A DNA stretch of 64,000 nt. Source: Edaphobacter paludis (GTDB lineage: Bacteria; Acidobacteriota; Terriglobia; Terriglobales; Acidobacteriaceae). The DNA is taken from contig NZ_CP121194.1 of assembly GCF_039993895.1 (NCBI RefSeq), positions 2,666,001 through 2,730,000 on the forward strand, written 5' to 3'. The notes under the pieces are model-generated. The model ran no database searches. It was not told the DNA's origin and saw only the letters and a list, made by a program, of their open reading frames with translations. Each line of letters starts with the position of its first letter. The stretch's first letter is position 1. Positions 1-64,000 of this stretch are shown one piece after another. Position numbers and translations under genes: made by a program.

Positions 1-609
1 CAGTACAAAATACTGCGCCAGCGACTCATCAATCTTCGTCCGCAGGGCGGGGTGCTCCTCATCACCAGCCCCGGGCCAGGAGAGGGAAAGACGCTGACCT
101 CAGTCAATCTTTCCTGGGCTCTCGCGGATGCTGGCCAGCGTACCTGCCTGGTCGATCTGGACTTCAGGGCTCCCGGCGTGTCTCAAGCCCTGGGCTGCCC
201 GATCGACGGAGATGGTGTCGAAGATGTACTCAATGGACGCCGGAAGCTGCACGAGGCGGTGTACCAGATCGCCGATACGCGGATGCATGTCCTCCCAGTC
301 CGCAACCGCCAGGACTCAGCGGGAAAGCTCTTATCTCCCTCTGTAATCGTCCCTGCTCTCGCCGAACTTCGTTCCACATATTACTGGGTCATCCTCGATT
401 TTGCACCTGTCATTCCTATGGCGGACGTTGGCGAAGTGTTGGCTCACGTCGACGGCGCGATTCTTGTGATTCGCGCCGGAAAGACAGCCCGGAAGATGCT
501 CCCGCGCTCCCTTGAGATACTCGGATCCAAACTCTGCGGTGTCATCCTGAACGACTCTCCGATTCCTGGAAGCGCCTATTACGGAGGCTACGGAAATCGT
601 CGTGACTAA
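1..609 (+). CDS. CpsD/Wzc-type tyrosine autokinase (partial, 5' end outside window)
   Basis: The reading frame is open from base 1, so the gene begins upstream; 202 residues are visible. They contain a P-loop (GPGEGKT, bases 73-93), a following VDLDFR Walker A' motif and a hydrophobic VILDFAP Walker B-like strand. This is the pattern of the cytoplasmic BY-kinase domain that controls chain length and export of capsule or exopolysaccharide. The C-terminus ends in a small tyrosine cluster (YYGGYG), the usual autophosphorylation tail. The missing N-terminus probably carries a Wzz domain or is a separate Wzz gene. It lies just upstream of the EPS locus in the same direction, so a role in that pathway is inferred. 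The GTG at 52 is internal and would cut into the strand before the P-loop. Confidence 0.85.
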   Translation, partial: QYKILRQRLINLRPQGGVLLITSPGPGEGKTLTSVNLSWALADAGQRTCLVDLDFRAPGVSQALGCPIDGDGVEDVLNGRRKLHEAVYQIADTRMHVLPVRNRQDSAGKLLSPSVIVPALAELRSTYYWVILDFAPVIPMADVGEVLAHVDGAILVIRAGKTARKMLPRSLEILGSKLCGVILNDSPIPGSAYYGGYGNRRD

Positions 610-1162
610 CGCTTCTTATCCTCCTGCTCAATGTCGATGCGCTAAGCACCGCGTCCTTCAATCTGTGCTCTGTATCGAACCCAACTCCAAAGCGACGCTT
701 ACTTTTAGTGAAATCTCATCTCGTGTGTGAAGGCTGTTGGCGAGAGTTGTGCAGCCCGCTGCATATGTTGAACCCTCCGACAGTTGCTTATAGCTCTTTC
801 TTAAGCCATCCGACTTGGGAGAGCGAATCTCCAAAACATATTTTCCGATGCCATCAATCGAATAAAACCCAATTCATCCTCCTGAAGAAGTCAGGATTTC
901 CAAATTTCTTCTTGAACAACACGAATTTTCAAGAATTTTCTGAGTGACAGCTCACGTCTAGGAACGGGCTCTCCTCTTACAGAAAATTAAACTCTTTGAC
1001 TAACTGGAAGCACGGAATAGGTCGTAGTCTTGGCAGACTAATTGCTTATATGTTTGAGTCACACTCAATACCTGTCTCACCACTTAGATTTTTCCACAGT
1101 GACTTACTGTAAGTCACCAGAGCGAAGCTTTGCGTTCTCGCACAAGAGAATCAGGAGTTGTC
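610..1162 (+). promoter_or_regulatory. Long AT-richer leader region with three successive inverted repeats
   Basis: This 553-bp gap before the antiterminator gene has no convincing coding frame. Three perfect inverted repeats stand in a row near its end: 1025-1040 (6-bp stem, 4-nt loop), 1054-1068 (6-bp stem TTGAGT/ACTCAA, 3-nt loop) and 1099-1117 (8-bp stem GTGACTTA/TAAGTCAC, 3-nt loop). The last ends 45 bases before the start codon at 1163. A promoter plus structured leader for the EPS operon is the likely content. No clear -35/-10 pair could be assigned by eye. Confidence 0.5.
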
Positions 1163-1762
1163 ATGGGCTGTGCTAATAGCTTAATGCCCCATGCTACGGA
1201 CGACCAGAAGCTGGGTTCGCAAGATCATCTACAGTGGTACGCCGTCTATACCTACCCGCGCCACGAAAAGGCAGTTACCGAGCATCTCCAGTCTCAATCC
1301 CTCGTCGCTTACCTTCCTACACTTCTGACTGAAAGCGACTGGAAGGACCGCCGGGTCCGCCTCCGTACTCCGGCATTCCCAAGCTATACATTTGCGCAGA
1401 TCAGTCTCGCCCAGCGAAGCAGGGTATTGAGCACGTCCGGAGTAGTTCGAATCCTGTCCTTCAATGGCAGGCCTGTGCCGATTGCAGAATCCGAAATCGA
1501 AGCACTCAAGCTTTGTCTTGATAAGGGTGTCGGAATCCAGCGCTGCCCCACGCTGGAGGTAGGCGATAGGGTTCGCGTCAGGTCAGGGATTCTCGAAGGC
1601 CTGATAGGCCAGATCTCACGCTGCAAGAAAGATCGCAGGCTCATCGTTCCCATTACCCTGATCCATCAGTCCGTCGCAATCGAGATCGACATGCAGTTAC
1701 TGGAGCCGCTGGACGAGTTCACGCAACCTTCGAACCCGTCGCACCAAAGATTCCTTCCCTGA
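1163..1762 (+). CDS. NusG-like (UpxY/RfaH family) transcription antiterminator
   Basis: The 199-residue protein has the N-terminal NusG domain signature WYAVYTYPRHEKAV and a C-terminal KOW motif (VGDRVRVRSGILEGLIGQI). Specialised NusG paralogues such as UpxY, RfaH and LoaP bind elongating RNA polymerase and let it read through long polysaccharide operons; they are typically encoded first in the operon they control, as here. The ATG at 1163 is chosen because AGGAG lies 6 bases upstream; a TTG at 1130 would add 11 residues without a ribosome site. The three hairpins just upstream make a leader-dependent recruitment mechanism plausible, but this is inference. Confidence 0.85.
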   Translation: MGCANSLMPHATDDQKLGSQDHLQWYAVYTYPRHEKAVTEHLQSQSLVAYLPTLLTESDWKDRRVRLRTPAFPSYTFAQISLAQRSRVLSTSGVVRILSFNGRPVPIAESEIEALKLCLDKGVGIQRCPTLEVGDRVRVRSGILEGLIGQISRCKKDRRLIVPITLIHQSVAIEIDMQLLEPLDEFTQPSNPSHQRFLP

Positions 1763-1885
1763 AGCATTGGCACGTTCGCGGCTGAACGCGCCACATTTCA
1801 CCACTACCGGCCAACATCCTGCTTCCTCCCGCCCTCGAGTAGTCTCCGTTCCTTCCCATTCCTCCGATACGCCAAGGATGTCTCA

Positions 1886-3037
1886 ATGAGTTCTCAACGA
1901 CCAGTTATCCTGCCATGGATACGCCAGTTTGGCACTCCCAAAAACCAAACGGCAACGATCAAGATCCCATCACGCCGCGAAGTTATCCAGGAGGCTACCT
2001 TTGTCCAGATGCTTCGCTTCGAGCGTCGCCGGACCGAACGCTCCGGCAAGCAACTGATGTTGGTGCTCATCAGTAGCGAGCATTTTCGCGGTAAGGCTGG
2101 CTGCGCTCTCGTCAACGGTGTCGTCGCTACCCTGGCCACCCGAATCAGAGAGACGGATGTCCTCGGATGGTACGAACGAGACAAGACAATAGGCATCCTC
2201 ATGACTGAGATAGGTAACGGTGACGCCGTGACAGTCGAGATCATCATGAGCAAGATAGCCCATGCACTCGAGAGCAACATCAAGAGTGATAACCCTCGAC
2301 TTCTCACTATGACCTATCGCCTGTTTCCACACAGCGAAGACATCGTATCGGGAAAGCGGGCCGGGAACAGCTTCTACCCGGATCTATCCACACGCCGCCC
2401 TCGTAATATGCAAACTGAGGCCGCGAAACGGCTCATGGACATCGTCGGTAGCCTAACTGCCCTCATAGCATTTCTGCCGGTCATCCTCGTGATTACCTTG
2501 CTCGTGAAAATCACCTCTGAAGGTTCCATCCTGTTTTGCCAGGAACGCGTAGGACAGCACGGCAAACTCTTCCGCTTTTTCAAGTTCCGGACCATGCACG
2601 TCAACAATGATTCACAGATCCATCGAGAGTACGTGACGAGACTCATTGCCGGCAAAGAAGACCTGAAGGCCAATGGAGGTCTCTATAAACTGACGAATGA
2701 TCCACGTATAACGCCATTGGGGCGTTTCCTGCGCAAGTCGAGTCTCGACGAGTTACCACAACTTATTAACGTCTTGATGGGAGATATGTCCCTTGTAGGC
2801 CCGCGCCCTCCACTTCCGTATGAGTACGAGCGATACCAGATCTGGCACAAGCGTCGGGTGATGGAGTTGAAGCCCGGACTGACCGGCCTCTGGCAGATAA
2901 AAGGAAGATCCCGTACCACCTTCGACGAGATGGTTCGGATGGATCTCCGCTATGCCAACACAAAATCACTCTGGACCGACTGCACGATCCTGCTCCAGAC
3001 TCCGGCCGCGATTCTCTCCGGTCGCGGGGCCTGCTAA
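1886..3037 (+). CDS. Priming sugar-phosphate transferase (WcaJ/ExoY/PssY family) with degenerate GGDEF-like N-terminus
   Basis: Residues about 175-383 form a bacterial sugar transferase: a membrane segment (about 186-208), [34 protein letters not shown] and PGLTGLWQ. These enzymes load the first sugar phosphate onto undecaprenyl phosphate at the inner membrane. Residues about 30-150 do not belong to that family. They resemble a GGDEF domain ([22 protein letters not shown]) but the signature position reads ERDKT (residues 97-101), so cyclase activity is not expected. The start has AAGGA 7 bases upstream. A possible role of the extra domain is regulatory nucleotide or protein binding; that part is inference. 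Confidence 0.88.
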
Positions 3038-3147
3038 CTCGAGACAAAGCGCCATCTTCCGTTGTCCAGGGATTCTTTCAGCCGCACCCATACATCACCT
3101 TTACCATTCCCTGTTTTAGCCATACACGAACCGCCCCTGTGCGAATT

Positions 3148-4737
3148 ATGCCCCCGATCTCAGCAGAAGAAGAGCTTTCGGATACTCCCGGTCTGGTTTC
3201 GACGCCAGTATCCAGCCCGCCGTCTCCAACAAAGGGAACGTATGGCCAGATATTGAAGTCATCGGCCATCATTGGAGGCTCTTCTGTACTGAATATCGCA
3301 GTGGGAATTGTTCGAACCAAGATCATGGCACTGTTGCTCGGACCTGCCGGCTTTGGGATGCTGAGTCTATACGGGTCCATCGCAACGCTGACGCAGACGC
3401 TGGCTGGAATGGGCATCAATAGTAGCGGGGTCCGGCAGATCGCTGAGGCAGCTGGCCTGGACGACGAGGATCATATGCGCCAGACCACCCTCGTCCTGCG
3501 CCGCATCTCCATTCTGTTAGGTCTGCTTGGCGCTTCGTGCCTCATCGTCTTCTCTCGTCCAATTTCGAGACTGACCTTCGGAACAAATCAGCATGCCGCT
3601 CAGGTCTCCGCACTTTCGCTGGCAGTATTCTTCGCCCTCGTTTCGGCAGGTCAGGGAGCGTTGATTCAGGGCATGAGGCGGATCGCTGACCTTGCAAAGA
3701 TGGGGGTCTTGGGGGCGCTCTTCGGAACCATCATCAGCATCCCTCTGGTCTATTTCTTTCGCGATCGTGGTGTCGTGCCCTCGCTCATCGCCGTGGCCGC
3801 GGTTACTTGCCTTGTATCCTGGCGCTACAGTCGTAAGGTCCATGTCCCGAATATCTTCATTCGGCCTTCCGTTGTTATGAGAGAGGCGACCTCTCTCCTC
3901 AAACTGGGCTTCGCCTTCATGGCAAGCGGACTGATGACCGTAGGTGTAGCCTACGTCATTCGTATCACCGTATCTCGCAGACTCGGGTTGGAAGCGACGG
4001 GCCTATATCAGGCAGCCTGGACTCTGGGTGGGCTCTATGTCGGCTTCATCCTTCAAGCCATGGGAGCCGACTTCTATCCACGATTGACCGCTTACGCGAG
4101 GGATCATCCTGTCTGCAATCGCCTTGTCAACGAACAGGCCCATGTTGGTCTGCTGCTCGGAGGTCCAGGCGTCCTCGCGACTCTCACTTTCGCGCCGCTG
4201 GTCATTGCGCTCTTCTATAGCGCCAGGTTCGGAGCCGCGGTCGGAGTTCTCCGTTGGATATGTCTTGGCACCATCGTTCAGGTCGTCACCTGGCCCATGG
4301 GTTTCATCATCATCGCGAAGGCGAAGCAGACCCTTTTCATCGCCTGCGAACTGGCCTGGACCATCGTCAGCCTTGCACTGGTGTGGATATGTATCAGCCG
4401 CTTCGGCCTGAATGGCGTTGGAATCGCCTTCTTCGGCTCCTACATCTTCCACGGATTTCTCATCTACGGTGTGGTGCGAAAAATGAGCGGATTCCTCTGG
4501 TCGGCCGAAAACAAGCACACCGGCGCACTCTTTCTTATAGTCATAGCGGCCGTGTTCTCGGGGTTCTACATCTTGCCGTTCGCTCTCGCCGAAGGCCTTG
4601 GCGCGATCGTGACGCTCCTCAGTGCGATCTATTCAACGCGACTTCTGGCAAAGCTCGTATCTTCGGATTCCATACCCAAACAACTAAGGCGCCTCATCAT
4701 CAGCCGGGGTACTCCGCTCAGGAAAACCTTCCCATGA
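3148..4737 (+). CDS. Wzx-type polysaccharide flippase (MATE/MVF superfamily)
   Basis: A 529-residue polytopic membrane protein with about 12-14 hydrophobic segments. Near the N-terminus it carries the Wzx-like stretch SSVLNIAVGIVRTKIMALLLGPAG. Flippases of this family move undecaprenyl-linked repeat units across the inner membrane for Wzy polymerisation. It sits between the priming transferase and glycosyltransferases, as expected in a Wzx/Wzy locus. The start could also be GTG 3139; neither has a strong ribosome site. The stop codon overlaps the next start as ATGA, suggesting translational coupling. Confidence 0.85.
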   Translation: MPPISAEEELSDTPGLVSTPVSSPPSPTKGTYGQILKSSAIIGGSSVLNIAVGIVRTKIMALLLGPAGFGMLSLYGSIATLTQTLAGMGINSSGVRQIAEAAGLDDEDHMRQTTLVLRRISILLGLLGASCLIVFSRPISRLTFGTNQHAAQVSALSLAVFFALVSAGQGALIQGMRRIADLAKMGVLGALFGTIISIPLVYFFRDRGVVPSLIAVAAVTCLVSWRYSRKVHVPNIFIRPSVVMREATSLLKLGFAFMASGLMTVGVAYVIRITVSRRLGLEATGLYQAAWTLGGLYVGFILQAMGADFYPRLTAYARDHPVCNRLVNEQAHVGLLLGGPGVLATLTFAPLVIALFYSARFGAAVGVLRWICLGTIVQVVTWPMGFIIIAKAKQTLFIACELAWTIVSLALVWICISRFGLNGVGIAFFGSYIFHGFLIYGVVRKMSGFLWSAENKHTGALFLIVIAAVFSGFYILPFALAEGLGAIVTLLSAIYSTRLLAKLVSSDSIPKQLRRLIISRGTPLRKTFP

Positions 4738-5768
4738 ACTCTCCGGATCTCTCCATCATCATCATCAACTGGAAATCGCGCGACTTTGTCGGGCAGTGTC
4801 TCGCGACTCTTTTTGGCAACAACACCACCCTGATCTACGAAGTCATCGTCGTCGACAATGCCTCGTTCGACGGAATCGCTGGCATGCTCGCATCTGAGTT
4901 TCCCCAGGTGACCTTCATCCAGTGCGAGCACAACCTGGGCTTCGCCGGAGCAAATAATCTGGCCTTCGCCCGCAGTCGCGGCCGGAACGTCCTCTTCCTG
5001 AACCCCGACACCGAGATCGTCGGCGACGCTATTCAGGTGCTGGTCTCCACACTGGAACGCCTGCCGGACGCGGGAATGGTCGGTGCACGCCTCCTGAACT
5101 CTGACCTATCGCTGCAAACCACTTGCGTCACTTCTGTTCCGGGACTACTGAACCAGACTCTGAACTCTCATCACCTTAGAACGGCCTTTCCCAGATGGAA
5201 GCTATGGGGGATGAGGGCACTCTTTGAGAGCAGCAAGCAGCCGGTGCAGGTGCAAGCCATCTCGGGAGCCTGCATGCTGGCGCGCCGCGGCGTGCTCAAC
5301 CGCGTAGGCGCATTCAGCACGCAGTACTTCATGTACGCAGAGGACATGGATCTTTGCGTAAAGATCACGCAGGCCGGTTCGGCCATCTACTATGTCCCCG
5401 AAGCGTCCATCATCCACCACGGGGGAGGAAGCAGCGCCAGGCGTCAGGAGAGCGACTTCAGCAGCCTCATGATTCGCGAGTCTCTGATGCGCTTCTTTGC
5501 GCTGCATCGCGGGAGGGCTTATGCGGCCTCGTATCGAGCAAGTCTCGTCGTGGCATCAGCACTCCGGATCCTCTTCCTTCTCATCGTCTTCCCTATCCTA
5601 TTCAATCGGCGCGGTTTCTCCGGTGCAGTTCAGCCGCTGAGAAAGTGGTTCAATATTTTCCTCTGGTCTGTCGGCCTGAGACCCACGGCTCTGTCGCGCT
5701 CCCTGGACGAACCTGCGGCCTCCGCGGTCCGATGCGATATAACCGACGCGCCAGTGATTCCTCAGTAG
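4734..5768 (+). CDS. Glycosyltransferase family 2 (WbbL/rhamnosyltransferase-like)
   Basis: This 344-residue protein starts with the GT2 fold signature SIIIINWKSRDFVGQCL, followed by VVDNASFDG, LGFAGANN and the metal-binding stretch NPDTEI (DxD-like). The second half has YAEDMDLC and HHGGGSS, as in the WbbL/RfbF rhamnosyltransferase group, then one or two C-terminal hydrophobic segments. The ATG at 4734 overlaps the flippase stop by 4 bases. It probably adds a sugar to the lipid-linked EPS repeat unit on the cytoplasmic face; the sugar cannot be read from sequence. Confidence 0.85.
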   Translation: MNSPDLSIIIINWKSRDFVGQCLATLFGNNTTLIYEVIVVDNASFDGIAGMLASEFPQVTFIQCEHNLGFAGANNLAFARSRGRNVLFLNPDTEIVGDAIQVLVSTLERLPDAGMVGARLLNSDLSLQTTCVTSVPGLLNQTLNSHHLRTAFPRWKLWGMRALFESSKQPVQVQAISGACMLARRGVLNRVGAFSTQYFMYAEDMDLCVKITQAGSAIYYVPEASIIHHGGGSSARRQESDFSSLMIRESLMRFFALHRGRAYAASYRASLVVASALRILFLLIVFPILFNRRGFSGAVQPLRKWFNIFLWSVGLRPTALSRSLDEPAASAVRCDITDAPVIPQ

Positions 5769-5834
5769 TGAAGCTTCCCTCCTGGTCTCCGCTCCTGCTA
5801 TCCGGCACGCGGGTCCTGCAAGACTCGAATCCTC

Positions 5835-7259
5835 ATGACCCTAATCGTCTGCATGCAGCTAACGATCGTCCTAAGCATTGTCTATGCCAGCCGTCATAGG
5901 CTCGAGGATGCGCTTCCGGTCTTCTGCTTCTTCCTCGTACTCATGCCGCTCGAAGCCCGGCTCGTCATCCCTGGCCTGTTCGATCTCACGACCATGAGGA
6001 TCTCGCTCCTGACTCTCCTCATGCTTTACCTCATTCGAGGCGAGCCCGCCAGCAGCGAACCTCTTCCCTTGAAGTACCTGATGATTATGCACGTCTCCTG
6101 GGCCGCGCTCTCTACGATCTATTCTCTTTCCTTTACCACCAGCGCCAAGCAGTTGCTCTCACAGGTCATGGAGTTTTACCTTCTATATTTCCTCTTGGTA
6201 AGGATCATTACCTCGGTAAAAACCATTCACAACATCCTCTTTGCTGCCTGCATGGCAATGGGCGTGTGCTGCATCCTGGCGATCTCGGAATCGTCCGCAC
6301 ACTGGAGTATCCTTCGGATCTTCCCTTCCAACCTCTGGATCACCTACAACGGAGGAGTGGACCCAATTTATATTGAATGGGGTCGCGGACTGCGGGTTCG
6401 CTCCACCTTTCCCCACCCAATCCTCTTCGGCGATGCGCTCGCCATGAGTATCCCCCTTACCCTCTATCTCCTAAGTATCTGGGAGGAGCAGCGCAAACGA
6501 CTCCTGCTGTGGACAGGTCTCATACTCATGTTCTGGGCCATCTATAGGACCTCCAGCCGCGGACCCTGGATCGCGACTGGCTTTTGCTCGGTACTGCTTT
6601 TTCTTCTTATCCGTAACCGTATCCGCAAATACATTCTCGCCATTGGTTTTGCCACCTTAATCGTCCTGCTGGCAAGGCCTGGTATCTGGGCCACCATCGA
6701 TGGGCTCTATTCTGCCTCCACCGACACCAATACCCCGGTCGGAACATCCTATCTCTACCGCGATGCGCTCAACCACGCCGTCCGCGATGCAGTCGCAAAG
6801 AATCCAACACGCGCTCTGCTGGGTTACGGTCTCGGGACATTTCGGGAGCTTGGCCTTGAAATCAGATTCCTGGGCCGCGCCAAACGCTGGTTTACATGCG
6901 ACAACAACTGGGCATCTTTCCTCTATGAAACCGGCTACGGGGGACTCTTTCTCATAGGCGCTCTTCTCTTCAAAGCCCTTTGGATTGCGTTCCAAAACTA
7001 TCTCCATCTGCCAGAGCCGGAAAATCTCCTCGATGGCGTCCTGTTCATCTGTCTCGCAGGCTTCTACTTCCTCCTGCTCAGCGTTGCCGGCTACAGCTGG
7101 GGACAACAAGGCTATTTGGCATGGATCCTCATCTCTCTCGTCGTCAGCCACCCACGGGTAGCCCTCGAGAACGAGTCCGAGGATAGCGAATCCGGCGACC
7201 TGCTGGAAGAGCAGCAGAATCCGATCTCGGAGGAAGAGTATGACTTCTCAGCCGCTTGA
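5835..7259 (+). CDS. O-antigen polymerase/ligase family protein (Wzy/WaaL type)
   Basis: 474 residues with about 10-12 predicted membrane segments. A large loop holds RTSSRGPW and, later, LGYGLGTFRELG, the pattern of the Wzy_C/O-antigen ligase family. These proteins polymerise lipid-linked repeats or ligate them at the periplasmic side. Being the only such gene in the locus, it is the best candidate for the EPS polymerase. The C-terminal tail is acidic (ESEDSESGDLLEEQQ). Its last 20 bases overlap the start of the next gene. Confidence 0.82.
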   Translation: MTLIVCMQLTIVLSIVYASRHRLEDALPVFCFFLVLMPLEARLVIPGLFDLTTMRISLLTLLMLYLIRGEPASSEPLPLKYLMIMHVSWAALSTIYSLSFTTSAKQLLSQVMEFYLLYFLLVRIITSVKTIHNILFAACMAMGVCCILAISESSAHWSILRIFPSNLWITYNGGVDPIYIEWGRGLRVRSTFPHPILFGDALAMSIPLTLYLLSIWEEQRKRLLLWTGLILMFWAIYRTSSRGPWIATGFCSVLLFLLIRNRIRKYILAIGFATLIVLLARPGIWATIDGLYSASTDTNTPVGTSYLYRDALNHAVRDAVAKNPTRALLGYGLGTFRELGLEIRFLGRAKRWFTCDNNWASFLYETGYGGLFLIGALLFKALWIAFQNYLHLPEPENLLDGVLFICLAGFYFLLLSVAGYSWGQQGYLAWILISLVVSHPRVALENESEDSESGDLLEEQQNPISEEEYDFSAA

Positions 7260-8511
7260 TGTCTTGACCAAAGAACCGATCCTCCAGCCTGCGGCTCCCA
7301 TACCGCCGCGCAACCCGCTCACGGTCTGCATGCTCGCCTACGCCTTCTACGAGAGCGATACCCGCATAATGCAATATGCCGAAGCCCTCGCCCGTCGCGG
7401 CGACACCGTGGAGGTCATCGCACTCCGGCGGGGCCCCACCTTTCCCGAGGTGGAAATCATCCGCGGAGTGAAGGTCTTCCGTATCCAGGAGCGCACCGTT
7501 AACGAAACCGGGCTCCTGACATACATCACCCGTATCCTGCGGTTTTTCCTGCGCTCCGCGCTCTTCCTCTACCGCAGGCAGCGCGTCCGCACCTGTGATC
7601 TTGTACATGTTCACAACGTGCCGGACTTCCTGGTCTTCTCCGCGCTCGCAGCAAAGCTACAGCGCGTTCCTATTCTCCTCGATATCCACGATCTGCTTCC
7701 CGAGTTCTACGCGAGCAAGTTCAAAATTGCTCACGATACCGCCCTCTTTCGCGTTCTCACGTTCATCGAGAGGTGTTCGGCAGGCTTTGCCACACACGTC
7801 ATCGTCGCCAACCATCTCTGGTGCGACCGCCTGGCTGGGCGGTCCTCGCAGCCTCGCAAATGCAGTGTCATTCGCAACCGCCCGGACCTGAGCATCTTCT
7901 CAGGTAAGCGCAGCAGCCCCCCCACCACACACTCGGGACGATTCCTGTTCACCTATCCCGGCTCGCTCAACTGGCACCAGGGCGTCGATGTCGCGATTCG
8001 CGCCTTTGCGAGTATCGCCGACCGCATACCCGATGCCGACTTTCACATCTATGGTGAAGGCGCCGCCAAACCCTCGCTCATCTGCCTGACGCATCAACTC
8101 GGAATGGAGGAACGCATCCTCTTCCATGACTTCCTGCCTAGTCGCGAGATAGCCCAGGTCATGGCGGCCACCGATCTGGCCATCGAGCCCAAGCGGTCCA
8201 CCTCCGCCTTCGGCAATGAAGCTCTCAGTACAAAGATCCTCGAGTTCATGTCACTCGGAGTTCCCGTCATAGCCAGCCGCACAAAGATTCATGCTTTCTA
8301 CTACGACCAGTCCATCATTCAGTACTACGACCATGATGACGAGTTTGCGCTGGCCGGGCAGATGCTTCGATTGAAAAATGACTCCGCCCTGCGCGCACGC
8401 CTCGCCGAAAATGCCAGCGAGTACGCAAAAGAAAATACCTGGGACGCGTGCAAACAGGAATACCTCGACCTCGTTGATGTCCTCGCGGGCGCACGGGTCC
8501 TACACGCTTAG
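7240..8511 (+). CDS. Glycosyltransferase family 4 (GT-B fold)
   Basis: 423 residues of the GT4/WcaI-like type. The N-terminal domain has YESDTRIMQYAEALARRG and a VHVHNVPDFL stretch; the C-terminal half has YPGSLNWHQGVDVAI, FHIYGEG and a nucleotide-sugar site IEPKRSTSAFGNEALSTKILEFMSLGVPV. A strong GGAGG lies 6 bases before the ATG at 7240, inside the end of the polymerase gene. A run of seven C at about 7917-7923 lies in the coding region (codons SSPPT); it is in frame here. It probably acts on the lipid-linked EPS precursor in the cytoplasm. Confidence 0.86.
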   Translation: MTSQPLDVLTKEPILQPAAPIPPRNPLTVCMLAYAFYESDTRIMQYAEALARRGDTVEVIALRRGPTFPEVEIIRGVKVFRIQERTVNETGLLTYITRILRFFLRSALFLYRRQRVRTCDLVHVHNVPDFLVFSALAAKLQRVPILLDIHDLLPEFYASKFKIAHDTALFRVLTFIERCSAGFATHVIVANHLWCDRLAGRSSQPRKCSVIRNRPDLSIFSGKRSSPPTTHSGRFLFTYPGSLNWHQGVDVAIRAFASIADRIPDADFHIYGEGAAKPSLICLTHQLGMEERILFHDFLPSREIAQVMAATDLAIEPKRSTSAFGNEALSTKILEFMSLGVPVIASRTKIHAFYYDQSIIQYYDHDDEFALAGQMLRLKNDSALRARLAENASEYAKENTWDACKQEYLDLVDVLAGARVLHA

Positions 8512-8523
8512 CCTGGGAGATTT

Positions 8524-9387
8524 ATGACAAAGTACATCATCATCACACCTGCTCGCGATGAAGCAGACTACATTGAACAAACCCTTGCTTCGGTTCCGCG
8601 TCAGAGCATCCTGCCGATGCAATGGATTCTCGTGAACGATGGTTCTCGCGATAACACCGGGGAGATCATGGATCGCTCCGCGAAGCAGTATCCCTGGATC
8701 ACCGTCTGTCATCGAAACGATCGTGGTTACCGCAACTCCGCAGGCGGAGAGGTCGATGCGTTCTATGACGGATTTTCTCAGATCGCCAGTGACGACTGGG
8801 ACTTCATCGTAAAACTCGATGGAGACCTCAGCTTCTCGCCGGATTATTTCGCGCAATGCTTTGCTGAATTCGATAAAGACCCTCGGCTCGGCATTGCGGG
8901 AGGCGGCATCTACCACAATTTGAATGGAGTGATCACGCTCGAAAAAAGTCCCATCTTCCACGTTCGCGGGGCCACAAAGATCTACCGGCGCGAATGCTGG
9001 AATGACCTGGGAGGCATCATGCGCGCGCCCGGCTGGGATACAGTGGACGATCTCAAGGCCAACATGCTCGGTTGGACTACGCGCAGCTTTCCCGCCCTGC
9101 GCGTCCTGCATTACCGCTTCACCGGCGCAGCCGATGGCGCCTGGAGAAATTGCGTCAAGGACGGGCGCGCGAATTACATCGCCGGCTACCATCCTCTTTT
9201 CATGTTCTTTAAATGCGCTGTGCGTTTCGTAAAGCGACCTCGAGTGGTTGGCTCCCTGGGCCTGATGTTCGGCTTTCTCGGTTGCTACTGGAGACGCACC
9301 CCTCGGGTACAGGACCGCAGCCTGATCAGCTACACACGCAATCAACAACTGCGCCGCCTCCTGCTGCTCGACAGTATGTGGAAATAG
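8524..9387 (+). CDS. Glycosyltransferase family 2
   Basis: 287 residues. GT2 signatures are YIIITPARDEADYIEQTL at the N-terminus, VNDGSRDNT, and the metal site KLDGDLSF (DxD) near residue 100. GGGAG stands 4 bases before the start codon. The gene follows the GT4 gene by 12 bases and precedes the FemAB-like gene in the same direction, so it is part of the EPS operon. Acceptor and donor sugars are unknown. Confidence 0.85.
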   Translation: MTKYIIITPARDEADYIEQTLASVPRQSILPMQWILVNDGSRDNTGEIMDRSAKQYPWITVCHRNDRGYRNSAGGEVDAFYDGFSQIASDDWDFIVKLDGDLSFSPDYFAQCFAEFDKDPRLGIAGGGIYHNLNGVITLEKSPIFHVRGATKIYRRECWNDLGGIMRAPGWDTVDDLKANMLGWTTRSFPALRVLHYRFTGAADGAWRNCVKDGRANYIAGYHPLFMFFKCAVRFVKRPRVVGSLGLMFGFLGCYWRRTPRVQDRSLISYTRNQQLRRLLLLDSMWK

Positions 9388-9430
9388 TTATCGAGAAAGC
9401 CTGCGACACACACCATATCGAGACCTCTGC

Positions 9431-10474
9431 ATGACCGTATATAAGCTGGATCCGCTCACCGACCCGCGATGGCCCGCGTTTCTCTCCGCACATCCCGAGT
9501 CTTCGATCTTCCATACCGCCGGCTGGCTTCGTGCTCTCCATCTCTCCTATCGATATAGCCCCATTGCATTCACTACCGCACAAGGAGATTCCCTTTCAAA
9601 CGCTCTCGTCTTCTGCGAGGTACGCAGCTGGCTCACCGGCCGCCGCCTGATCTCGCTTCCCTTCTCCGATCATTGCCAGCCGCTCGCCGTAGGCCGTGAT
9701 CTCTCGGAGATTCTGGAGTACTTACAGCAGAGCCGGATCACGCACGGTTGGAAATACATCGAACTCAGGCCCGCGAAGAACAATCCCCTTTCCCCCGCGC
9801 AACACTGCTACGCCGACAGCGAACGCTTCAGCTTTCAGACAATCGATCTTCGTCCCAATCTCGCGGCCATCTATCAACGTTTCCATTCCAGCTGCATTCG
9901 TCGAAAGATCAAGCGAGCGGAGCGCGAAGGTCTCGTCTACGAAGCCGGCACCTCGGACGATCTGCTGCGCAAATTCGGGTACCTGCTTCTGCTTACGCGA
10001 CGACGCCACAAGCTGCCACCCCAACCGGCTTCCTGGTTTAACAACATTGTCAGATCGCTCGGTCCGGCAGTCACTGTTCATCTCCTGTCCAAGGATTCCG
10101 TCCCCATCGCCAGCATGTTGACCCTCACGCACAAAGCTACTCTGGTCTACAAATACGGCTGCTCTGACGGGCACTTCAACCCTCTCGGAGGCGTCCCGCT
10201 CCTCTTCTGGAAGGTGATTCAGCAAGCCCATGAAGCTGGTATAGAGACATTCGACCTGGGGCGCTCAGGCAACGAAGATCCAGGACTGATTGCCTTCAAG
10301 GAACATCTGGGCGCGGAGACATCCTCGCTTACTTACTACCGCAGTCCCGCCCCTCACACCCAGGAGATCAAATCCCCCAATATGGTCTCAGCACTGGCAC
10401 GGCACGCTGTCTCTCATCTTCCCGACCCACTGTTCGCAGGAGTCGGCCAGCTACTCTATCGGCACATGGCCTAA
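9431..10474 (+). CDS. FemAB-like/GNAT acyl- or aminoacyltransferase (PEP-CTERM/XrtA-locus type)
   Basis: 347 residues with the BioF2/Acetyltransf_6 pattern: an N-terminal FHTAGWLRAL motif, a middle RRKIKRAEREGL segment and a C-terminal half with ASMLTLTHKATLVYKYGCSD and FDLGRSGNEDPGLIAFKEHLGA. FemAB-related proteins of this shape are known from exosortase-linked EPS loci (EpsH/XrtA type), where a polysaccharide deacetylase also occurs; the next gene here is one. A role in acylating a sugar or amino sugar of the polymer is inferred. No exosortase gene is in the window. Confidence 0.75.
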   Translation: MTVYKLDPLTDPRWPAFLSAHPESSIFHTAGWLRALHLSYRYSPIAFTTAQGDSLSNALVFCEVRSWLTGRRLISLPFSDHCQPLAVGRDLSEILEYLQQSRITHGWKYIELRPAKNNPLSPAQHCYADSERFSFQTIDLRPNLAAIYQRFHSSCIRRKIKRAEREGLVYEAGTSDDLLRKFGYLLLLTRRRHKLPPQPASWFNNIVRSLGPAVTVHLLSKDSVPIASMLTLTHKATLVYKYGCSDGHFNPLGGVPLLFWKVIQQAHEAGIETFDLGRSGNEDPGLIAFKEHLGAETSSLTYYRSPAPHTQEIKSPNMVSALARHAVSHLPDPLFAGVGQLLYRHMA

Positions 10475-10511
10475 AGCTCCGTTCCGTCTACGCCAAACTC
10501 AACGTGAATTT

Positions 10512-11846
10512 ATGAATCAGGTTTTCCTCGAATACTTCCGTTGTCCCGATTCCTTCGCGAACTTCGCACTCGCTGGCGACGAGTTCAACGGCGAGCTCCC
10601 GGGCTATTTCACCTTCGGCTCAGGTCTCACATGCTACGGCAGGTCTGTTCTCCCTCGATGTGAGACACCGACCGGCGATCTGCCTGACGCAGCCGCCCAC
10701 GTCCGAATAGAAGGCGATACCTGCGTTCTTCCCTTTGACCCAACAGAAGTGGCCACCAATCTCCGTTGCGAGCTTTATACGAGCGCCACACGACCACCAT
10801 CCTGGAAGCGCTTAACGCGAAAGATTTATTACGCGCTGAGGCCGCTCCTCCCTACTTATCTTCGCTGCCACTTGCAGCGAGCATCTTTGAAAGGTTGGGA
10901 CCAGAAGCCATTTCCGCAATGGCCCGTCGATCGATCTGTTGATCGGATGTTCGACGAACTCATGGTACTTGCGCTCAAGGCCGCGCCGGACCAACGGATC
11001 CCGTTCATTTGGTTCTGGCCGGAAGACCATTCCAGCTGTGCCATCATGACGCACGATGTCGAAACCTCGGACGGGTTGGCATTCACTCCACAGCTAATGG
11101 CCATAAATGCTTCCTTTGGGATTCCAGCTTCGTTTCAGCTCATCCCCGCTGCCCGGTACACCGTCACGCCGGAGACCCTGTCTGCTATCAAAGCGGAAGG
11201 CTTCGAAGTTAACGTCCACGATCTCAAACACGATGGTCGCCTCTTCGAGGATCATGCGAACTTTCAACAAGCTGCTCAGCGGATCAATGACTTCGCAGTC
11301 GGCTTCGGAGCACAGGGCTTTCGTTCAGCCATCCTGTACCGCAATCAGGCGTGGTTCAAAGATCTTCGCGTCTCGTACGACATGTCCGTCCCGAATGTTG
11401 CACACCTCGATCCCCAGGCCGGAGGATGCTGCACGGTTATGCCCTACTTCATCGGCAAAATCCTCGAGCTTCCAGTCACAGCAACGCAGGATTACTCTCT
11501 CTTCCATATCCTCCAGAATTACTCGCAGGATTTGTGGCTTCAACAGATCGCCCTTGTCCTCCAGCAGCATGGACTGCTCAACTTCATTGTTCACCCGGAC
11601 TATCTCAACACCCCTCGCGCCCGGACCTGCTACACCACACTCCTGGCGGAGCTCACGCGTTTGCGCGCGGAGTCCGGACTCTGGATCGCACTGCCCCGTG
11701 ACGTGAATACCTGGTGGAGACAGAGGAACGCGATGACCCTGATACCCCGCGGACAGGGTTGGAAGATCGAAGGAGAAGGCTCCGAGCGGGCCCGCATCGC
11801 GTATGCCACTCTCCGCAACGATGAACTTACTTATGTCTTCGCGTGA
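10512..11846 (+). CDS. Polysaccharide deacetylase family protein (NodB-like)
   Basis: 444 residues. The first ~150 form a domain of unknown type. From about residue 178 there is a NodB-like catalytic core with CAIMTHDVETSDG (the usual metal-binding Asp), VNVHDLKHDGRLF and FIVHPDYL. No signal peptide is visible, so a cytoplasmic or periplasm-independent role is possible. Related proteins stand next to FemAB genes in XrtA-type EPS loci. The start lacks a strong ribosome site. The last 14 bases overlap the next gene. Confidence 0.75.
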   Translation: MNQVFLEYFRCPDSFANFALAGDEFNGELPGYFTFGSGLTCYGRSVLPRCETPTGDLPDAAAHVRIEGDTCVLPFDPTEVATNLRCELYTSATRPPSWKRLTRKIYYALRPLLPTYLRCHLQRASLKGWDQKPFPQWPVDRSVDRMFDELMVLALKAAPDQRIPFIWFWPEDHSSCAIMTHDVETSDGLAFTPQLMAINASFGIPASFQLIPAARYTVTPETLSAIKAEGFEVNVHDLKHDGRLFEDHANFQQAAQRINDFAVGFGAQGFRSAILYRNQAWFKDLRVSYDMSVPNVAHLDPQAGGCCTVMPYFIGKILELPVTATQDYSLFHILQNYSQDLWLQQIALVLQQHGLLNFIVHPDYLNTPRARTCYTTLLAELTRLRAESGLWIALPRDVNTWWRQRNAMTLIPRGQGWKIEGEGSERARIAYATLRNDELTYVFA

Positions 11847-13884
11847 CATCACGAGGATCTCAGTCGCCAAACGTGGAGTCAGGTTCACGCGTGGATTGGC
11901 ATGCGTTGCCCTATGCCTGATTCTCTTCTCACTGCATGCCTCCGCCGCGCACATCCTCTACATCGGGCAGTCCGGAGGGCATAACGACACTCGCGGGCAG
12001 GTCTCCGTTGCGGCCGCATTCTACGGCCTCCAGGTGGATGACGTTAAATGGCAACATGGACGCACTGCCTCACTCGCAGCGCGTTATTTGAACGAACCCA
12101 GCCTCGTCGCGGTGGTCATCGAAGCCGAGGTGCTCCCTGCTCTCAGCTCTTATCAATCCATTGCTCTGCTGCGCCGCCGCCCTGGCCTGCCCCTGCTCAT
12201 AGCAGGGATCAACGACGGCACCGCCCCCGCGCTTCTGAAGTATTGGTCCTCCGGATCCATCTCAGCCTGTCTCAGGTCACCTCTAGCGCATGCCCCGGGC
12301 CATTACAAAATTGCAGTTGGCAATGTCACCCAACAGCTAAGCGGCGCACTTCTTCCCTTGGAACGGCAGCAGGTTTTCTACCTCGATCTCTCCGGTAACG
12401 CTCAAACTATTATTCAGGCGAGCTTTGCAGACTCTGGGCTACCCGTCCTCGCTAGAGCCGCCTCTCATAACGTATTCTTCGCAACCGAACAACCCAACAT
12501 CGACATCCCCGTTACACCCGATCCTTACCGCCAGCAGAAAGTCTTCGCGGCCTTGGCCTCTCCGTTGATCTTTCTTCACTACGCCGCCGGCGAACGCGCA
12601 TGGCATAGTCCCGGGGCCTATGCCAACTTCACCTTTGACGACGCCTGGCTGCGCGAACCCTACGGCTATGTAAGCTTCCCCGCACTCCTCGAGCAGGCAC
12701 AGCAGCACGGCTTCCATGTCACGATCGCATTTATCCCCTGGAACTTCGACCGTAGCCAGCCTGACGTCGCAGCCCTTTTTCGGAAACATCCCGACCGGCT
12801 CTCCATCTGCATCCACGGCAACAACCACGTCCACCAGGAGTTCGGCCCCTTCAGCACCCATCCTTTCGAGAAGCAGATTCGGGATATCGACCAAGCCCTC
12901 GCCCGCATGGAGAAATTCAAGCAGCTCACAAAAGTTTCCTATGATCCCGTGATGATCTTCCCGCACTCAGTCTCTCCTGCCGCAACCTTTTCCGTCCTCC
13001 AACGCGACAACTATCTCGCCACCGTCAACTCCCTTAATGTCCCATCCGACGCCTCCACGCCTCCAGGTCTCGACTTTGCACTCCGCACCGCTACTCTCCA
13101 GTTCTCATCTTTTCCCAGCCTTCGCCGGTATTCCGCTGAGACCGACATATCTCCATCCCAGCTCGCCATCGATGCCTTTCTCGGTAATCCCATGCTGTTC
13201 TATGCCCACGAGAGCTTCTTCGCCTCCGGCATTGGAGCCTTCAATCGCACCGCCGACTTCGTTAACCAGCTTCAACCGTCCACCCAATGGCGCAGCCTCG
13301 GTGACATCGTCCAGCATCTCTACCTCGAAAGACTCCGCGACGACGGCAACATTGACATCCGCGCCCTCTCCGGTTCCATTCGCCTCCGAAACGATCAGAC
13401 CCGCAATGCCACGTTCTTCATCGAGAAGCGGGAAGACTCCTCCGGCCCTCTCACCGTCACGGTGGACGGCAAACCCTTTCCCTTCCTCAAAACGGGAACG
13501 CAACTGACTCTACAGTTGCCGATCGCCGCAGGGGCGGCCCGGCTCGTCGAGATCAGATATCAGAACTCCAACAACATCGCTGCCATCGACATCTCCCGAA
13601 GTTCCCTGGAGACGAATGCCATTCGCCTGCTCTCTGATTTTCGCGATAACGTGGTCTCCAATACAGGATCTGGCCGATGGTTCATCCGTTCCTACAGCGA
13701 ACACGGCAGCGACTGGAACGTCGCGTTCGCACTTTTGCTCTTTATCGCCATCCTTCTCCTCGGAGCATATATATACCTCGTGCGCAGGAAGTCACACGCA
13801 GGATCAACGCTTCCGTGCCGATGCCATGACGCCTCCGGCCATCAATTCGCTTTACAGTTGCCTCCAAAACGTTTACACCGATAG
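11833..13884 (+). CDS. Exported, membrane-anchored NodB-like protein of unknown substrate
   Basis: 683 residues from the ATG at 11833 (alternatives at 11821 and 11803 lie deeper in the previous gene). A signal peptide (LACVALCLILFSLHASAA) is followed by a ~240-residue domain I do not recognise. Then comes a deacetylase-like barrel: ANFTFDDAWL, FHVTIAFIPWNF and ICIHGNNHVHQEF, which keep the Asp pair and His cluster in altered form. A beta-rich segment follows, then a C-terminal membrane helix (FALLLFIAILLLGAYIYLV) and basic tail. The layout suggests a catalytic domain held in the periplasm. Deacetylase activity is inferred only. Confidence 0.65.
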   Translation: MSSRDITRISVAKRGVRFTRGLACVALCLILFSLHASAAHILYIGQSGGHNDTRGQVSVAAAFYGLQVDDVKWQHGRTASLAARYLNEPSLVAVVIEAEVLPALSSYQSIALLRRRPGLPLLIAGINDGTAPALLKYWSSGSISACLRSPLAHAPGHYKIAVGNVTQQLSGALLPLERQQVFYLDLSGNAQTIIQASFADSGLPVLARAASHNVFFATEQPNIDIPVTPDPYRQQKVFAALASPLIFLHYAAGERAWHSPGAYANFTFDDAWLREPYGYVSFPALLEQAQQHGFHVTIAFIPWNFDRSQPDVAALFRKHPDRLSICIHGNNHVHQEFGPFSTHPFEKQIRDIDQALARMEKFKQLTKVSYDPVMIFPHSVSPAATFSVLQRDNYLATVNSLNVPSDASTPPGLDFALRTATLQFSSFPSLRRYSAETDISPSQLAIDAFLGNPMLFYAHESFFASGIGAFNRTADFVNQLQPSTQWRSLGDIVQHLYLERLRDDGNIDIRALSGSIRLRNDQTRNATFFIEKREDSSGPLTVTVDGKPFPFLKTGTQLTLQLPIAAGAARLVEIRYQNSNNIAAIDISRSSLETNAIRLLSDFRDNVVSNTGSGRWFIRSYSEHGSDWNVAFALLLFIAILLLGAYIYLVRRKSHAGSTLPCRCHDASGHQFALQLPPKRLHR

Positions 13885-13898
13885 AGAACGTCAGTCAT

Positions 13899-13984
13899 AC
13901 TGTACGTACAGTTGAGAATCTGGCATTTCTCCTGGATAAGCTCTACCGCTTTGGGAACTCGACCTAAGGAAGTACCTCTTCCTT
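13899..13984 (+). promoter_or_regulatory. Palindrome ACTGTACGTACAGT and second hairpin before the beta-helix gene
   Basis: A perfect 14-bp palindrome lies at 13899-13912, 15 bases after the stop of the preceding gene. A second inverted repeat, AAGGAAG/CTTCCTT with a 5-nt loop, lies at 13966-13984, directly before the AAGGA ribosome site of the next gene. The palindrome could be an operator for a dimeric regulator; the second could control translation. Neither has a T-run for a normal terminator. Confidence 0.4.
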
Positions 13985-13997
13985 CAAGGAATCAGCC

Positions 13998-15389
13998 ATG
14001 CGAAAGCTCCTGTCCGTTTTCCTCATCCTGTTCCTCTCGTCCATCGCAACCCAGACTCTGGCGTCCGACTTCTACGTGCGAAAGGGGGCGACCGGAACCA
14101 ATCTTGGAACTGACTGGGTGAACGCCTGGAATGAACTCAGCCAGATCAACTTCTCCTCGTTGTCCTGCGGAGACACAGTGTGGATCGCTGGTGGCACATA
14201 CACCTCCGCCCTCAAAGGAAACAAGTCCTGTACGGCAGGGCAGATCCTCACCATCGCCCGAGTCCAAGCCACGGATATCAACCCCGCCGCCGCTCCCGGC
14301 TGGGATCCTTCCTTCGACAGTCAGGTCGTCGTCCCCTACATCGACATCCCCGGCCCCTCCGCTTACATCACCATCAACGGACGCGTCCCCAATGGAATTC
14401 AAGTCCTCATCCCCGGGTCCAGTGGCGACGGCATCGACGGAGGCAACGGCGCAGGCGACGGCGTCAATCAGCCCATCGACAACATTACCTTCACCTACAT
14501 CGAGGTCTATGGCCCTCCTTGTGTCACGGATGGCAATTGCACAAACGGAGGCGTGATGGGTGTCAACATCATGCCGTATTGCAATGGAGCCAATCGAACT
14601 CATCTTCTCTTCGACCACATGAGCGTCCATCGCACTGGCGAAGCCTTCCGCGGCTGTGGCTGGGACAACAGCATCGTTCAATACAGCCTCATCTATGACA
14701 CCCACAACGACGGCCAGCAGCACGAAGACATCCTTTACTCCAATCCGCCCTACCAGAACGTGACCTGGCGCTATAACAAAATTTTCCAGTCTCCCAACGA
14801 TGGCATCTTCTTCGAGTACGGCCCCGGAGCCGTCAACTTCGCCTTTTACGGCAACGTGGTCTACCACTCCGGCGGCTGGCTCATGTGTTTCAAAACGGGA
14901 TCGGGAGATACTTACGGGCCGGTCTTTATCTACAACAATATCTTCGAGAATGACAACACCTTTGGTGACTACCAGCCAGGCTTTCTTGGCTTCTCCAACA
15001 TGGCCAGCGGGAGCGAAGTAGCCAACAACGTCTTTGAGAACGTTTCTCCTAACGCTGAAGATCCTCCTCCCAACGCCAGCCACAACGCCTATACCCTCAG
15101 TGACGCAAGCGATGGTGGTTCCGGTTCCTTTTATTACTCCCCCGGAAGCCTCGGGGCCAGCACACTGTTCGTCAATGAATCTCCCGGAAACCCAGCAGCA
15201 GCCGACTTCCACCTGACCGCCCAAGGAGCTGCAACGCTTGCCTCCGGCGAGACTCTTCCCGCTCCTTACGATATCGATCCCGATGGAAATGTTCGCGGCG
15301 CCGGCGGCGGTTCATGGAGCATAGGAGTCTTCCAAGCCCTCTCTCAGGCTCCGGCACCTCCAATCAACGTGTACGGTGTCTATCGCTAA
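13998..15389 (+). CDS. Secreted right-handed beta-helix protein
   Basis: 463 residues with a clear signal peptide (MRKLLSVFLILFLSSIATQTLAS). Then comes DFYVRKGATGTNLGTDWVNAW, a beginning often seen in secreted parallel beta-helix proteins. The body is rich in N, G, V and aromatic repeats (NITFTYIEVYG, IVQYSLIYDTHNDG, VTWRYNKIFQSPNDGIFFEYG). Such folds occur in polysaccharide lyases, epimerases and tail-spike-like binding proteins. Its place within the EPS locus suggests it acts on or holds the exported polymer; activity is not readable. AAGGA lies 7 bases before the ATG. Confidence 0.75.
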   Translation: MRKLLSVFLILFLSSIATQTLASDFYVRKGATGTNLGTDWVNAWNELSQINFSSLSCGDTVWIAGGTYTSALKGNKSCTAGQILTIARVQATDINPAAAPGWDPSFDSQVVVPYIDIPGPSAYITINGRVPNGIQVLIPGSSGDGIDGGNGAGDGVNQPIDNITFTYIEVYGPPCVTDGNCTNGGVMGVNIMPYCNGANRTHLLFDHMSVHRTGEAFRGCGWDNSIVQYSLIYDTHNDGQQHEDILYSNPPYQNVTWRYNKIFQSPNDGIFFEYGPGAVNFAFYGNVVYHSGGWLMCFKTGSGDTYGPVFIYNNIFENDNTFGDYQPGFLGFSNMASGSEVANNVFENVSPNAEDPPPNASHNAYTLSDASDGGSGSFYYSPGSLGASTLFVNESPGNPAAADFHLTAQGAATLASGETLPAPYDIDPDGNVRGAGGGSWSIGVFQALSQAPAPPINVYGVYR

Positions 15390-15570
15390 ACAGAGTACCC
15401 GTTGGTATCGGAAAGTGTTGTTATTTTGGCAAAAGCCAGGATGCAGTGTCTCTCTTTCAATCAGTTCAACTCCTAAGGAAAATTTCACTACCCAACTTCT
15501 GCCGGCCCTATCTCCTCTCCTCATCTCGAATCGAAAATAGCTACAGCATCTCTCCTTAGGACAACCCCGC

Positions 15571-16380
15571 ATGTCCCTGAGCTTCCATCTTGGTGCTCTG
15601 CGATCACACGTCCTGTGCTCGGTGTTCTGCCGTCCCGTTTCACTGTGCAATCAGAGACCTCTGGTTTCGTTCTGCTTCGACGACTTCCCCAGGACGGCAT
15701 ACACCGTCGGGGGCACCATCTTGAAGAGCTTCGGGGTGCACGGTACCTTCTACGCCGCTCCCCGTCTGATCGATACAACGAACGGCCTCGGCGACCAACT
15801 CACGCGAGACGACATCGACTCTCTTCTCACCGATGGCCATGAGCTTGGCTGTCAGACTTTTAGCCATCTCTCCTACCGGGCCCTCCCTCTGTCCACCTTC
15901 GAACTCGAAGTTCTAAAAGGCCGTAAATTCCTTCGAGAGCTGACCGGTTACGATCCCTGCAACTTTGCCTATCCTCAAGGCCACGTCTCGCTCCGGTGCA
16001 AAAGAAGACTCGGACCGCAGATGTCCAGCTCTCGCGGGACATGCAGTGGAATCAATATTCAAATCGCAGACCTCAACCTGCTTCGTGCCAATAGCCTCTA
16101 TGGCGATCTCGATCAGATGGATCGCATCGAATCTCTCCTGTCCCACAACGTCAGTGGCCATGGATGGCTTATCTTCTACACCCACGATGTTCGCCGCAAC
16201 CACTCACCCTTCGGCTGCACTCCCGCACTCCTGGACGGCACCTTGCTGCTCGCCATGAAGAAGGGTTGCCGCATCGCCTCCATCAAAGAAGCGATATCCA
16301 CGCATGAAATACCGGAGACTCCTCAGCGGCGAGCGGCAAATGTTTACGACAGAGCGATCTCCGGCCCTGGTTCGGCATAA
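15571..16380 (+). CDS. Polysaccharide deacetylase family protein (NodB domain, short form)
   Basis: 269 residues, essentially one NodB domain. Motif 1 reads SFCFDDFPRTA, motif 2 GHELGCQTFSHLSY, motif 3 FAYPQGHVS and motif 4 FYTHDV, giving the Asp and His residues of the zinc site. No signal peptide is obvious; the N-terminus is instead cysteine-containing. This is the third NodB-like protein in the locus and a different subtype from the other two. Preceded by a 181-bp gap, it may begin a second transcription unit with the following glycosyltransferases. Confidence 0.8.
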   Translation: MSLSFHLGALRSHVLCSVFCRPVSLCNQRPLVSFCFDDFPRTAYTVGGTILKSFGVHGTFYAAPRLIDTTNGLGDQLTRDDIDSLLTDGHELGCQTFSHLSYRALPLSTFELEVLKGRKFLRELTGYDPCNFAYPQGHVSLRCKRRLGPQMSSSRGTCSGINIQIADLNLLRANSLYGDLDQMDRIESLLSHNVSGHGWLIFYTHDVRRNHSPFGCTPALLDGTLLLAMKKGCRIASIKEAISTHEIPETPQRRAANVYDRAISGPGSA

Positions 16381-16435
16381 GGTTTTACCCGCATCACAAT
16401 CCGTCGTTAAGCATTTTGAAATGAGACAAAACCAT

Positions 16436-17554
16436 ATGAACTTTCCAAAAGTCAGCTTCGTCGTCCCCTGTTACAAGCTAGGCCACCTGATCTCCGAGTG
16501 TCTGTCCTCCATCCTTTCGCAGACCTACACGAACTTTGAAATCCTCGTGATGGATGACCAATCTCCCGATGACACGGCACAAGTGGTCTCCACCTTCTCC
16601 GACAAGCGCATCAAGTACATACGGAACCAGGAGAACCTCGGCAATCTTCGGAACTACAACAAGGGCATCGAACTCTGCCGTAGCGAATATATCTGGCTGA
16701 TCTCCGCGGACGACTATCTGCGGCGTCCTTACATCCTCGAGCGATACATCAAGGTTATGGAAGCCAATCACAAGATCGGCTATGCCTTTTGCCCAGGTGT
16801 CAGCGTCATCGACGGACGGGAAGCGGGTGTCCTCCCATATTCCAAATACGATGAAGCGGATCGAATCATCGATGGTCGACGCTTCTTGAATCGGCTGTTG
16901 AAAAGCAACTTCATCGTCGCGGCGTCCGCACTCGTTCGCCGAGAATGTTATGACAACATTGGGCGATTTCCATTGACTCTCGGAATGGAGTGGAGCGGCG
17001 ACTGGTACCTGTGGTGTGCCTTTGCGCTGACCTATGACGTCGCCTATTTCGCGGAAGCCATGGTCTGCTATCGTGCACACGCTCTCAGTATGACCACAAC
17101 GCTTGCCCAGCAGGAGAATCTACATAGGTGTTCTGGAGGCGATCTGGCGGTGCCGCTGAAGATTCGCAGCCACGCCCGCGAACTAGGCCTCAAGCAAGTG
17201 GAGGACGCCTGCCTTCAGGCCATTGCAAACGAGTACGTCCAGCAGTGTAAGTCGAAGAAATACCAGTCGTCGGCCTGGTCATTGAGCCTCCCGGCATTTG
17301 AAGCCTCCTTGCATGAGAATATCCACTCCGAAAAAGAACGGGCCTATATCCGGGCGCGAGTCTTTGATGGAATAGGGGATAGTCTCTGGGCCGGAGGGGA
17401 ACGTTCGCGAGCTCAAGCCTCGTATCTCGCGAGTGCAAAGATAGAGCCCCCCGCGGTCAAAGCCTATATCAAGTACCTGCTCGTTTCTTTGGGAGTACCA
17501 GGAAATCACGCAAGAACATTTGGACGCTACCTTCGTGGAAGCATCAATGGCTGA
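16436..17554 (+). CDS. Glycosyltransferase family 2
   Basis: 372 residues from the ATG at 16436; 16421 is an alternative start and the open frame runs further up into the deacetylase gene. GT2 signatures: KVSFVVPCYKLGHLI, SILSQTYTNFEILVMDDQSPDDT and the metal site ISADDYL. The C-terminal ~150 residues are helical and may bind the acceptor. The stop overlaps the next start (ATGGCTGA), so the two glycosyltransferases are probably translated together. Confidence 0.83.
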   Translation: MNFPKVSFVVPCYKLGHLISECLSSILSQTYTNFEILVMDDQSPDDTAQVVSTFSDKRIKYIRNQENLGNLRNYNKGIELCRSEYIWLISADDYLRRPYILERYIKVMEANHKIGYAFCPGVSVIDGREAGVLPYSKYDEADRIIDGRRFLNRLLKSNFIVAASALVRRECYDNIGRFPLTLGMEWSGDWYLWCAFALTYDVAYFAEAMVCYRAHALSMTTTLAQQENLHRCSGGDLAVPLKIRSHARELGLKQVEDACLQAIANEYVQQCKSKKYQSSAWSLSLPAFEASLHENIHSEKERAYIRARVFDGIGDSLWAGGERSRAQASYLASAKIEPPAVKAYIKYLLVSLGVPGNHARTFGRYLRGSING

Positions 17555-18644
17555 TCCATTCTGCGCACGCGAGCGAAAGCCTATGAATAGCCCGACGGTA
17601 TCGGTTGTCATGAGTGTCTTCAACGGGGGCAGCTTCTTGTCCCAGGCCGTGGAGAGCATTCTGCATCAGAGCTTCGAAGACTTCGAATTCATCATCGTGG
17701 ACGACGGATCAACCGACGCCTCTGCCTCGACGCTCGATGGATTTCAAAGCCGTGACGCTCGCATCCACGTTGTCCATCAGAAGAACACGGGGTTAGTCCA
17801 CGCACTGAACCGCGGCTGTGCCCTGGCACGCGGCAAATACATTGCGCGGATGGATGCCGATGACATCGCGCTCCCCGACCGTCTCGCATCCCAGGTCGAA
17901 TTCCTCGAAAGCCATCCCACGGTAGTCCTCCTAGGGGGTGCGGTTGACTTTATCGATGCGCGAGGCAATAAGCTCCACACTGCCAGATATCCCGCTGCCG
18001 ATACGGCGATCAAGCGAGCACTCCTGGACAGCAGCGTGTTCTGGCATCCCACCGTTCTCATGTCGAGGAGAGCCTTCGTCTGCCTGGGAGGCTACAGAAA
18101 CGTCCCTGACGCCGAAGATTACGACCTTTGGCTAAGAATGGCGGAGATTGGTGAACTGGCCAATCTGTCACAGGTGCTGCTTCGTTATAGAGTTCATGCT
18201 CAGCAGGTCTCCGTTCTCCGCTGCCGCACCCAGGCCCTCGGCTCACTTGCTGCGAGAGCCTCTGCAGTTGCACGGCGAAGGGGCGACTGCGATCCTCTCC
18301 ACAGGATGTCAGAGATCACGGCATCTCTTCTATCGGCCAACGGTGTAAGCGACAGGAGCCTGCAAACGACGATTGCAAGAAGCTACCTCTCATCCATACG
18401 CAACATGTTCCTTCTGAGAGATCATGCTTCTGCTCTCAACATGCTCGGAGTCTTGCACTCTTCAGGGTTTGAGCACGCCGAACGCTGGGTGATCTCAGAC
18501 TCCCATCTCTGCGCCGCGAAAGTATATTGGTCGCAAGCGAAGTACATCCGATGTCTTTTTAGCTGCGTTGTTGCCGTAATCAAGCGCCCCATCGTTTTGG
18601 GTCGTCCCTTCAAATCCGCCCTACGCGCAATCTTCGCAACATAA
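17547..18644 (+). CDS. Glycosyltransferase family 2
   Basis: 365 residues from ATG 17547, chosen because GGAAG precedes it and it overlaps the previous stop by 8 bases; ATG 17583 is an alternative that fits the family start (SPTVSVVMSVFNGG). GT2 motifs are SILHQSFEDFEFIIVDDGSTD and ARMDADDIALPDRL (DxD). HPTVLMSRRAF and DAEDYDLWLRMAE are typical acceptor-side motifs. The C-terminus adds about 130 helical residues. Member of the EPS glycosyltransferase set. Confidence 0.84.
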   Translation: MADPFCARERKPMNSPTVSVVMSVFNGGSFLSQAVESILHQSFEDFEFIIVDDGSTDASASTLDGFQSRDARIHVVHQKNTGLVHALNRGCALARGKYIARMDADDIALPDRLASQVEFLESHPTVVLLGGAVDFIDARGNKLHTARYPAADTAIKRALLDSSVFWHPTVLMSRRAFVCLGGYRNVPDAEDYDLWLRMAEIGELANLSQVLLRYRVHAQQVSVLRCRTQALGSLAARASAVARRRGDCDPLHRMSEITASLLSANGVSDRSLQTTIARSYLSSIRNMFLLRDHASALNMLGVLHSSGFEHAERWVISDSHLCAAKVYWSQAKYIRCLFSCVVAVIKRPIVLGRPFKSALRAIFAT

Positions 18645-18718
18645 AAGCGTGACTCGCAGCGGCCAATCAGTCTTCACTAGATCCTGTCATGCACACAAGT
18701 ATGAATGGAAGGAAAGCA

Positions 18719-19990
18719 ATGGCCCAGGCAAGAGAACAGTCCGTCTTCCAATCGATGAGTCGAGCCAGAACTCAGCTCGCCCGGCGCTTCCGCCAGATCC
18801 CCCAACTCCTGCGAACCGAAGGACTCACCGCCGTCTCCGACCGCATCCGAAGAGTCGCCGCCCAACGCCTCACGCCCGCCCGTGTGATCTCGCCCGTCCG
18901 CCGCGCCGACATCATGGCCGTCGACCTCTCCCACCCCTTCGAATATTCCATCCCAACGTTTAACCCCGGGCAGCCGCTTACCGCCAACTGGGTCATCACT
19001 CCGCCAGCTCTAGGCTCTGGAGGCCATACCACCCTCTTCCGCATGGTGCGCTATCTGGAAGCACATGGCTATCGCAACCGCATCTACTTCTACGACCCAT
19101 ATGGCGGCGACCACCTCTATTACGAGTCCATCGTCCGCAACTACTATCACTTCCACGGCCCCGTCGCCAGCGTCGACCGGGGTATGGAAGATGCTCACAT
19201 TGTCTTCGCCACAAGCTGGCCGACGGCCTATCCGGTCTTCAACTCACGTTGCGGAGGAAAACGCTTCTACTTCGTCCAGGACTTCGAACCCTTCTTCTAT
19301 CCTGTCGGAAGCACCAGCTCTTTAGCCGAGAACACCTACCGCATGGGATTTCACGGCATCGGCATCGGCAGCTGCTTCGCCGAGAAACTCACCAGCGAAT
19401 TCGGCATGACCATCGACACCTTCAACTATGGCTGCGACATCTCGCAATACCACCGCTCCCCGAATAGTCCACGCTCGGGAATCGTCTTCTATGCCCGCCG
19501 TGACAACGCGCGCCGCGGTCTGGAACTTGGCCTCATGGCACTCGAAGTCTTCGCCAGCCGCAATCCAGAAGTAGAAATTCACATCTATGGCGATACGATC
19601 GGAAAGCAGCCCTTCTCCTTCACCGATCACGGCCGCCTCAGCCCCGCCGAGCTCAACCTCCTCTACAACCGCTGCTACGCCGGGCTCAGCCTCTCCTTCA
19701 CGAACGTCTCCCTGGTCGCACTGGAGATGCTCGCCGCCGGCTGCATTCCCGTCGTCAACGATACCCCGCAGGTTCGCACCGACCTCGATAATCCCTTCGT
19801 CGCCTACGCTCTTCCTTACCCGCAGGCGCTCTCAGCACAGCTCGAAGCTGTTCTCGCCAACCAGGACTTCGAGTTCCTCTCCTCTGCCGCAGCCTCCTCC
19901 GTCCACGCCACAAGCTGGGAGGAAGCTGGGGCCGAGATCGATCGAATCCTGCGCCGGGCCATGCGCATCGATGCCAAATGCATCCGCTAA
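18719..19990 (+). CDS. Glycosyltransferase of the WsaF-like GT4 type
   Basis: 423 residues. The start at 18719 has AGGA five bases upstream; two ATG codons at 18689 and 18701 lack this. After a basic helical N-terminus the protein has NWVITPPALGSGGHTTLFRMVRYL, FYFVQDFEPFFY, and a C-terminal donor site with FYARRDNARRGLELG and SLSFTNVSLVALEMLAAGCIPVV. This matches GT4 enzymes related to WsaF, a rhamnosyltransferase of S-layer glycan synthesis. It is the last gene of the EPS locus; 155 bp without visible structure separate it from the ABC permeases. Confidence 0.8.
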   Translation: MAQAREQSVFQSMSRARTQLARRFRQIPQLLRTEGLTAVSDRIRRVAAQRLTPARVISPVRRADIMAVDLSHPFEYSIPTFNPGQPLTANWVITPPALGSGGHTTLFRMVRYLEAHGYRNRIYFYDPYGGDHLYYESIVRNYYHFHGPVASVDRGMEDAHIVFATSWPTAYPVFNSRCGGKRFYFVQDFEPFFYPVGSTSSLAENTYRMGFHGIGIGSCFAEKLTSEFGMTIDTFNYGCDISQYHRSPNSPRSGIVFYARRDNARRGLELGLMALEVFASRNPEVEIHIYGDTIGKQPFSFTDHGRLSPAELNLLYNRCYAGLSLSFTNVSLVALEMLAAGCIPVVNDTPQVRTDLDNPFVAYALPYPQALSAQLEAVLANQDFEFLSSAAASSVHATSWEEAGAEIDRILRRAMRIDAKCIR

Positions 19991-20145
19991 CCCGTTTGAC
20001 GCCGAAAGAGATGGCCTTGCATCGGTGGATCTAAAGGGATTCTCATCCTCACGCATAGAGCTCACGGAGGGGGACTTAGGAACTTTCCAGCCTGAAGCGC
20101 GTATATAGAATCAGTCCGCCTCTTTTCAACGGATAATGATTGCCT

Positions 20146-21399
20146 ATGCCTATACGCGAGATATTCAAGCAGACTATATCTGCACTTTGGGAGAGCAAGC
20201 TTCGCAGCTTTCTCACCATGTTCGGAATCGTTTGGGGCATTACATCGGTGATTCTGCTGGTTGGGTTAGGGATCGGCTTCAACGTTGACCAGAAAGAACA
20301 CCTGCGAAGCATCGGCACAGATATTGCAATTATCTTCGGCGGCAAAACAGGAATGCAGGCTGGCGGTTATGCAGCCGGTCGTGACATCCGACTCACCGTA
20401 GACGATGCCATTGCCATTCGGGATCAGGCACCGTTGGTCAAAACCGTTAGCCCTGAGATTCGGCGGACCGCATCTGAAGTCAGCCAGTGGAATGCTGCCT
20501 CGCGTCCCGTTCGCGGCGTCTGGCCGGAGTATCAACGCTTTCGTTCTCTCACTGTCGATCAGGGACGGCTGATGACCGATGAAGACGAAGCGAATGGGCG
20601 ACGCGTCATTCTGCTGGGAGCCGACGCAAACCGCCAGCTTTTTCCAGGCAAAGCTGTCATCGGACAGAAGATGATGGTGGCTGGGTACGAGTACACAGTC
20701 ATCGGTGTGCTCGCCAAGAAGAAACAGAACGGCAGCTACGGAAGTGGACCGGATAACACCCAACTGTTCGCACCGTACTCTGCCATGGCACGCGACTTTC
20801 CGCCGACGGACCCTGGCATCGAGCGCGGATATGTCAATAACATCGTCATTGAGCCTGTCTCGCCCGATCTGCATGAGAAGGCTCTCGACGAGGTGAAGCG
20901 AATTATCGCTATACGCCATCACTACGACCCTGAAGATAAGGAAGCTCTATGGATCTGGGACACGCTCGAGGGGTCCAAGTTTACTGAGCGCATCTTCTCG
21001 GTAATGACCTTCTTCTTCGGTGCAGTTGCCTTGTTGACGCTGGCGCTAGGCGGCATTGGCGTGATGAACATCATGCTGGTCGCTGTCACCGAACGAACGC
21101 GAGAGATCGGCGTTCGCAAGGCGCTAGGTGCTACTGCGGTAGACATTCGGCGGCAGTTTCTAGCCGAGTCGGCGATCATAACCATCGTCAGCGGCCTTAC
21201 CGGCCTGACGGTTGGCGTCGGAGTGTGCCTGCTGATGCGGCTGGTACCACTTCCTGATTTTGTGCCTCATCCGGTGATCTCTCCCATCGCGATCGGGGCT
21301 TCCCTTGCGACTCTTACGGTCATTACGCTCTTCGCGGGCACGTATCCCGCGTTGCGTGCGGCCAATCTCAGCCCGATGGAATGCCTGCGAACGGAGTAG
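20146..21399 (+). CDS. MacB-type ABC transporter permease (1 of 2)
   Basis: 417 residues. One membrane helix at the N-terminus (MFGIVWGITSVILLVGLGIG), a ~220-residue periplasmic MacB-PCD domain, then three C-terminal helices with the FtsX-core signature GGIGVMNIMLVAVTERTREIGVRKALGA. No nucleotide-binding domain is fused, unlike E. coli MacB. The matching ATPase is at 28912 in this window. Such permeases use ATP-driven periplasmic motion to push substrates out with an adaptor and outer-membrane channel. ATG 20146 is preferred over TTG 20140. Confidence 0.87.
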   Translation: MPIREIFKQTISALWESKLRSFLTMFGIVWGITSVILLVGLGIGFNVDQKEHLRSIGTDIAIIFGGKTGMQAGGYAAGRDIRLTVDDAIAIRDQAPLVKTVSPEIRRTASEVSQWNAASRPVRGVWPEYQRFRSLTVDQGRLMTDEDEANGRRVILLGADANRQLFPGKAVIGQKMMVAGYEYTVIGVLAKKKQNGSYGSGPDNTQLFAPYSAMARDFPPTDPGIERGYVNNIVIEPVSPDLHEKALDEVKRIIAIRHHYDPEDKEALWIWDTLEGSKFTERIFSVMTFFFGAVALLTLALGGIGVMNIMLVAVTERTREIGVRKALGATAVDIRRQFLAESAIITIVSGLTGLTVGVGVCLLMRLVPLPDFVPHPVISPIAIGASLATLTVITLFAGTYPALRAANLSPMECLRTE

Positions 21400-21401
21400 C
21401 G

Positions 21402-22658
21402 ATGAACATCGGTGAGATTATCCGTCAAAGTATCGACTCCCTTCTGCGCAATCGCCTGCGCTCTGGATTGACCATGCTTGGTATCGTGTGGGGGCTGGTA
21501 ACAGTTGTCCTTCTGCTGAGCTATGGAAGGAGCCTTGGACAGGAGGTGATGAACGGGTTTCTTGGACTGGGCGATAACGTCATTATGGTCTGGGGCGGCC
21601 AGACGAGCATGCAGGCCGGTGGCGAACGAGCAGGCCAGAAGGTCAAGTTCCGCGATGGAGATACCGAGGCCGTTCGCGATACAGTCCCGTTTCTCAGGGC
21701 GGTGAGCTCCGAGACGGACGATGCGTTCAGCTTCAAGTACGGAGCCAAGGTCGTAAATATTCAGAGCAAAGCCATTGAATATCCCTACGGAGGGATGCGC
21801 CGGCTCAAGGTTGAGGAAGGCCGGTACTTCGAGCCGGCGGACTTCAGCGACCATCGGCAGGTGGTTATCTTCGGTGCTCATGCAGCACAGAAGCTCTTCA
21901 ACGGATTTCCTCCCGTCGGTGAATCGGTAAATATTGAGGGCCACGTCTTTCAGGTCATCGGCGTCTTGCAGAACAAGATTCAGGACTCTTCTAACAATGG
22001 TCCCGATAACGAAAATGCCTTCATTCCCTTCGGCATGATGCGGCTGCTGAGAAATCAGCGGGACCCGGACAGCATCGTGTTCCAGCCCGTCTCAGGCGAC
22101 ATGCATCTCAAGGCGATTCAGGCTGTTCGGGCGGTGTTGGCACAGCGCCATCACTTTGATCCCAAAGACGACAAGGCGATCGGCGATTGGGACACCGTGG
22201 CCGACTCGGCGGAGATCATGCAGTTCAGCACGGCGCTCGAACTTCTGCTCGGCATCATTGGAGCGATGACGCTGGGCGTAGGCGGCGTGGGCGTGATGAA
22301 TATCATGCTCGTCTCTGTTACCGAGCGCACTCGGGAGATTGGCCTGCTCAAGGCGCTTGGCGCGCGACGGCGTGACATTCTCTCTCAATTTTTGTTGGAG
22401 AGCCTTACGCTGACGTTTATTGCCGGGGCAGCCGGGATGATGATTGCGGTTGCTGTGGCTTACATGATTCCAGCCATGCCGCTCTATTCCGATATCTATA
22501 AGACGGCGAACCACGAAGGCGACATCATTCTGCGCGCTTCGCCGGAGGTGATGCTGATCTCGTTCGGCATTCTGGCCGTCGTCGGCATCGTGTCCGGGCT
22601 GCTGCCCGCCATTCGCGCAGCGCATATGGATCCGGTCGTAGCGCTACGGCATGAGTAG
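21402..22658 (+). CDS. MacB-type ABC transporter permease (2 of 2)
   Basis: 418 residues with the same layout as its neighbour: N-terminal helix (LTMLGIVWGLVTVVLLLSYG), periplasmic domain, and three C-terminal helices with GGVGVMNIMLVSVTERTREIGLLKALGA. GGAG overlapping the previous stop serves as ribosome site for ATG 21402, so the pair is translated as a unit. The two are similar but clearly diverged, suggesting a heterodimeric permease. The stop lies only 3 bases from the end of the convergent gene on the other strand. Confidence 0.87.
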   Translation: MNIGEIIRQSIDSLLRNRLRSGLTMLGIVWGLVTVVLLLSYGRSLGQEVMNGFLGLGDNVIMVWGGQTSMQAGGERAGQKVKFRDGDTEAVRDTVPFLRAVSSETDDAFSFKYGAKVVNIQSKAIEYPYGGMRRLKVEEGRYFEPADFSDHRQVVIFGAHAAQKLFNGFPPVGESVNIEGHVFQVIGVLQNKIQDSSNNGPDNENAFIPFGMMRLLRNQRDPDSIVFQPVSGDMHLKAIQAVRAVLAQRHHFDPKDDKAIGDWDTVADSAEIMQFSTALELLLGIIGAMTLGVGGVGVMNIMLVSVTERTREIGLLKALGARRRDILSQFLLESLTLTFIAGAAGMMIAVAVAYMIPAMPLYSDIYKTANHEGDIILRASPEVMLISFGILAVVGIVSGLLPAIRAAHMDPVVALRHE

Positions 22659-22661
22659 CTC

Positions 22662-22925
22662 TCAGTTGGCAGGACGATAGCGAATCTGCCCGTCATCCAG
22701 AAAATACTCTGCGGAACATCTTTCCGAGCCGCAGATCATGGACGCATTTCCCATGCACTGCTGCCGGGTGATGAGTCCGAGAGAGCCACAGGTGGGACAG
22801 GCGAGGACGGCGCAGTAAGGGTTCTCCGCCTTGCCCAGTTCGCCAGTTTGTTCCAGCATGAATAACGTACCCGGCTGCATCTGCTCGGGAATCCAAACAT
22901 CCAGTAGGTTCAGCTCCGCTGTCAT
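22662..22925 (-). CDS. Small zinc-ribbon-like protein, unknown function
   Basis: 87 residues from ATG 22925, supported by AGAGAGG 6 bases upstream. It has a CPTCGS pair near residue 45 and later QQCMGNASMICGSERCSAEYF, so four or more cysteines could bind a metal. The end reads DDGQIRYRPAN. I do not recognise the family. It stands between the second permease and the barrel-protein gene. An inverted repeat (GCACCA/TGGTGC) lies about 27 bases upstream of the start. Confidence 0.6.
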   Translation of the reverse strand: MTAELNLLDVWIPEQMQPGTLFMLEQTGELGKAENPYCAVLACPTCGSLGLITRQQCMGNASMICGSERCSAEYFLDDGQIRYRPAN

Positions 22926-22952
22926 AGCTTGCCTCTCTACGGTTGTTATTCT

Positions 22953-22968
22953 GCACCACTTCTGGTGC
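22953..22968 (-). promoter_or_regulatory. Inverted repeat upstream of the zinc-ribbon gene
   Basis: GCACCA-cttc-TGGTGC, flanked by TTCT on one side and AGAA on the other (22949-22974), giving a near-symmetric 26-bp site. Its inner edge is 27 bases before the start codon at 22925. It could be an operator or a 5'-leader hairpin. Confidence 0.35.
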
Positions 22969-22974
22969 ACAGAA

Positions 22975-23390
22975 TATCTGATTCCGTGCGCATGTCAACA
23001 TGCATTTGTGAACTGGATTACGTCGTGAGGAAATCGCTCCTAGAAGTATCCCCCCCCCACCTGATTCGATAAAGCATCTCGATTCAACGGTTTAGCGCTG
23101 AAGTCTAAAGGCAAAGTCTTCATTCCAGAGGATTTACAGGCAAAGTATTCTTTATAAAGGAGTTAACCTGAGCAATCTTTGCCGAGCCTATCTTGTACTC
23201 TCTACTTCTTCTATTTTACGGGAATGGTGAAAACTGTTTTGCAATCTATATCTTTATTGTTTTGTTTGATTTAGATAGATTTGGGGCTTGACAGGTAATT
23301 TGCTGGGTTTTTTTGACGATTGAGTCGGAGTCGCGGGAAGAGGAACGAGGGAAACCTTTGACTCCTTTATGCCACATGTAGGAGGACATA
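22975..23390. other. Non-coding stretch between divergent/convergent units
   Basis: AT-rich DNA with no coding frame that looks real. It holds a run of nine C (23050-23058) and two similar short words (AGGCAAAGT at about 23109 and 23140). No promoter could be assigned with confidence. Confidence 0.4.
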
Positions 23391-23411
23391 CCCAAGGGCT
23401 GAAGCCTTGGG
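23391..23411 (-). terminator. Strong hairpin downstream of the barrel-protein gene
   Basis: CCCAAGG and CCTTGGG form a 7-bp perfect stem around a 7-nt loop. It lies about 95 bases past the stop of the minus-strand gene ending at 23505. There is no T-run, so it may be a repeat-type palindrome rather than a true terminator. Confidence 0.4.
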
Positions 23412-23470
23412 GTACCCAGCAGCAAAATATGATTCGTAAGCCACTCACCAGAGGTAACCCCAACAGCAGG

Positions 23471-23491
23471 TTCCTCCGCTTCGCTGCGGAA
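23471..23491. repeat. Short palindromic element (TTCCTCCGCTTCGCTGCGGAA)
   Basis: TCCGC and GCGGA (23475-23479 and 23486-23490) enclose a 6-nt loop, and the outer TTCC/GGAA letters extend the symmetry. It lies just past the stop of the gene ending at 23505. Very similar short elements are, to my knowledge, common between genes in Terriglobia; only one clear copy is seen here. Confidence 0.4.
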
Positions 23492-23504
23492 TGACGAACA
23501 AAAA

Positions 23505-25271
23505 CTAAAAGGTGAAGGCGAGGCCGGCCTGGAGAGCGCGCGGAGATTGGGCGAGGAAGAGGGTCTTGCCGTCGGCAGAGAGGAAGGGTCGGTAGCCCTG
23601 GGAGAGCAGGTTGGTCACATCTACCGTTGCTTCGAGCCCCGGAGGCAGGAGGTTGCCAAACTTGATCGCCTGGCGCAGATAGCAACTGAGATAGGCTTGA
23701 TCGCTGAACGCTCCGTAGGGGTTGACTGCTGTCACCATGCGCATCGGTTGCCAGCGGTAGGCCGCGCGAACTCTGGTCCCGCTCCGAAGTATCCTTCCCT
23801 TCACCGCGAGCGTAGCCGTCTGGGACATCAGCGGCTTGAGTTCGGTGGGCATGTCCTGCAACGTGAGCACCTCATCGTCGTCCTTCGCCGTGAGTGCAGC
23901 GCCTGTGCTGTATTCCAGGGCTACCCACATGTTCGTGGTGATCGGCTCGGACAACATGAGATTCATTCCCTGAGTCTTGTATCCCGAGTTGAGAAGACGG
24001 AAGCTGCCGGTGGTCTGGTCTGCCAAAACGCCCCCAGCAGGCGACTCGTCAGCCTGGGCGATATCGGACGCGCTGAGAGAGCCGCCGCCTTCGACCATCA
24101 CCTGATTGAGCGAATCGAGATAGTACGCAAGCTGAATGAGACCGGGGCCAAGCTTACGACCGATGGCAAATTCCTGATGCAGGCCGCTTTCGGTACGCAT
24201 ACGGTTCTGCGAGGTTACCGCAACCGGCGTCTCCTGCTGCACGGTGTTGAGTCCCGCGTAAGATTGCAGATCGCGGGAGGTCGCCATGCGATAGCCGATC
24301 GTCCAGTCCTCCGAGGGGTGAGTGGTCACCTTGAGGAAGGGACGCGAGGCTAGGGCGTAGCCTGCGGTGTGGACGACATAGAGGATGCCCCCTACCTCGA
24401 CGTCTGCGGCATCGCCAATCTGCATCTTCTCCGCGCTGGCTAGCTGGAAGGTCTGCAGGCCGGACGCGTTCTCCGCGCCGAGCATCTCCGGGTGGGACTG
24501 ATAGCTTGCGACCAAACGGCTGGAGCCGGCGAAACCTCGTCGCCGCTCGAAGCCTGAAGCGATGTTCATGGAAGGTGAACCCATCCACGGTCCAAGCCCC
24601 GTCCCAATGTCAGCGCGGACGACCATGCCTGAGCCATCGTCGAGCACGCGGTCCAGGGTAACGATGTTGTGAACACCACCGTTGGCAAAGCCGCCGTCGC
24701 CACTGCTGACAGCTGCTCGAATGCGAGAAGACGGGGTGGAGGATTCGGTCGAACTGGAGGAGATCGACATCACATTGCCGTCGTCGGCAGCCATTCGAAG
24801 GATGGGGCGGTTGACGGCGGAACGCAGCGTCCACTTCCAGTCGTCGCCGGGCTCGTCTGCCTTGCGACGCTCGGCGGGCAGCCATGTCGTCGCATCGAAG
24901 ATGGTATTCAGGGTGAGATTGACGATCGCCTGGGCACCGGGACGAAGGTGAAGATCGCCACGCGTGGTCGGCACAAAGAGGACGGCGGTAGCTCGAACCT
25001 GATATTTGCCAGGAACCAAACGGGTGATGAGGTAGCGGCCGTGAAGATCGGTAAATGCAGTGCCCACAAGAGCGGAGTTACCCGCCAACACCTGAACCAG
25101 AGCACCCATCTGGGCGACGCCGTCGGCATCGCGAACGACGCCGGAGACCGTAGCACCAGGACCCACAGCTAGGCACACCGATGCGGTGGATAGCATCAGA
25201 GCCAGAAGCGCGATCTTCACCTGGAATCGTTGCACAGCGTTTGCTTTCTGCGCGTCGACGGCAAACTCCAT
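23505..25271 (-). CDS. Outer-membrane barrel protein with carboxypeptidase-regulatory-like domain
   Basis: 588 residues from ATG 25271 (a GTG at 25325 is possible). A signal-like helix (KIALLALMLSTASVCLA) precedes a carboxypeptidase regulatory-like fold: ATVSGVVRDADGVAQMGALVQVL, TDLHGRYLITRLVPGKYQVRA. The rest is beta-rich with alternating aromatic residues and ends in LAFTF, a terminal Phe typical of outer-membrane barrels handled by BamA. It resembles Acidobacterial TonB-receptor-like proteins but is short, and I see no TonB box or clear plug. It sits between the two parts of a MacAB-type system; a link as outer-membrane partner is only a possibility. Confidence 0.65.
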   Translation of the reverse strand: MEFAVDAQKANAVQRFQVKIALLALMLSTASVCLAVGPGATVSGVVRDADGVAQMGALVQVLAGNSALVGTAFTDLHGRYLITRLVPGKYQVRATAVLFVPTTRGDLHLRPGAQAIVNLTLNTIFDATTWLPAERRKADEPGDDWKWTLRSAVNRPILRMAADDGNVMSISSSSTESSTPSSRIRAAVSSGDGGFANGGVHNIVTLDRVLDDGSGMVVRADIGTGLGPWMGSPSMNIASGFERRRGFAGSSRLVASYQSHPEMLGAENASGLQTFQLASAEKMQIGDAADVEVGGILYVVHTAGYALASRPFLKVTTHPSEDWTIGYRMATSRDLQSYAGLNTVQQETPVAVTSQNRMRTESGLHQEFAIGRKLGPGLIQLAYYLDSLNQVMVEGGGSLSASDIAQADESPAGGVLADQTTGSFRLLNSGYKTQGMNLMLSEPITTNMWVALEYSTGAALTAKDDDEVLTLQDMPTELKPLMSQTATLAVKGRILRSGTRVRAAYRWQPMRMVTAVNPYGAFSDQAYLSCYLRQAIKFGNLLPPGLEATVDVTNLLSQGYRPFLSADGKTLFLAQSPRALQAGLAFTF

Positions 25272-25381
25272 AACGTAATTGCACCCGGTACAAGGAGGGT
25301 GCTGTTTTACAGGCTGCCCTGCCACCGCTTATCGCCCTGTTGCATCCACGTAAGCATGTGGCTCTTTCCGTGCAGACTGCG

Positions 25382-27115
25382 CTATTCCACTACAAACGGT
25401 GCAGATTCTGCGATCTGCTGCTTGGTGATTCCATCATCGACCTTGATGGTCACCTTATACTTGCCGGGCGCGAGGCTGGCAAGCGGCATACTCTTTTCCA
25501 GCGTCACCTGATCAGCGTTCGGGTTGGTCTTGGCGGTAAGTTCCTGCGTCTGCAGAACCGTCTGGTTCGTGCCCGTATTCACAATCTGGTAGTCGATGGT
25601 GGCATCGTTTTTCTTGCTCTTCTCGTCGATACCGAGGTTATAGACCTGCATCCAGAAATTCAAGTTCTGCGCCCGGTGGAATGTGACCGGAACGGCCAAC
25701 TCAGTCGGCACGCGGGGGCGAATGCGAGTGTCGCCGATGACAAAGTTGCCAGCGCCGATATCCCGGGAAGGCACATGCTCCATCTCGTCGGCCAGAATCA
25801 GCGAAGATGAGGCAAGGTGATCGTCGTCATACTTGGGCACGTTGATGCTGCGCTTCCATCGACCGATGTGGTCTGGGCTGTTGACGTCCTTGATTGCGAT
25901 GTCGACTTTATACAAGCCGGGCCGCAATGGCAGCGCCTTCCAATAGACGGAGACGTTGTTCTGGGTACGGGCTAGCAGCTCGCTTGGAACCTGAACATTG
26001 ACGGTGTCCTCAAAGGTCTGGATTGGCCGGTCATTGAGGTTGGAGACACGTCCGAGGATATTGACCGTGCCAGTGGCGACGCCGTCCTTGTTGCTGAAGG
26101 TGATGTCGCCGTTGCGAATTTGCAGGGTCAACGGAACAAGCACGGTATCGTTGGTGATCTTGACGTAGTCGGTACGAACGCTGAAGAGGAAGGGTGGGCC
26201 GGTGAGAATCTTGGAAGTCGCCATGAACGACTCAAGATCCTTGAACTTGATAACAGGGGGGGCCATCAGCTTGGCGTATTGATCGAGCCGGTCGAACTGC
26301 TTGCTCTGGTTCTGCGACGACATGGGGCCGGTGCCAAGCTGCTCGAGGCCTCCACCTGAGAAGCGGTCTGCCTTCTTGGCCTGCCCCTCTTGTTCATACA
26401 TGGTGAGGCCGGCTCCGGGAACGTGCTTGAGCGCGTCCTTCTCGGAACGGTCGAGGGTCATGTGGTAGGCGCCGCACATGCAGGTATCCACAAACTCGAT
26501 GTCGATGTTGTCGCCGATACCGGCCAGATAGCGATAGTGCCAGACTTCAAACGGGAAGGTCGAGGTCTCGCCGCCGCCCTCATCCATGGGCCGCTCGTAG
26601 TTGCCGCCGCTGGGATGGGAGTCAATGCTGTCGGGCTTGCCGTACGCGATATAGATGTGGCCGCGGTCTGTCTTCCAACCGGGCATGCCCGCTGCGAAGT
26701 GTTCATTCGCATAGGCAATGCGGGCATAGTGCTCTTCTTTGTACTCATTCTCCGGGGAATCCGGATTCGGGTTGCGGCGGAGCCAGAAGTTCTCGATGAA
26801 GGAGTCGCGCTCCTCATCATTGCTCAGGTTTTTGAAGGCCCTCATCTCCTGGTCGGTGATGATCCATCGGACGTCTTCGTCAAGCCACTTCTTATAGACG
26901 CCGTGCAGTTCGCCGCGCAGTTCCTTCTGCTGGGCGCGCTTTTCCTTATCGGTCAACTGACGCTTGAGCGGGTCGGGCTTTTCCACATTGGAAGGCTGGG
27001 CCTTTCCGTCGATATCGGGAAGAGCGCTATTCGTGTTTTGAGCCGGCAAAGCACTTGCCCCCATCGTCAAGAACAGAAAAGCTGTGATCGAAACGAGGCG
27101 GCGTGACGTATTCAT
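25382..27115 (-). CDS. GWxTD domain-containing exported protein
   Basis: 577 residues. Signal peptide RRLVSITAFLFLTMGASALPAQ, then a charged segment (KEKRAQQKELRGEL) and the core GWxTD domain with SFIENFWLRRNPNPDSPENEY and GWKTDRGHIYIAYGKPDSI. The C-terminal half is beta-rich and immunoglobulin-like. The family is found mainly in Acidobacteria and Bacteroidetes; its function is not established. ATG 27115 is chosen; a TTG at 27142 is possible. It is divergently placed from the adaptor gene at 27408, sharing a 292-bp intergenic region. Confidence 0.82.
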   Translation of the reverse strand: MNTSRRLVSITAFLFLTMGASALPAQNTNSALPDIDGKAQPSNVEKPDPLKRQLTDKEKRAQQKELRGELHGVYKKWLDEDVRWIITDQEMRAFKNLSNDEERDSFIENFWLRRNPNPDSPENEYKEEHYARIAYANEHFAAGMPGWKTDRGHIYIAYGKPDSIDSHPSGGNYERPMDEGGGETSTFPFEVWHYRYLAGIGDNIDIEFVDTCMCGAYHMTLDRSEKDALKHVPGAGLTMYEQEGQAKKADRFSGGGLEQLGTGPMSSQNQSKQFDRLDQYAKLMAPPVIKFKDLESFMATSKILTGPPFLFSVRTDYVKITNDTVLVPLTLQIRNGDITFSNKDGVATGTVNILGRVSNLNDRPIQTFEDTVNVQVPSELLARTQNNVSVYWKALPLRPGLYKVDIAIKDVNSPDHIGRWKRSINVPKYDDDHLASSSLILADEMEHVPSRDIGAGNFVIGDTRIRPRVPTELAVPVTFHRAQNLNFWMQVYNLGIDEKSKKNDATIDYQIVNTGTNQTVLQTQELTAKTNPNADQVTLEKSMPLASLAPGKYKVTIKVDDGITKQQIAESAPFVVE

Positions 27116-27407
27116 AAATAGGGCAGTGCTCCTGTTAACCAATCTGTATTGTAGAGCGGTTACTTAGCCGATACAAGAGGGTGGAATCTGACTTCTACCC
27201 TGCTATTATCCTCGGTGATCGTCGGAGGACGTTTACTATTCATTGCCGCGGAGATAGCTGCTATTCTTCTCCCTATCCTTATTAAGCCGCGTTGGCTGTG
27301 TAAGAAGTCCAATGGAACTGTATATGCATCCTTTTCGTATGATTCTCTGACAGGCCACTCCCAATGCGCGCAGACAGGGTGATTCCGGTCCGCGAAAGAA
27401 AGCAGCA

Positions 27408-28805
27408 ATGAGCGCGAAAAAGATTGTTTTGATCGTCGTCGGCGTCCTGGTACTGGCAGGCATCGTCGTAGGGACCATTCTCCATGGACAGGCCAATGTG
27501 ACGAAGGTGGCGACGGGCAAGGCGGTACGTCAGGACCTCGTCTCGATTGTCAATGGTACCGGGCAGATCAAGCCGAAGACGTATGTCAATATCGGCGCAA
27601 CGTCCTTTGGGCGCATCACCCACTTGAATGTGAAGGAAGGCGACCACGTCAAGAAGGGTGCCGTTCTGGCCACAATCGAGAACGTTCAGCCGGAGGCGAC
27701 CGTCGCGGCGCAGCAGGCGACCATCGCGTCGAACCGTACCGATGTCAACAGCTACCTTGCCGCAGAAAAGACCGCCACCGCGAATATTGCGGAGTCCGAG
27801 GCTGATCTTGAGCAGAAGGGGCTGGACTACAAACGCGCCCAGGCGCTTTATCAGGACAAGCTGATTGCCAAGCAGGACTACGACAGCAAAAAGGCTGCCT
27901 ATGATATGGCCGTCGCGACCCTGGCCCAGCGGAAGGCGGCGTATGCGCAGTCTTTGGCACAGACAGAGTCGCAACGCGCGCATGTGACTCAGGCGGTCGC
28001 CAGCCAGCGCTCTAATTATGACGCTCTGGACAAGACGATCAGCCGCGCTCCATTCGACGGCCTCGTGACCAACGTGCCGGTGCGCGAGGGAGAGACAGTC
28101 GTCGTGGGTATTCAGAATGCCGAAGGATCGACCATGATGACTTTGGCCGACATGTCGGTCATTACGGCGGAAGTCAAAGTCGACGAGACGGACATCGTCA
28201 ATGTTGCGATGGGGCAGCCAGTCGATGTCACGGTCGACGCGCTGCCGGGGCGGATCTTCAAGGGGCACGTGACTCAGGTCGGCGACCAGGCCCTGCTGCG
28301 CACCACCGGTATCGCCACCAGCCAAAGCACAACCGGGACGGAAGAGGCTAAGGACTTCAAGGTCGTGGTCACGCTCGACCAGCCTTCGGATGATCTGCGA
28401 CCGGGTCTTTCAGCTACGGCGAAGATAACGACGGCGAACAAGCCGAATGCGCTGACGATTCCAATTCAGGCTCTGGTGGAGCGTAATACCGCCGCAGAGA
28501 AGGCGCTGGCGGCCAATGCGGGCAAGCCTCCCGCGAAGGGCGCTGTTGCGGCTGCCACTCCCACGGATACCAAGCTTGTGCAGGGCGTCTATGTGTTGCA
28601 GCAGGAGCACAAGAAGCTGCGCGCCGTCTTCGTCCCTGTAAAGACGGGGATCACCGGAACGACCGATATCGAGGTGCTCGACGGCCTGAAGGCGGGAGAC
28701 GAGATTGTGACCGGCCGATATAAGGTCTTGCGGACGCTCAAGAGCGGTACTGTCGTCAAACGGGACAACACGCCTGAGACCGTGACACCAACGGACCAGT
28801 CGTAA
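27408..28805 (+). CDS. HlyD/MacA-type periplasmic adaptor (membrane fusion protein)
   Basis: 465 residues. N-terminal membrane anchor (KIVLIVVGVLVLAGIVVGTIL), lipoyl-like half (GRITHLNVKEGDHVKKGAVLATI), a long alanine- and glutamine-rich coiled coil (about residues 105-205) and the second lipoyl half (ISRAPFDGLVTNVPVREGETV), followed by beta-barrel and membrane-proximal domains. Adaptors of this type join an inner-membrane ABC permease to an outer-membrane channel. The ATPase follows after 106 bases and the likely permeases are at 20146 and 21402. No TolC-type channel is in the window. Confidence 0.86.
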   Translation: MSAKKIVLIVVGVLVLAGIVVGTILHGQANVTKVATGKAVRQDLVSIVNGTGQIKPKTYVNIGATSFGRITHLNVKEGDHVKKGAVLATIENVQPEATVAAQQATIASNRTDVNSYLAAEKTATANIAESEADLEQKGLDYKRAQALYQDKLIAKQDYDSKKAAYDMAVATLAQRKAAYAQSLAQTESQRAHVTQAVASQRSNYDALDKTISRAPFDGLVTNVPVREGETVVVGIQNAEGSTMMTLADMSVITAEVKVDETDIVNVAMGQPVDVTVDALPGRIFKGHVTQVGDQALLRTTGIATSQSTTGTEEAKDFKVVVTLDQPSDDLRPGLSATAKITTANKPNALTIPIQALVERNTAAEKALAANAGKPPAKGAVAAATPTDTKLVQGVYVLQQEHKKLRAVFVPVKTGITGTTDIEVLDGLKAGDEIVTGRYKVLRTLKSGTVVKRDNTPETVTPTDQS

Positions 28806-28911
28806 CCGATCGTTGACGTATATGGGCTGACGCCGGAATTCCACTGCGCAAAAGGAACCGCCGCGTCAGCGTAAACGTACTATCCTGAACATGCAGCAAC
28901 CGGAGAACCGG

Positions 28912-29670
28912 ATGGCCATCGAAACCGCAGTTGATCCAATGCTCAGCAATGCCTCCGGACCTCGCGCCGGCGACGTGATCGTCACGGACAATCTCTGGAA
29001 GACCTATGAGATGGGCGACCAGCAGGTGAATGCCCTGCGCGGTGTGAACCTGCGCATCCGGCACAATGAGTACGTCGCCATCATGGGCCCGTCAGGGTCG
29101 GGTAAATCTACGCTGATGAACCTGATCGGCTGTCTCGATTCGCCATCGCAGGGCAAATATTGGCTCAACGGCCACGATGTCTCCGAGCTCAATGACGACG
29201 AACTCGCCCGCATCCGCAATAAGGAGATCGGCTTCGTCTTCCAGACGTTCAACCTGCTGGCTCGCGCCACCTCGCTGCACAATGTCGAGCTGCCGCTCAT
29301 CTACAACGGCACTCCGGCGGCCGCACGCATTGAACGCGCCAAGTCGGTACTGGAATCGGTCGGCCTCGCCGAACGCATGATGCACAAGCCGAACGAGCTC
29401 TCCGGCGGCCAGCGGCAGCGTGTCGCCATCGCCCGTGCGTTGGTCAACAAACCCTCCATCATCCTCGCCGACGAGCCGACAGGAAACCTCGACTCCAAGA
29501 CGGGAGACGAGATCATGGCGCTCTTCGACGATCTCCACGCCCAGGGAAATACCATTGTTCTTGTCACCCACGAGCCGGACATCGCTGAGTTCGCCCATCG
29601 GGTAGTCACGATTCGCGACGGCGTCATCGCCAGCGACCATATCTCCTCACGTATCAGCAATAAAGGGTAG
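28912..29670 (+). CDS. ABC transporter ATPase (MacB/LolD family)
   Basis: 252 residues. Complete ATPase motifs: Walker [11 protein letters not shown]-loop in [10 protein letters not shown], signature [15 protein letters not shown], Walker [13 protein letters not shown] and switch His VTHE. The family powers MacB-, FtsX- and LolCDE-type permeases. GGAG lies 6 bases before ATG 28912, so this is preferred to ATG 28891. It likely drives the two permeases encoded 6-8 kb upstream, since each lacks its own ATPase and an adaptor gene precedes it. Confidence 0.88.
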
Positions 29671-29673
29671 CTA

Positions 29674-29692
29674 GTCCGGCAATATGCCGGAC
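29674..29692 (+). terminator. Hairpin after the ABC ATPase gene
   Basis: GTCCGGC-AATAT-GCCGGAC, a perfect 7-bp stem starting 4 bases after the ATPase stop. No T-run follows, so it may be a processing or attenuating hairpin; it partly separates the ATPase from the next gene. Confidence 0.45.
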
Positions 29693-29743
29693 GATTGCCC
29701 CCACATTGCATCCATTACGTCTGCCTTCGCAGTCTAAGATGGA

Positions 29744-32518
29744 ATGATGGCAAAGTTTCGGCCCCTTAGCATCAGTGCAGCTTTTGCAGCGCTTCTTCTT
29801 GTCTGCCCCATGCTCTTCGGAGAGGCGGCACGTTTCGACCTGACCGGCCCTAAACTCGAGGTCCATGTCACTCGGGATGGCAAGACGCTGCCGATTGCGT
29901 CGGTCCCAAACCTGCAGGCGGGCGATAAGATCTGGCTTCATCCCGACCTGCCGACCACGCAGTCCGTCCACTACCTGCTGGTGGTCTGCTTCCTTCGCGG
30001 CACCACCAACCCACCGCCCGAAGACTGGTTCATCAAGATCCAGACGTGGAACCAGAAGGTCCGCGAAGAGGGCGTGAACGTCTACGTTCCGGACGAGGCG
30101 CAGCAGGTTGTGCTCTTCTTGGCCCCGGAGACAGGCGGAGACTTCAGCACCCTTCGCTCTGCAGTGCGCGGCCGGCCCGGCATCTTTGTGCGCGCGTCGC
30201 AGGATCTTGCCGAGGCTGGATTCGAGCAGGCACGTATTGAAAAGTATCTTGCCGATATGCGTCTGGTCCCTCCCTCCGATCCCAAGGCGCTGCTCGAACA
30301 CTCGAACCTCATCGCCCGCACTCTGAACCTAAAGCCTAATGAAGACTGCTTCAACCGCCCGGTCGACCAGCAGTACACCTGCCTGACCCAAAGCGGGAAC
30401 CAGACGCTACTTAACGATGGTCATGGCGAGACGGTCGTCTCCAGCTTGACGAATGGCGATGCTTCCCAGTTAATCAGTGCGGCCAGCTACACCTCCCTGG
30501 GCGGAGGCGGTTTGTACAGCGCCTACGTGGGGGCGGTGGTTGACCTTGTCCACCTGATGGGTAATCTCCACACCGCGCAATACCAGTACATTCCCGCGAT
30601 CGCATTTCCCGAGGGTGAGGACCTCAACCTCCGGCTCAATACGCCACCTTCGTTCCATAATCCAAAGTCGGTGATCGTCATCGGTCTGCCTGCAATCCAA
30701 CCCTCCGTCCTCCCCCCGCTGCGCCCCGCGGACCCGAAGCACGTCACCTGCCTGCTGCAACCGTCGGTCGCCCTTCCAGTCGAAGGCGCTCCTCTCGTCT
30801 TCTCTACCTCGTTTGCACACGACCTCGTCCTGCACATCAATGGTTCAGGGCCCGAGAAGGACATTCCCCTTGTGCCGGACGCGTATCGCGGCGGCCTCAC
30901 CCTTTCTCCGGCAACCAGCGAACGGAGAGTTCTTCCTACTGCGACGACGGATGCAGCACAACCTCAAGCCGCGCCCCAAGTCCCAGTGAAAACGACAGCC
31001 AAAGCCGACGCCTCTGGCAAGGTGACGGGGACCATTACCGGTTTCTGGGGATTCGATCCGTTCACTGGCCCGACCATGCAGTTGCAGAGCGTTCCGGGCA
31101 AGGACTGGAAGCTGGCAGTCGACGATGTGCTGATCGCAGGGCGGGAGAATAATCTCTCGCTCTCGTCCACCGGAACAGCCTGCGTCCAATCGATCACGCT
31201 CGACACGACGGCAGGAAAGCAGGAAAAAACTGACTGGAAAGAGGCCGACAAGCCGGACCTGATCAACGTCAAGGTCTCCCTGAAATCCGTCGACCCTGGT
31301 GCACTGCATCTGACAATTCGTCAATATGGAGAGGCCAAACCGGATACGGTCGCTGCTGAGACTTTTTCCGAGCCCGCGACCCTCGCTTCGCTGAAGTTCT
31401 ATGCGGGCGATACTTCTGCGGTGCTGAACGGCACCAATCTCAATCAGGTCAAGCAGCTCGAACTGAAAGACCTGACGTTTACTCCGTCCCCATTGCCGGC
31501 TGCGTCCAATACGGACAGCTTCTCCGAGCCGGGCTCCTCGGGCACGACTTCACTGCGGCTCGCGCTTCCGGCCAATGCGGGCGCTCCCAAGTTGAAGACG
31601 GGCGAAAAGCTCACGGCGCACGTCACGCTGAAAGATGGCCGCACCCTTACTCTGCCGGTTCAAGTGGAAGCGCCGCGGCCCTCTGTCACACTCATCAACA
31701 AACGCATCACGCAGACCGCTGACGAGCCCATTCACCTGGCGGATCCTGACGACTTGCCTGTGAACGATCAGCTTACTTTTTCACTCAAGTCTGAGGCATC
31801 CTTCCCGCGCACGGGCCAGATTGAGATCGCGAATGCCGACAACTCGCTGCACACTACACTCGACGTCACATCCGGTACGCTCATTCTGCAGAATCACCAC
31901 ACTCTGGTTGGCACGCTGAATCCGCTCAAGGCGTTTGGGACCTCTGCATTCGGGCCACTCCGTCTGCGCGCCGTCGATCCCGATGGCACTGCGGGAGACT
32001 GGATCCCGCTAATTACGCTGGTTCGTCTGCCTACGCTGAACGACGTCCATTGCCCCTGGGAGGCATCGCAGCCCTGCACCGTAACCGGCTCGGGCCTGTA
32101 TCTCGTTGATTCCGTAGCCACCGACGCCGCCTTCACGAATCCTACCGACGTACCTGAAGGCTTCATCGGCAACACGCTGTCACTGTCGCGTCCGGCCAAA
32201 GCAGGCTTCTATCTCAAGCTCCGCGACGACCCGGCGGCGGCCAATGTGGTTACGATACCGGTATCAATTCAACGGCCGCCGCAAAGTCAGAGAGCGACCC
32301 CGAAGGCCGTCCCAGCTGCAGCAAAACCCGAACCTGCCACTGCGACCTCAGCGCCGGATGCAACTCCAGCAGAGGTTCCTCCCGCAACGGGTGCGACGCC
32401 TGCTGCGCCTCCTGCACCTATGAATGGCGGACAGTCTTCTCAATGTCCCCAAGGAACCTGCCCGGTGCCCGCACCACCGGCAAGCGCAGCTCCAACCGCA
32501 CCTGTGGCTAAACCGTAA
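29744..32518 (+). CDS. Large exported protein of unknown function
   Basis: 924 residues with a signal peptide (ISAAFAALLLVCPMLFGEAA). I do not recognise a catalytic domain. The first ~300 residues contain DLVHLMGNLHTAQYQYIPAIAFP; the central part is beta-rich and repetitive in character (DGRTLTLPVQVE, SVTLINKRITQ, IEIADADNS-like words), suggestive of Ig-like or filamentous-haemagglutinin-like folds. The last ~70 residues are very rich in Pro, Ala and Thr and end with a short Cys pair (SSQCPQGTCPV). It follows the ABC ATPase by 74 bases in the same direction and could be co-transcribed. Two adjacent ATG codons (29744, 29747) are possible starts. Confidence 0.65.
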   Translation: MMAKFRPLSISAAFAALLLVCPMLFGEAARFDLTGPKLEVHVTRDGKTLPIASVPNLQAGDKIWLHPDLPTTQSVHYLLVVCFLRGTTNPPPEDWFIKIQTWNQKVREEGVNVYVPDEAQQVVLFLAPETGGDFSTLRSAVRGRPGIFVRASQDLAEAGFEQARIEKYLADMRLVPPSDPKALLEHSNLIARTLNLKPNEDCFNRPVDQQYTCLTQSGNQTLLNDGHGETVVSSLTNGDASQLISAASYTSLGGGGLYSAYVGAVVDLVHLMGNLHTAQYQYIPAIAFPEGEDLNLRLNTPPSFHNPKSVIVIGLPAIQPSVLPPLRPADPKHVTCLLQPSVALPVEGAPLVFSTSFAHDLVLHINGSGPEKDIPLVPDAYRGGLTLSPATSERRVLPTATTDAAQPQAAPQVPVKTTAKADASGKVTGTITGFWGFDPFTGPTMQLQSVPGKDWKLAVDDVLIAGRENNLSLSSTGTACVQSITLDTTAGKQEKTDWKEADKPDLINVKVSLKSVDPGALHLTIRQYGEAKPDTVAAETFSEPATLASLKFYAGDTSAVLNGTNLNQVKQLELKDLTFTPSPLPAASNTDSFSEPGSSGTTSLRLALPANAGAPKLKTGEKLTAHVTLKDGRTLTLPVQVEAPRPSVTLINKRITQTADEPIHLADPDDLPVNDQLTFSLKSEASFPRTGQIEIANADNSLHTTLDVTSGTLILQNHHTLVGTLNPLKAFGTSAFGPLRLRAVDPDGTAGDWIPLITLVRLPTLNDVHCPWEASQPCTVTGSGLYLVDSVATDAAFTNPTDVPEGFIGNTLSLSRPAKAGFYLKLRDDPAAANVVTIPVSIQRPPQSQRATPKAVPAAAKPEPATATSAPDATPAEVPPATGATPAAPPAPMNGGQSSQCPQGTCPVPAPPASAAPTAPVAKP

Positions 32519-32547
32519 CTTCGAAGGATGAGTCGAGGCGAGTTGAG

Positions 32548-32586
32548 ACCAGCGAAACGTAACCGCAGCGGCTACGTTTTGCTGGT
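32548..32586. terminator. Bidirectional hairpin between convergent genes, containing a stop codon
   Basis: ACCAGCGAAACGTAACCG and CGGCTACGTTTTGCTGGT form an 18-bp stem with two mismatches (G-T type on one strand) and a 3-nt loop. It lies between the 924-residue protein (+, ends 32518) and the permease (-, ends 32572). The permease stop codon and its last few codons are inside the right arm. T-runs on both sides are weak. Confidence 0.55.
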
Positions 32587-34182
32587 TTCAAGAAGGCCCT
32601 TCGCCCGTAACCTGACCCTGCTGTGCTTCACGCTGTAGGTGAAGTAGACCACCAGACCGATGACGAGCCAGATGATGAGCCGCGCCCAGTTCAGCCAGCC
32701 CAGCTTGATCATCATGTATCCGTTGAACAAGATGCCCAGAAGCGGCACCAGCGGAACCCACGGGGTACGGAAGGGCCGCGGCCGGTCAGGGTCGGTTCTG
32801 CGGAGGATCATGATCGCAATGCAGACGATCACAAACGCCAGCAGCGTCCCGATATTCACCATCTTGCCGATGTCGTCGATCGGCGTCAGGGCACCGACGA
32901 TCCCCGCCAGCGTACCCACGAGGAACGTATTTTTGAAGGGCGTGCGGAAGCGTGGATGCACTTCGGCAAAGAACTTCTTCGGCAGCAGGCCGTCCGTCGC
33001 CATTGCATAGAGAACGCGTGTCTGGCCCAGCAACATCACCAGCATCACCGACGTCAGCCCGGCCAAAGCACCCAGCGTAATAATGTCGCTGGCCCAGCCT
33101 AGGTTACGGTCCGCAAAGGCACGCGCTATTGGCGCCTCGATGTTCACCGCCTGCCACGGCACCATTCCTGTCAACACTGCCGCAACTGCAATGTAGAGCA
33201 GCGTGCAAACGGACAGCGAAGCGATGATTCCGATAGGCAGGTCGCGCTGGGGGTTCTTGGCTTCCTGTGCCGTCGTCGATACCGCGTCGAAGCCGATGTA
33301 CGCGAAGAAGACATAGGCAGCTGCTGCACCGATTCCGCCAAAGCCAAACGGCGCGAACGAGTGCCAGTCCTGCCCCCAGTTACCGGGATGGACGTACTTC
33401 GCGCCCAAAAAAATGACGAACAAAACAATCGCTACCTTGAGGGCCACAATGCCGGTGTTGAACTTAGCCGACTCCTTGATGCCGATCGCCAAAACAGTGG
33501 TCACAATCAGCGCGATGAGGAATGCAGGCAGATTAAATCCAATCTCATGCCCGAACAGAACCGGTGCCGCCAGTACCTGATGCGCTTGGACCATCATGTC
33601 GGCAGTGGGATGCATCTTCAAAACTTCAAGCTGCGCGAGATAGAGCTGGGACCCAGGCAAGAGTGCTGGATAATTTACCGTCATCACTTGACGACTGACC
33701 GTCTCGACCGCCTTTCCCAGTGCCGTCCAGTGGTCATAGGCGAGCCACAACGGAAACTTCAAATGAACGATGTCCAACACCTGGACGAAATAATTAGACC
33801 AGCCCGAACTGACCGTACTGGCGCCCATCGCGTACTCGAGCGTCAGGTCCCAGCCGATGATCCACGCGATCAGCTCACCCAGCGTCGCGTAGGCATAGGT
33901 ATAGGCCGACCCGGCCAAAGGGATCAATGCGGCAAACTCCGCATAACAGAGCCCCGCAAACGCACATCCCAGCCCGCTCAACACAAACGAGAGCATCAGG
34001 CCAGGCCCGGCATAGTGCGCTCCGAGCCCCGCCATCACAAAGATGCCTGCGCCTATTACCGCGCCCACGCCAAGCGCGGTCAATTGAAATGGCCCGAGGC
34101 AGCGCTCCAGCGTATGTTCGCCTTCTGCGCGACTCTCTTCCAGCAGCACATCCATCGATTTCTTCGCAAACAACATCGACAT
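32572..34182 (-). CDS. APC-family amino acid permease (cationic amino acid type)
   Basis: 536 residues with about 12-14 membrane helices. The first helix holds the APC substrate motif GVGAVIGAGIFVMAG; later YAEFAALIPLAGSAYTYAYATLGE and FFAYIGFDAVSTTAQEAKNPQRDLPIGI are typical of the CAT/YfnA subgroup. These proteins import amino acids by proton symport across the inner membrane. ATG 34182 has AGGAG 11 bases upstream. It is the last gene of an operon that starts with a proline-specific peptidase, which suggests use of peptide-derived amino acids. Confidence 0.85.
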   Translation of the reverse strand: MSMLFAKKSMDVLLEESRAEGEHTLERCLGPFQLTALGVGAVIGAGIFVMAGLGAHYAGPGLMLSFVLSGLGCAFAGLCYAEFAALIPLAGSAYTYAYATLGELIAWIIGWDLTLEYAMGASTVSSGWSNYFVQVLDIVHLKFPLWLAYDHWTALGKAVETVSRQVMTVNYPALLPGSQLYLAQLEVLKMHPTADMMVQAHQVLAAPVLFGHEIGFNLPAFLIALIVTTVLAIGIKESAKFNTGIVALKVAIVLFVIFLGAKYVHPGNWGQDWHSFAPFGFGGIGAAAAYVFFAYIGFDAVSTTAQEAKNPQRDLPIGIIASLSVCTLLYIAVAAVLTGMVPWQAVNIEAPIARAFADRNLGWASDIITLGALAGLTSVMLVMLLGQTRVLYAMATDGLLPKKFFAEVHPRFRTPFKNTFLVGTLAGIVGALTPIDDIGKMVNIGTLLAFVIVCIAIMILRRTDPDRPRPFRTPWVPLVPLLGILFNGYMMIKLGWLNWARLIIWLVIGLVVYFTYSVKHSRVRLRAKGLLETSKT

Positions 34183-34200
34183 CTTGGGTCAACTCTCCTT

Positions 34201-35766
34201 TTACGTCACGGCTTTGTCGCTTGCGACCGCCGCTCCCTGCCTCTTCCAGACCAGATACACCGGCACTCCCAACAGCACAATCACCAACCCCGGCCACGTG
34301 TATTGCGGCTTGTAACGGAGCAGTACAACGCAGATCCAGGTCGCCATCACGATATATAGCGCCGGCAACACAGGATACCCGAAAGCCTTGTAGGGGCGTG
34401 CGGCATCGGGCTTTGTCCGGCGCAGGACGAACAGACCTGCAATCGTCAGAATATAGAAGATGAGTACGGCAAAGATTACGTAATCCAGCAATTGCCCGTA
34501 GCTGCCCGACAGGCACAGCAAACACGTCCACGCCCACTGCACCCATAACGAGTTCACCGGCGTCTTCGAGCGCTCACTCAGCTTACCCACCGACTTGAAG
34601 AACAGTCCGTCGCGGCTCATCGCGTAGTACACCCGCGCTCCCGCCAGCAGCATTCCGTTCACGCAGCCGAAGGTCGATATCAGAATCGCCGCCGCCATCA
34701 GCTTCGCGCCATACCCCGCAAAGGCGCTCTGCATCACCGCGGTGGCGACACGATCTTCCGAGGCAAACTGAATTCCCCGCCCTACAATCGTTCCCGCTGC
34801 CGGGTCGCCCATCATCGGCAGCACGCTCAGGTAGACGAAGTTGCAGAGCACGTACAGTAGCAGGACAACGCCCGTCCCAATCGCCAGCGACAGCGGCAAG
34901 TTGCGCTTAGGGTTCCTGATCTCCCCCGCTGTAAAGGTCACGTTGTTCCACGCATCCGCGCTGAACAGCGATCCCACCTGAACTACCGCGACAATCGTTA
35001 GCAATCCAACATAAGCCGTCGGTCCCCCCACACCGACTTGCACTGCATGGGTCGTATGCCAGCCCGCACCCGCCCAGAAATGGTGCCATCCGGCGCCGAA
35101 GTTCGCCGCCAGCGCAATCGCATCCTTCGCAAACAAGCCGACCAGAACAACCGCAGCCAGCGCCAGCACCTTCGCGGAGGTAAAGACATTCTGCACGGCC
35201 GCGCCCATCTTCACGCCCAGCGTATTGAGCAGGGTCAGCAGCGTAATCACCACAATCGCCGATAGGTTGGCGGTGTTCAACCCAATCTCCATATTGCCGA
35301 GTACCATCGGCCCCACATGCCAGGCCGGAACATGCCCGATATGCCATAGCCACTTCTCCGCACTGACCGACGGAAAGAAGACGCCCAGAAATTTTCCAAA
35401 GGCCACGCCCACGGCAGCAATCGTCCCTGTCTGAATTACAAGGAACAGCGTCCACCCGTAAAGAAATCCCCACAGAGGTCCCAGCGCCTCACGCAGATAA
35501 ACGTACTGGCCGCCAGCCTTGGGCATCATGGCTGCCAGTTCGCCGTAGCTCAACGCGCCTATGACCGTCATCACCGCAGTCACAAGCCATGCCGCAATCA
35601 GCAGCGCGGGCGAACCCAGCGCGCGCGACATATCCGCCGAGACGATAAAGATGCCCGAGCCGATCATCGAGCCCATCACAATCGCCGTTGCTGAAAACAA
35701 CCCCATCCCCTGCACGAACTGCGGAGAGGAGACGGTCTCGTTTTGAATTTTTACCGAACTATTCAC
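34201..35766 (-). CDS. APC-family amino acid permease
   Basis: 521 residues, about 12 membrane helices. Helix 1 has IVMGSMIGSGIFIVSADMSR; helix 2-3 region has YGELAAMMPKAGGQYVYLREALGP; a middle segment FSADAWNNVTFTAGEIRNPKRNLP matches the LAT/AGT-type APC transporters. It differs clearly from the second permease downstream, so the two are not a recent duplication. The start is GTG at 35766. It lies 12 bases after thiE and 18 before the next permease in one operon. Confidence 0.85.
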   Translation of the reverse strand: MNSSVKIQNETVSSPQFVQGMGLFSATAIVMGSMIGSGIFIVSADMSRALGSPALLIAAWLVTAVMTVIGALSYGELAAMMPKAGGQYVYLREALGPLWGFLYGWTLFLVIQTGTIAAVGVAFGKFLGVFFPSVSAEKWLWHIGHVPAWHVGPMVLGNMEIGLNTANLSAIVVITLLTLLNTLGVKMGAAVQNVFTSAKVLALAAVVLVGLFAKDAIALAANFGAGWHHFWAGAGWHTTHAVQVGVGGPTAYVGLLTIVAVVQVGSLFSADAWNNVTFTAGEIRNPKRNLPLSLAIGTGVVLLLYVLCNFVYLSVLPMMGDPAAGTIVGRGIQFASEDRVATAVMQSAFAGYGAKLMAAAILISTFGCVNGMLLAGARVYYAMSRDGLFFKSVGKLSERSKTPVNSLWVQWAWTCLLCLSGSYGQLLDYVIFAVLIFYILTIAGLFVLRRTKPDAARPYKAFGYPVLPALYIVMATWICVVLLRYKPQYTWPGLVIVLLGVPVYLVWKRQGAAVASDKAVT

Positions 35767-35778
35767 GTTGCGTCAGTT

Positions 35779-36408
35779 CTACCCCAAAATCTCCAGAAAG
35801 TCCCGCACCACTTTCTCAACTGACTCACCTTCAACAAATAACGCGCTAATCACCGCTACGGAATCGGCCCCGGCCTCAATCACGCTACGAGCATTTGCCC
35901 GTGTAATTCCGCCTATCGCCACAATCGGCTTCGTCGTCAGCACCCGCGCCCGCCGCAACCCGTCAAGTCCAATCACCGGCTCTGCATCGAGTTTGGTTCC
36001 GGTAGCAAAGACCGGCCCTACGGCTACATAATCCGCGCTGCTCGCGTCGGCCCGCTGTACTTGTTCATCATTGTGCGTAGAAACCCCCACCCATCGCTGC
36101 GCACCCACCACACGCCGCGCATCTTCGGGCAGTAAGTCTCCCTGCCCCACATGCACGCCATCCCAACTGGCAAGTACGGCAAGGTCAGCTCGATCATTGA
36201 GAATCAGCCTGCATGCGGCCCCTGCGAATGCTTCGCGAATTGCAGCAGCATTCTGCAGGACCGACTGCGGAGACCCAGCTTTATCCCGATATTGAAGCAA
36301 CTCCACACCGGCTTCCTTCAACTGGTTGGCAGCCCATCGGAGATCATGCCCACGGGCCGCCAACAGCCCCGCATCCAGAATTGGATATAACTTTGGCAGG
36401 CCCACCAC
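35779..36408 (-). CDS. thiE: Thiamine-phosphate synthase
   Basis: 209 residues, normal for the family. It joins HMP-pyrophosphate and thiazole phosphate to make thiamine phosphate. Visible motifs are LLQYRDKAGS, LILNDRADLA, GVHVGQGDL, GVSTHN, YVAVGPVFATGTK and VAIGGI, covering the pyrophosphate- and thiazole-phosphate-binding residues. The GTG start shares one base with the accC stop (TAGTG), so it is translationally coupled to accC. No thiamine riboswitch is visible and no other thi gene is in the window. Confidence 0.9.
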   Translation of the reverse strand: MVGLPKLYPILDAGLLAARGHDLRWAANQLKEAGVELLQYRDKAGSPQSVLQNAAAIREAFAGAACRLILNDRADLAVLASWDGVHVGQGDLLPEDARRVVGAQRWVGVSTHNDEQVQRADASSADYVAVGPVFATGTKLDAEPVIGLDGLRRARVLTTKPIVAIGGITRANARSVIEAGADSVAVISALFVEGESVEKVVRDFLEILG

Positions 36409-37772
36409 TACTCCGCCTTGATGTCCTTCTGTCGCTCGAAGAACCGCTCCATAAACTTCGTATCGAACTTGCCCGAACGGAACTCCGCATCGGCAAAGAT
36501 CTTCTGATGCATCGGAATCGTTGTATGGATTCCCTGCACCACAAACTGCGAGAGAGCGCGCTGCATCTTGTTCATGGCCTCTTCGCGGTCCTTGCCGTGG
36601 CAGATCAGCTTCGCAATTAGCGAGTCATAATAAGGGGGCACCACACCCTCGGCATACTGCGCCGTATCCACGCGGACGCCGTTACCGCCGGGGAGGTTGA
36701 ATGCCGTGATCTTGCCCGCGCTGGGTGTGAATTTTTCCGGATGCTCCGCATTGATGCGGCACTCAATCGCATGACCGCGAATCGCCACCGGCTCCGTAAT
36801 AATCGAGTTCAGCTTTTCGCCCGCGGCGATTCGTAACTGCGCCTTGACGAGATCGATTCCTGTAACCATTTCTGTTACACAATGCTCGACCTGAATGCGG
36901 GTATTCATCTCGATGAAGTAGATTTTTCCATCTTCATCCATCAAAAATTCAATCGTCCCGGCGTTCCAGTAGCCGATATTTTCCAGCGACTTCCTGATCG
37001 TCTTGCCCAGTTCCTCGCGCAGCTTGGGAGTTACCATCAGGCTCGGCGCCTCTTCGATCAGCTTCTGGTGCCGTCGCTGGATCGAGCACTCACGCTCGCC
37101 CAGGCTCATCACGTTTCCATGCTCATCGGCGAGCACCTGGAACTCGATATGCCGTGGCTGCTCGATGAACTTCTCCATGTAGAGGTCGCCGTTGCCAAAC
37201 GCATTCGCCGCTTCAATCGAAGCCTGCTGATACAGTCCCGGCAGCTCATCCTTGTTGCGGCAGATGCGCATTCCGCGGCCGCCGCCACCGGCGACTGCCT
37301 TCAAAATTACTGGATAGCCAACGCTGCGCGCCCACTCCAGCGCCTCGCCTTCACTGGCGATGATGCCGTCCGACCCGGGCAGAATCGGCACCTTCGCCTT
37401 CTTCATCGTTTGCCGTGCTGTGGACTTCTCGCCCATCATCCGCGTTACTTCCGGCGGAGGCCCGATGAACTTGATATTGGAGGCCCGACAAACCTCGGCG
37501 AAGTTCGCATTCTCGCTTAACAGACCATAGCCAGGATGGATCGCATCTACATCTGCAATCTCCGCCGCCGAGATGACCGCCGGCACATTCAGATAGCTCT
37601 CCGACGAACGCGGTGGCCCGATGCAGATGGCCTCATCGGCAAACCGCACGTGCAGGCTGTTACGGTCCGCCTCGCTATACACCGCGACCGTGCGGATTCC
37701 CATCTCCTTGCACGCGTTGATCACCCGCAGCGCAATCTCCCCGCGATTTGCAATCAATACCTTACGAAACAT
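36408..37772 (-). CDS. accC: Biotin carboxylase subunit of acetyl-CoA carboxylase
   Basis: 454 residues, full length. ATP-grasp enzyme that carboxylates biotin on BCCP in the first step of fatty acid synthesis. It opens with [15 protein letters not shown], then [17 protein letters not shown], the glycine-rich loop [44 protein letters not shown] and [15 protein letters not shown]. It follows accB by about 98 bases in the usual accBC order. Confidence 0.95.
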
Positions 37773-37870
37773 GCGTTACCTGTTCTCTTCCCTTTAGATC
37801 AATTTACTTGTCATCCGGAATGCCGAATCCGCCGCGAAGCGTTTCACCTCGCCTGCCACCCGTCAAATCG

Positions 37871-38371
37871 CTAACGGGCTTTGATCGCAAACAGCGGTTG
37901 CCCGTACTCTACTGGCTGCCCACTTATGGCAATTCGCTTGACTACTTCGCCCGCGACGTCTGACTCGATCTCATTCATCAGCTTCATCGCCTCAACGATG
38001 CAGAGCACCTGGCCAACTTCCACTTGGTCGCCAACGTTCACAAACGACGGAGTGCCGGGCGAGGGCGACTCGTAGAACGTCCCCACAATCGGCGACTTCA
38101 CCTCATGCAGAGTCTCCGCTGGAGCAGCGGCAGGAGCGCTCTCCACAACTACGGCAGGGACCGCGGCAACTGGCGCCGAAGCCGCTGCAGGAGCCGAAGC
38201 CATCAGCCTACTCAGATGCGCGAGATCGACACCCCCCGCCGCAGCCTGAGGCTCGCCCGCGAACTTGATGCGGACCTTCAGATCATCTTGTTCCATGTCG
38301 AACTCGGCGATCTCGTTCGCCTTCAAAAATTCGACCAGTTCGCGAAGCTCTTGCAACTTGTTAACGTCCAT
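37871..38371 (-). CDS. accB: Biotin carboxyl carrier protein of acetyl-CoA carboxylase
   Basis: 166 residues. The C-terminal biotinyl domain has the acceptor lysine in EAMKLMNE (about residue 132) and the preceding [15 protein letters not shown] flexible Ala/Pro/Val-rich linker separates it from the N-terminal helical part that contacts AccC. ATG 38371 is chosen because AGGAG lies 6 bases upstream; the frame is open further up. Confidence 0.95.
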
Positions 38372-38406
38372 CCATATCTCCTGTGCCTGTTGCGGCACTC
38401 TAGTCA

Positions 38407-39498
38407 TTACAACTCAATCCAGGCCTTCACGCTTGGCGTCAGAACTTCGCCTCCCGTCGCGGTGACGAGAACCATGTCCTCGATCCGCACGCCGAACCGG
38501 CCTGGCATATACACTCCGGGCTCGATCGTGACGATCATTCCCGGAGCCAGAACCTGCGTCTGCTTCGCCGCAAGCCTTGGACCTTCGTGAATCTCCAACC
38601 CAACGCCGTGCCCGGTCGAATGGCTGAAATACTTATCCATCCCCGCCGTCCGCAGCACGCTTCGCGCCGCTTCATCGACCTCGGCACAGGTCACGCCCGG
38701 AGCCACCTTTGCGACTCCGGCCTCCTGCGCTTCCAGAACCGCATCATACACTTCCCGCTCGTCCGGCTGCGCCTTGCCCATGTGGACGGTGCGCGTCATG
38801 TCGCTGCAATAGCCATCGACGACGACGCCAAAGTCCAAAGTTACGAAGCCTCTCTTTGGCAGCTTCGCCTGAGTTGCGCGCCCATGCGGCAGCGCGCTCC
38901 GCTCTCCGCTGGCGACGATTGTCTCAAACGACATCGCCTCCGCTCCAGCCAGCCGCGCGGCATGTTCGAGTTCTGCCGCCACTGCGACCTCAGTCAGCCC
39001 CAATTGCATGAAACTAAGCATCCCGTCGAACAATTGGCAACCCAGCAGAGCGGCCTTACGCATGGTCGCAACCTCTTCCGCGTCCTTCACCTCACGCAGA
39101 CCGGCAACCAGTGGCTCAACTGCCTGAAACAGCCCCCGGCGCACCTTCGTCGAGACTGACTTCCGCATCCCTTCGAGTGCAGCGACCGTCGTCTGTGCAG
39201 CATCGAAGCCGCAGCGCTGAATGCCGGCGGCCTCCATCCATTCACAGGCAGCCGTCACCACCGGCTTCTTCGCGATTACCACGCGGCTTCCCGCTGCCTC
39301 AGCCTTCGCCTGGGCTGTATAGCGTCCATCCGTAAACAGAACGGCGCGGCCGCCAGCCAGCACTAAAGCGGCATTCGACCCCGTAAACCCGCACAGATAG
39401 CGGACATCCGGCAGATGCGTCACCAGCAGGCAATCCACTCCGGCGGCCTTCGCCCGAGCCACCGCTCTCTTCTTCCGCAAACTTAAACTCATCCCCAT
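38407..39498 (-). CDS. Xaa-Pro aminopeptidase / M24 family dipeptidase
   Basis: 363 residues. An N-terminal creatinase-like domain ([23 protein letters not shown]) is followed by the pita-bread catalytic domain. Metal ligands are visible in [16 protein letters not shown] (two Asp), [14 protein letters not shown] (His), [10 protein letters not shown] (Glu) and [10 protein letters not shown] (Glu). These enzymes remove residues before proline from peptides in the cytoplasm. ATG 39498 is preferred, with 39492 possible. It starts an operon with accB, accC, thiE and two amino-acid permeases and is divergent from the phosphoesterase gene at 39561. Confidence 0.88.
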
Positions 39499-39560
39499 GA
39501 TTCTACCGAACTTGTGCGGCAAAGCTGGCTCAACATGTACACAACCCGGTATCATGTCCT

Positions 39561-40436
39561 ATGTCCGGCTTTAATCCCGAACCATCCCCGCGATTCACCC
39601 GGCGCCACTTTCTCGTCGGCGCGGGAGCAGCTGCAGCGGGCCTGGCTGTTTACTCTGGCGAAATCGCCCGCCATGAGATCGATCTCGTTCCCCGCACCAT
39701 CGCCATTGCCAACCTCCCCGGCGCCTTCCATGGTTTCCGCATCGCGCAGATCAGCGACATCCACCTCGACGAGTTCACCGAGCCATTTTTCCTCGAACGC
39801 GTCGTCCATCAGGTCAATACCCTTGCCGCCGACATGGTCCTGCTGACGGGAGACTTCGTCACCCATGGCTCGCTCACCTTCCTCAACGGCCAGAACGCCG
39901 CTCACCGCTGCGCGGAGATCCTCAGCACGCTTACCTGCCCCTTGCGGTTCGCCTGCCTAGGCAACCACGACGTCGCCGTCAGCGCACCGCTGGTTATTTA
40001 TTCCCTTACTTCGAACGGTATCCCGGTGCTCGTCGACCAACATGTTCCAATCGAACGCAACGGCTCCCGCTTCTGGCTGGCCGCCGTCAACGACCCCGGC
40101 ACTACCAATCCCCGCCTCGAACTCGCTGTACCGGCACGCCCCGATGGTCCCGTCATCCTCATGGCGCACGAGCCAGACTATGCCGACACCGTCCGTGCAC
40201 ATCCCCGTGGCCATCTGGTCGACGTCATGCTCTCCGGCCACACCCACGGCGGCCAGATCAGGCTGCCCTTCCTCGGCCCTCTTGTGCTTCCGCCCATGGG
40301 CAAAAAGTACGCCGAAGGCCTCTTTCGCCTCGACAACATGCAGCTTTACGTCAATCGCGGTATCGGCGCTGTGGGAATTCCCTTCCGCCTTAATTGCCCG
40401 CCAGAGATCACCCTCATCACGCTGCAATCAGCTTGA
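39561..40436 (+). CDS. Exported metallophosphoesterase (YkuE/YaeI-like)
   Basis: 291 residues. A Tat signal with twin arginine TRRHFLVGAGAAAAG directs export or membrane placement. The calcineurin-like metal site is complete: QISDIHLD, LLTGDFV, CLGNHD, LMAHEPD and LSGHTHGGQ. Relatives act on phosphate esters or lipid intermediates; the substrate cannot be inferred. It is alone on the + strand between two minus-strand units. Confidence 0.87.
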   Translation: MSGFNPEPSPRFTRRHFLVGAGAAAAGLAVYSGEIARHEIDLVPRTIAIANLPGAFHGFRIAQISDIHLDEFTEPFFLERVVHQVNTLAADMVLLTGDFVTHGSLTFLNGQNAAHRCAEILSTLTCPLRFACLGNHDVAVSAPLVIYSLTSNGIPVLVDQHVPIERNGSRFWLAAVNDPGTTNPRLELAVPARPDGPVILMAHEPDYADTVRAHPRGHLVDVMLSGHTHGGQIRLPFLGPLVLPPMGKKYAEGLFRLDNMQLYVNRGIGAVGIPFRLNCPPEITLITLQSA

Positions 40437-40453
40437 AATTTAAGGCTGCCGTG

Positions 40454-41047
40454 TCATTGCAGCTTTGCCCGGGCATCCACGTCGACCTGTACCGTCTTGC
40501 CTACTCGCAGAATCAACGTGCTCGGATCTTTCATTCCCCACGCCACATAGGGCACGTCAAAGCTGGTCTTCGTAGTCAGCGTGGTTCCGTTCTGTGTAGT
40601 TGTGACCTGCAGGAAGAGTGGATGATCGGCGCCGTGAATGGTAAAGGTGCCTTCCACTGTCACATTCTGCGTCTTGCCGTCGCGGACAACGCCAGTGACC
40701 CTCTGAGGGTGAAAGATCGCTTCCGGATACTTCGCGCTTTCAAGAACATCGTTCGCCATACGATGGTCGCGAGCACCATTGCCGCTCTCGCCCGAGGCAG
40801 TTTCGACGATGATCTCTCCCTCAGCCACACCCGTCTTTTCATCCAGCGTCATCAGGCCACTCTTCAGCAGGAACGTACCGCGAACCGTGTGCAGAACGTC
40901 CTTCAGTGTCCAGCGGATCGTCGTCGCCGCGGGGTCGAAATGGAGTGTCAGATTCGAGGGCGTGTCTTGCGCCCACGCGGAACCGACGGCCAGTGTAAGT
41001 GTCGCTACCGCGAGAGCTAGCGAAAAGCGTGTAATTCTCTTTTTCAT
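40454..41047 (-). CDS. YceI family exported protein
   Basis: 197 residues with a signal peptide (FSLALAVATLTLAVGSAWAQ). The rest is a YceI-type lipocalin-like barrel: LHFDPAATTIRWTLKDVLHTVRGTF, GEIIVETASGESGNGARDHRM, AIFHPQRVTG and FDVPYVAWGMKDPS. YceI proteins bind long-chain or polyisoprenoid lipids in the periplasm. The start overlaps the end of the FAD oxidoreductase gene by 4 bases (ATGA), so both are likely one operon; that enzyme resembles prenyl-lipid reductases, which fits an isoprenoid link. Confidence 0.88.
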   Translation of the reverse strand: MKKRITRFSLALAVATLTLAVGSAWAQDTPSNLTLHFDPAATTIRWTLKDVLHTVRGTFLLKSGLMTLDEKTGVAEGEIIVETASGESGNGARDHRMANDVLESAKYPEAIFHPQRVTGVVRDGKTQNVTVEGTFTIHGADHPLFLQVTTTQNGTTLTTKTSFDVPYVAWGMKDPSTLILRVGKTVQVDVDARAKLQ

Positions 41048-42213
41048 CCTGCTGAAAATAGTAATAGCCTCCCGAACCTCACCCCATGCCGCAGTACAAC
41101 ATGAGGAAGGCGTTCCTCGTTTAGATGCACGCGAAGCATCGCCGCGAAGAGATCGGGGCGAGCTGCGAGCGCCCTGAGTGTCCGTTTCCTTAGCCGGGGA
41201 TGGCGGTCCATCAGGAGCATGACACGCGCCATCTGTTGGGGCAATCGTAAAATGTCCGCATGTTGCGCTTGATATAGCTCGAGTCCACCTTCGGCGATTG
41301 AATCGCGCAGTAGCAGCGCCTGTCGAAAACCCATCGCAAGTCCTTCCCCTGTGATAGCGTCAGCCGAGCCGGACGCATCGCCCACCAAAGCGACGTTGCC
41401 CCGCGTGACCCTATGAAAGCTGGAGGTCATCGTTACCGCGCCCCGCTGCGGAGTAAGCTGCTTCGCGCGCGATAGCAACTCGCGAAGTGCCGGGATGCTG
41501 TCAATCACGGCATTAAATGTCGTCGGCAATTGTGAGCGGGAGATGACGGCAACACACACCGTCCGTTCTCCCACGGGCGTCACATACGCCTGTCCGCCAT
41601 CACCCCAATGGACCTCAACCTGTGACATCCCCACATTTCCATCTGTCGGCAGCTCGAAGTGTGCTCGAAAGCCAAACCGGCGGCTGCGCACCGCTCCGTT
41701 ATTCAATCCAGCCCACGAGCGCGTTCGTGAGGACTCGCCATCCGCTCCAATCAGATATTTGCAGCAAAGAGCTTCGCCCTCGATGGACGGCTTCTTCCCA
41801 GGCGTCAACTCAACCCTTGTCTTCCACCGCATTCGTACTCCCATCGTCGTCGCCCTCTCCAGCAACTGACGATGCAGCGCCAATCGACGCACACCCATGC
41901 CCTCACCCGTTGTGAATGCGCTGCTCACGGTGGAGTCCCTATCTGCAAAGCGAATGCCGCCGAAAGGCGCCCCTTCCACCTTGGCCAAGTCAATCCCGAG
42001 TCTTGATAATTCGAGCAGAGAATCGGGCATCAGCCCCTCGCCGCAAGCCTTGTCTATCCCAGGCTCCTGCGCATCGATGAGTAGAACGTCGGCCCCCGTC
42101 TGCCTGAGCGCGATAGCGGCCGCCAGACCGGCAGGACCGCCGCCCACGATGACAACGTCGGCGCTACAGGTATTTCCCCGTTTCGATTGCCCTTCAGAGA
42201 TCTCCGTAATCAC
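41044..42213 (-). CDS. FAD-dependent oxidoreductase (geranylgeranyl reductase-like)
   Basis: 389 residues. An N-terminal dinucleotide fold ADVVIVGGGPAGLAAAIALRQTG, the family motif KACGEGLMP, YLIGADGESS and the second FAD contact ALVGDASGSADAITGEGLAMG are seen. Such enzymes reduce prenyl chains or hydroxylate/epoxidise lipids and quinones. The start is GTG 42213. Coupling to the lipid-binding YceI gene by a 4-base overlap supports a lipid substrate, but the reaction is inferred. Confidence 0.82.
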   Translation of the reverse strand: MITEISEGQSKRGNTCSADVVIVGGGPAGLAAAIALRQTGADVLLIDAQEPGIDKACGEGLMPDSLLELSRLGIDLAKVEGAPFGGIRFADRDSTVSSAFTTGEGMGVRRLALHRQLLERATTMGVRMRWKTRVELTPGKKPSIEGEALCCKYLIGADGESSRTRSWAGLNNGAVRSRRFGFRAHFELPTDGNVGMSQVEVHWGDGGQAYVTPVGERTVCVAVISRSQLPTTFNAVIDSIPALRELLSRAKQLTPQRGAVTMTSSFHRVTRGNVALVGDASGSADAITGEGLAMGFRQALLLRDSIAEGGLELYQAQHADILRLPQQMARVMLLMDRHPRLRKRTLRALAARPDLFAAMLRVHLNEERLPHVVLRHGVRFGRLLLFSAG

Positions 42214-42445
42214 CTTGCTTAGACTCCCCTGGAGCTCAAAAAGAGCACATTCTTTAGACTAAATGCACCCAGCCGAACGGAGATCACCGACATCTTAGTG
42301 TTGAAGACCCGGGAACGAATCGTAAAAGAGAACACCCTCAGAGTCGCGCGAGCGATCAGCGGATAAACAGGCAGGCAAACGAGGTGAGTACATTGCGCGG
42401 GAGGAACTTCGTCAACAGCTAGGTAACTTGAACAAAATCTATTAC

Positions 42446-42700
42446 TTACCGCGCACGGCCTGCCGGCTTTTTCTGCTTTGGCTGCACCGTTACAGGAGCC
42501 GTACTCTTCACACCTGACTTCTCATCCATCCAGGCATCCAGCAAGTTCTTTTTGAACCGCCAGCGGTTCCCCAGTTTGAACGCCGGAATAAAGCCCTCCG
42601 ACGCATACCGGTACAGCGTATCTCCACTGATGCCTAGATACTCCGACGCCTGCCGGATATCCAATACTTCGCGAGTCGTCACCTGCGCCAGAGCAGCCAT
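42446..42700 (-). CDS. Small HTH protein, excisionase/MerR-like DNA-binding domain
   Basis: 84 residues from ATG 42700. The core LDIRQASEYLGISGDTLYRYASEGFIPAFKLGNRWRFKKNLLDAWM is a typical helix_turn_helix_17 domain. A basic Lys/Pro/Arg tail follows (PKQKKPAGRAR). No integrase or other phage gene is near, so it is more likely a chromosomal regulator than an excisionase. Frames upstream add 22 residues but lack a ribosome site. Confidence 0.75.
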   Translation of the reverse strand: MAALAQVTTREVLDIRQASEYLGISGDTLYRYASEGFIPAFKLGNRWRFKKNLLDAWMDEKSGVKSTAPVTVQPKQKKPAGRAR

Positions 42701-42860
42701 TAGAGAACCCTTCGAAAGACCAGAACAAACCGGATAAATGCCAAGTCGAACCGGAAACCCGGGCACACTCTTTGTACCCCGTTTTCTTCAGCCAGACAAC
42801 AGCAAACCCGGTTGTTAATCAACTAACCGATAATCACCCAGAGCCCCTATTGCTTCGAAC

Positions 42861-42895
42861 GCAAAAATAAACGGCCCAACGCTGGCGCTGGACCT
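42861..42895 (-). terminator. Rho-independent terminator of the 43931-42981 gene
   Basis: At 42874-42895 the minus strand reads GGTCCAGCGC-CA-GCGTTGGGCC, paired throughout with two G-U pairs. It is followed on that strand by GTTTATTTTTG. It lies about 85 bases after the gene stop. Confidence 0.65.
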
Positions 42896-42980
42896 TCTTT
42901 GAGGTACTGCAATATTTTTAGCAAGCCGTTTTTTATCTCGTCGTGAAAGAGCGGTACCCGGTGAAAACTAATGGAATCAG

Positions 42981-43931
42981 CTACTTGACTACAGATTGAA
43001 ACAGAGGCGAGTTCAGCAGTCCGGCAAATTCACTATCCGAGGAAGAGTAATCCACGGTCAGCGTTCCGGAGTTGGAATCGATCGTTGTCCGGTCCAGCGC
43101 CGATCTTTCCATCGGGGAGCCGGATGATTTCTTCATAATGACCATTCCCTTCATCAGGGTGGCACAGGTGGCCGCAGTCATCGTATCGGACATGACAACG
43201 GCGAGGTCGAACTTAACGCCGTTTTCGAAGTCCATGGTGTAGCGCGAACTCTTCATCCGGTTGCGAACCGTGTCGTAGTCGGTTAACTGCGCAGCATCGC
43301 CGAGCACGCTTTTCATCATCGTCTGCGTGCCCTTGGCGTCAAGCAGACTCCAGATCGCGCGCCGATCGACCGTTCCCATATCGTTGACCATCTCGCCGTT
43401 GGTGAGGAAGTTCGGGATGATCCCATCGCGAGCATCCAGTGCGACCTTCACCGCTGCTCTATCACCGAAGACCATCGTGGTCTGGTTCAGGAACACGACA
43501 CTCATCCCGGCCGACCCCATCGAATAGATGGTGTTGTTGCGGTCGACGATGGGCTTGGTTTTACTTTTGGCAAAACCGGCCAGAATCGATTGCGTCTCAA
43601 ACTGCCCCTGGGCGATGCCGACGATCCTGGTTCCCTGCCCGCTGGAGTCGCGGAACGAAGCGAAGGCCAGGACGTCAGCGTCTCTATCCACGTTCAGCTT
43701 GGCGTTCTTCAGCGCGGTCTCTAATCGCTTAAGTTCAGGCGGGAGAACCCGCTCCTTCAAGTCCATTGCGGCAGTCGAATTCTGCATGGCGCGGTAGTCC
43801 ACCACGATGAGTTGCTGAACGTCCTTAGGAATAGCGGACTTAGCGTCACTCGATAGCTCCGCCGCCTGAGAGAACGTAGCGGAGAGAGCAAGCACGGCGA
43901 TGGGGAGGAGGTGCCGATAGAGAATACGCAA
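42981..43931 (-). CDS. Exported protein of unknown function
   Basis: 316 residues with a signal peptide (HLLPIAVLALSATFSQAAE). The body contains PKDVQQLIVVDYRAMQNS, DVLAFASFR, MVFGDRAAVKVALDAR and ALDRTTIDSNSGTLTVDYSSSDSEF. It has the look of a soluble periplasmic alpha/beta protein, but I do not recognise the family. It is alone between a terminator downstream and a 190-bp gap upstream. Confidence 0.65.
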   Translation of the reverse strand: MRILYRHLLPIAVLALSATFSQAAELSSDAKSAIPKDVQQLIVVDYRAMQNSTAAMDLKERVLPPELKRLETALKNAKLNVDRDADVLAFASFRDSSGQGTRIVGIAQGQFETQSILAGFAKSKTKPIVDRNNTIYSMGSAGMSVVFLNQTTMVFGDRAAVKVALDARDGIIPNFLTNGEMVNDMGTVDRRAIWSLLDAKGTQTMMKSVLGDAAQLTDYDTVRNRMKSSRYTMDFENGVKFDLAVVMSDTMTAATCATLMKGMVIMKKSSGSPMERSALDRTTIDSNSGTLTVDYSSSDSEFAGLLNSPLFQSVVK

Positions 43932-44121
43932 TGAAATTACTCCTTGGCCACGGAACTTTGCGGCCTAACCTTTCTATTCTTCCGTGAAACACGGGGATAA
44001 GCAAGCAATAGGGCTTCCTACCTTTGACGTACCCGGCAAAATAGTGTCGTTCGAAGTCTTCAATACAAGTGGTTAACGGCGCCGGAAGCGCTTCGATGAT
44101 CTCAGTACTGACACTAGCGCA

Positions 44122-45042
44122 TCAGGCGGTAGGCCAGGCGAGCGGATGCTCCAGGCGCCGCTCCAGAACTTTGAGTGCTGGATTAAAGCCCGTGATCTGC
44201 CCAACCCACTCTGAACCCTCATCGTAGGCCTCCTGAGGAATCAGGCCGATGAGTTCGGCGTCATCGATCAGCGCGCCATGACGCTGCGCAAGATGCTGGA
44301 TGGTCGCGTGGATATGCCGCATGGGCGTGATGCGAAAGTCCGTGATGTTCATGCTGACCTGGGCGCGCCCATTCGCAACCACGCCAATTGCCTTCACTCC
44401 ATGGAGTCCTCCGTTGGAGGCTCGAATGTCCCGGGCGATGGCGCGCGCGGCGGAGATATCCCCTTGATGAAGATGGACGTTGTAGGCAATAAGGAAATTT
44501 CGCGCTCCAACAGCCGAGGCTCCAGCGGTTTCGTGGAGGCCGGGACCTCCGACGTCGGGACGTCGGGCCGCATCGCGACGGGTAGCTTCGCGGAGCCCTT
44601 CAAACTGGCCCTTGCGTACATCTTCGAGCTGGACGCGATCAGGACGCGCAGCGGCGGCTCCGTAGAAGTAGACGGGAACCCCGTAGGTCCGCCAGATCAG
44701 CAGCCCCGCCTGCCTCGCCAGCACAGCGCACTCCGCCATCGAGATGCCGCTGACCGGGATGAAGGGGACTACGTCGGCAGCGCCGATGCGTGGGTGGACG
44801 CCCTTCTGTTTTGTAAGGTCAATCAGTTCCGCCGCTTTGCCGACGGATTTAACCGCCGCCGCTATCACCGCTGCAGGCGGCCCAGCGATGGTAACCACCG
44901 AACGGTTGTGAGCAGTGTCGAGCGACCAGTCGAGAAGGCTCACGCCCTCGACCTGCATCGCGGCGACGATCTTGCTTACCTTGGCAACGTCCGTGCCCTC
45001 AGAAAAGTTCGGGACACACTCGATGATCGCATCAGAATTCAT
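44122..45042 (-). CDS. ftcD: Glutamate formimidoyltransferase
   Basis: 306 residues, matching the single-domain (N plus C subdomain) bacterial form without the cyclodeaminase part. Motifs are IECVPNFSEG at the start, DTAHNRSVVTIAG, GVHPRIGAADVVPFIP, TAGASAVGARNFLIAYNV and NITDFRITP. The enzyme moves the formimino group from formiminoglutamate to tetrahydrofolate in histidine breakdown. No hut genes are in the window. ATG 45042 is preferred over GTG 45048. Confidence 0.9.
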   Translation of the reverse strand: MNSDAIIECVPNFSEGTDVAKVSKIVAAMQVEGVSLLDWSLDTAHNRSVVTIAGPPAAVIAAAVKSVGKAAELIDLTKQKGVHPRIGAADVVPFIPVSGISMAECAVLARQAGLLIWRTYGVPVYFYGAAAARPDRVQLEDVRKGQFEGLREATRRDAARRPDVGGPGLHETAGASAVGARNFLIAYNVHLHQGDISAARAIARDIRASNGGLHGVKAIGVVANGRAQVSMNITDFRITPMRHIHATIQHLAQRHGALIDDAELIGLIPQEAYDEGSEWVGQITGFNPALKVLERRLEHPLAWPTA

Positions 45043-45051
45043 AGGCACGTC

Positions 45052-45804
45052 TTACTTCCACCAGCTATAACCAATCGTGAATTGGAGACTCGCATTCACG
45101 CCGGGGTTCTTGTCGCCGAGCGAGGCCGAGGAGATATGCACCGCGTTGGCGCTGAAGTCGATGGAGCGACGCGGGCGCAGGAAGTAGTGAAACCCAACGC
45201 CCCCCTGAGGTGTGAAGTTCCACACGCTGGCGTCGGTGTTGGGACCGTCGTTGGCGAGAGTCAGCGGCTGTCCGCCAAACGCCGGATATTTGTGGTTGGT
45301 CCAAACGAGGCCTCCTGCACCCTGTATCCATGGGGAGACGCGTCGGGTACCGGTAAAGTTCCAGCGCAGAATGATGGGCGTAATGGAGACTCCGGAGTAA
45401 GTACCCCCCGTCGTATAGAGCGGTGAGCAGGCGAGATTAGCCGAGTCTGAGACAACGCTGCAATGGGCGCGCTGAAACTTCGGCGTGTAGGACTGCCAGA
45501 AGGGGAAGACCTCGACGGCGTACTCGAAGTTGCCGTGGAGTGGGCCGGGCAGGTAGTTGCCGGTAAGAACTTTGCCTGCATGAACTCCGGCCATAAGGAA
45601 CTTGAAACTATTGCGATTCTCGGTGAGGCCGACGCCGCTCTGGACGAGGACCCCCAGTTCGAGCGGCAGTTTGCCGGAATTGGTGTGAAAGGGAGTCGCC
45701 TCGCGGCTTGCCGCCGGAGCCTGCGCGACCGCGAGGGGTACGGAGAGAACAAGAGCCAATGCTCCGATGAATGGTCTTGCTATGCCGCGAAATCCCTTGG
45801 TCAC
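45052..45804 (-). CDS. Acyloxyacyl hydrolase, PagL-like lipid A deacylase
   Basis: 250 residues from GTG 45804, which has GGAG 7 bases upstream; the frame runs up into the yebC end. A signal peptide (ALALVLSVPLAVAQ) precedes a small beta-barrel ending in GYSWWK. Near the C-terminus NAVHISSASLGDKNPG carries the His-x-Ser pair and the NPG turn seen in PagL. PagL removes an acyl chain from lipid A in the outer membrane. It lies 82 bases after yebC, past a terminator. Confidence 0.7.
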   Translation of the reverse strand: MTKGFRGIARPFIGALALVLSVPLAVAQAPAASREATPFHTNSGKLPLELGVLVQSGVGLTENRNSFKFLMAGVHAGKVLTGNYLPGPLHGNFEYAVEVFPFWQSYTPKFQRAHCSVVSDSANLACSPLYTTGGTYSGVSITPIILRWNFTGTRRVSPWIQGAGGLVWTNHKYPAFGGQPLTLANDGPNTDASVWNFTPQGGVGFHYFLRPRRSIDFSANAVHISSASLGDKNPGVNASLQFTIGYSWWK

Positions 45805-45831
45805 TATGTCGCTCCGTTTGATACCTGTGAC

Positions 45832-45861
45832 AGAAGAAAGGCCGCCGATAAACGGCGGCCT
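45832..45861 (-). terminator. Rho-independent terminator of yebC
   Basis: The minus strand reads AGGCCGCCG-TTTAT-CGGCGGCCT followed by TTCTTCT. A perfect 9-bp stem (45839-45861) with a T-rich tail, about 25 bases after the yebC stop. Confidence 0.8.
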
Positions 45862-45886
45862 GGTATGAATCAATTGACCGCCTCGG

Positions 45887-46639
45887 CTAGTGTCCGGCAT
45901 TGGCTACAGCAGCTTCATCCATGTCGAAGTTGGAGTAGACATTTTGCGTGTCATCCAGGTCTTCGAGCACTTCCAGAAGGCGGATCATGGCGTTGGCCTG
46001 AGAACCTTCGAGCTTCGTATACGTCGAAGCAATTTTGGTGACCTCGGCGTGCTCAGGCGTAATGTTGGCCGCCTTGAGCGCGTTGGTGACCGCCTCGAAG
46101 TCCTTGGGATCGCAGAGCACTTCCCAGTTCTCGCCCTCGTCGCTTAGGTCTTCGGCGCCGGCTTCGAGCACAATCTCAGTGAGTTTGTCTTCGTTGGCGG
46201 CAGACTTTGCAATAACGATGACACCCTTCTTGGAGAACATCCAGCCAACAGAGTTGGACTCTCCGAGATTGCCGCCGTTCTTGGAGAAGGCGTGGCGAAT
46301 CTCGCTGACGGCGCGGTTCTTGTTGTCGGTGAGGACATCGACGATAACTGCGACGCCACCGGGGCCATAGCCCTCGTAGGTGATCTCCTCGTAGGAGACG
46401 CCTTCGAGCTCACCCGTACCGCGCTGGATCGCACGTTTGATGTTGTCGGCGGGCATATTCTCCGCTTTGGCCGCTGCAATGGCGCCGCGCAGACGGGGAT
46501 TGCCGTCCGGATCTCCGCCGCCGCCGGTCTTGGCTGCGATGGTGATTTCCTTGATGAGACGAGTGAAAATCTTGCCACGTTTGGCGTCAAGCGCGCCCTT
46601 CTTATGCTTGATTGTGGCCCATTTTGAATGGCCGGACAT
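45887..46639 (-). CDS. yebC: YebC/PmpR family DNA- or ribosome-associated regulator
   Basis: 250 residues, normal length. The first residues are [32 protein letters not shown], followed by [26 protein letters not shown] and [30 protein letters not shown], the conserved core of the family. Such proteins act as transcription regulators or help translation of proline-rich stretches, depending on the homologue. A terminator follows it. Confidence 0.94.
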
Positions 46640-46723
46640 GTACTACCTCGGTGGTGATTTTGTCGGGGCTGCGATAAGCTGCGGCCCCAAGCGACCCTGT
46701 GAGTTTAGCACGCTGGAGGGGCG

Positions 46724-48013
46724 CTAGAGTACCTCTGGAGCCAACAGATCGCGCATGGTCTCGCGGCGGCGAATCAGCTTGACCGTCGCTTCGTCGATCA
46801 GCACCTCAGCGGGACGCGGACGGCTGTTGTAGTTGCTGGTGAGACTCATACCATAGGCTCCCGCATCGAGAATCAGGACCAGGTCGCCGGGTTTGACGGC
46901 AGCGAGGACGCGGTCGCGGGCGAAGAAGTCGCCCGACTCGCAGACCGGACCTACGATGTCCGCCGTGATGGACGGGGCTGCGGTACGCGGCTGCTTGATG
47001 GGGAGAATCTCGTGATGAGCGTGATAGAGCGAGGGCCGGATGAGGTCGTTCATGCCCGCGTCGGTAATGACGAAGGTCTTGGAACCATTCTTCTTCACGA
47101 AGAGGACTCGGGTAAGTAACGCTCCTGCCTGGGCTACGATGAAGCGCCCCGGCTCGATGATCAGATGGGAGGATTCAGCGGCAAGTCCCTTGCTGAGAGC
47201 GGCGGCGTACTTCTGCACCTGCTGCGCCGGGTTGAACGCGGTAGTGCCGTAGTCGATGCCGAGACCGCCACCGGCGTCGATGTAGCGGATGTTGTGGCCA
47301 TCCTTTTTGAGGTCAGAGATAAGGGCGGTGACGCGGGCAGTCGCTGCGGCAAAGGGATCGACCTTGCGGATCTGCGAACCGATGTGAACGCTGACTCCGG
47401 CGGCATCGAGCCACTTGGATTTGCCCGCTTTGCGGTAGATGGCACGAGCCTGATTGATGTCGATGCCGAACTTGTGTTCACTGAGGCCGGTAGAGATATA
47501 GGGGTGAGTGTCGGCGAAGACGTCGGGATTGACGCGGAGTGCGAAACGCGCACGGATGCGGAGAGCTTCGGCGCGGGCGGCAAGCAGGTACAGCTCGGCT
47601 TCGGACTCGACGTTGAAGAGGAGGATGTTCGCCTTGAGAGCGGCATCGATCTCCCAGACCTGCTTGCCTACCCCGGAGAAGACGACCTTCGTGAGCGCCG
47701 CTTTGTGGGCTTTGCGGACGCGCTCCAATTCGCCGCCGGAGACGATGTCGAAGCCTGCTCCCTGCAGCGCTAGCAGGCGCAGAATCGCCAGCGACGAGTT
47801 AGCTTTAACCGCGTAGCAGATGGTGTGCGGCTGCCCTTTGAACGCCTCTTCAAAGAGTTGAAAGCGAGCGGAGATCTGCTCCGCCGAGTAGACATAAAGT
47901 GGAGTGCCGTGATCTTCCGCGAGAGCTGAGATGTCAGCTCCGTCACAGTGAAGGGTGCGGTTGCGATAGGCGAAGGGGCGGGGGCTTGGCTGCGGCGCGG
48001 TTTTTCTGGGCAA
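46724..48013 (-). CDS. lysA: Diaminopimelate decarboxylase
   Basis: 429 residues. PLP enzyme that makes lysine from meso-diaminopimelate. The PLP lysine lies in YAVKANSS; others are HIGSQI, DAGGGLGIDY, EPGRFIVAQAG and the substrate Cys in GPVCESGDFF. The start is TTG 48013, one base after the stop of the pspC-like gene, so the two are likely co-transcribed. No other lysine gene is near. Confidence 0.93.
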   Translation of the reverse strand: MPRKTAPQPSPRPFAYRNRTLHCDGADISALAEDHGTPLYVYSAEQISARFQLFEEAFKGQPHTICYAVKANSSLAILRLLALQGAGFDIVSGGELERVRKAHKAALTKVVFSGVGKQVWEIDAALKANILLFNVESEAELYLLAARAEALRIRARFALRVNPDVFADTHPYISTGLSEHKFGIDINQARAIYRKAGKSKWLDAAGVSVHIGSQIRKVDPFAAATARVTALISDLKKDGHNIRYIDAGGGLGIDYGTTAFNPAQQVQKYAAALSKGLAAESSHLIIEPGRFIVAQAGALLTRVLFVKKNGSKTFVITDAGMNDLIRPSLYHAHHEILPIKQPRTAAPSITADIVGPVCESGDFFARDRVLAAVKPGDLVLILDAGAYGMSLTSNYNSRPRPAEVLIDEATVKLIRRRETMRDLLAPEVL

Positions 48014-48014
48014 A

Positions 48015-48332
48015 CTAGGTACTCTTTATCGGAAGTGCGTAGGGGGCTTCGGGAATGATGACCCAGGCGGCGAGATAGGCCAGTGCGCCGATTCCTGTAG
48101 TAAAGATGATGAATAGCGCCGTGATGACACGCACCACGTTGATGTCCCAGCCATAATGCAACGCAAACCCGGAGCAGACTCCGGCGATCATCCGCGGGGT
48201 GCGCGGACGAGTAAGGCGCGCGACGGGCTGGTATGCGTTCGCCGTAAACAGCGCGGGGCTGATCGTCGCTCCGCACGCGGGGCAGAAGCGAGATGACGGT
48301 TCGATTGGCTTTCCACAATGGCTACAGAACAT
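48015..48332 (-). CDS. PspC-domain membrane protein with N-terminal zinc ribbon
   Basis: 105 residues from ATG 48332, with GGAGG 5 bases upstream. Residues 1-24 form a zinc ribbon (MFCSHCGKPIEP, RFCPACG). The PspC domain follows (RMIAGVCSGFALHYGWDINVVRVITALFIIFTTGIGALAYLAAWVIIPE) with one or two membrane helices. PspC domains help sense envelope stress. Coupled to lysA by one-base spacing. Confidence 0.87.
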   Translation of the reverse strand: MFCSHCGKPIEPSSRFCPACGATISPALFTANAYQPVARLTRPRTPRMIAGVCSGFALHYGWDINVVRVITALFIIFTTGIGALAYLAAWVIIPEAPYALPIKST

Positions 48333-48391
48333 GGGAGCCTCCAAATATTACATTTAGCAGCGACCTCTATTTTGCCACACCTTCTGGTGCT

Positions 48392-49621
48392 TTATTTACC
48401 CGCATAAGGGGTTTTGAGGTACTTGCGTGCGGTGTCGGCCTGGGATTGGTCGCCGCCCCCGGCACTGGCCTGCTGATACTGTTTGATGGCCTCGGGCCGG
48501 TTGTGGAGGAGATCGAACATCTCTCCGGCGTTGAGTTGGGCACGGCGCCGCAGCCAGTCGCTGCAGGTAGGTTGTGCGGCGGCCTGAAGGTAATTGTTGG
48601 CCGCGTCAGAGATATCGTTCTGCCCCCGCTGGGTGTCGGCGAGGCCGAAGTAGGCCATGTGCAGGCGCGGATCGAAGAAGTAGCCGGGCTTGGCGGCGTC
48701 GACCAGAATGGCTTTGTACGTAGCGATGGCAGCCGGGCCGTTACCTTCATCCTTGGTGATGTTGGCGACTTCGAGGCGAAAGAGATAGTCACGCGGAAAT
48801 TGCTCGGCCAGAGCTCGCTCCACGGCGAGCGCCTCGGGATATCGGGCATCGTGGCGCAAAAACAGGGAGAGCGCGGTACGCGATTCGACCGGAGTGACCA
48901 CACCCTGCGCGGCGGCTTCGCGGAGCAGTTGCAAGCCTTTTTCCTTATTGCCATTGAGGCCGGCGATACCGACCATGATGCGGAGAAAGCGCGGCAGACT
49001 GGCGACGGCGAACTGCTGAATACCAATCGCCATCTTCGCGTCGGCGTAGCCGGGATCGATCCTGAGCGCTTGTTCGCTGTCGTTGCGAGCGGTCAGTCCC
49101 TGATGCGCCGCCGAGATGTAGCTGTGGTCGACCAGCGTTATAAAGGCCGTATGCATTCCGCGAGCATAGCCGCGGGCAAAGTAGGCGTTCTTGTCGTTCG
49201 GGTTATTGTGGATCTGCCGGTCGCAGAGGTCGATGGCGCGTTTGGTGAGATCTTCGATGCGCTGGCGCGTCGCGTCTGGAACAGGCACATCGCGTTTGGA
49301 GCTGAGAAAGCTGTTGTGGGCGTAGTAAGTCGTGTCTAGAAGATCCTGATGGTAAAGCTCGCGAAAGATTATCGTCGTCAGCACGTAGTCGACGGCCATC
49401 GGATTCTGCGGATTGGCCTTCAGCACAGCCTCGAAACGGGCGAGCGCGCCATCGTAATTAAGGTTGTAGAAATCGACCCGGGCTTCGCGGACCAGCGGGG
49501 TAAGGTTTATGGGATCGGTGTGGTCAGCCGGGTTATAAGTCTGCGCGCCAGCAGATATGGCGAAGGCAAGCATGAGGGCGAGGGGACTTGATATCGCAAT
49601 GTAGCACAGTTTTGATGTCAT
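48392..49621 (-). CDS. Exported TPR-like protein of unknown function
   Basis: 409 residues with a signal peptide (SSPLALMLAFAISAGAQ). The mature part is helical with TPR-like words: ARVDFYNLNYDGALARFEAVLKANPQNPMAVDY, AYFARGYARGM, EQALRIDPGYADAK and the C-terminal AEGxFDLLHNRPEAIKQYQ-type repeat. TPR proteins scaffold protein complexes, here probably in the periplasm or anchored. It lies on its own minus-strand unit before the + strand signalling genes. Confidence 0.75.
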   Translation of the reverse strand: MTSKLCYIAISSPLALMLAFAISAGAQTYNPADHTDPINLTPLVREARVDFYNLNYDGALARFEAVLKANPQNPMAVDYVLTTIIFRELYHQDLLDTTYYAHNSFLSSKRDVPVPDATRQRIEDLTKRAIDLCDRQIHNNPNDKNAYFARGYARGMHTAFITLVDHSYISAAHQGLTARNDSEQALRIDPGYADAKMAIGIQQFAVASLPRFLRIMVGIAGLNGNKEKGLQLLREAAAQGVVTPVESRTALSLFLRHDARYPEALAVERALAEQFPRDYLFRLEVANITKDEGNGPAAIATYKAILVDAAKPGYFFDPRLHMAYFGLADTQRGQNDISDAANNYLQAAAQPTCSDWLRRRAQLNAGEMFDLLHNRPEAIKQYQQASAGGGDQSQADTARKYLKTPYAGK

Positions 49622-49768
49622 CGTTTCAGAAAATCATTCGAAGATAGGTTGCGAAGACGAAAGAAATCCTCTCGGGATGTTGGACGGCTTCTCACCGTAG
49701 ACTATACAGTTGGACGCCTGTACTACTGGCAGGTTACTGAATGCTCTTGGGGATGTGGACGGACCTTC

Positions 49769-50194
49769 ATGACACGGTTTCAATTACTTCAACTACTGAT
49801 TGCACAGGCTCGCGGCAATGGCTTCGAGTTTCGCAAATGGTACACAGGCAATCTCGGACTGCCATGGCAGAATACGCACCACGCGATTGAGATGCTCTCC
49901 GCTGAAAAGCGCTTTTACGTGCTGCTGTTCTCGCATGAGTTTGCGTCTTCCTTTTGGAAGGGGGGCGCATTGATGACGTTTCAAGTGCCGTCACAGAGCT
50001 TTATGCGCAAGATGGCGGACGGGAGCATTGGCATCGTGAAACGCAAGGCCTATACGCGCCGCAATACACGCGAGGATGCATGGCGCTACCACCTGCGAGA
50101 GATGGCGGTGTCAGAAGATCCGTTACGCTACATGCGACGCTTTCTGCGGGTGGAGGATGATCTGGAGGATGAGGCAGTCCCGACGACCCCGTAG
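49769..50194 (+). CDS. Conserved-looking hypothetical protein
   Basis: 141 residues from ATG 49769; the frame is open to 49649 but without a ribosome site. The protein has many aromatic and basic residues: FEFRKWYTGNLGLPW, RFYVLLFSHEFASSFW, VKRKAYTRRNTREDAWRYHLREM. Its end is acidic (VEDDLEDEAVP). I do not recognise it. It precedes the sensor kinase by 14 bases and is likely in the same transcript. Confidence 0.6.
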   Translation: MTRFQLLQLLIAQARGNGFEFRKWYTGNLGLPWQNTHHAIEMLSAEKRFYVLLFSHEFASSFWKGGALMTFQVPSQSFMRKMADGSIGIVKRKAYTRRNTREDAWRYHLREMAVSEDPLRYMRRFLRVEDDLEDEAVPTTP

Positions 50195-50208
50195 AATGAA
50201 CCGACACC

Positions 50209-51639
50209 ATGAAGCCAAAGACCAACCGAGTTTTCGTCCCCAGCCTGCTGCTGCTCGCATTTGGCATCGTCGGCCTTAATACCTGGCTTGCATTCCGTTC
50301 CATCAATTCGCTCGTCCGCAGCGAAGCCTGGGTGGACCATACCTGGCAGGCGATCGATCAGGTCGAGCGCATCATGAGTTCAGCCAAGGATGCCGAAACC
50401 GGCAATCGTGGCTATCTCATCACGGGCGATCAAAAATATCTCGCGCCCTATCTCTCGGCGAGACAAGAGTTACCCGCTGAACTCAAGCATTTTCAGGAAT
50501 TGACCGCCGACAATCCAAGCCAGCAGGCGCACGTTCACGAGATGGACGCTGCAATCGGCCGCCGCCTCAACTTGCTGCAGCAAGGCATTGACCTGCGCCG
50601 CAGTGGAAGCGTGGACAGCGGTCATGCGCTGATCCTGAGCGGGACCGGCAAGCTGGAGATGGATAACCTGCGCCGTATCGCCGACCAGATGGAGGGGGTA
50701 GAGCACGGTCTGCTGATAGAACGCACCGCGGTCGCAAAATCGAGCAGCCGTCAGGCACGCTACACGCTCGCGCTGGCCAGCTGCCTCGACTTTCTTTTGA
50801 TCGTCGTGATGCTCCGCTATTTTGTTCGTGAGCGCCACATGCGCGTCGCCTTAGAACGGGATGCGGAACGGCTTGCCGTGGCGCGCGCAGAGGCCGAGGA
50901 ACGCGCCGACGAGGTTCGGTCACTCAACGCAACGCTCGAGGACCGTGTAAAGCGTCGCACCGCCGAATTGGAGACGACCAACCGCGAGTTGGAGGCTTTC
51001 AGCTACTCGGTCTCGCACGACCTTCGCGCCCCGCTGCGCACCATCGACGGCTTCAGCCTCGCGCTCGAAGAAGACTACGCGACCCTGGTCGACGACGTTG
51101 GGCGAGACTATATCCGCCGCGTCAGAAACGGCGTTCAACGCATGGGGCAGCTGATCGATGCGCTTCTGCAACTCTCGCGCATCACCCGCGCCGATCTCTC
51201 CAGGGAGGATGTTGACCTTAGCCAGATGGCCGAATCCATCGCCTCCGAATTCAAGGACCAGAATCCGGCGGGCAATCTCACCTTCAACATCGAGAGCGGG
51301 TTGCACGTTCATGCCGATCCTCGGCTGCTCCGCATCGCTCTCGAAAACTTGTTCGGAAATGCCGTCAAATTCAGTTCCAAGATCGCGGGGCCTACCGTCG
51401 AATTTGGCTGGGATCCGGATCAGAAGGCGTGGTTTGTACGCGACAACGGCGCCGGCTTCGACATGTTCTACTCCGACAAGCTCTTCAACGCTTTCAACCG
51501 CCTGCATGGGGACAAAGATTTCACCGGCTCAGGCATCGGTCTGGCGACGGTGGCCCGTGTCATCCATCGCCACCAGGGTCGCATCTGGGCCAAAAGCTCT
51601 GTCAATCATGGCGCTACCTTTTGGTTTACGCTAGGATGA
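50209..51639 (+). CDS. CHASE3-type membrane sensor histidine kinase
   Basis: 476 residues. Two membrane helices (about 8-28 and 185-205) flank a periplasmic CHASE3 domain with AKDAETGNRGYLITGDQKYLAPY. After a coiled coil (EEVRADE-like, residues 215-265) the HisKA motif is FSYSVSHDLRAPLRTIDGF, then N-box ENLFGNAVKFS, G1 VRDNGAGFDM and G2 GSGIGLATV. It autophosphorylates on His and probably passes phosphate to the overlapping Rcp1-like regulator (ATGA overlap at 51636). Confidence 0.88.
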   Translation: MKPKTNRVFVPSLLLLAFGIVGLNTWLAFRSINSLVRSEAWVDHTWQAIDQVERIMSSAKDAETGNRGYLITGDQKYLAPYLSARQELPAELKHFQELTADNPSQQAHVHEMDAAIGRRLNLLQQGIDLRRSGSVDSGHALILSGTGKLEMDNLRRIADQMEGVEHGLLIERTAVAKSSSRQARYTLALASCLDFLLIVVMLRYFVRERHMRVALERDAERLAVARAEAEERADEVRSLNATLEDRVKRRTAELETTNRELEAFSYSVSHDLRAPLRTIDGFSLALEEDYATLVDDVGRDYIRRVRNGVQRMGQLIDALLQLSRITRADLSREDVDLSQMAESIASEFKDQNPAGNLTFNIESGLHVHADPRLLRIALENLFGNAVKFSSKIAGPTVEFGWDPDQKAWFVRDNGAGFDMFYSDKLFNAFNRLHGDKDFTGSGIGLATVARVIHRHQGRIWAKSSVNHGATFWFTLG

Positions 51640-52070
51640 ACTCCATGAGGGACAGCACTAAACTGATCTTGCTGGTCGAAGACGATCCCGACCATGAACT
51701 ACTTACGATTCGTGCTTTGAAGAAATCAAATATTGCGAACGAGGTCCGCGTGGCCCGGGACGGCGAAGAAGCGATCGAGCTGCTCTGCGGCTCCAATCCC
51801 ATCCGCCCGCAAGTGGTTCTGCTCGACCTCAAATTGCCGAAGGTCGATGGCCACGAAGTTCTGCGCCGCATTCGCAATTGCACCACCACCAAACTGCTGC
51901 CGGTCGTTGTGCTCACCTCCTCCGACGAAGAACGCGATGTTGTTCGCAGCTATCAGCTGGGAGTCAATAGTTACATTCGCAAGCCAGTTAATTTCATCGA
52001 CTTTGCAGAGGCTACACGGCAACTCGGATTGTATTGGCTGGTGTTGAACGAATGTCCTCCACTGAACTAG
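51636..52070 (+). CDS. Single-domain response regulator (Rcp1/CheY-like)
   Basis: 144 residues, a receiver domain with no output. Acidic pocket VEDDPDH, phospho-acceptor Asp in LLDLKLPKVDG, TSSDEERD and the conserved Lys in YIRKPVNF. The subtype is that found next to phytochrome and CHASE3 kinases. It overlaps the kinase by 4 bases at its start and the next gene by 19 at its end. Start 51636; ATG 51645 is also possible. Confidence 0.9.
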   Translation: MNSMRDSTKLILLVEDDPDHELLTIRALKKSNIANEVRVARDGEEAIELLCGSNPIRPQVVLLDLKLPKVDGHEVLRRIRNCTTTKLLPVVVLTSSDEERDVVRSYQLGVNSYIRKPVNFIDFAEATRQLGLYWLVLNECPPLN

Positions 52071-53620
52071 CACCACGCGAACTGAACGTTCTCCTCGTCG
52101 AAGACAATATCGACGACGCCTTCCTGCTGGAACGGCATCTGAAGCGGCACGGGTTCGCGCCACAGGTCACTCGCGTCGAGACCGGCCCCCAAATGCTGGC
52201 CGCCCTTGAGCAAAACACTCTCCCTGACGTGGTGCTGGCCGACTACAATCTGCCCAACTTCAGCGGACCCGCCGCGCTGCGACTGCTCAAACAATCCGCT
52301 CTCGACGTTCCCTTCATCATGATGTCGGGAGCTGTCTCCGAAGAGACTGCCGTCGAGTCCATGCGTGCAGGCGCGCATGACTACGTCTCCAAGCAGAACC
52401 TCACTCGTCTCGTCCCCGCCCTCGAACGCGAATTGAAAGAAGCCTCAGGCCGTCGCAACAAACTTGCCGCCGAAGAAGCGCTGCGCGCCAGCGAAGCCCG
52501 CTTTCATCGTCTCGTCGAGGCAATGCCGCTGGGCTTGCTGATCAGCGACGCCTCGGGCCGCGTCATCTACGCCAATCAAGCAGTGGAGCGATTGCTCGGC
52601 TGCACGGACAACGACATCGCTTGCGGAACGCTAACGCTGGATTCTCTCTGCCCGTCGCTCACTGCGGCCCATTCAGCCCTGACTCATACGGCACCACCTG
52701 AACCATTTGAGGCCGTCTGCACCACGCGCAAGGGGGAGACGATCACGGTCCTCGTCGGAATCGCGCTTCTCAATCCCGAAGCAAAACCTGAAGACCGCCA
52801 GATAGCCGCCTTTATCGCCGATCTCTCGCTCCAGAAGAAGAGCGAAGAACTCCTGCGTCGCACCGAAAAACTGGCTGTAGCTGGGAGGCTCGCTGCCTCC
52901 ATCGCTCACGAGATCAATAATCCTCTAGAGGCGATCACAAACTGTCTCTATCTGGCTGCAGGTACTGAACTATCAGACTTGTCGCGCAGCTACATCGAAC
53001 TCGCGCAGAACGAGCTCGACCGTGTAGCGCAGATTACCGTGCAGACTCTGCGCTTCTACAGGGGCAGCACACGGACCGTCGAAACCGACGTCCATGAGTT
53101 GATCGAGACCGTCTTCGCGCTACTGGAGTCGCGCCTTCGCGGCCTGCAAATCGAGGTCGTCCGCCAGTTCCGCGCAACCTCGTCCGTCATGGTGCAGGCC
53201 GGTGAGATACGGCAGGTGCTTGCCAACCTCTTCGGAAACGCGATGGATGCCCTGCCTTCGGGCGGCCGCATCCTGCTCCGTACCGCGGCCACACGTGACT
53301 GGCGCTCCGGCAGGCACGGTATCGCCATTACCGTGGCAGACAATGGCACCGGCATGGACAGCGCAACCCTCAACCGCCTCTTCGAGCCCTTCTTCTCGAC
53401 CAAGGGAATCACCGGTACCGGCCTCGGCCTCTGGATCTCCCACGAGATCGTCGCCAAACACCGCGGGACCCTGCATGTCCGCAGCCGCGCCACAGAGAAC
53501 GGTGTCGCAGGTGGGACCGTCTTCCGGCTGTTCATCCCTACCGAAGATGAGTCTTACTCTTCCGACACGGCCAAAACTGAAGCAAAGGCATTAACCCGCG
53601 TGGTTGCCACCGGCGCGTAA
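52052..53620 (+). CDS. Hybrid REC-PAS-histidine kinase
   Basis: 522 residues from ATG 52052. An N-terminal receiver (VLLVEDNIDDAFLL, DVVLADYNLPNFSG, YVSKQNL) is followed by a PAS domain (LVEAMPLGLLISDASGRVIYANQAVERLLG) and a kinase of the NtrB/ZraS type with ASIAHEINNPLEAI, LANLFGNAMDALP, VADNGTGMD and GTGLGLWIS. No membrane segments are seen, so it is cytoplasmic. The receiver could accept phosphate from the CHASE3 kinase, with signal passed to its own kinase half. No DNA-binding output regulator is adjacent. Confidence 0.87.
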   Translation: MSSTELAPRELNVLLVEDNIDDAFLLERHLKRHGFAPQVTRVETGPQMLAALEQNTLPDVVLADYNLPNFSGPAALRLLKQSALDVPFIMMSGAVSEETAVESMRAGAHDYVSKQNLTRLVPALERELKEASGRRNKLAAEEALRASEARFHRLVEAMPLGLLISDASGRVIYANQAVERLLGCTDNDIACGTLTLDSLCPSLTAAHSALTHTAPPEPFEAVCTTRKGETITVLVGIALLNPEAKPEDRQIAAFIADLSLQKKSEELLRRTEKLAVAGRLAASIAHEINNPLEAITNCLYLAAGTELSDLSRSYIELAQNELDRVAQITVQTLRFYRGSTRTVETDVHELIETVFALLESRLRGLQIEVVRQFRATSSVMVQAGEIRQVLANLFGNAMDALPSGGRILLRTAATRDWRSGRHGIAITVADNGTGMDSATLNRLFEPFFSTKGITGTGLGLWISHEIVAKHRGTLHVRSRATENGVAGGTVFRLFIPTEDESYSSDTAKTEAKALTRVVATGA

Positions 53621-53711
53621 TCCGCGTCCAAGCTCTGGAAACCCGCTCGATTTCCGCGAGATCAACATATCTTCTCCGCCTGACAATCCCAATGTCCTAA
53701 ACTAGAACTCA

Positions 53712-55016
53712 ATGTCCATTCAAATCATCCGCCCCGCCCGCACCCTGCAAGGCTCCCTTACTCTGCCCGGAGACAAGTCGATCTCCCATCGCTACGCCAT
53801 GCTCGCCGGCCTCGCCGAAGGCACCACCCGCCTCTCCAACTTCTCGACGGGGGCCGATCCCCACTCCTCGCTGGCCTGCATGGAGGCGCTCGGCGCCACC
53901 ATCGTCAAACAAGACAAGACCATCGAGATCACCGGCACCGCCGGGGCCTTCCGCCAGCCTGAGCATCCCCTGGACTGCGGCAACTCAGGCAGCACTATGC
54001 GCATGTTGGCCGGGTTGATCGCTCCGCATCCCCACACCTTCACCCTCATCGGCGATCATTCCCTCACCATGCGTCCCATGGAGCGCATCCGCAAGCCGCT
54101 TTCAAGGATGGGCGCGGAGATCCACTTGACCGGCGGGGACGGAGCCGTCGGCGGCCACGCCCCCATGACCATCGTCGGCGGACCGCTTACCGCCATCGAC
54201 TTCGACACTCCTATCCCGTCGGCGCAGGTCAAAACTGCGGTCCTCTTCGCCGGTCTTCAGGCCAACGGGACCACCAGCCTCACCGAATCTGTTCGCACCC
54301 GCGACCACTCCGAACAGGCGCTCAAGGCGTTCGGCGCGACGCTCACACGGGAGGGCGAAAAGCTGAGCATCCCTGGCCACCAAAAACTCAAAGCCATCGA
54401 CGCTACCGTTCCCGGCGATCTCTCCTCCGCCGCATTCTTTCTCTGCGCTGCTTTGCTCTTCCCCGATTCGAACCTCATCCTCGACTCGCTCGGCATGAAT
54501 CCCACTCGCGCGGCGCTGCTCGATGTCATCACAGCTTTGGGCGGAAAGATCAAAGTCCTCACCGTCGAAGAACACCACGGCGAACTCATCGGCACGATCC
54601 AGGTCAACACCATGCCGGGCGGACTCAAGGGCATCGCCATCGCCGGAGCGCTCTCCGCGCAGCTCATCGATGAGTTGCCGGTCCTCGCCGCCATCGCTCC
54701 CTACACCCGCGAAGGCATCACCATCCGCGATGCCAAAGAGCTTCGCGTCAAGGAGTCCGACCGCATCGCGCTTGTCGCCAAAAATCTCAAGGCCATGGGG
54801 GCCGAGTTCACTGAATACGAAGACGGTCTCAGCATTCCCGGAAACCAGCAACTTCACGGTGCGCAGATCGACTCCGGCAGCGACCATCGCATTGCGATGG
54901 CCTTCTCTATCGCCGCTCTCCGGGCCACCGGCGACACCGAGATTCACGGAGCCGAAGCTGCCGCTATCTCCTTCCCTGAGTTCTTCACGTATCTCGACAC
55001 TCTCTGCTTACGCTAG
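53712..55016 (+). CDS. aroA: 3-phosphoshikimate 1-carboxyvinyltransferase (EPSP synthase)
   Basis: 434 residues, full length. Shikimate pathway enzyme joining shikimate-3-phosphate and phosphoenolpyruvate. Signatures: LPGDKSISHR at the N-terminus, LDCGNSGSTMRMLAG, RTRDHSEQALKAFG, LPVLAAIA and AKELRVKESDRIA near the C-terminus. It follows the signalling cassette by 91 bases. Confidence 0.95.
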   Translation: MSIQIIRPARTLQGSLTLPGDKSISHRYAMLAGLAEGTTRLSNFSTGADPHSSLACMEALGATIVKQDKTIEITGTAGAFRQPEHPLDCGNSGSTMRMLAGLIAPHPHTFTLIGDHSLTMRPMERIRKPLSRMGAEIHLTGGDGAVGGHAPMTIVGGPLTAIDFDTPIPSAQVKTAVLFAGLQANGTTSLTESVRTRDHSEQALKAFGATLTREGEKLSIPGHQKLKAIDATVPGDLSSAAFFLCAALLFPDSNLILDSLGMNPTRAALLDVITALGGKIKVLTVEEHHGELIGTIQVNTMPGGLKGIAIAGALSAQLIDELPVLAAIAPYTREGITIRDAKELRVKESDRIALVAKNLKAMGAEFTEYEDGLSIPGNQQLHGAQIDSGSDHRIAMAFSIAALRATGDTEIHGAEAAAISFPEFFTYLDTLCLR

Positions 55017-55052
55017 ACACGACAGAGATGCATGGTGAATTTCCTTGACTTG

Positions 55053-55081
55053 GGGGAGAAAGAGCGAGAGCCTTTCTCCCC
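55053..55081. terminator. Hairpin between convergent aroA and acyltransferase genes
   Basis: GGGGAGAAAG and CTTTCTCCCC form a perfect 10-bp stem around 9 bases. It is placed where both converging transcripts (aroA +, acyltransferase -) would end. T-runs are weak. Confidence 0.6.
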
Positions 55082-55096
55082 TAATCCGTCCGTGTC

Positions 55097-56293
55097 CTAA
55101 TGGGCGGCAGGTGAAGGAGTTTTGACTGCACCAGACCGATCGTAATCGAAGTATCGCTTCATGCGAAGGAACTGCTTTTCGTACAGGTTATAACTGGCAT
55201 ACGCGAGGACGATAGCAACGAGGAACGTAAGAAATCCGGCTACCACGACCCCAATGAGTTTGCTGGAAGTGAAATGCAAAATCCAGCTGCGAAACGTGGC
55301 GATAAAGAAGCCCGCCGCAGCATAGTGAAGCACATAGAGCCCGTAGCTGTATTTGCCGAAGAAACGCAGAGTGCGACCTTCAAAGAAGATACGAGTTCGC
55401 GACGAAGGCCGCAGGCACCATGCAATGAGTGCCGCAGAGCCAAGCGCTACCAGCGTATAACGTATGGCGAGATAGCTGCTATCGAAGGCAAAGAGCCACT
55501 CGGAATGCCGCTCAATCAGAAATCGAGAGAGATTGAGGGCGACGATAACGGCAACAATCGCAAAAAATATCTTCTTTGCCGAGGCCAGTACAGCATCATG
55601 GAGACGGCTGCGTAGCAAGAGCGCCAGAACAGCTCCAAGAAGCAGAGAGTCCGCACGGCTAAAAGTGCTCCTGTTAACGAAGTTGTAGTTGACGTGATGA
55701 AAGATCAGAAGGAAGCGCAGCAGAAGTGCGACAAAGGAAACTGAGCAGCAGACCCAGAGGAGCTTCCGCAGATCACGTATAAAAAAGACCGCTAATGGCC
55801 ATACCAGATAAAACTGCTCTTCAACGGCCAGTGACCAGAAGTGATCAAGCGAAATGCCATGCCCCAGTTGAAACGTATAGAAGGTCCCGAATATGTTCGT
55901 ATTCTGCAGGTAGAAGAGGAGCGCCCAGTTCATTCTGTGCCAATGAAAACCAATCAAAGGTGTTAGAAGGAACAGTAAAAAAAGGACACCATAGTACAAG
56001 GGGAATATGCGCAGGGTCCTTCGAGCGTAAAACTTACGGAAATAGCCTGAATCAGAGATCGAATCAAAAAGAATTCCCGTAATCAAGAAGCCGGATAGAA
56101 CGAAGAAGAGATCGACTCCATTAGCACCAAATATGAGAGTCGCCCCTATCGGTTGCAGCCATGTGCCACGAGTCGTACCGGGGAAAAGATGCGATGCCAT
56201 GACCGCCAAAACGGCCATCCCACGAAGCCCGTCGAGCGATGGAACATGGCGGGAGTAAGGTCCTGCTTCTCTTGGGGAGGTGATTTGGGGCAT
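55097..56293 (-). CDS. Acyltransferase 3 family membrane protein (OafA-like)
   Basis: 398 residues with about 10 membrane helices. The N-terminal motif HVPSLDGLRGMAVLAVMASHLFPG holds the conserved His; later FFVLSGFLITGIL, ARRTLRIFPLYY and FWSLAVEEQFYLVWPL are family hallmarks. These proteins O-acetylate or acylate envelope sugars. It follows a GT9 gene by 20 bases, suggesting a shared role in surface glycan decoration. Confidence 0.9.
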   Translation of the reverse strand: MPQITSPREAGPYSRHVPSLDGLRGMAVLAVMASHLFPGTTRGTWLQPIGATLIFGANGVDLFFVLSGFLITGILFDSISDSGYFRKFYARRTLRIFPLYYGVLFLLFLLTPLIGFHWHRMNWALLFYLQNTNIFGTFYTFQLGHGISLDHFWSLAVEEQFYLVWPLAVFFIRDLRKLLWVCCSVSFVALLLRFLLIFHHVNYNFVNRSTFSRADSLLLGAVLALLLRSRLHDAVLASAKKIFFAIVAVIVALNLSRFLIERHSEWLFAFDSSYLAIRYTLVALGSAALIAWCLRPSSRTRIFFEGRTLRFFGKYSYGLYVLHYAAAGFFIATFRSWILHFTSSKLIGVVVAGFLTFLVAIVLAYASYNLYEKQFLRMKRYFDYDRSGAVKTPSPAAH

Positions 56294-56313
56294 CGTGATG
56301 GTAAAAGTGTAGC

Positions 56314-57507
56314 TTAACCCTGATGAATCTCTGTCTGGTCAGGAATGCGGTTCGGATATCGCGTAAGAAGATCAGCTAACGCCGATGTCACTTCGTCGAC
56401 ACTGACTTCATCGATGATGTAATCCTGCGGCGGCGGTACTGGTATATCGGCGTTCTTTAGTATGCGGAATTTGTTGTTTCCTAGCGGCAGCCACTCGATA
56501 GGAGGAGACCAGGCCGGGGCAATGATGACCATTGGAAGACCGACTGCGCGGCCAAGATGCATTGGTCCCGTGTCCAGGGTGAGGCCGACCGTGACAAGAC
56601 TCATGAGAGCGGCCAGTTGCAGCACTGTGGTTCTGCCGGCAACGCTGGTTGTAGGAGCCGACAGACTACCGCGCAGTTCATCGATGGCCGCGGCCTCGGC
56701 GGCGGTGCCTACAAATAGAATATGGGCACCATAGCGCGTCATCAGAAATTCGGCAGCAGCCTTGAATCGCTCAGAGCGCCAGCTTTTTCGCTGCGTAACG
56801 CTGGTCTGCGTGATAAAGACTGCGACAGGCTGACCGCTTTGCACACCCGCACGAGCGAGGGTTTCGCGAGCGAAGGCGAGGTCTTCCTGGCGGTAGAAGA
56901 TCTCCGGCTCAAAATGAACCGAGGTATGCCCCAGGGCCTGCACGATACGAAGGTTATTGGCAATCTGACTCGATGTTCTATCGAAGATCAGCGGCTTACG
57001 ATAGAGCTTCGGCACTACAGTGAAGCCAACCCGGATCGATGCTCCGCTGAGCAAAGCCTGCATCGCGATACGAGTTCTCTCGTTGCCTGTGGAGGTCAAC
57101 GTGGCGAAGGCTGTTTCGCCAAACGGAAGTTCGCGGCGAAGCGTCATTACAGAACCGTTCAGGTCTTTCAGGGGAGTCGGTGTTTCGATCAACCGGTCAA
57201 TGCCTGGGTTGTTGCGAAAGACATCCCGAGCGAACCCGCTGGCTGCGACCACGATGCGGCATTGTGGAACAGCGTGGCGTAAGGCCCGAATCAGCGGGGT
57301 TGCGTGTATCGCGGTGCCAAGGGCGGTGGGATATTGGAGCAGAAGAAAGTTTTCGATCTCCCGAAGAGAACCATTGCGCGAGACTCCTCCGGAGTTTGAG
57401 ACACGCTCAACTGCGGCGACTCCGGCGAGGATTCCACCCTTCAGGTTTTGAACAAGACTCAAGAGCAATCCTTGGTGGAGTAGTTGAAGATCTAAGAACA
57501 ACGACAA
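56314..57507 (-). CDS. Glycosyltransferase family 9 (heptosyltransferase-like)
   Basis: 397 residues. GT9 pattern: LLLQYPTALGTAIHATPLIRALRHAVP, VRVGF-like IRVGFTVVPKLYRKPLIF, and the donor site LTLDTGPMHLGRAVGLPMVIIAP. Members add heptose or related sugars to lipopolysaccharide core. The start is uncertain: TTG 57507 is the first possible, and the conserved part begins about residue 50. It lies 6 bases after the DUF151 gene. Confidence 0.8.
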   Translation of the reverse strand: MSLFLDLQLLHQGLLLSLVQNLKGGILAGVAAVERVSNSGGVSRNGSLREIENFLLLQYPTALGTAIHATPLIRALRHAVPQCRIVVAASGFARDVFRNNPGIDRLIETPTPLKDLNGSVMTLRRELPFGETAFATLTSTGNERTRIAMQALLSGASIRVGFTVVPKLYRKPLIFDRTSSQIANNLRIVQALGHTSVHFEPEIFYRQEDLAFARETLARAGVQSGQPVAVFITQTSVTQRKSWRSERFKAAAEFLMTRYGAHILFVGTAAEAAAIDELRGSLSAPTTSVAGRTTVLQLAALMSLVTVGLTLDTGPMHLGRAVGLPMVIIAPAWSPPIEWLPLGNNKFRILKNADIPVPPPQDYIIDEVSVDEVTSALADLLTRYPNRIPDQTEIHQG

Positions 57508-57513
57508 GCTGCA

Positions 57514-58053
57514 TTACATTTTGTAACGGCCCATGTCATCGTCGTTCAGATTTTCCAGCCAGCGTCGCATCTCGTCAGCATCGAGGGTTTGCGAGCCGCT
57601 GGCAGCTTGTTTCGAATTTTCCAACACATCGCGATTGACGTAGATCGGGCAGTCCCAGCGCAGGGCGAGTGCGATGGCATCGGAGGGACGGGCGTCAAGG
57701 GTCACGGTCTCTCCAGCATGGTCCATCCAGATGACCGCGTAGAAGGTGTCGTCGCGCAATTCCGAGACGACAACCTTATTTACCTGCGCGTTGAGGCCTC
57801 GGGCGAGATTTTGCAAAAGATCGTGTGTCATTGGCCGCGGCGTCGCGGTTTTTTCGAGTTCGAGAGCGATAGCATTAGCCTCGAAGATGCCCACCCAGAT
57901 AGGAAGGATCAGATCGCTTGCAATGTCTTTGAGCACAACGATCGGCATGTTGGTGACTGGATCCATCATGAGGCCGCGAATCTGCATCTCGACCTCTGCC
58001 CCAGAGCCGGAGTCAGCAGTCTTATGAACTTCGGTCTGGTCGTTTGATTTCAT
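57514..58053 (-). CDS. DUF151 / bifunctional nuclease (BFN) family protein
   Basis: 179 residues. After a variable start it has VEMQIRGLMMDPVTNMPIVVLKD, LPIWVGIFEANAIALELE and LDARPSDAIALALRWDCPIYV, the family core. Some members have nuclease activity in vitro; the cellular role is not settled. Its start shares one base with the miaB stop (TAATG), so they are coupled. Confidence 0.88.
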   Translation of the reverse strand: MKSNDQTEVHKTADSGSGAEVEMQIRGLMMDPVTNMPIVVLKDIASDLILPIWVGIFEANAIALELEKTATPRPMTHDLLQNLARGLNAQVNKVVVSELRDDTFYAVIWMDHAGETVTLDARPSDAIALALRWDCPIYVNRDVLENSKQAASGSQTLDADEMRRWLENLNDDDMGRYKM

Positions 58054-59372
58054 TAGCTTGCCAATGCCTCGCCGAGAAGGCTGTTGGGAAAGGTCTGGGT
58101 GATGCGGACAGAGACGTAGCTTCCTGTCGCAGGGAGAATGGGCTGCGTGGTAGTGAAGTTGACGGTCTTGTTCTGGGTGCTACGGCCAATGACTTGATTT
58201 CGCTGACGGTTATGGCCTTCGACCATAAGTTCCATTACTTCACCAAGATGGCGCTCATAGTTCAAGCGTTGGGTTTCGCGCTGACGGTCGAGGAGGATTT
58301 GCAGCCGCTTGACCTTGACCTCTTCCGGAATTGAGTCAGCCATGTTGATGGCCGGAGTATTGGGTCGGGGCGAATATTTAAACGCAAAGATGGCGTCGTA
58401 GCCGACCTCTTCGAGCAGGGTCGCAGTCTGCTCCAGGTCTTCTTCGGTCTCGCCGGGAAAGCCGACGATGATGTCCGACGTAATGCTGATGTTGCGCTTG
58501 GCAGCCTTGATCCACGAAATGCGCTCGAGATACCAGTCTCGCGTGTACTCCCGCGCCATGGCGCGCAGCACATTCGTAGAACCGCTCTGAACAGGAAGAT
58601 GAACATGATCGCAGAGGGTTGGCACAGCGTCGATGGCGTCCACGATGTCCTTGGTGAAGTCGCGTGGATGAGAGGTGGTGAAGCGGACGCGGCGGATGCC
58701 GGGAATACTGCCGACGGCGGCGAGCAATTCGGCAAACGTCATCTTTGCCGAAGGATCATGGTAGGAGTTGACGTTCTGGCCTAGAAGCTGGATCTCGGTA
58801 AAGCCCGCGTCGGCCATGCGAATGGCTTCGTCAAGAACCGAGTTCGCGGTGCGACTGCGCTCCTTGCCGCGCGTGTAGGGCACGACGCAGTAGGCGCAGA
58901 ACTTGTCGCAGCCTTCGATGATTGTGATGTAGCCGCGATGAGGATTGGTGCGGGCGACAAAGGGGGTTTCAAAGGTCTCGTCAGTCTGGCGGTCGTCGAG
59001 GCCGGTGATGCGCTGTTCCCCGGCTTCAAGGCGGGCTAGCATCTGGGGGAGATTGCGATAGGACGCCGAACCGGAGACCAGCGAGACGTAGGGAGCCTTA
59101 TCGAAGATCTTTTCGCCCTCCTGCTGGGCGACGCAGCCAATCACGGCGAACTTTTTGCCCTCGCCCTGCAGCTTCTTGTACTCGTTGAGGCGGTGAAAGA
59201 CCTTCTGTTCGGCTTTGTCGCGGATGGAGCAGGTGTTGTAGAGGATCAGCCCGGCGTCGGCTTCATCCTGTACACGGGAATAGCCCTCATGTTCCAAGGT
59301 GCCAATGACCTTTTCAGAGTCATGGGCGTTCATCTGGCAGCCGAAGGTTTCGATATAGAAAGTCTTGCTCAC
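58053..59372 (-). CDS. miaB: tRNA-2-methylthio-N6-dimethylallyladenosine synthase
   Basis: 439 residues from GTG 59372. Radical SAM enzyme that methylthiolates i6A37 of tRNAs reading U-starting codons. N-terminal MTTase domain cysteines are in FGCQMN, NTCSIRDKAEQK and GCVAQQEG; the SAM cluster is CDKFCAYCVVPYTRGKERSR; a C-terminal TRAM domain ends the protein. The frame is open up to 59495 but that extension runs through the tRNA fragment at 59418-59468, so it is rejected. The insertion therefore sits just 46 bases upstream of this start. Confidence 0.92.
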   Translation of the reverse strand: MSKTFYIETFGCQMNAHDSEKVIGTLEHEGYSRVQDEADAGLILYNTCSIRDKAEQKVFHRLNEYKKLQGEGKKFAVIGCVAQQEGEKIFDKAPYVSLVSGSASYRNLPQMLARLEAGEQRITGLDDRQTDETFETPFVARTNPHRGYITIIEGCDKFCAYCVVPYTRGKERSRTANSVLDEAIRMADAGFTEIQLLGQNVNSYHDPSAKMTFAELLAAVGSIPGIRRVRFTTSHPRDFTKDIVDAIDAVPTLCDHVHLPVQSGSTNVLRAMAREYTRDWYLERISWIKAAKRNISITSDIIVGFPGETEEDLEQTATLLEEVGYDAIFAFKYSPRPNTPAINMADSIPEEVKVKRLQILLDRQRETQRLNYERHLGEVMELMVEGHNRQRNQVIGRSTQNKTVNFTTTQPILPATGSYVSVRITQTFPNSLLGEALAS

Positions 59373-59417
59373 AGAGACAGTATATCGCCCACGACTGATG
59401 CATAGATTTGAAGGGAT

Positions 59418-59463
59418 TTTGGTAGCGCCACCGGGGCTCGAACCCGGACTCTCAGCCTTGAAA
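59418..59463 (-). repeat. 46-bp duplicated 3' part of tRNA-Glu (att-like repeat, distal copy)
   Basis: Identical over 46 bases to 61011-61056, which covers the CCA end, T arm, variable loop and half of the anticodon arm of the intact tRNA-Glu(TTC). Beyond it only a few bases match after a one-base shift. It cannot make a tRNA. This is the usual trace left by site-specific insertion into the 3' end of a tRNA gene. Confidence 0.8.
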
Positions 59464-59711
59464 AGGGCTATTTTGGCCATTTTCAGATTTTGCATCGTGC
59501 ACCAAGTCGCAATAAAAAGCAGCGTCTTTATTGACGATTTTTTTCGGGGGGCCTTTCTGTTTTCTACACGGGTGATCCTTTCTTAATATCGGGTGATCCC
59601 TGTGAATTGGCGAGATGCATTATGTAGATTTAAAGCACAATAGTTGGGCGCGTCATCAAGTAAAAACTATTATGTATAGCTCTATGCGTGGCCTGGAGAT
59701 GGCACACAACA

Positions 59712-59735
59712 AAGCCGCCTCCGTAGAGACGGCTT
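59712..59735 (-). terminator. Rho-independent terminator of the PEP-CTERM gene
   Basis: On the minus strand AAGCCGTCTC-TACG-GAGGCGGCTT, fully paired with one G-U pair and a UACG tetraloop, followed by TGTTGTGTG. It begins about 24 bases past the gene stop. Confidence 0.75.
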
Positions 59736-59758
59736 GTGCTCGATTACTGTCTGCACGA

Positions 59759-60457
59759 TCAGGAGAGGAACTTGCGCCGTGCGAATCCTGCCAAGCCCAC
59801 AAGGCCAGTGCCAAGTAAAGCGATGCTGGAGGGTTCGGGTACAGGCGAGTATGTGACATCCAACTGGACAGTGTAAGGAGAAACGATGCTCCCACTCCCG
59901 CCGATATAACCATCCCAGTTGACCCCTGGAGTGTTAACGGTGTCACTAATAAAGCCCATTACGTCAAAATACAAATTCAAGTTTCCGGTCGATACTTCGT
60001 CTCCGTTGATGATTGGGAGCAAAATGCCAGATTCTTCATCCAGATCCACGTGCACATCGGACCACCCATTGATGCCAAATGTCGGGGCTATTTGCGGAGC
60101 ATTCCAATCTGGGGGCGGAAGAGCTTGTTTAACAACGACGACACCTGTCCCGTGAACCGTGGTTGTGGGTAACAGAATATGAATTGTGGCCGAGGTTACG
60201 AAATCTCCACTAGGAACGAAAACCGAAATATTGGAGAAGGTGGTGCTCGCTCTCGGATAATATCCAGGTCCAAGACTAGGACGATCAAACAGACCCTTAA
60301 CGGTGGAGTATTCACCCCAGAAATTGTCATTTGGACTATCGAACGACGCCGTAAAGCTGGAGCTAACTGAGAGTTGAATGCTATCCGCCTGGGCTAAGGG
60401 TGTAAGGGTAAGAACCATGGCGGCGGCAGTAATTAGACCGGCAGTTAAGCGCATCAA
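59759..60457 (-). CDS. PEP-CTERM sorting domain protein, exported
   Basis: 232 residues. Signal peptide TAGLITAAAMVLTLTPLAQA, a beta-rich middle of unknown fold, and a complete C-terminal PEP-CTERM tag: PVPEPSSIALLGTGLVGLAGFARRKFL, i.e. VPEP, a hydrophobic helix and basic end. Exosortase recognises this tag and anchors the protein at the cell surface, a system usually tied to EPS production. The EPS locus 40 kb away has FemAB and deacetylase genes of that type, though no exosortase is in the window. It lies inside the tRNA-bounded insertion. Confidence 0.85.
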   Translation of the reverse strand: MMRLTAGLITAAAMVLTLTPLAQADSIQLSVSSSFTASFDSPNDNFWGEYSTVKGLFDRPSLGPGYYPRASTTFSNISVFVPSGDFVTSATIHILLPTTTVHGTGVVVVKQALPPPDWNAPQIAPTFGINGWSDVHVDLDEESGILLPIINGDEVSTGNLNLYFDVMGFISDTVNTPGVNWDGYIGGSGSIVSPYTVQLDVTYSPVPEPSSIALLGTGLVGLAGFARRKFLS

Positions 60458-60620
60458 GTGACCCCTGTTGGATTTTTAGGTGCCCGCAGAGGCTATGCGC
60501 TGCGTGTATGCAATTGATAGGCAAAACTTAGGAACGAATGTTCCAATGCGATATATGCCCTACGCGCTATTTAACGGCAGTTGCCTAGTGGGCGTGTCAA
60601 GCAATTGAATGTTCATCTCT

Positions 60621-60937
60621 TCAAGGGGGCAGAATACGCAGCAGGTGCAGCGGTGGACGTTCGCTCGATGCCAGCCACTCTTCATACTCACGGCGGCTGA
60701 AGTATGGCTAGTTGGCGAGTGTGTACCCCAGGCCCGAATACTGCTCTCAACCTTTGCCATGTCTTCTGGGCTACACCGCGTGACGCACCTGAGTAGGCCA
60801 TCCTCTGTGGCGAAGTGATAATAGAGAGTCCTGGTCCCGATCCATGTACGGCAATCGGCCTCTATGAAGGGAACACGCCAAAGGTCTTTATAGTGTTGAA
60901 AGTAGGAACACGCATTGAGGCGCACCAAGATGCCCAC
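60621..60937 (-). pseudogene. Broken gene, frameshifted small hypothetical protein
   Basis: One frame gives RTLYYHFATEDGLLRC, SPEDMAKVESSIRAWG, after which the sequence becomes Cys- and Ser-rich nonsense. In another frame of the same strand, right after that point, PYFSRREYEEWLASSERPPL and HLLRILPP continue to a stop at 60621, preceded by an in-frame TAG. The two halves read like one soluble protein split by a frameshift and a stop. This rests on how natural the peptides look, not on a match. Confidence 0.45.
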
Positions 60938-61012
60938 ATAATCGGTACGATTGAGCCCTTTTGAGCCCTTCGCGCACTTCCTGTTTGCCTTATGTATTTA
61001 TGTTGTTTACTT

Positions 61013-61089
61013 TGGTAGCGCCACCGGGGCTCGAACCCGGACTCTCAGCCTTGAAAGGGCCGCGTGTTAACCAGTTACACCATGGCGCC
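61013..61089 (-). tRNA. tRNA-Glu (anticodon TTC)
   Basis: Cloverleaf reads from 61089 down: acceptor GGCGCCA pairing with TGGCGCT (first pair G-U), D arm GTGT/ACAC, anticodon stem CGGCC/GGCTG with loop CTTTCAA (anticodon TTC), T arm CCGGG/CCCGG with GTTCGAGC, and encoded CCA. Its 3' part is duplicated at 59418-59463. Confidence 0.95.
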
Positions 61090-61164
61090 GTACACAGAGT
61101 GATCCACTGCTTCGACTATATTCCGCTTGCAGCTTCGAAGCGAACATTCGGAAGGAAACAGATT

Positions 61165-61241
<77 letters not shown>

Positions 61242-61274
61242 AGAAGGAAGGAAGTTCTCTGCTGCGATGGCTTA

Positions 61275-61280
61275 AGTATA
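61275..61280 (-). promoter_or_regulatory. Possible -10 box for the tRNA-Glu pair
   Basis: On the minus strand TATACT stands 33 bases before the first tRNA base. A matching -35 (TGAATC, 17 bases further) is weak. Placement fits a tRNA promoter but the call is tentative. Confidence 0.3.
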
Positions 61281-61319
61281 TCAGAATTTCAAGTGAAGAT
61301 TCACTCACTCTGGTAGGTA

Positions 61320-61595
61320 CTATAGCCCCAGCTTTTTGACTTCGTCGTTATAGTACTTGCGGTAGAGGATGTCCCATTCCTGCGAGCCTTCCATAATGAT
61401 CTTGCGCTGCGAGGCGATCTTCTGGCGTGCGGCTGCGTCGATCTTGGTTTCTTCGAGGAGGAGCTTTTCGAGGGCCTTGCGGGCCTCCTGCCGAATCGTA
61501 TTGCGATCTTCGAGAAAGTCGCACTCCGGAATCTCGGCGAGGGTGTCGGCAACCGTGTGGGCAAGTTTGTTGAGCTTGTCGCGGGAGATTCTCAC
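61320..61595 (-). CDS. DUF507 family protein (2 of 2)
   Basis: 91 residues, mostly helical and charged: MRISRDKLNKLAHTVADTLAEI, ALEKLLLEETKIDAAARQKI, EWDILYRKYYNDEVKKLGL. DUF507 proteins are small, of unknown function, and frequent in Acidobacteria and deltaproteobacteria. Its start overlaps the other DUF507 gene by 4 bases, suggesting equal production of the two, perhaps as a complex. Confidence 0.85.
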   Translation of the reverse strand: MRISRDKLNKLAHTVADTLAEIPECDFLEDRNTIRQEARKALEKLLLEETKIDAAARQKIASQRKIIMEGSQEWDILYRKYYNDEVKKLGL

Positions 61596-61870
61596 AGCAC
61601 CGCCTTGTATTTGCGGGCCAGCTCGTTCTTCACCTTTTTGAACATCTCGGGGTAGCTGGCTCCGGTCTTGAGCATATCGTCTTGGAAGGCTTCGAGAATG
61701 ACGCGGACCTCGTCATTAATACGATCTTCGAGGGCCAACTCTTCGATCATAGCGGCTGTAACCCGCTCCTCGAGAACGGCGGGCTTAGAGCTCTCGATCA
61801 TCTTCTCGGCGACGAGGTGCTTGAGGGTCTGGCGCGCCAGATATCCAACGTAATCTTTAGAAAAAATCAT
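61592..61870 (-). CDS. DUF507 family protein (1 of 2)
   Basis: 92 residues from ATG 61870; the open frame extends upstream into the ferredoxin gene. Helical: SKDYVGYLARQTLKHLVAEKMIE, MIEELALEDRINDEVRVILEAF, YPEMFKKVKNELARKYKAVL. It is a diverged relative of the next gene, with a 4-base overlap. The tandem pair is a recurring arrangement for this family. Confidence 0.85.
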   Translation of the reverse strand: MIFSKDYVGYLARQTLKHLVAEKMIESSKPAVLEERVTAAMIEELALEDRINDEVRVILEAFQDDMLKTGASYPEMFKKVKNELARKYKAVL

Positions 61871-61920
61871 TGACTTAAATTCGAATATATCATGCGTGCC
61901 TCTAACTTGTGGCCGCTGAA

Positions 61921-62286
61921 TTACTTGTGCTTCGCAGCGGGCCTGTGCGGGCAATGCTCGGTGTTGAGGCAGGTGTCAGCGAGTCGCAAGCGTTCAACGG
62001 GACGGCCCTGGACAAGGTGCTCGGCGACGATTTCCTCAACATCTTCCAGTCGCACAAAACCATACCAGACTGCCTCCGGATAGACGACAACAGTTGGGCC
62101 GTGCTCGCACTGATCGAGGCAGCCGGACTCATTGGCGCGGACCTGGTGCTTGAGCCCGGCGTCCTTGATAGCGTCCTTGAAGGCCGATTTAAGCTTCTTA
62201 CTACCCCTCGGAAGACAGCTTGGACGGGACGCGGACTCGTCGCGCTCGTTCGTGCAGATAAAGATATGGTGCTTGAATTTCGGCAC
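61921..62286 (-). CDS. Thioredoxin-like 2Fe-2S ferredoxin
   Basis: 121 residues. Cysteines at about 11, 24, 56 and 60 (ICTNERDESASRPSC and SGCLDQCEHGP) match the thioredoxin-like [2Fe-2S] ferredoxin family, with HIFICTN at the start and VVYPEAVWYG as the typical later strand. It carries electrons; the partner is unknown. It shares a 65-bp divergent region with the gene at 62352. Confidence 0.9.
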   Translation of the reverse strand: MPKFKHHIFICTNERDESASRPSCLPRGSKKLKSAFKDAIKDAGLKHQVRANESGCLDQCEHGPTVVVYPEAVWYGFVRLEDVEEIVAEHLVQGRPVERLRLADTCLNTEHCPHRPAAKHK

Positions 62287-62351
62287 AGGTAGGTTCCTTC
62301 TCCGTCTCTTTCAGAGGCGCGCGTGCGGTCTGCGTGGCTTTCTGAGACAAT

Positions 62352-62822
62352 ATGAGGTTGATGCAACCTGACAATCTTATCTCGCTTAAAGACGACATGG
62401 TAGCGTTCATCGCTGGCCACGGCATGCGCCGGCTGAACGCTTATGTCACGGAAGACGTACCCACGGTCCTGTTCGAAGAAGAAAATCCGGACGGTTGGAA
62501 GGACTTTGTCGAACACGCGAAGGCCGCAGGCGCGCCGTTTGTGACGATGAGCGAGGTGGTGCTGGAAAAGTCTGACGTTGCGATCCTGCTGGATCAGATT
62601 CGCGAACAGACATTTCCCGACGAGGCTCCGGAGCTGGATGACGCCGAGTACCTGGTCAACTATGTGGGCAAGATCGGCTATCTGCAGCTTGGGTTTGCGC
62701 ACCAGGGCGTGATGTTTGTCTTTGAAGTTGCCACGGACTGGTATGACCGTTTTCAGGATCTGCTGGAGACAGTGTCTGAGCTTGGTGGCATCGTGCTCGA
62801 CGACAGCGATAGCGACGAGTAG
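62352..62822 (+). CDS. Hypothetical acidic protein
   Basis: 156 residues: LKDDMVAFIAGHGMRRLNAYVTEDVPTVLFEEENPDGW, AEYLVNYVGKIGYLQLGFAHQGVMFVFEVATDWYDRF, ending GIVLDDSDSDE. Soluble alpha/beta appearance, no known motif seen. ATG 62361 is a second possible start. It precedes recJ by 5 bases and is probably co-transcribed with it. Confidence 0.7.
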   Translation: MRLMQPDNLISLKDDMVAFIAGHGMRRLNAYVTEDVPTVLFEEENPDGWKDFVEHAKAAGAPFVTMSEVVLEKSDVAILLDQIREQTFPDEAPELDDAEYLVNYVGKIGYLQLGFAHQGVMFVFEVATDWYDRFQDLLETVSELGGIVLDDSDSDE

Positions 62823-62827
62823 CCGAA

Positions 62828-64000
62828 ATGATTTCCGCCCAGAGTGGGCTGCGACAGGAGTGGACCATCGATTCGCATGATGCCGCGGCGGTAGCGCGGT
62901 TGGCACGTGAGGTGGGATGTCCTGACGCCATTGCTACGTTACTTATGTCGCGCGGCATTGTTGACGCTGTCGCGGCCCGCACATTTTTCAATCCTTCCCT
63001 TGATGACCTGATCGATCCCCTGTTGATGCTCGGGATGCCTGAGGCCGTCGCGCGCATACAGCAGGCGGTTCGCATGGGCGAGCCGATCCTGATCTACGGC
63101 GACTACGACGTGGATGGCACAACCGCTACGGTCTTATTGAAGACGGCCATCGAACGCACCGCGACGAAGGACCACCCCGCGATAGTGACCTACCATGTGC
63201 CCCACCGGCTGCGCGAAGGGTATGGGATGCAGACTGGCGTGCTGGGTGCGGCGGCGGCGGCGGGCGTCCGGCTGGTGATCAGCGTCGACACAGGAATTCG
63301 CGCGTTTGCTGCTGCTGAAGAAGCCAAAGCCCTGGGGCTCGATCTAATCGTCACCGACCATCATCTTCCCGACGACGCCGTTGGTGTTCCCCATGCTATT
63401 GCCGTGGTGAATCCCGCACAAGACGGATGCGCCTATCCATTTAAGTCGCTCTGCGGAGCGGGGGTAGCCTTCAAACTTGCTCATGCAATTCTGTCCGCTG
63501 CTGCGGAAACTGCGGAAGAAAAGGTAAAGCTTCGACGTGGACTGATCCCCTCCTTTTTGAAGCTGGTGGCTATTGCCACAATCGCGGATTCGGTGCCGCT
63601 TGAGGGAGAAAACCGGGTCATTGCAGCATTGGGCTTGCGGGAGCTTCGAAATCCGGTTCAGCCGGGGCTGCGGGCATTGATGCAGGTGGCCCAGATACCC
63701 GCAGAACGTCCGCCTACGGCAACGGAAGTGGGCTTCCGGCTTGCGCCGCGCATCAATGCCGCAGGCCGAATGGATATTGCGAGCGATGTTGTGGAGCTGT
63801 TTTTGACACGCGACGCTGAGCGGGCCTCTGAGTTGGCGGAAAAACTCGATCGATTGAACAACGACAGGCGGGCGACTGAGGCCAGGGCACTTGAGGAAAT
63901 AGAGATTCAGCTTGCTTCTCTACAAACCGCCGACGGTGAATTTGTCGCAGAGTGCATCGTTTTGGACGACCCGGCGTGGCATCGCGGGGTGCTTGGGATT
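62828..64000 (+). CDS. recJ: Single-stranded-DNA exonuclease RecJ (partial, 3' end outside window)
   Basis: The frame is open from ATG 62828 to the window end (391 codons). DHH-family motifs are seen: ILIYGDYDVDGTTAT, ISVDTG, VTDHHLP, AVVNP and SLCGAGVAFKLAHA, with FRLAPRINAAGRMD and LFLTRD further on. RecJ degrades single-stranded DNA 5' to 3' in mismatch repair and recombination. The C-terminal OB domain lies beyond the window. Confidence 0.93.
   Translation, partial: MISAQSGLRQEWTIDSHDAAAVARLAREVGCPDAIATLLMSRGIVDAVAARTFFNPSLDDLIDPLLMLGMPEAVARIQQAVRMGEPILIYGDYDVDGTTATVLLKTAIERTATKDHPAIVTYHVPHRLREGYGMQTGVLGAAAAAGVRLVISVDTGIRAFAAAEEAKALGLDLIVTDHHLPDDAVGVPHAIAVVNPAQDGCAYPFKSLCGAGVAFKLAHAILSAAAETAEEKVKLRRGLIPSFLKLVAIATIADSVPLEGENRVIAALGLRELRNPVQPGLRALMQVAQIPAERPPTATEVGFRLAPRINAAGRMDIASDVVELFLTRDAERASELAEKLDRLNNDRRATEARALEEIEIQLASLQTADGEFVAECIVLDDPAWHRGVLGI

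Follow-up and report, generated by a model that had tools for sequence, protein, structure and literature searches.

We analyzed a 64,000-nucleotide stretch of the Edaphobacter paludis genome (hereafter, the window), in which six genes of envelope-related types lie side by side (Table 1). Two adjacent MacB-type permease genes, here called P1 and P2, precede an opposite-strand pair that encodes a barrel protein ending in Phe and a GWxTD protein, and this pair is followed by the genes for an adaptor and a stand-alone ATPase, exactly as an earlier note made from the sequence had described. The note's statement that the permeases are diverged and come without an ATPase was also correct: each contains both a MacB_PCD and an FtsX domain and lacks any ABC_tran match, and the two are 38% identical. 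P1 and P2 are the sole MacB_PCD matches in the window, and the ATPase, whose gene starts 6.2 kb from the end of P2, is its sole ABC_tran match. The description of a lone ATPase about 6 kb away behind an adaptor therefore holds within the window; the genome as a whole contains five more ATPases of the same kind at E <= 1e-45. A search of positions 15000-35000 against Rfam gave 0 matches.

Table 1. Features of the region, in window coordinates
Feature	Position	Strand	Description
P1	20146-21399	+	MacB-type permease; MacB_PCD 128.8 bits, FtsX 71.9 bits; no ABC_tran
P2	21381-22658	+	MacB-type permease; MacB_PCD 109.9 bits, FtsX 78.4 bits; no ABC_tran
Breakpoint	22979-23504		P1-P2 side resembles contig C3 of genome G098, barrel side resembles contig C2 of G098 (blastn)
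Barrel protein	23505-25235	-	Signal peptide, CarboxypepD_reg domain and beta barrel; C-terminal Phe
GWxTD protein	25382-27115	-	TIGR04514, 125.7 bits; secreted, C-terminal Ig-like sandwich domains
GWxTD-adaptor intergenic region	27116-27407		Flanked by divergent genes
MacA-type periplasmic adaptor	27408-28805	+	RND_mfp/TIGR01730, 142.8 bits (cut-off 94.9)
Stand-alone MacB/LolD-type ATPase	28891-29670	+	ABC_tran, 118.8 bits

The earlier note had called for a gene-neighbourhood analysis of the GWxTD and barrel genes with the permeases. The analysis showed that these genes are tied to the adaptor and ATPase and not to P1 and P2, so that the association of GWxTD and barrel with exporter parts stands for one half of the proposed machine. 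Among named loci, the barrel gene lies beside the GWxTD gene in 70/72, the adaptor gene in 62/64 and the ATPase gene in 63/64. This order of barrel and GWxTD genes, divergent from adaptor and ATPase genes, is far beyond chance and defines a conserved block of the Acidobacteriaceae, present in 37 genomes. In relatives, the gap between the GWxTD and adaptor reading frames is commonly 100-450 bp. The block itself includes no permease: any FtsX permease was found within the stretch in 5/80 cases, at scattered positions. The genes just outside the block turn over (X924 is present in 5/40 loci, and P1-P2 orthologs in 0/40). The GWxTD-barrel and adaptor-ATPase pairs can separate, being on different contigs in G039 and some 8 kb from each other in G045 and G101. 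For genome-wide comparisons we used 30 family genomes that are not a random sample, because they were picked for good assembly among GWxTD-bearing genomes.

P1 orthologs of at least 56% identity were found in 9/30 family genomes (own included), always with P2 nearby, and the pair lay beside the block neither in the 40 family loci nor in 9 further loci of the same genus. In G098, the nearest relative compared, P1-P2 and the block are on different contigs; the two are 1.5 Mb apart in G128 and 0.9 Mb apart in G064, and in all eight other genomes with P1 orthologs they occupy separate contigs or are at least 160 kb apart. The window joins P1-P2 and the block at the breakpoint given in Table 1, and the proximity of the two is not conserved. 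With tblastx, nothing in the two G098 stretches matched the left flank (8001-20119), and a repeat search of 19980-23520 found no direct repeat joining both edges of the moved P1-P2 stretch. P1-like and P2-like permeases form separate clades in the permease tree, each well supported, and an ATPase of the window type was nearby in 0/19 regions with P1/P2-like pairs. In six relatives a gene lies between P1 and P2; the reading that it is one and the same kinase in all of them was rejected, since the kinase is present in two only. P1-P2 appear to have come to lie next to the block only recently in E. paludis rather than to be a fixed machine part, and their absence beside the block in relatives, together with the breakpoint, led us to reject them as the fixed permease of the locus. 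The earlier note had treated the permeases as one half of the locus and had named distant halves in related genomes as evidence to the contrary; because the halves do lie far apart in G098, G128 and G064, this part of the note is not supported.

The ATPase, on the other hand, has an ortholog (72-97% identity) in all 29 other family genomes searched. Among 121 orthologs, Walker A is kept in 121, Walker B in 120 and LSGGQ in 110. In another acidobacterial family (f20), the ATPase ortholog (68-72%) lies directly before two or four MacB-type permeases in 5/5 cases, and these permeases group, with support 99/97, with an ATPase-less pair of the E. paludis genome, here called Pa-Pb (C1:109069-111580, about 2.6 Mb from the block); the node that unites the first member of the pair with its f20 counterpart is supported by only 86/75. 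The tree was built from 74 ORFs, with five ADOP-like ones of more than 600 aa (L041, L043, L055, L090) left out, permease L217 added, fused MacB reduced to its permease part and long branches flagged. Pb is present at 53% identity or more in 28/30 family genomes. In the remaining G050 (45%) and G011 (39%) it is weaker and the ATPase is kept, which counts against a pairing of the two, as does the finding that 15/20 ATPase regions outside the Acidobacteriaceae are also without a permease. All 20 fetched Pa-Pb regions contain the pair and 0/20 an ATPase of the window type. An HpnI-type glycosyltransferase gene occurs in 19/20 of these regions, in 14 of them on the same strand and within 450 bp behind Pb; the HpnI model, scored in the E. 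paludis genome only, gave 336.8 against a cut-off of 310. The coupling motif R[TI][RK]EIG, a widened form of a stricter earlier expression that matched 32/70 rows, is kept in 63/64 P1/P2/Pa/Pb-type rows and in 66/70 of all tree rows. The four rows that lack it are the P1-like L002_8518 and three permeases of the own genome that come with an ATPase. We also considered elimination within this genome as proof of the pairing of ATPase and permeases, judging those ATPases that match the window ATPase at E <= 1e-45 and one more beside permease 1427580. We rejected this argument, since the genome has another stand-alone ATPase of the same LolD-type (C1:3239273), which lies some 20 kb from an orphan FtsX permease, so that elimination has no unique outcome.

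The earlier note had also suggested that the outer-membrane parts are of an unfamiliar type, and for the barrel protein this agrees with our results, since 0/37 barrel members match a Pfam outer-membrane barrel or plug family at E 0.05. A test for TonB-dependent receptors likewise found plug and TonB-barrel Pfam families absent from 37/37 members at E 0.05. All 37 carry PF13620 (CarboxypepD_reg), and the C-terminal Phe is kept in 73/73 related ORFs of more than 450 bits in block loci. The AF2 model (pLDDT 77, pTM 0.65) predicts a barrel of about 18 strands and no plug. VIA ranked OprD/OccK, Tom40 and AlgE at the top (Z 16.6 against OccK7 over residues 168-576), and the best Foldseek matches were FecA/PfeA at 1e-7, with a TM of only about 0.3. 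The GWxTD protein is a clear member of its family (TIGR04514, cut-off 28; PF20094), from which it differs by its place in a fixed gene block and by a Cys-x-Cys that follows the GWxTD motif, found in 79/79 ORFs of the Acidobacteriaceae and 0/26 from elsewhere. Its AF2 model has a mean pLDDT of 65.7 (mostly above 80 in residues 300-577 and below 50 in 126-236), the top Foldseek rows were generic Ig-like domains (query TM 0.11-0.16), and profile searches gave no relative of solved structure (best E 0.074). No match to defence families was obtained for either protein, and a limited literature search found no role or partner for GWxTD proteins.

The adaptor has the hairpin-tip motif RxxxLxxxxxx(A/S), starting at residue 143. 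Among 105 family adaptors, R is kept in 105 and L in 103, and the third position is A in 62, S in 40 and P in 3, so that 102/105 have the A or S of an RLS-type TolC tip, a motif described for the MacA-TolC kind (PMC3391258). The genome contains 29 OEP domain matches. Because the adaptor keeps this TolC-docking motif, it probably does not use the barrel as its duct, and a TolC-type protein is the more likely outer-membrane exit.

The system resembles MacAB-TolC in several respects: of the NCBIfam models, MacB gives the highest scores for both the permease domains and the ATPase, MacB structures are among their matches, P1 and P2 have the MacB periplasmic core and FtsX, and the adaptor (compare MacA) has an RLS-type tip. 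It differs in that the ATPase is unfused, the two permeases are different and the halves are dispersed, and the scores against the E. coli MacB equivalog PRK10535 (202.3, 165.3 and 269.2 bits) are far under the cut-off of 966. ADOPs (acidobacterial orphan permeases, TIGR03434), for which a literature search by the family name found no paper, are MacB-type permeases that in most cases come without an ATPase gene. P1 and P2 share this lack, but are single permeases of 417 and 425 aa, rather than a permease duplicated within one chain, and score 125.2 and 126.1 bits against 622.3. ADOPs as the only partner of the ATPase were rejected, since the own genome (G000) and five more of the 30 contain none at E <= 1e-100. 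At least one ADOP or P1-like pair is present in 30/30 genomes, which is compatible with sharing of the ATPase, though not strong evidence. LolCDE, described as a separate ATPase with a heterodimeric permease (PMC5985334), matches the LolD-type ATPase and FtsX-type permease pair found here, but the present permeases carry the MacB periplasmic domain, an adaptor is present, and the cut-offs are not reached (LolD 232.6 of 307.75; LolCE weak, 34.1 and 41.2 of 362.45). Finally, MceG is reported to be the ATPase of both Mce1 and Mce4, with dependence demonstrated by experiment (PMC9947336); loss of MceG is reported to destabilise the proteins of both. As in that account, one ATPase is apparently common to several transporter units, but Mce1 and Mce4 are lipid importers of another ABC type and sharing in our case is only suggested.

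We propose, with a probability of about one half, that the locus belongs to a split MacAB-like exporter whose adaptor and ATPase serve permease pairs encoded elsewhere. The proposal starts from the gene order, its conservation, the missing ATPases, the tree and the tip motif. The adaptor and ATPase would be the energising half and Pa-Pb the main, heteromeric permease, with the adaptor reaching a TolC-type duct. P1-P2 would be a second, accessory pair that moved beside the block recently and probably uses the same ATPase; physical pairing of the ATPase with both pairs is presumed. Since the HpnI-type gene follows Pa-Pb, a glycosylated lipid is a possible cargo. GWxTD and barrel would make up a separate unit of the outer envelope that acts in the same pathway. 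A wider version, which we consider possible but doubtful, is that one adaptor-ATPase hub beside the GWxTD-barrel unit energises changing ATPase-less MacB-type pairs throughout the genome (Pa-Pb, P1-P2, others and perhaps some ADOPs). For ADOPs, a rival energy source speaks against it, because another ATPase, about 50% identical to that of the window, directly adjoins an ADOP in at least 10/30 genomes (e.g. G034, G049 and G032).

The single envelope-spanning machine of the earlier note, read as one dedicated exporter made by all six genes with P1-P2 as permease and the barrel as outer-membrane channel, fits their adjacency in the window, but is largely refuted by the absence of P1-P2 beside the block in relatives. 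P1 orthologs occur in 9/30 genomes against 30/30 for the ATPase, those in the other eight are remote from the block, the breakpoint divides the two in the window itself, and the adaptor retains its TolC tip. P1/P2-like pairs of other subfamilies do lie 8 and 12 kb from GWxTD in G045 and G034, and pairs within 12 kb were found in 3/30 genomes against 0.41 expected (p 0.017, corrected for distance choice), although positions were hand-copied and distances chosen after seeing the data, so that this proximity is weak evidence. We regard this reading as very improbable.

A more serious alternative, though still an unlikely one, is that a shared divergent promoter or slow decay of gene order keeps the block together and that adaptor-ATPase and GWxTD-barrel have unrelated jobs. 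In its favour, the block is absent outside the family, both from 20 regions with the ATPase and from 20 with GWxTD, and broken blocks leave GWxTD with the barrel (L050, L053 and L054). Nevertheless, across the family the four genes remain linked at the frequencies given above while barrel identity falls to 27% and flanking genes turn over, and outside it two f23 regions have a weak GWxTD-like ORF at 6 kb (L114) and 8 kb (L113) from the ATPase, followed in L114 by a weak barrel-like ORF. The ATPase could also work in the manner of FtsE, on a membrane partner that is small or unrecognised rather than on MacB-type permeases, with the adaptor as a relic; 7/20 regions outside the family indeed have the ATPase without a detected adaptor or permease. 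The f20 operon, in which this ATPase is accompanied by an adaptor and by two or four MacB-type permeases, the close solved relatives (among them MacB, and 5xu1 with a permease chain that likewise matches P1) and the well-conserved adaptor tip make this improbable.

Many acidobacterial MacB-type permeases come without an ATPase. The stand-alone ATPase with its adaptor, found in 30/30 family genomes, is a mirror-image candidate for powering such orphan permeases, and GWxTD proteins are now linked genetically to an exporter and have a barrel as their fixed partner. If the hub version of our proposal is true, MceG or MsmK would have a counterpart in the MacB family, and the power source of many orphan permeases of the acidobacteria would be explained.

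Domain and profile searches bore out the earlier note as to the six genes, which are present at the positions and of the kinds it had claimed (Table). P1 and P2 each contain MacB_PCD and FtsX domains and nothing else. The adaptor score exceeds the RND_mfp cut-off, and the best matches of the ATPase, MacB (269 bits) and LolD (233 bits), each fall below the respective curated cut-off. The window belongs to a single-contig genome of 4.04 Mb (hereafter, the own genome), and its closest named loci are from Acidobacteriaceae, with Edaphobacter and Granulicella ranking first. The glycosyltransferase gene to the left of P1 has WsaF domains, and more glycosyltransferase-like ORFs adjoin it.

Table. Positions of the features discussed (L, fetched stretch)
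Feature	Sequence	Position	Strand	Remark
Glycosyltransferase gene	window	18689-19990		left of P1
P1	window	20146-21399	+	MacB-type permease without ATPase domain
P2	window	21381-22658	+	MacB-type permease without ATPase domain
Barrel	window	23505-25235	-	block
GWxTD	window	25382-27115	-	block
Adaptor	window	27408-28805	+	block
ATPase	window	28891-29670	+	block
924-aa ORF	window	29744-32515		after ATPase; no Pfam or NCBIfam match
Pa-Pb	own genome, C1	109069-111580		ATPase-less MacB-type pair
Second stand-alone ATPase	own genome, L216	9273-9974		LolD-type
Orphan FtsX permease	own genome, L217	9272-10372		beside an 880-aa ORF
GWxTD-like and barrel-like ORFs	L114	16639-19507		family f23

GWxTD was found in 143 of 150 Acidobacteriaceae genomes, and its surroundings were followed in two sets of loci: 40 stretches of 13.6-20 kb from 37 genomes, with long contigs preferred, and 80 named loci from genomes that are partly the same. 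In the first set, the barrel gene adjoins GWxTD in 37 loci, and each of the exceptions (L043, L051 and L056) is a second GWxTD copy whose genome has a full block as well; 36 stretches include the adaptor, at a distance of about 8 kb in L053 and L054, and 35 include the ATPase, which in genome G045 lies just beyond the stretch end. The second set gave a similar picture, the barrel gene adjoining GWxTD in 70 of the 72 loci with 2 kb of room, and a divergent adaptor and a divergent ATPase being present in 62 and 63, respectively, of the 64 loci with 3.5 kb of room; an FtsX permease of any kind occurs in 5 of the 80. Across the 40 loci of the first set, conservation ends at the block edges and P1/P2 orthologs are found beside the block in none, a P1/P2-like pair (38-40% identity) lying 4 kb upstream in one locus, L053. 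Within the genus, the 924-aa ORF stands after the ATPase in each of the 12 other loci, with a 2.6-kb gap before it in L247, and genomes G064 and G140 have it there as well; in the first set as a whole, this holds for just 5 of 40 loci.

P1 orthologs (at least 56% identity) were present in nine of 30 genomes, including the own genome, that were chosen for assembly quality among genomes having GWxTD, and P2 was always nearby. About 1 kb separates P1 and P2 in six of the nine: two of these loci (L078 and L079) carry a PfkB-like sugar kinase gene there, and L081-L084 carry a different stretch of about 1 kb and an adaptor-family gene directly preceding P1. Against G098, the closest relative compared, window 20120-22978 aligns to the middle of contig C3 and window 23505-35755 to the middle of contig C2. 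G098 has other genes upstream of its barrel gene, and by tblastx the left flank of the window, including the WsaF glycosyltransferase gene, matched neither of the two G098 stretches compared. All of the same-genus loci (three plus nine) have the block, and none of the 12 has P1-P2 beside it. Because G098 splits P1-P2 from the block and no same-genus locus shares their adjacency, we conclude that this adjacency is a young rearrangement. The proposal that P1-P2 is one half of a single six-gene machine is therefore largely refuted, the halves lying far apart in relatives, which is the outcome that the note had named as speaking against it. Statistically, the nearness of ATPase-less pairs to the block gives a weak signal.

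Where, then, is the permease? An ATPase of the block type was found in none of 19 P1/P2-like regions; in L092 and L093, a different ABC protein (44-45 bits) lies some kilobases from the pair. FtsX domains number 15 in the own genome; they belong to 14 proteins, which make up 10 units. Five units come with an ATPase, either fused to the permease or next to it, and the other five (near 109069, 1668532, 2686146 (P1-P2), 3260272 and 3605750) have none. Two ATPases of the block type in this genome have no adjacent permease, namely that of the window and the second stand-alone ATPase at 3239273, which lies about 20 kb from the orphan FtsX permease. Among acidobacterial orphan permeases (ADOPs), one copy is often adjoined by another ATPase.

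Of 247 genomes searched across the phylum, 159 have an ATPase ortholog (E ≤ 1e-90) and 158 have GWxTD (E ≤ 1e-20). The block was found in none of 40 regions sampled outside the family (20 around the ATPase and 20 around GWxTD, long contigs preferred). All five regions from family f20 have the order adaptor, ATPase and two or four MacB-type permeases; eight of the 20 ATPase regions have adaptor and ATPase with no permease, and seven have the ATPase alone. Weak GWxTD-like ORFs lie near the ATPase in L114 (157 bits, 6 kb distant) and L113 (85 bits, 8 kb distant); behind the one in L114 comes an ORF with a weak match to the barrel (48 bits), an arrangement that is perhaps an older form of the block neighbourhood. 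In L135, an adaptor-family ORF lies 6 kb from GWxTD. GWxTD genes number 17 or 18 or more per genome in G156, G170, G191 and G291, from other acidobacterial families, and one to three in Acidobacteriaceae.

In a tree of 70 permeases, Pa-Pb groups with the f20 operon permeases (99/97), separately from the P1/P2 clades. With 53% identity as the lower limit, Pb was recovered from 28 of the 30 family genomes, and the pair was present in all 20 regions fetched; none of these has an ATPase of the block type, other ABC matches reaching 41-43 bits in L225 and L227. A glycosyltransferase gene is present in 19 of the 20, in 14 of them co-directional with Pb and no more than 450 bp after it, and that of the own genome scores 336.8 bits against an HpnI cut-off of 310. 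The name HpnI refers to the synthesis of bacteriohopanetetrol glucosamine, and Acidobacteriaceae belong to subdivision 1. Since one study reports subdivision 1 and 3 Acidobacteria to be without hpnK (PMC5462960), the HpnI name does not fix the true product or the cargo.

Most likely, the block ATPase, as a dimer, drives a heteromeric permease encoded elsewhere, in the MacB manner, that is, by mechanotransmission as outlined in a review (PMC5985334). The partner would mainly be Pa-Pb and, in some species, P1-P2 too, a pairing that we infer from genome arrangement, and the adaptor would hand the cargo on to a TolC-type duct. The coupling-helix motif is kept in 63 of 64 permease rows of the P1, P2, Pa and Pb types and the ATPases retain their catalytic motifs, so that, judged by sequence, the permease half and the ATPase half both look active. 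We know of no ATPase common to several transporters in the MacB family. Outside that family, MceG (PMC9947336) and MsmK (PMC4519317) are known examples of such an ATPase.

The hairpin tip of the adaptor reads RxxxLxxxxxx[A/S], with R in 105 and L in 103 of 105 family members, and A, S or P as third residue in 62, 40 and 3; outside the family (n = 13), R, L and S are found in 12, 13 and 11. According to one study, an RLS motif at the corresponding position binds TolC, and MacA retains some activity when S is changed to A (PMC3391258). Given that the adaptor keeps this TolC-binding motif and that the own genome has 29 OEP domain matches, the barrel is unlikely to serve as the adaptor's duct. In the barrel model (pLDDT 77, pTM 0.65), a signal helix and a CarboxypepD_reg domain of Ig-like fold accompany about 18 strands; OprD/OccK porins, Tom40 and AlgE are similar in structure (Z 14-17), Foldseek returned TonB-dependent receptors at low TM, and no plug family match was found in 37 barrel members. 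A linker (residues 111-168) is conserved, yet unmodelled. Within this disordered linker, residues 131-147 hold a conserved motif around DDWxWTLRSxxNRPLLR, the core of which, W.WT[LM]R, was matched by 65 of 73 barrels and by none of the other ORFs in the sets scanned; the motif may serve to bind a partner. Confidence in the GWxTD model is largely confined to the C-terminal half, which is Ig-like. A Cys-x-Cys that is invariant in the family lies at residues 212-214, downstream of the GWxTD motif, and one pattern recovers it in 79 of 79 family GWxTD ORFs versus 0 of 26 outside. We suggest that GWxTD and the barrel would act as a two-protein outer-envelope unit, genetically linked to the adaptor and ATPase.
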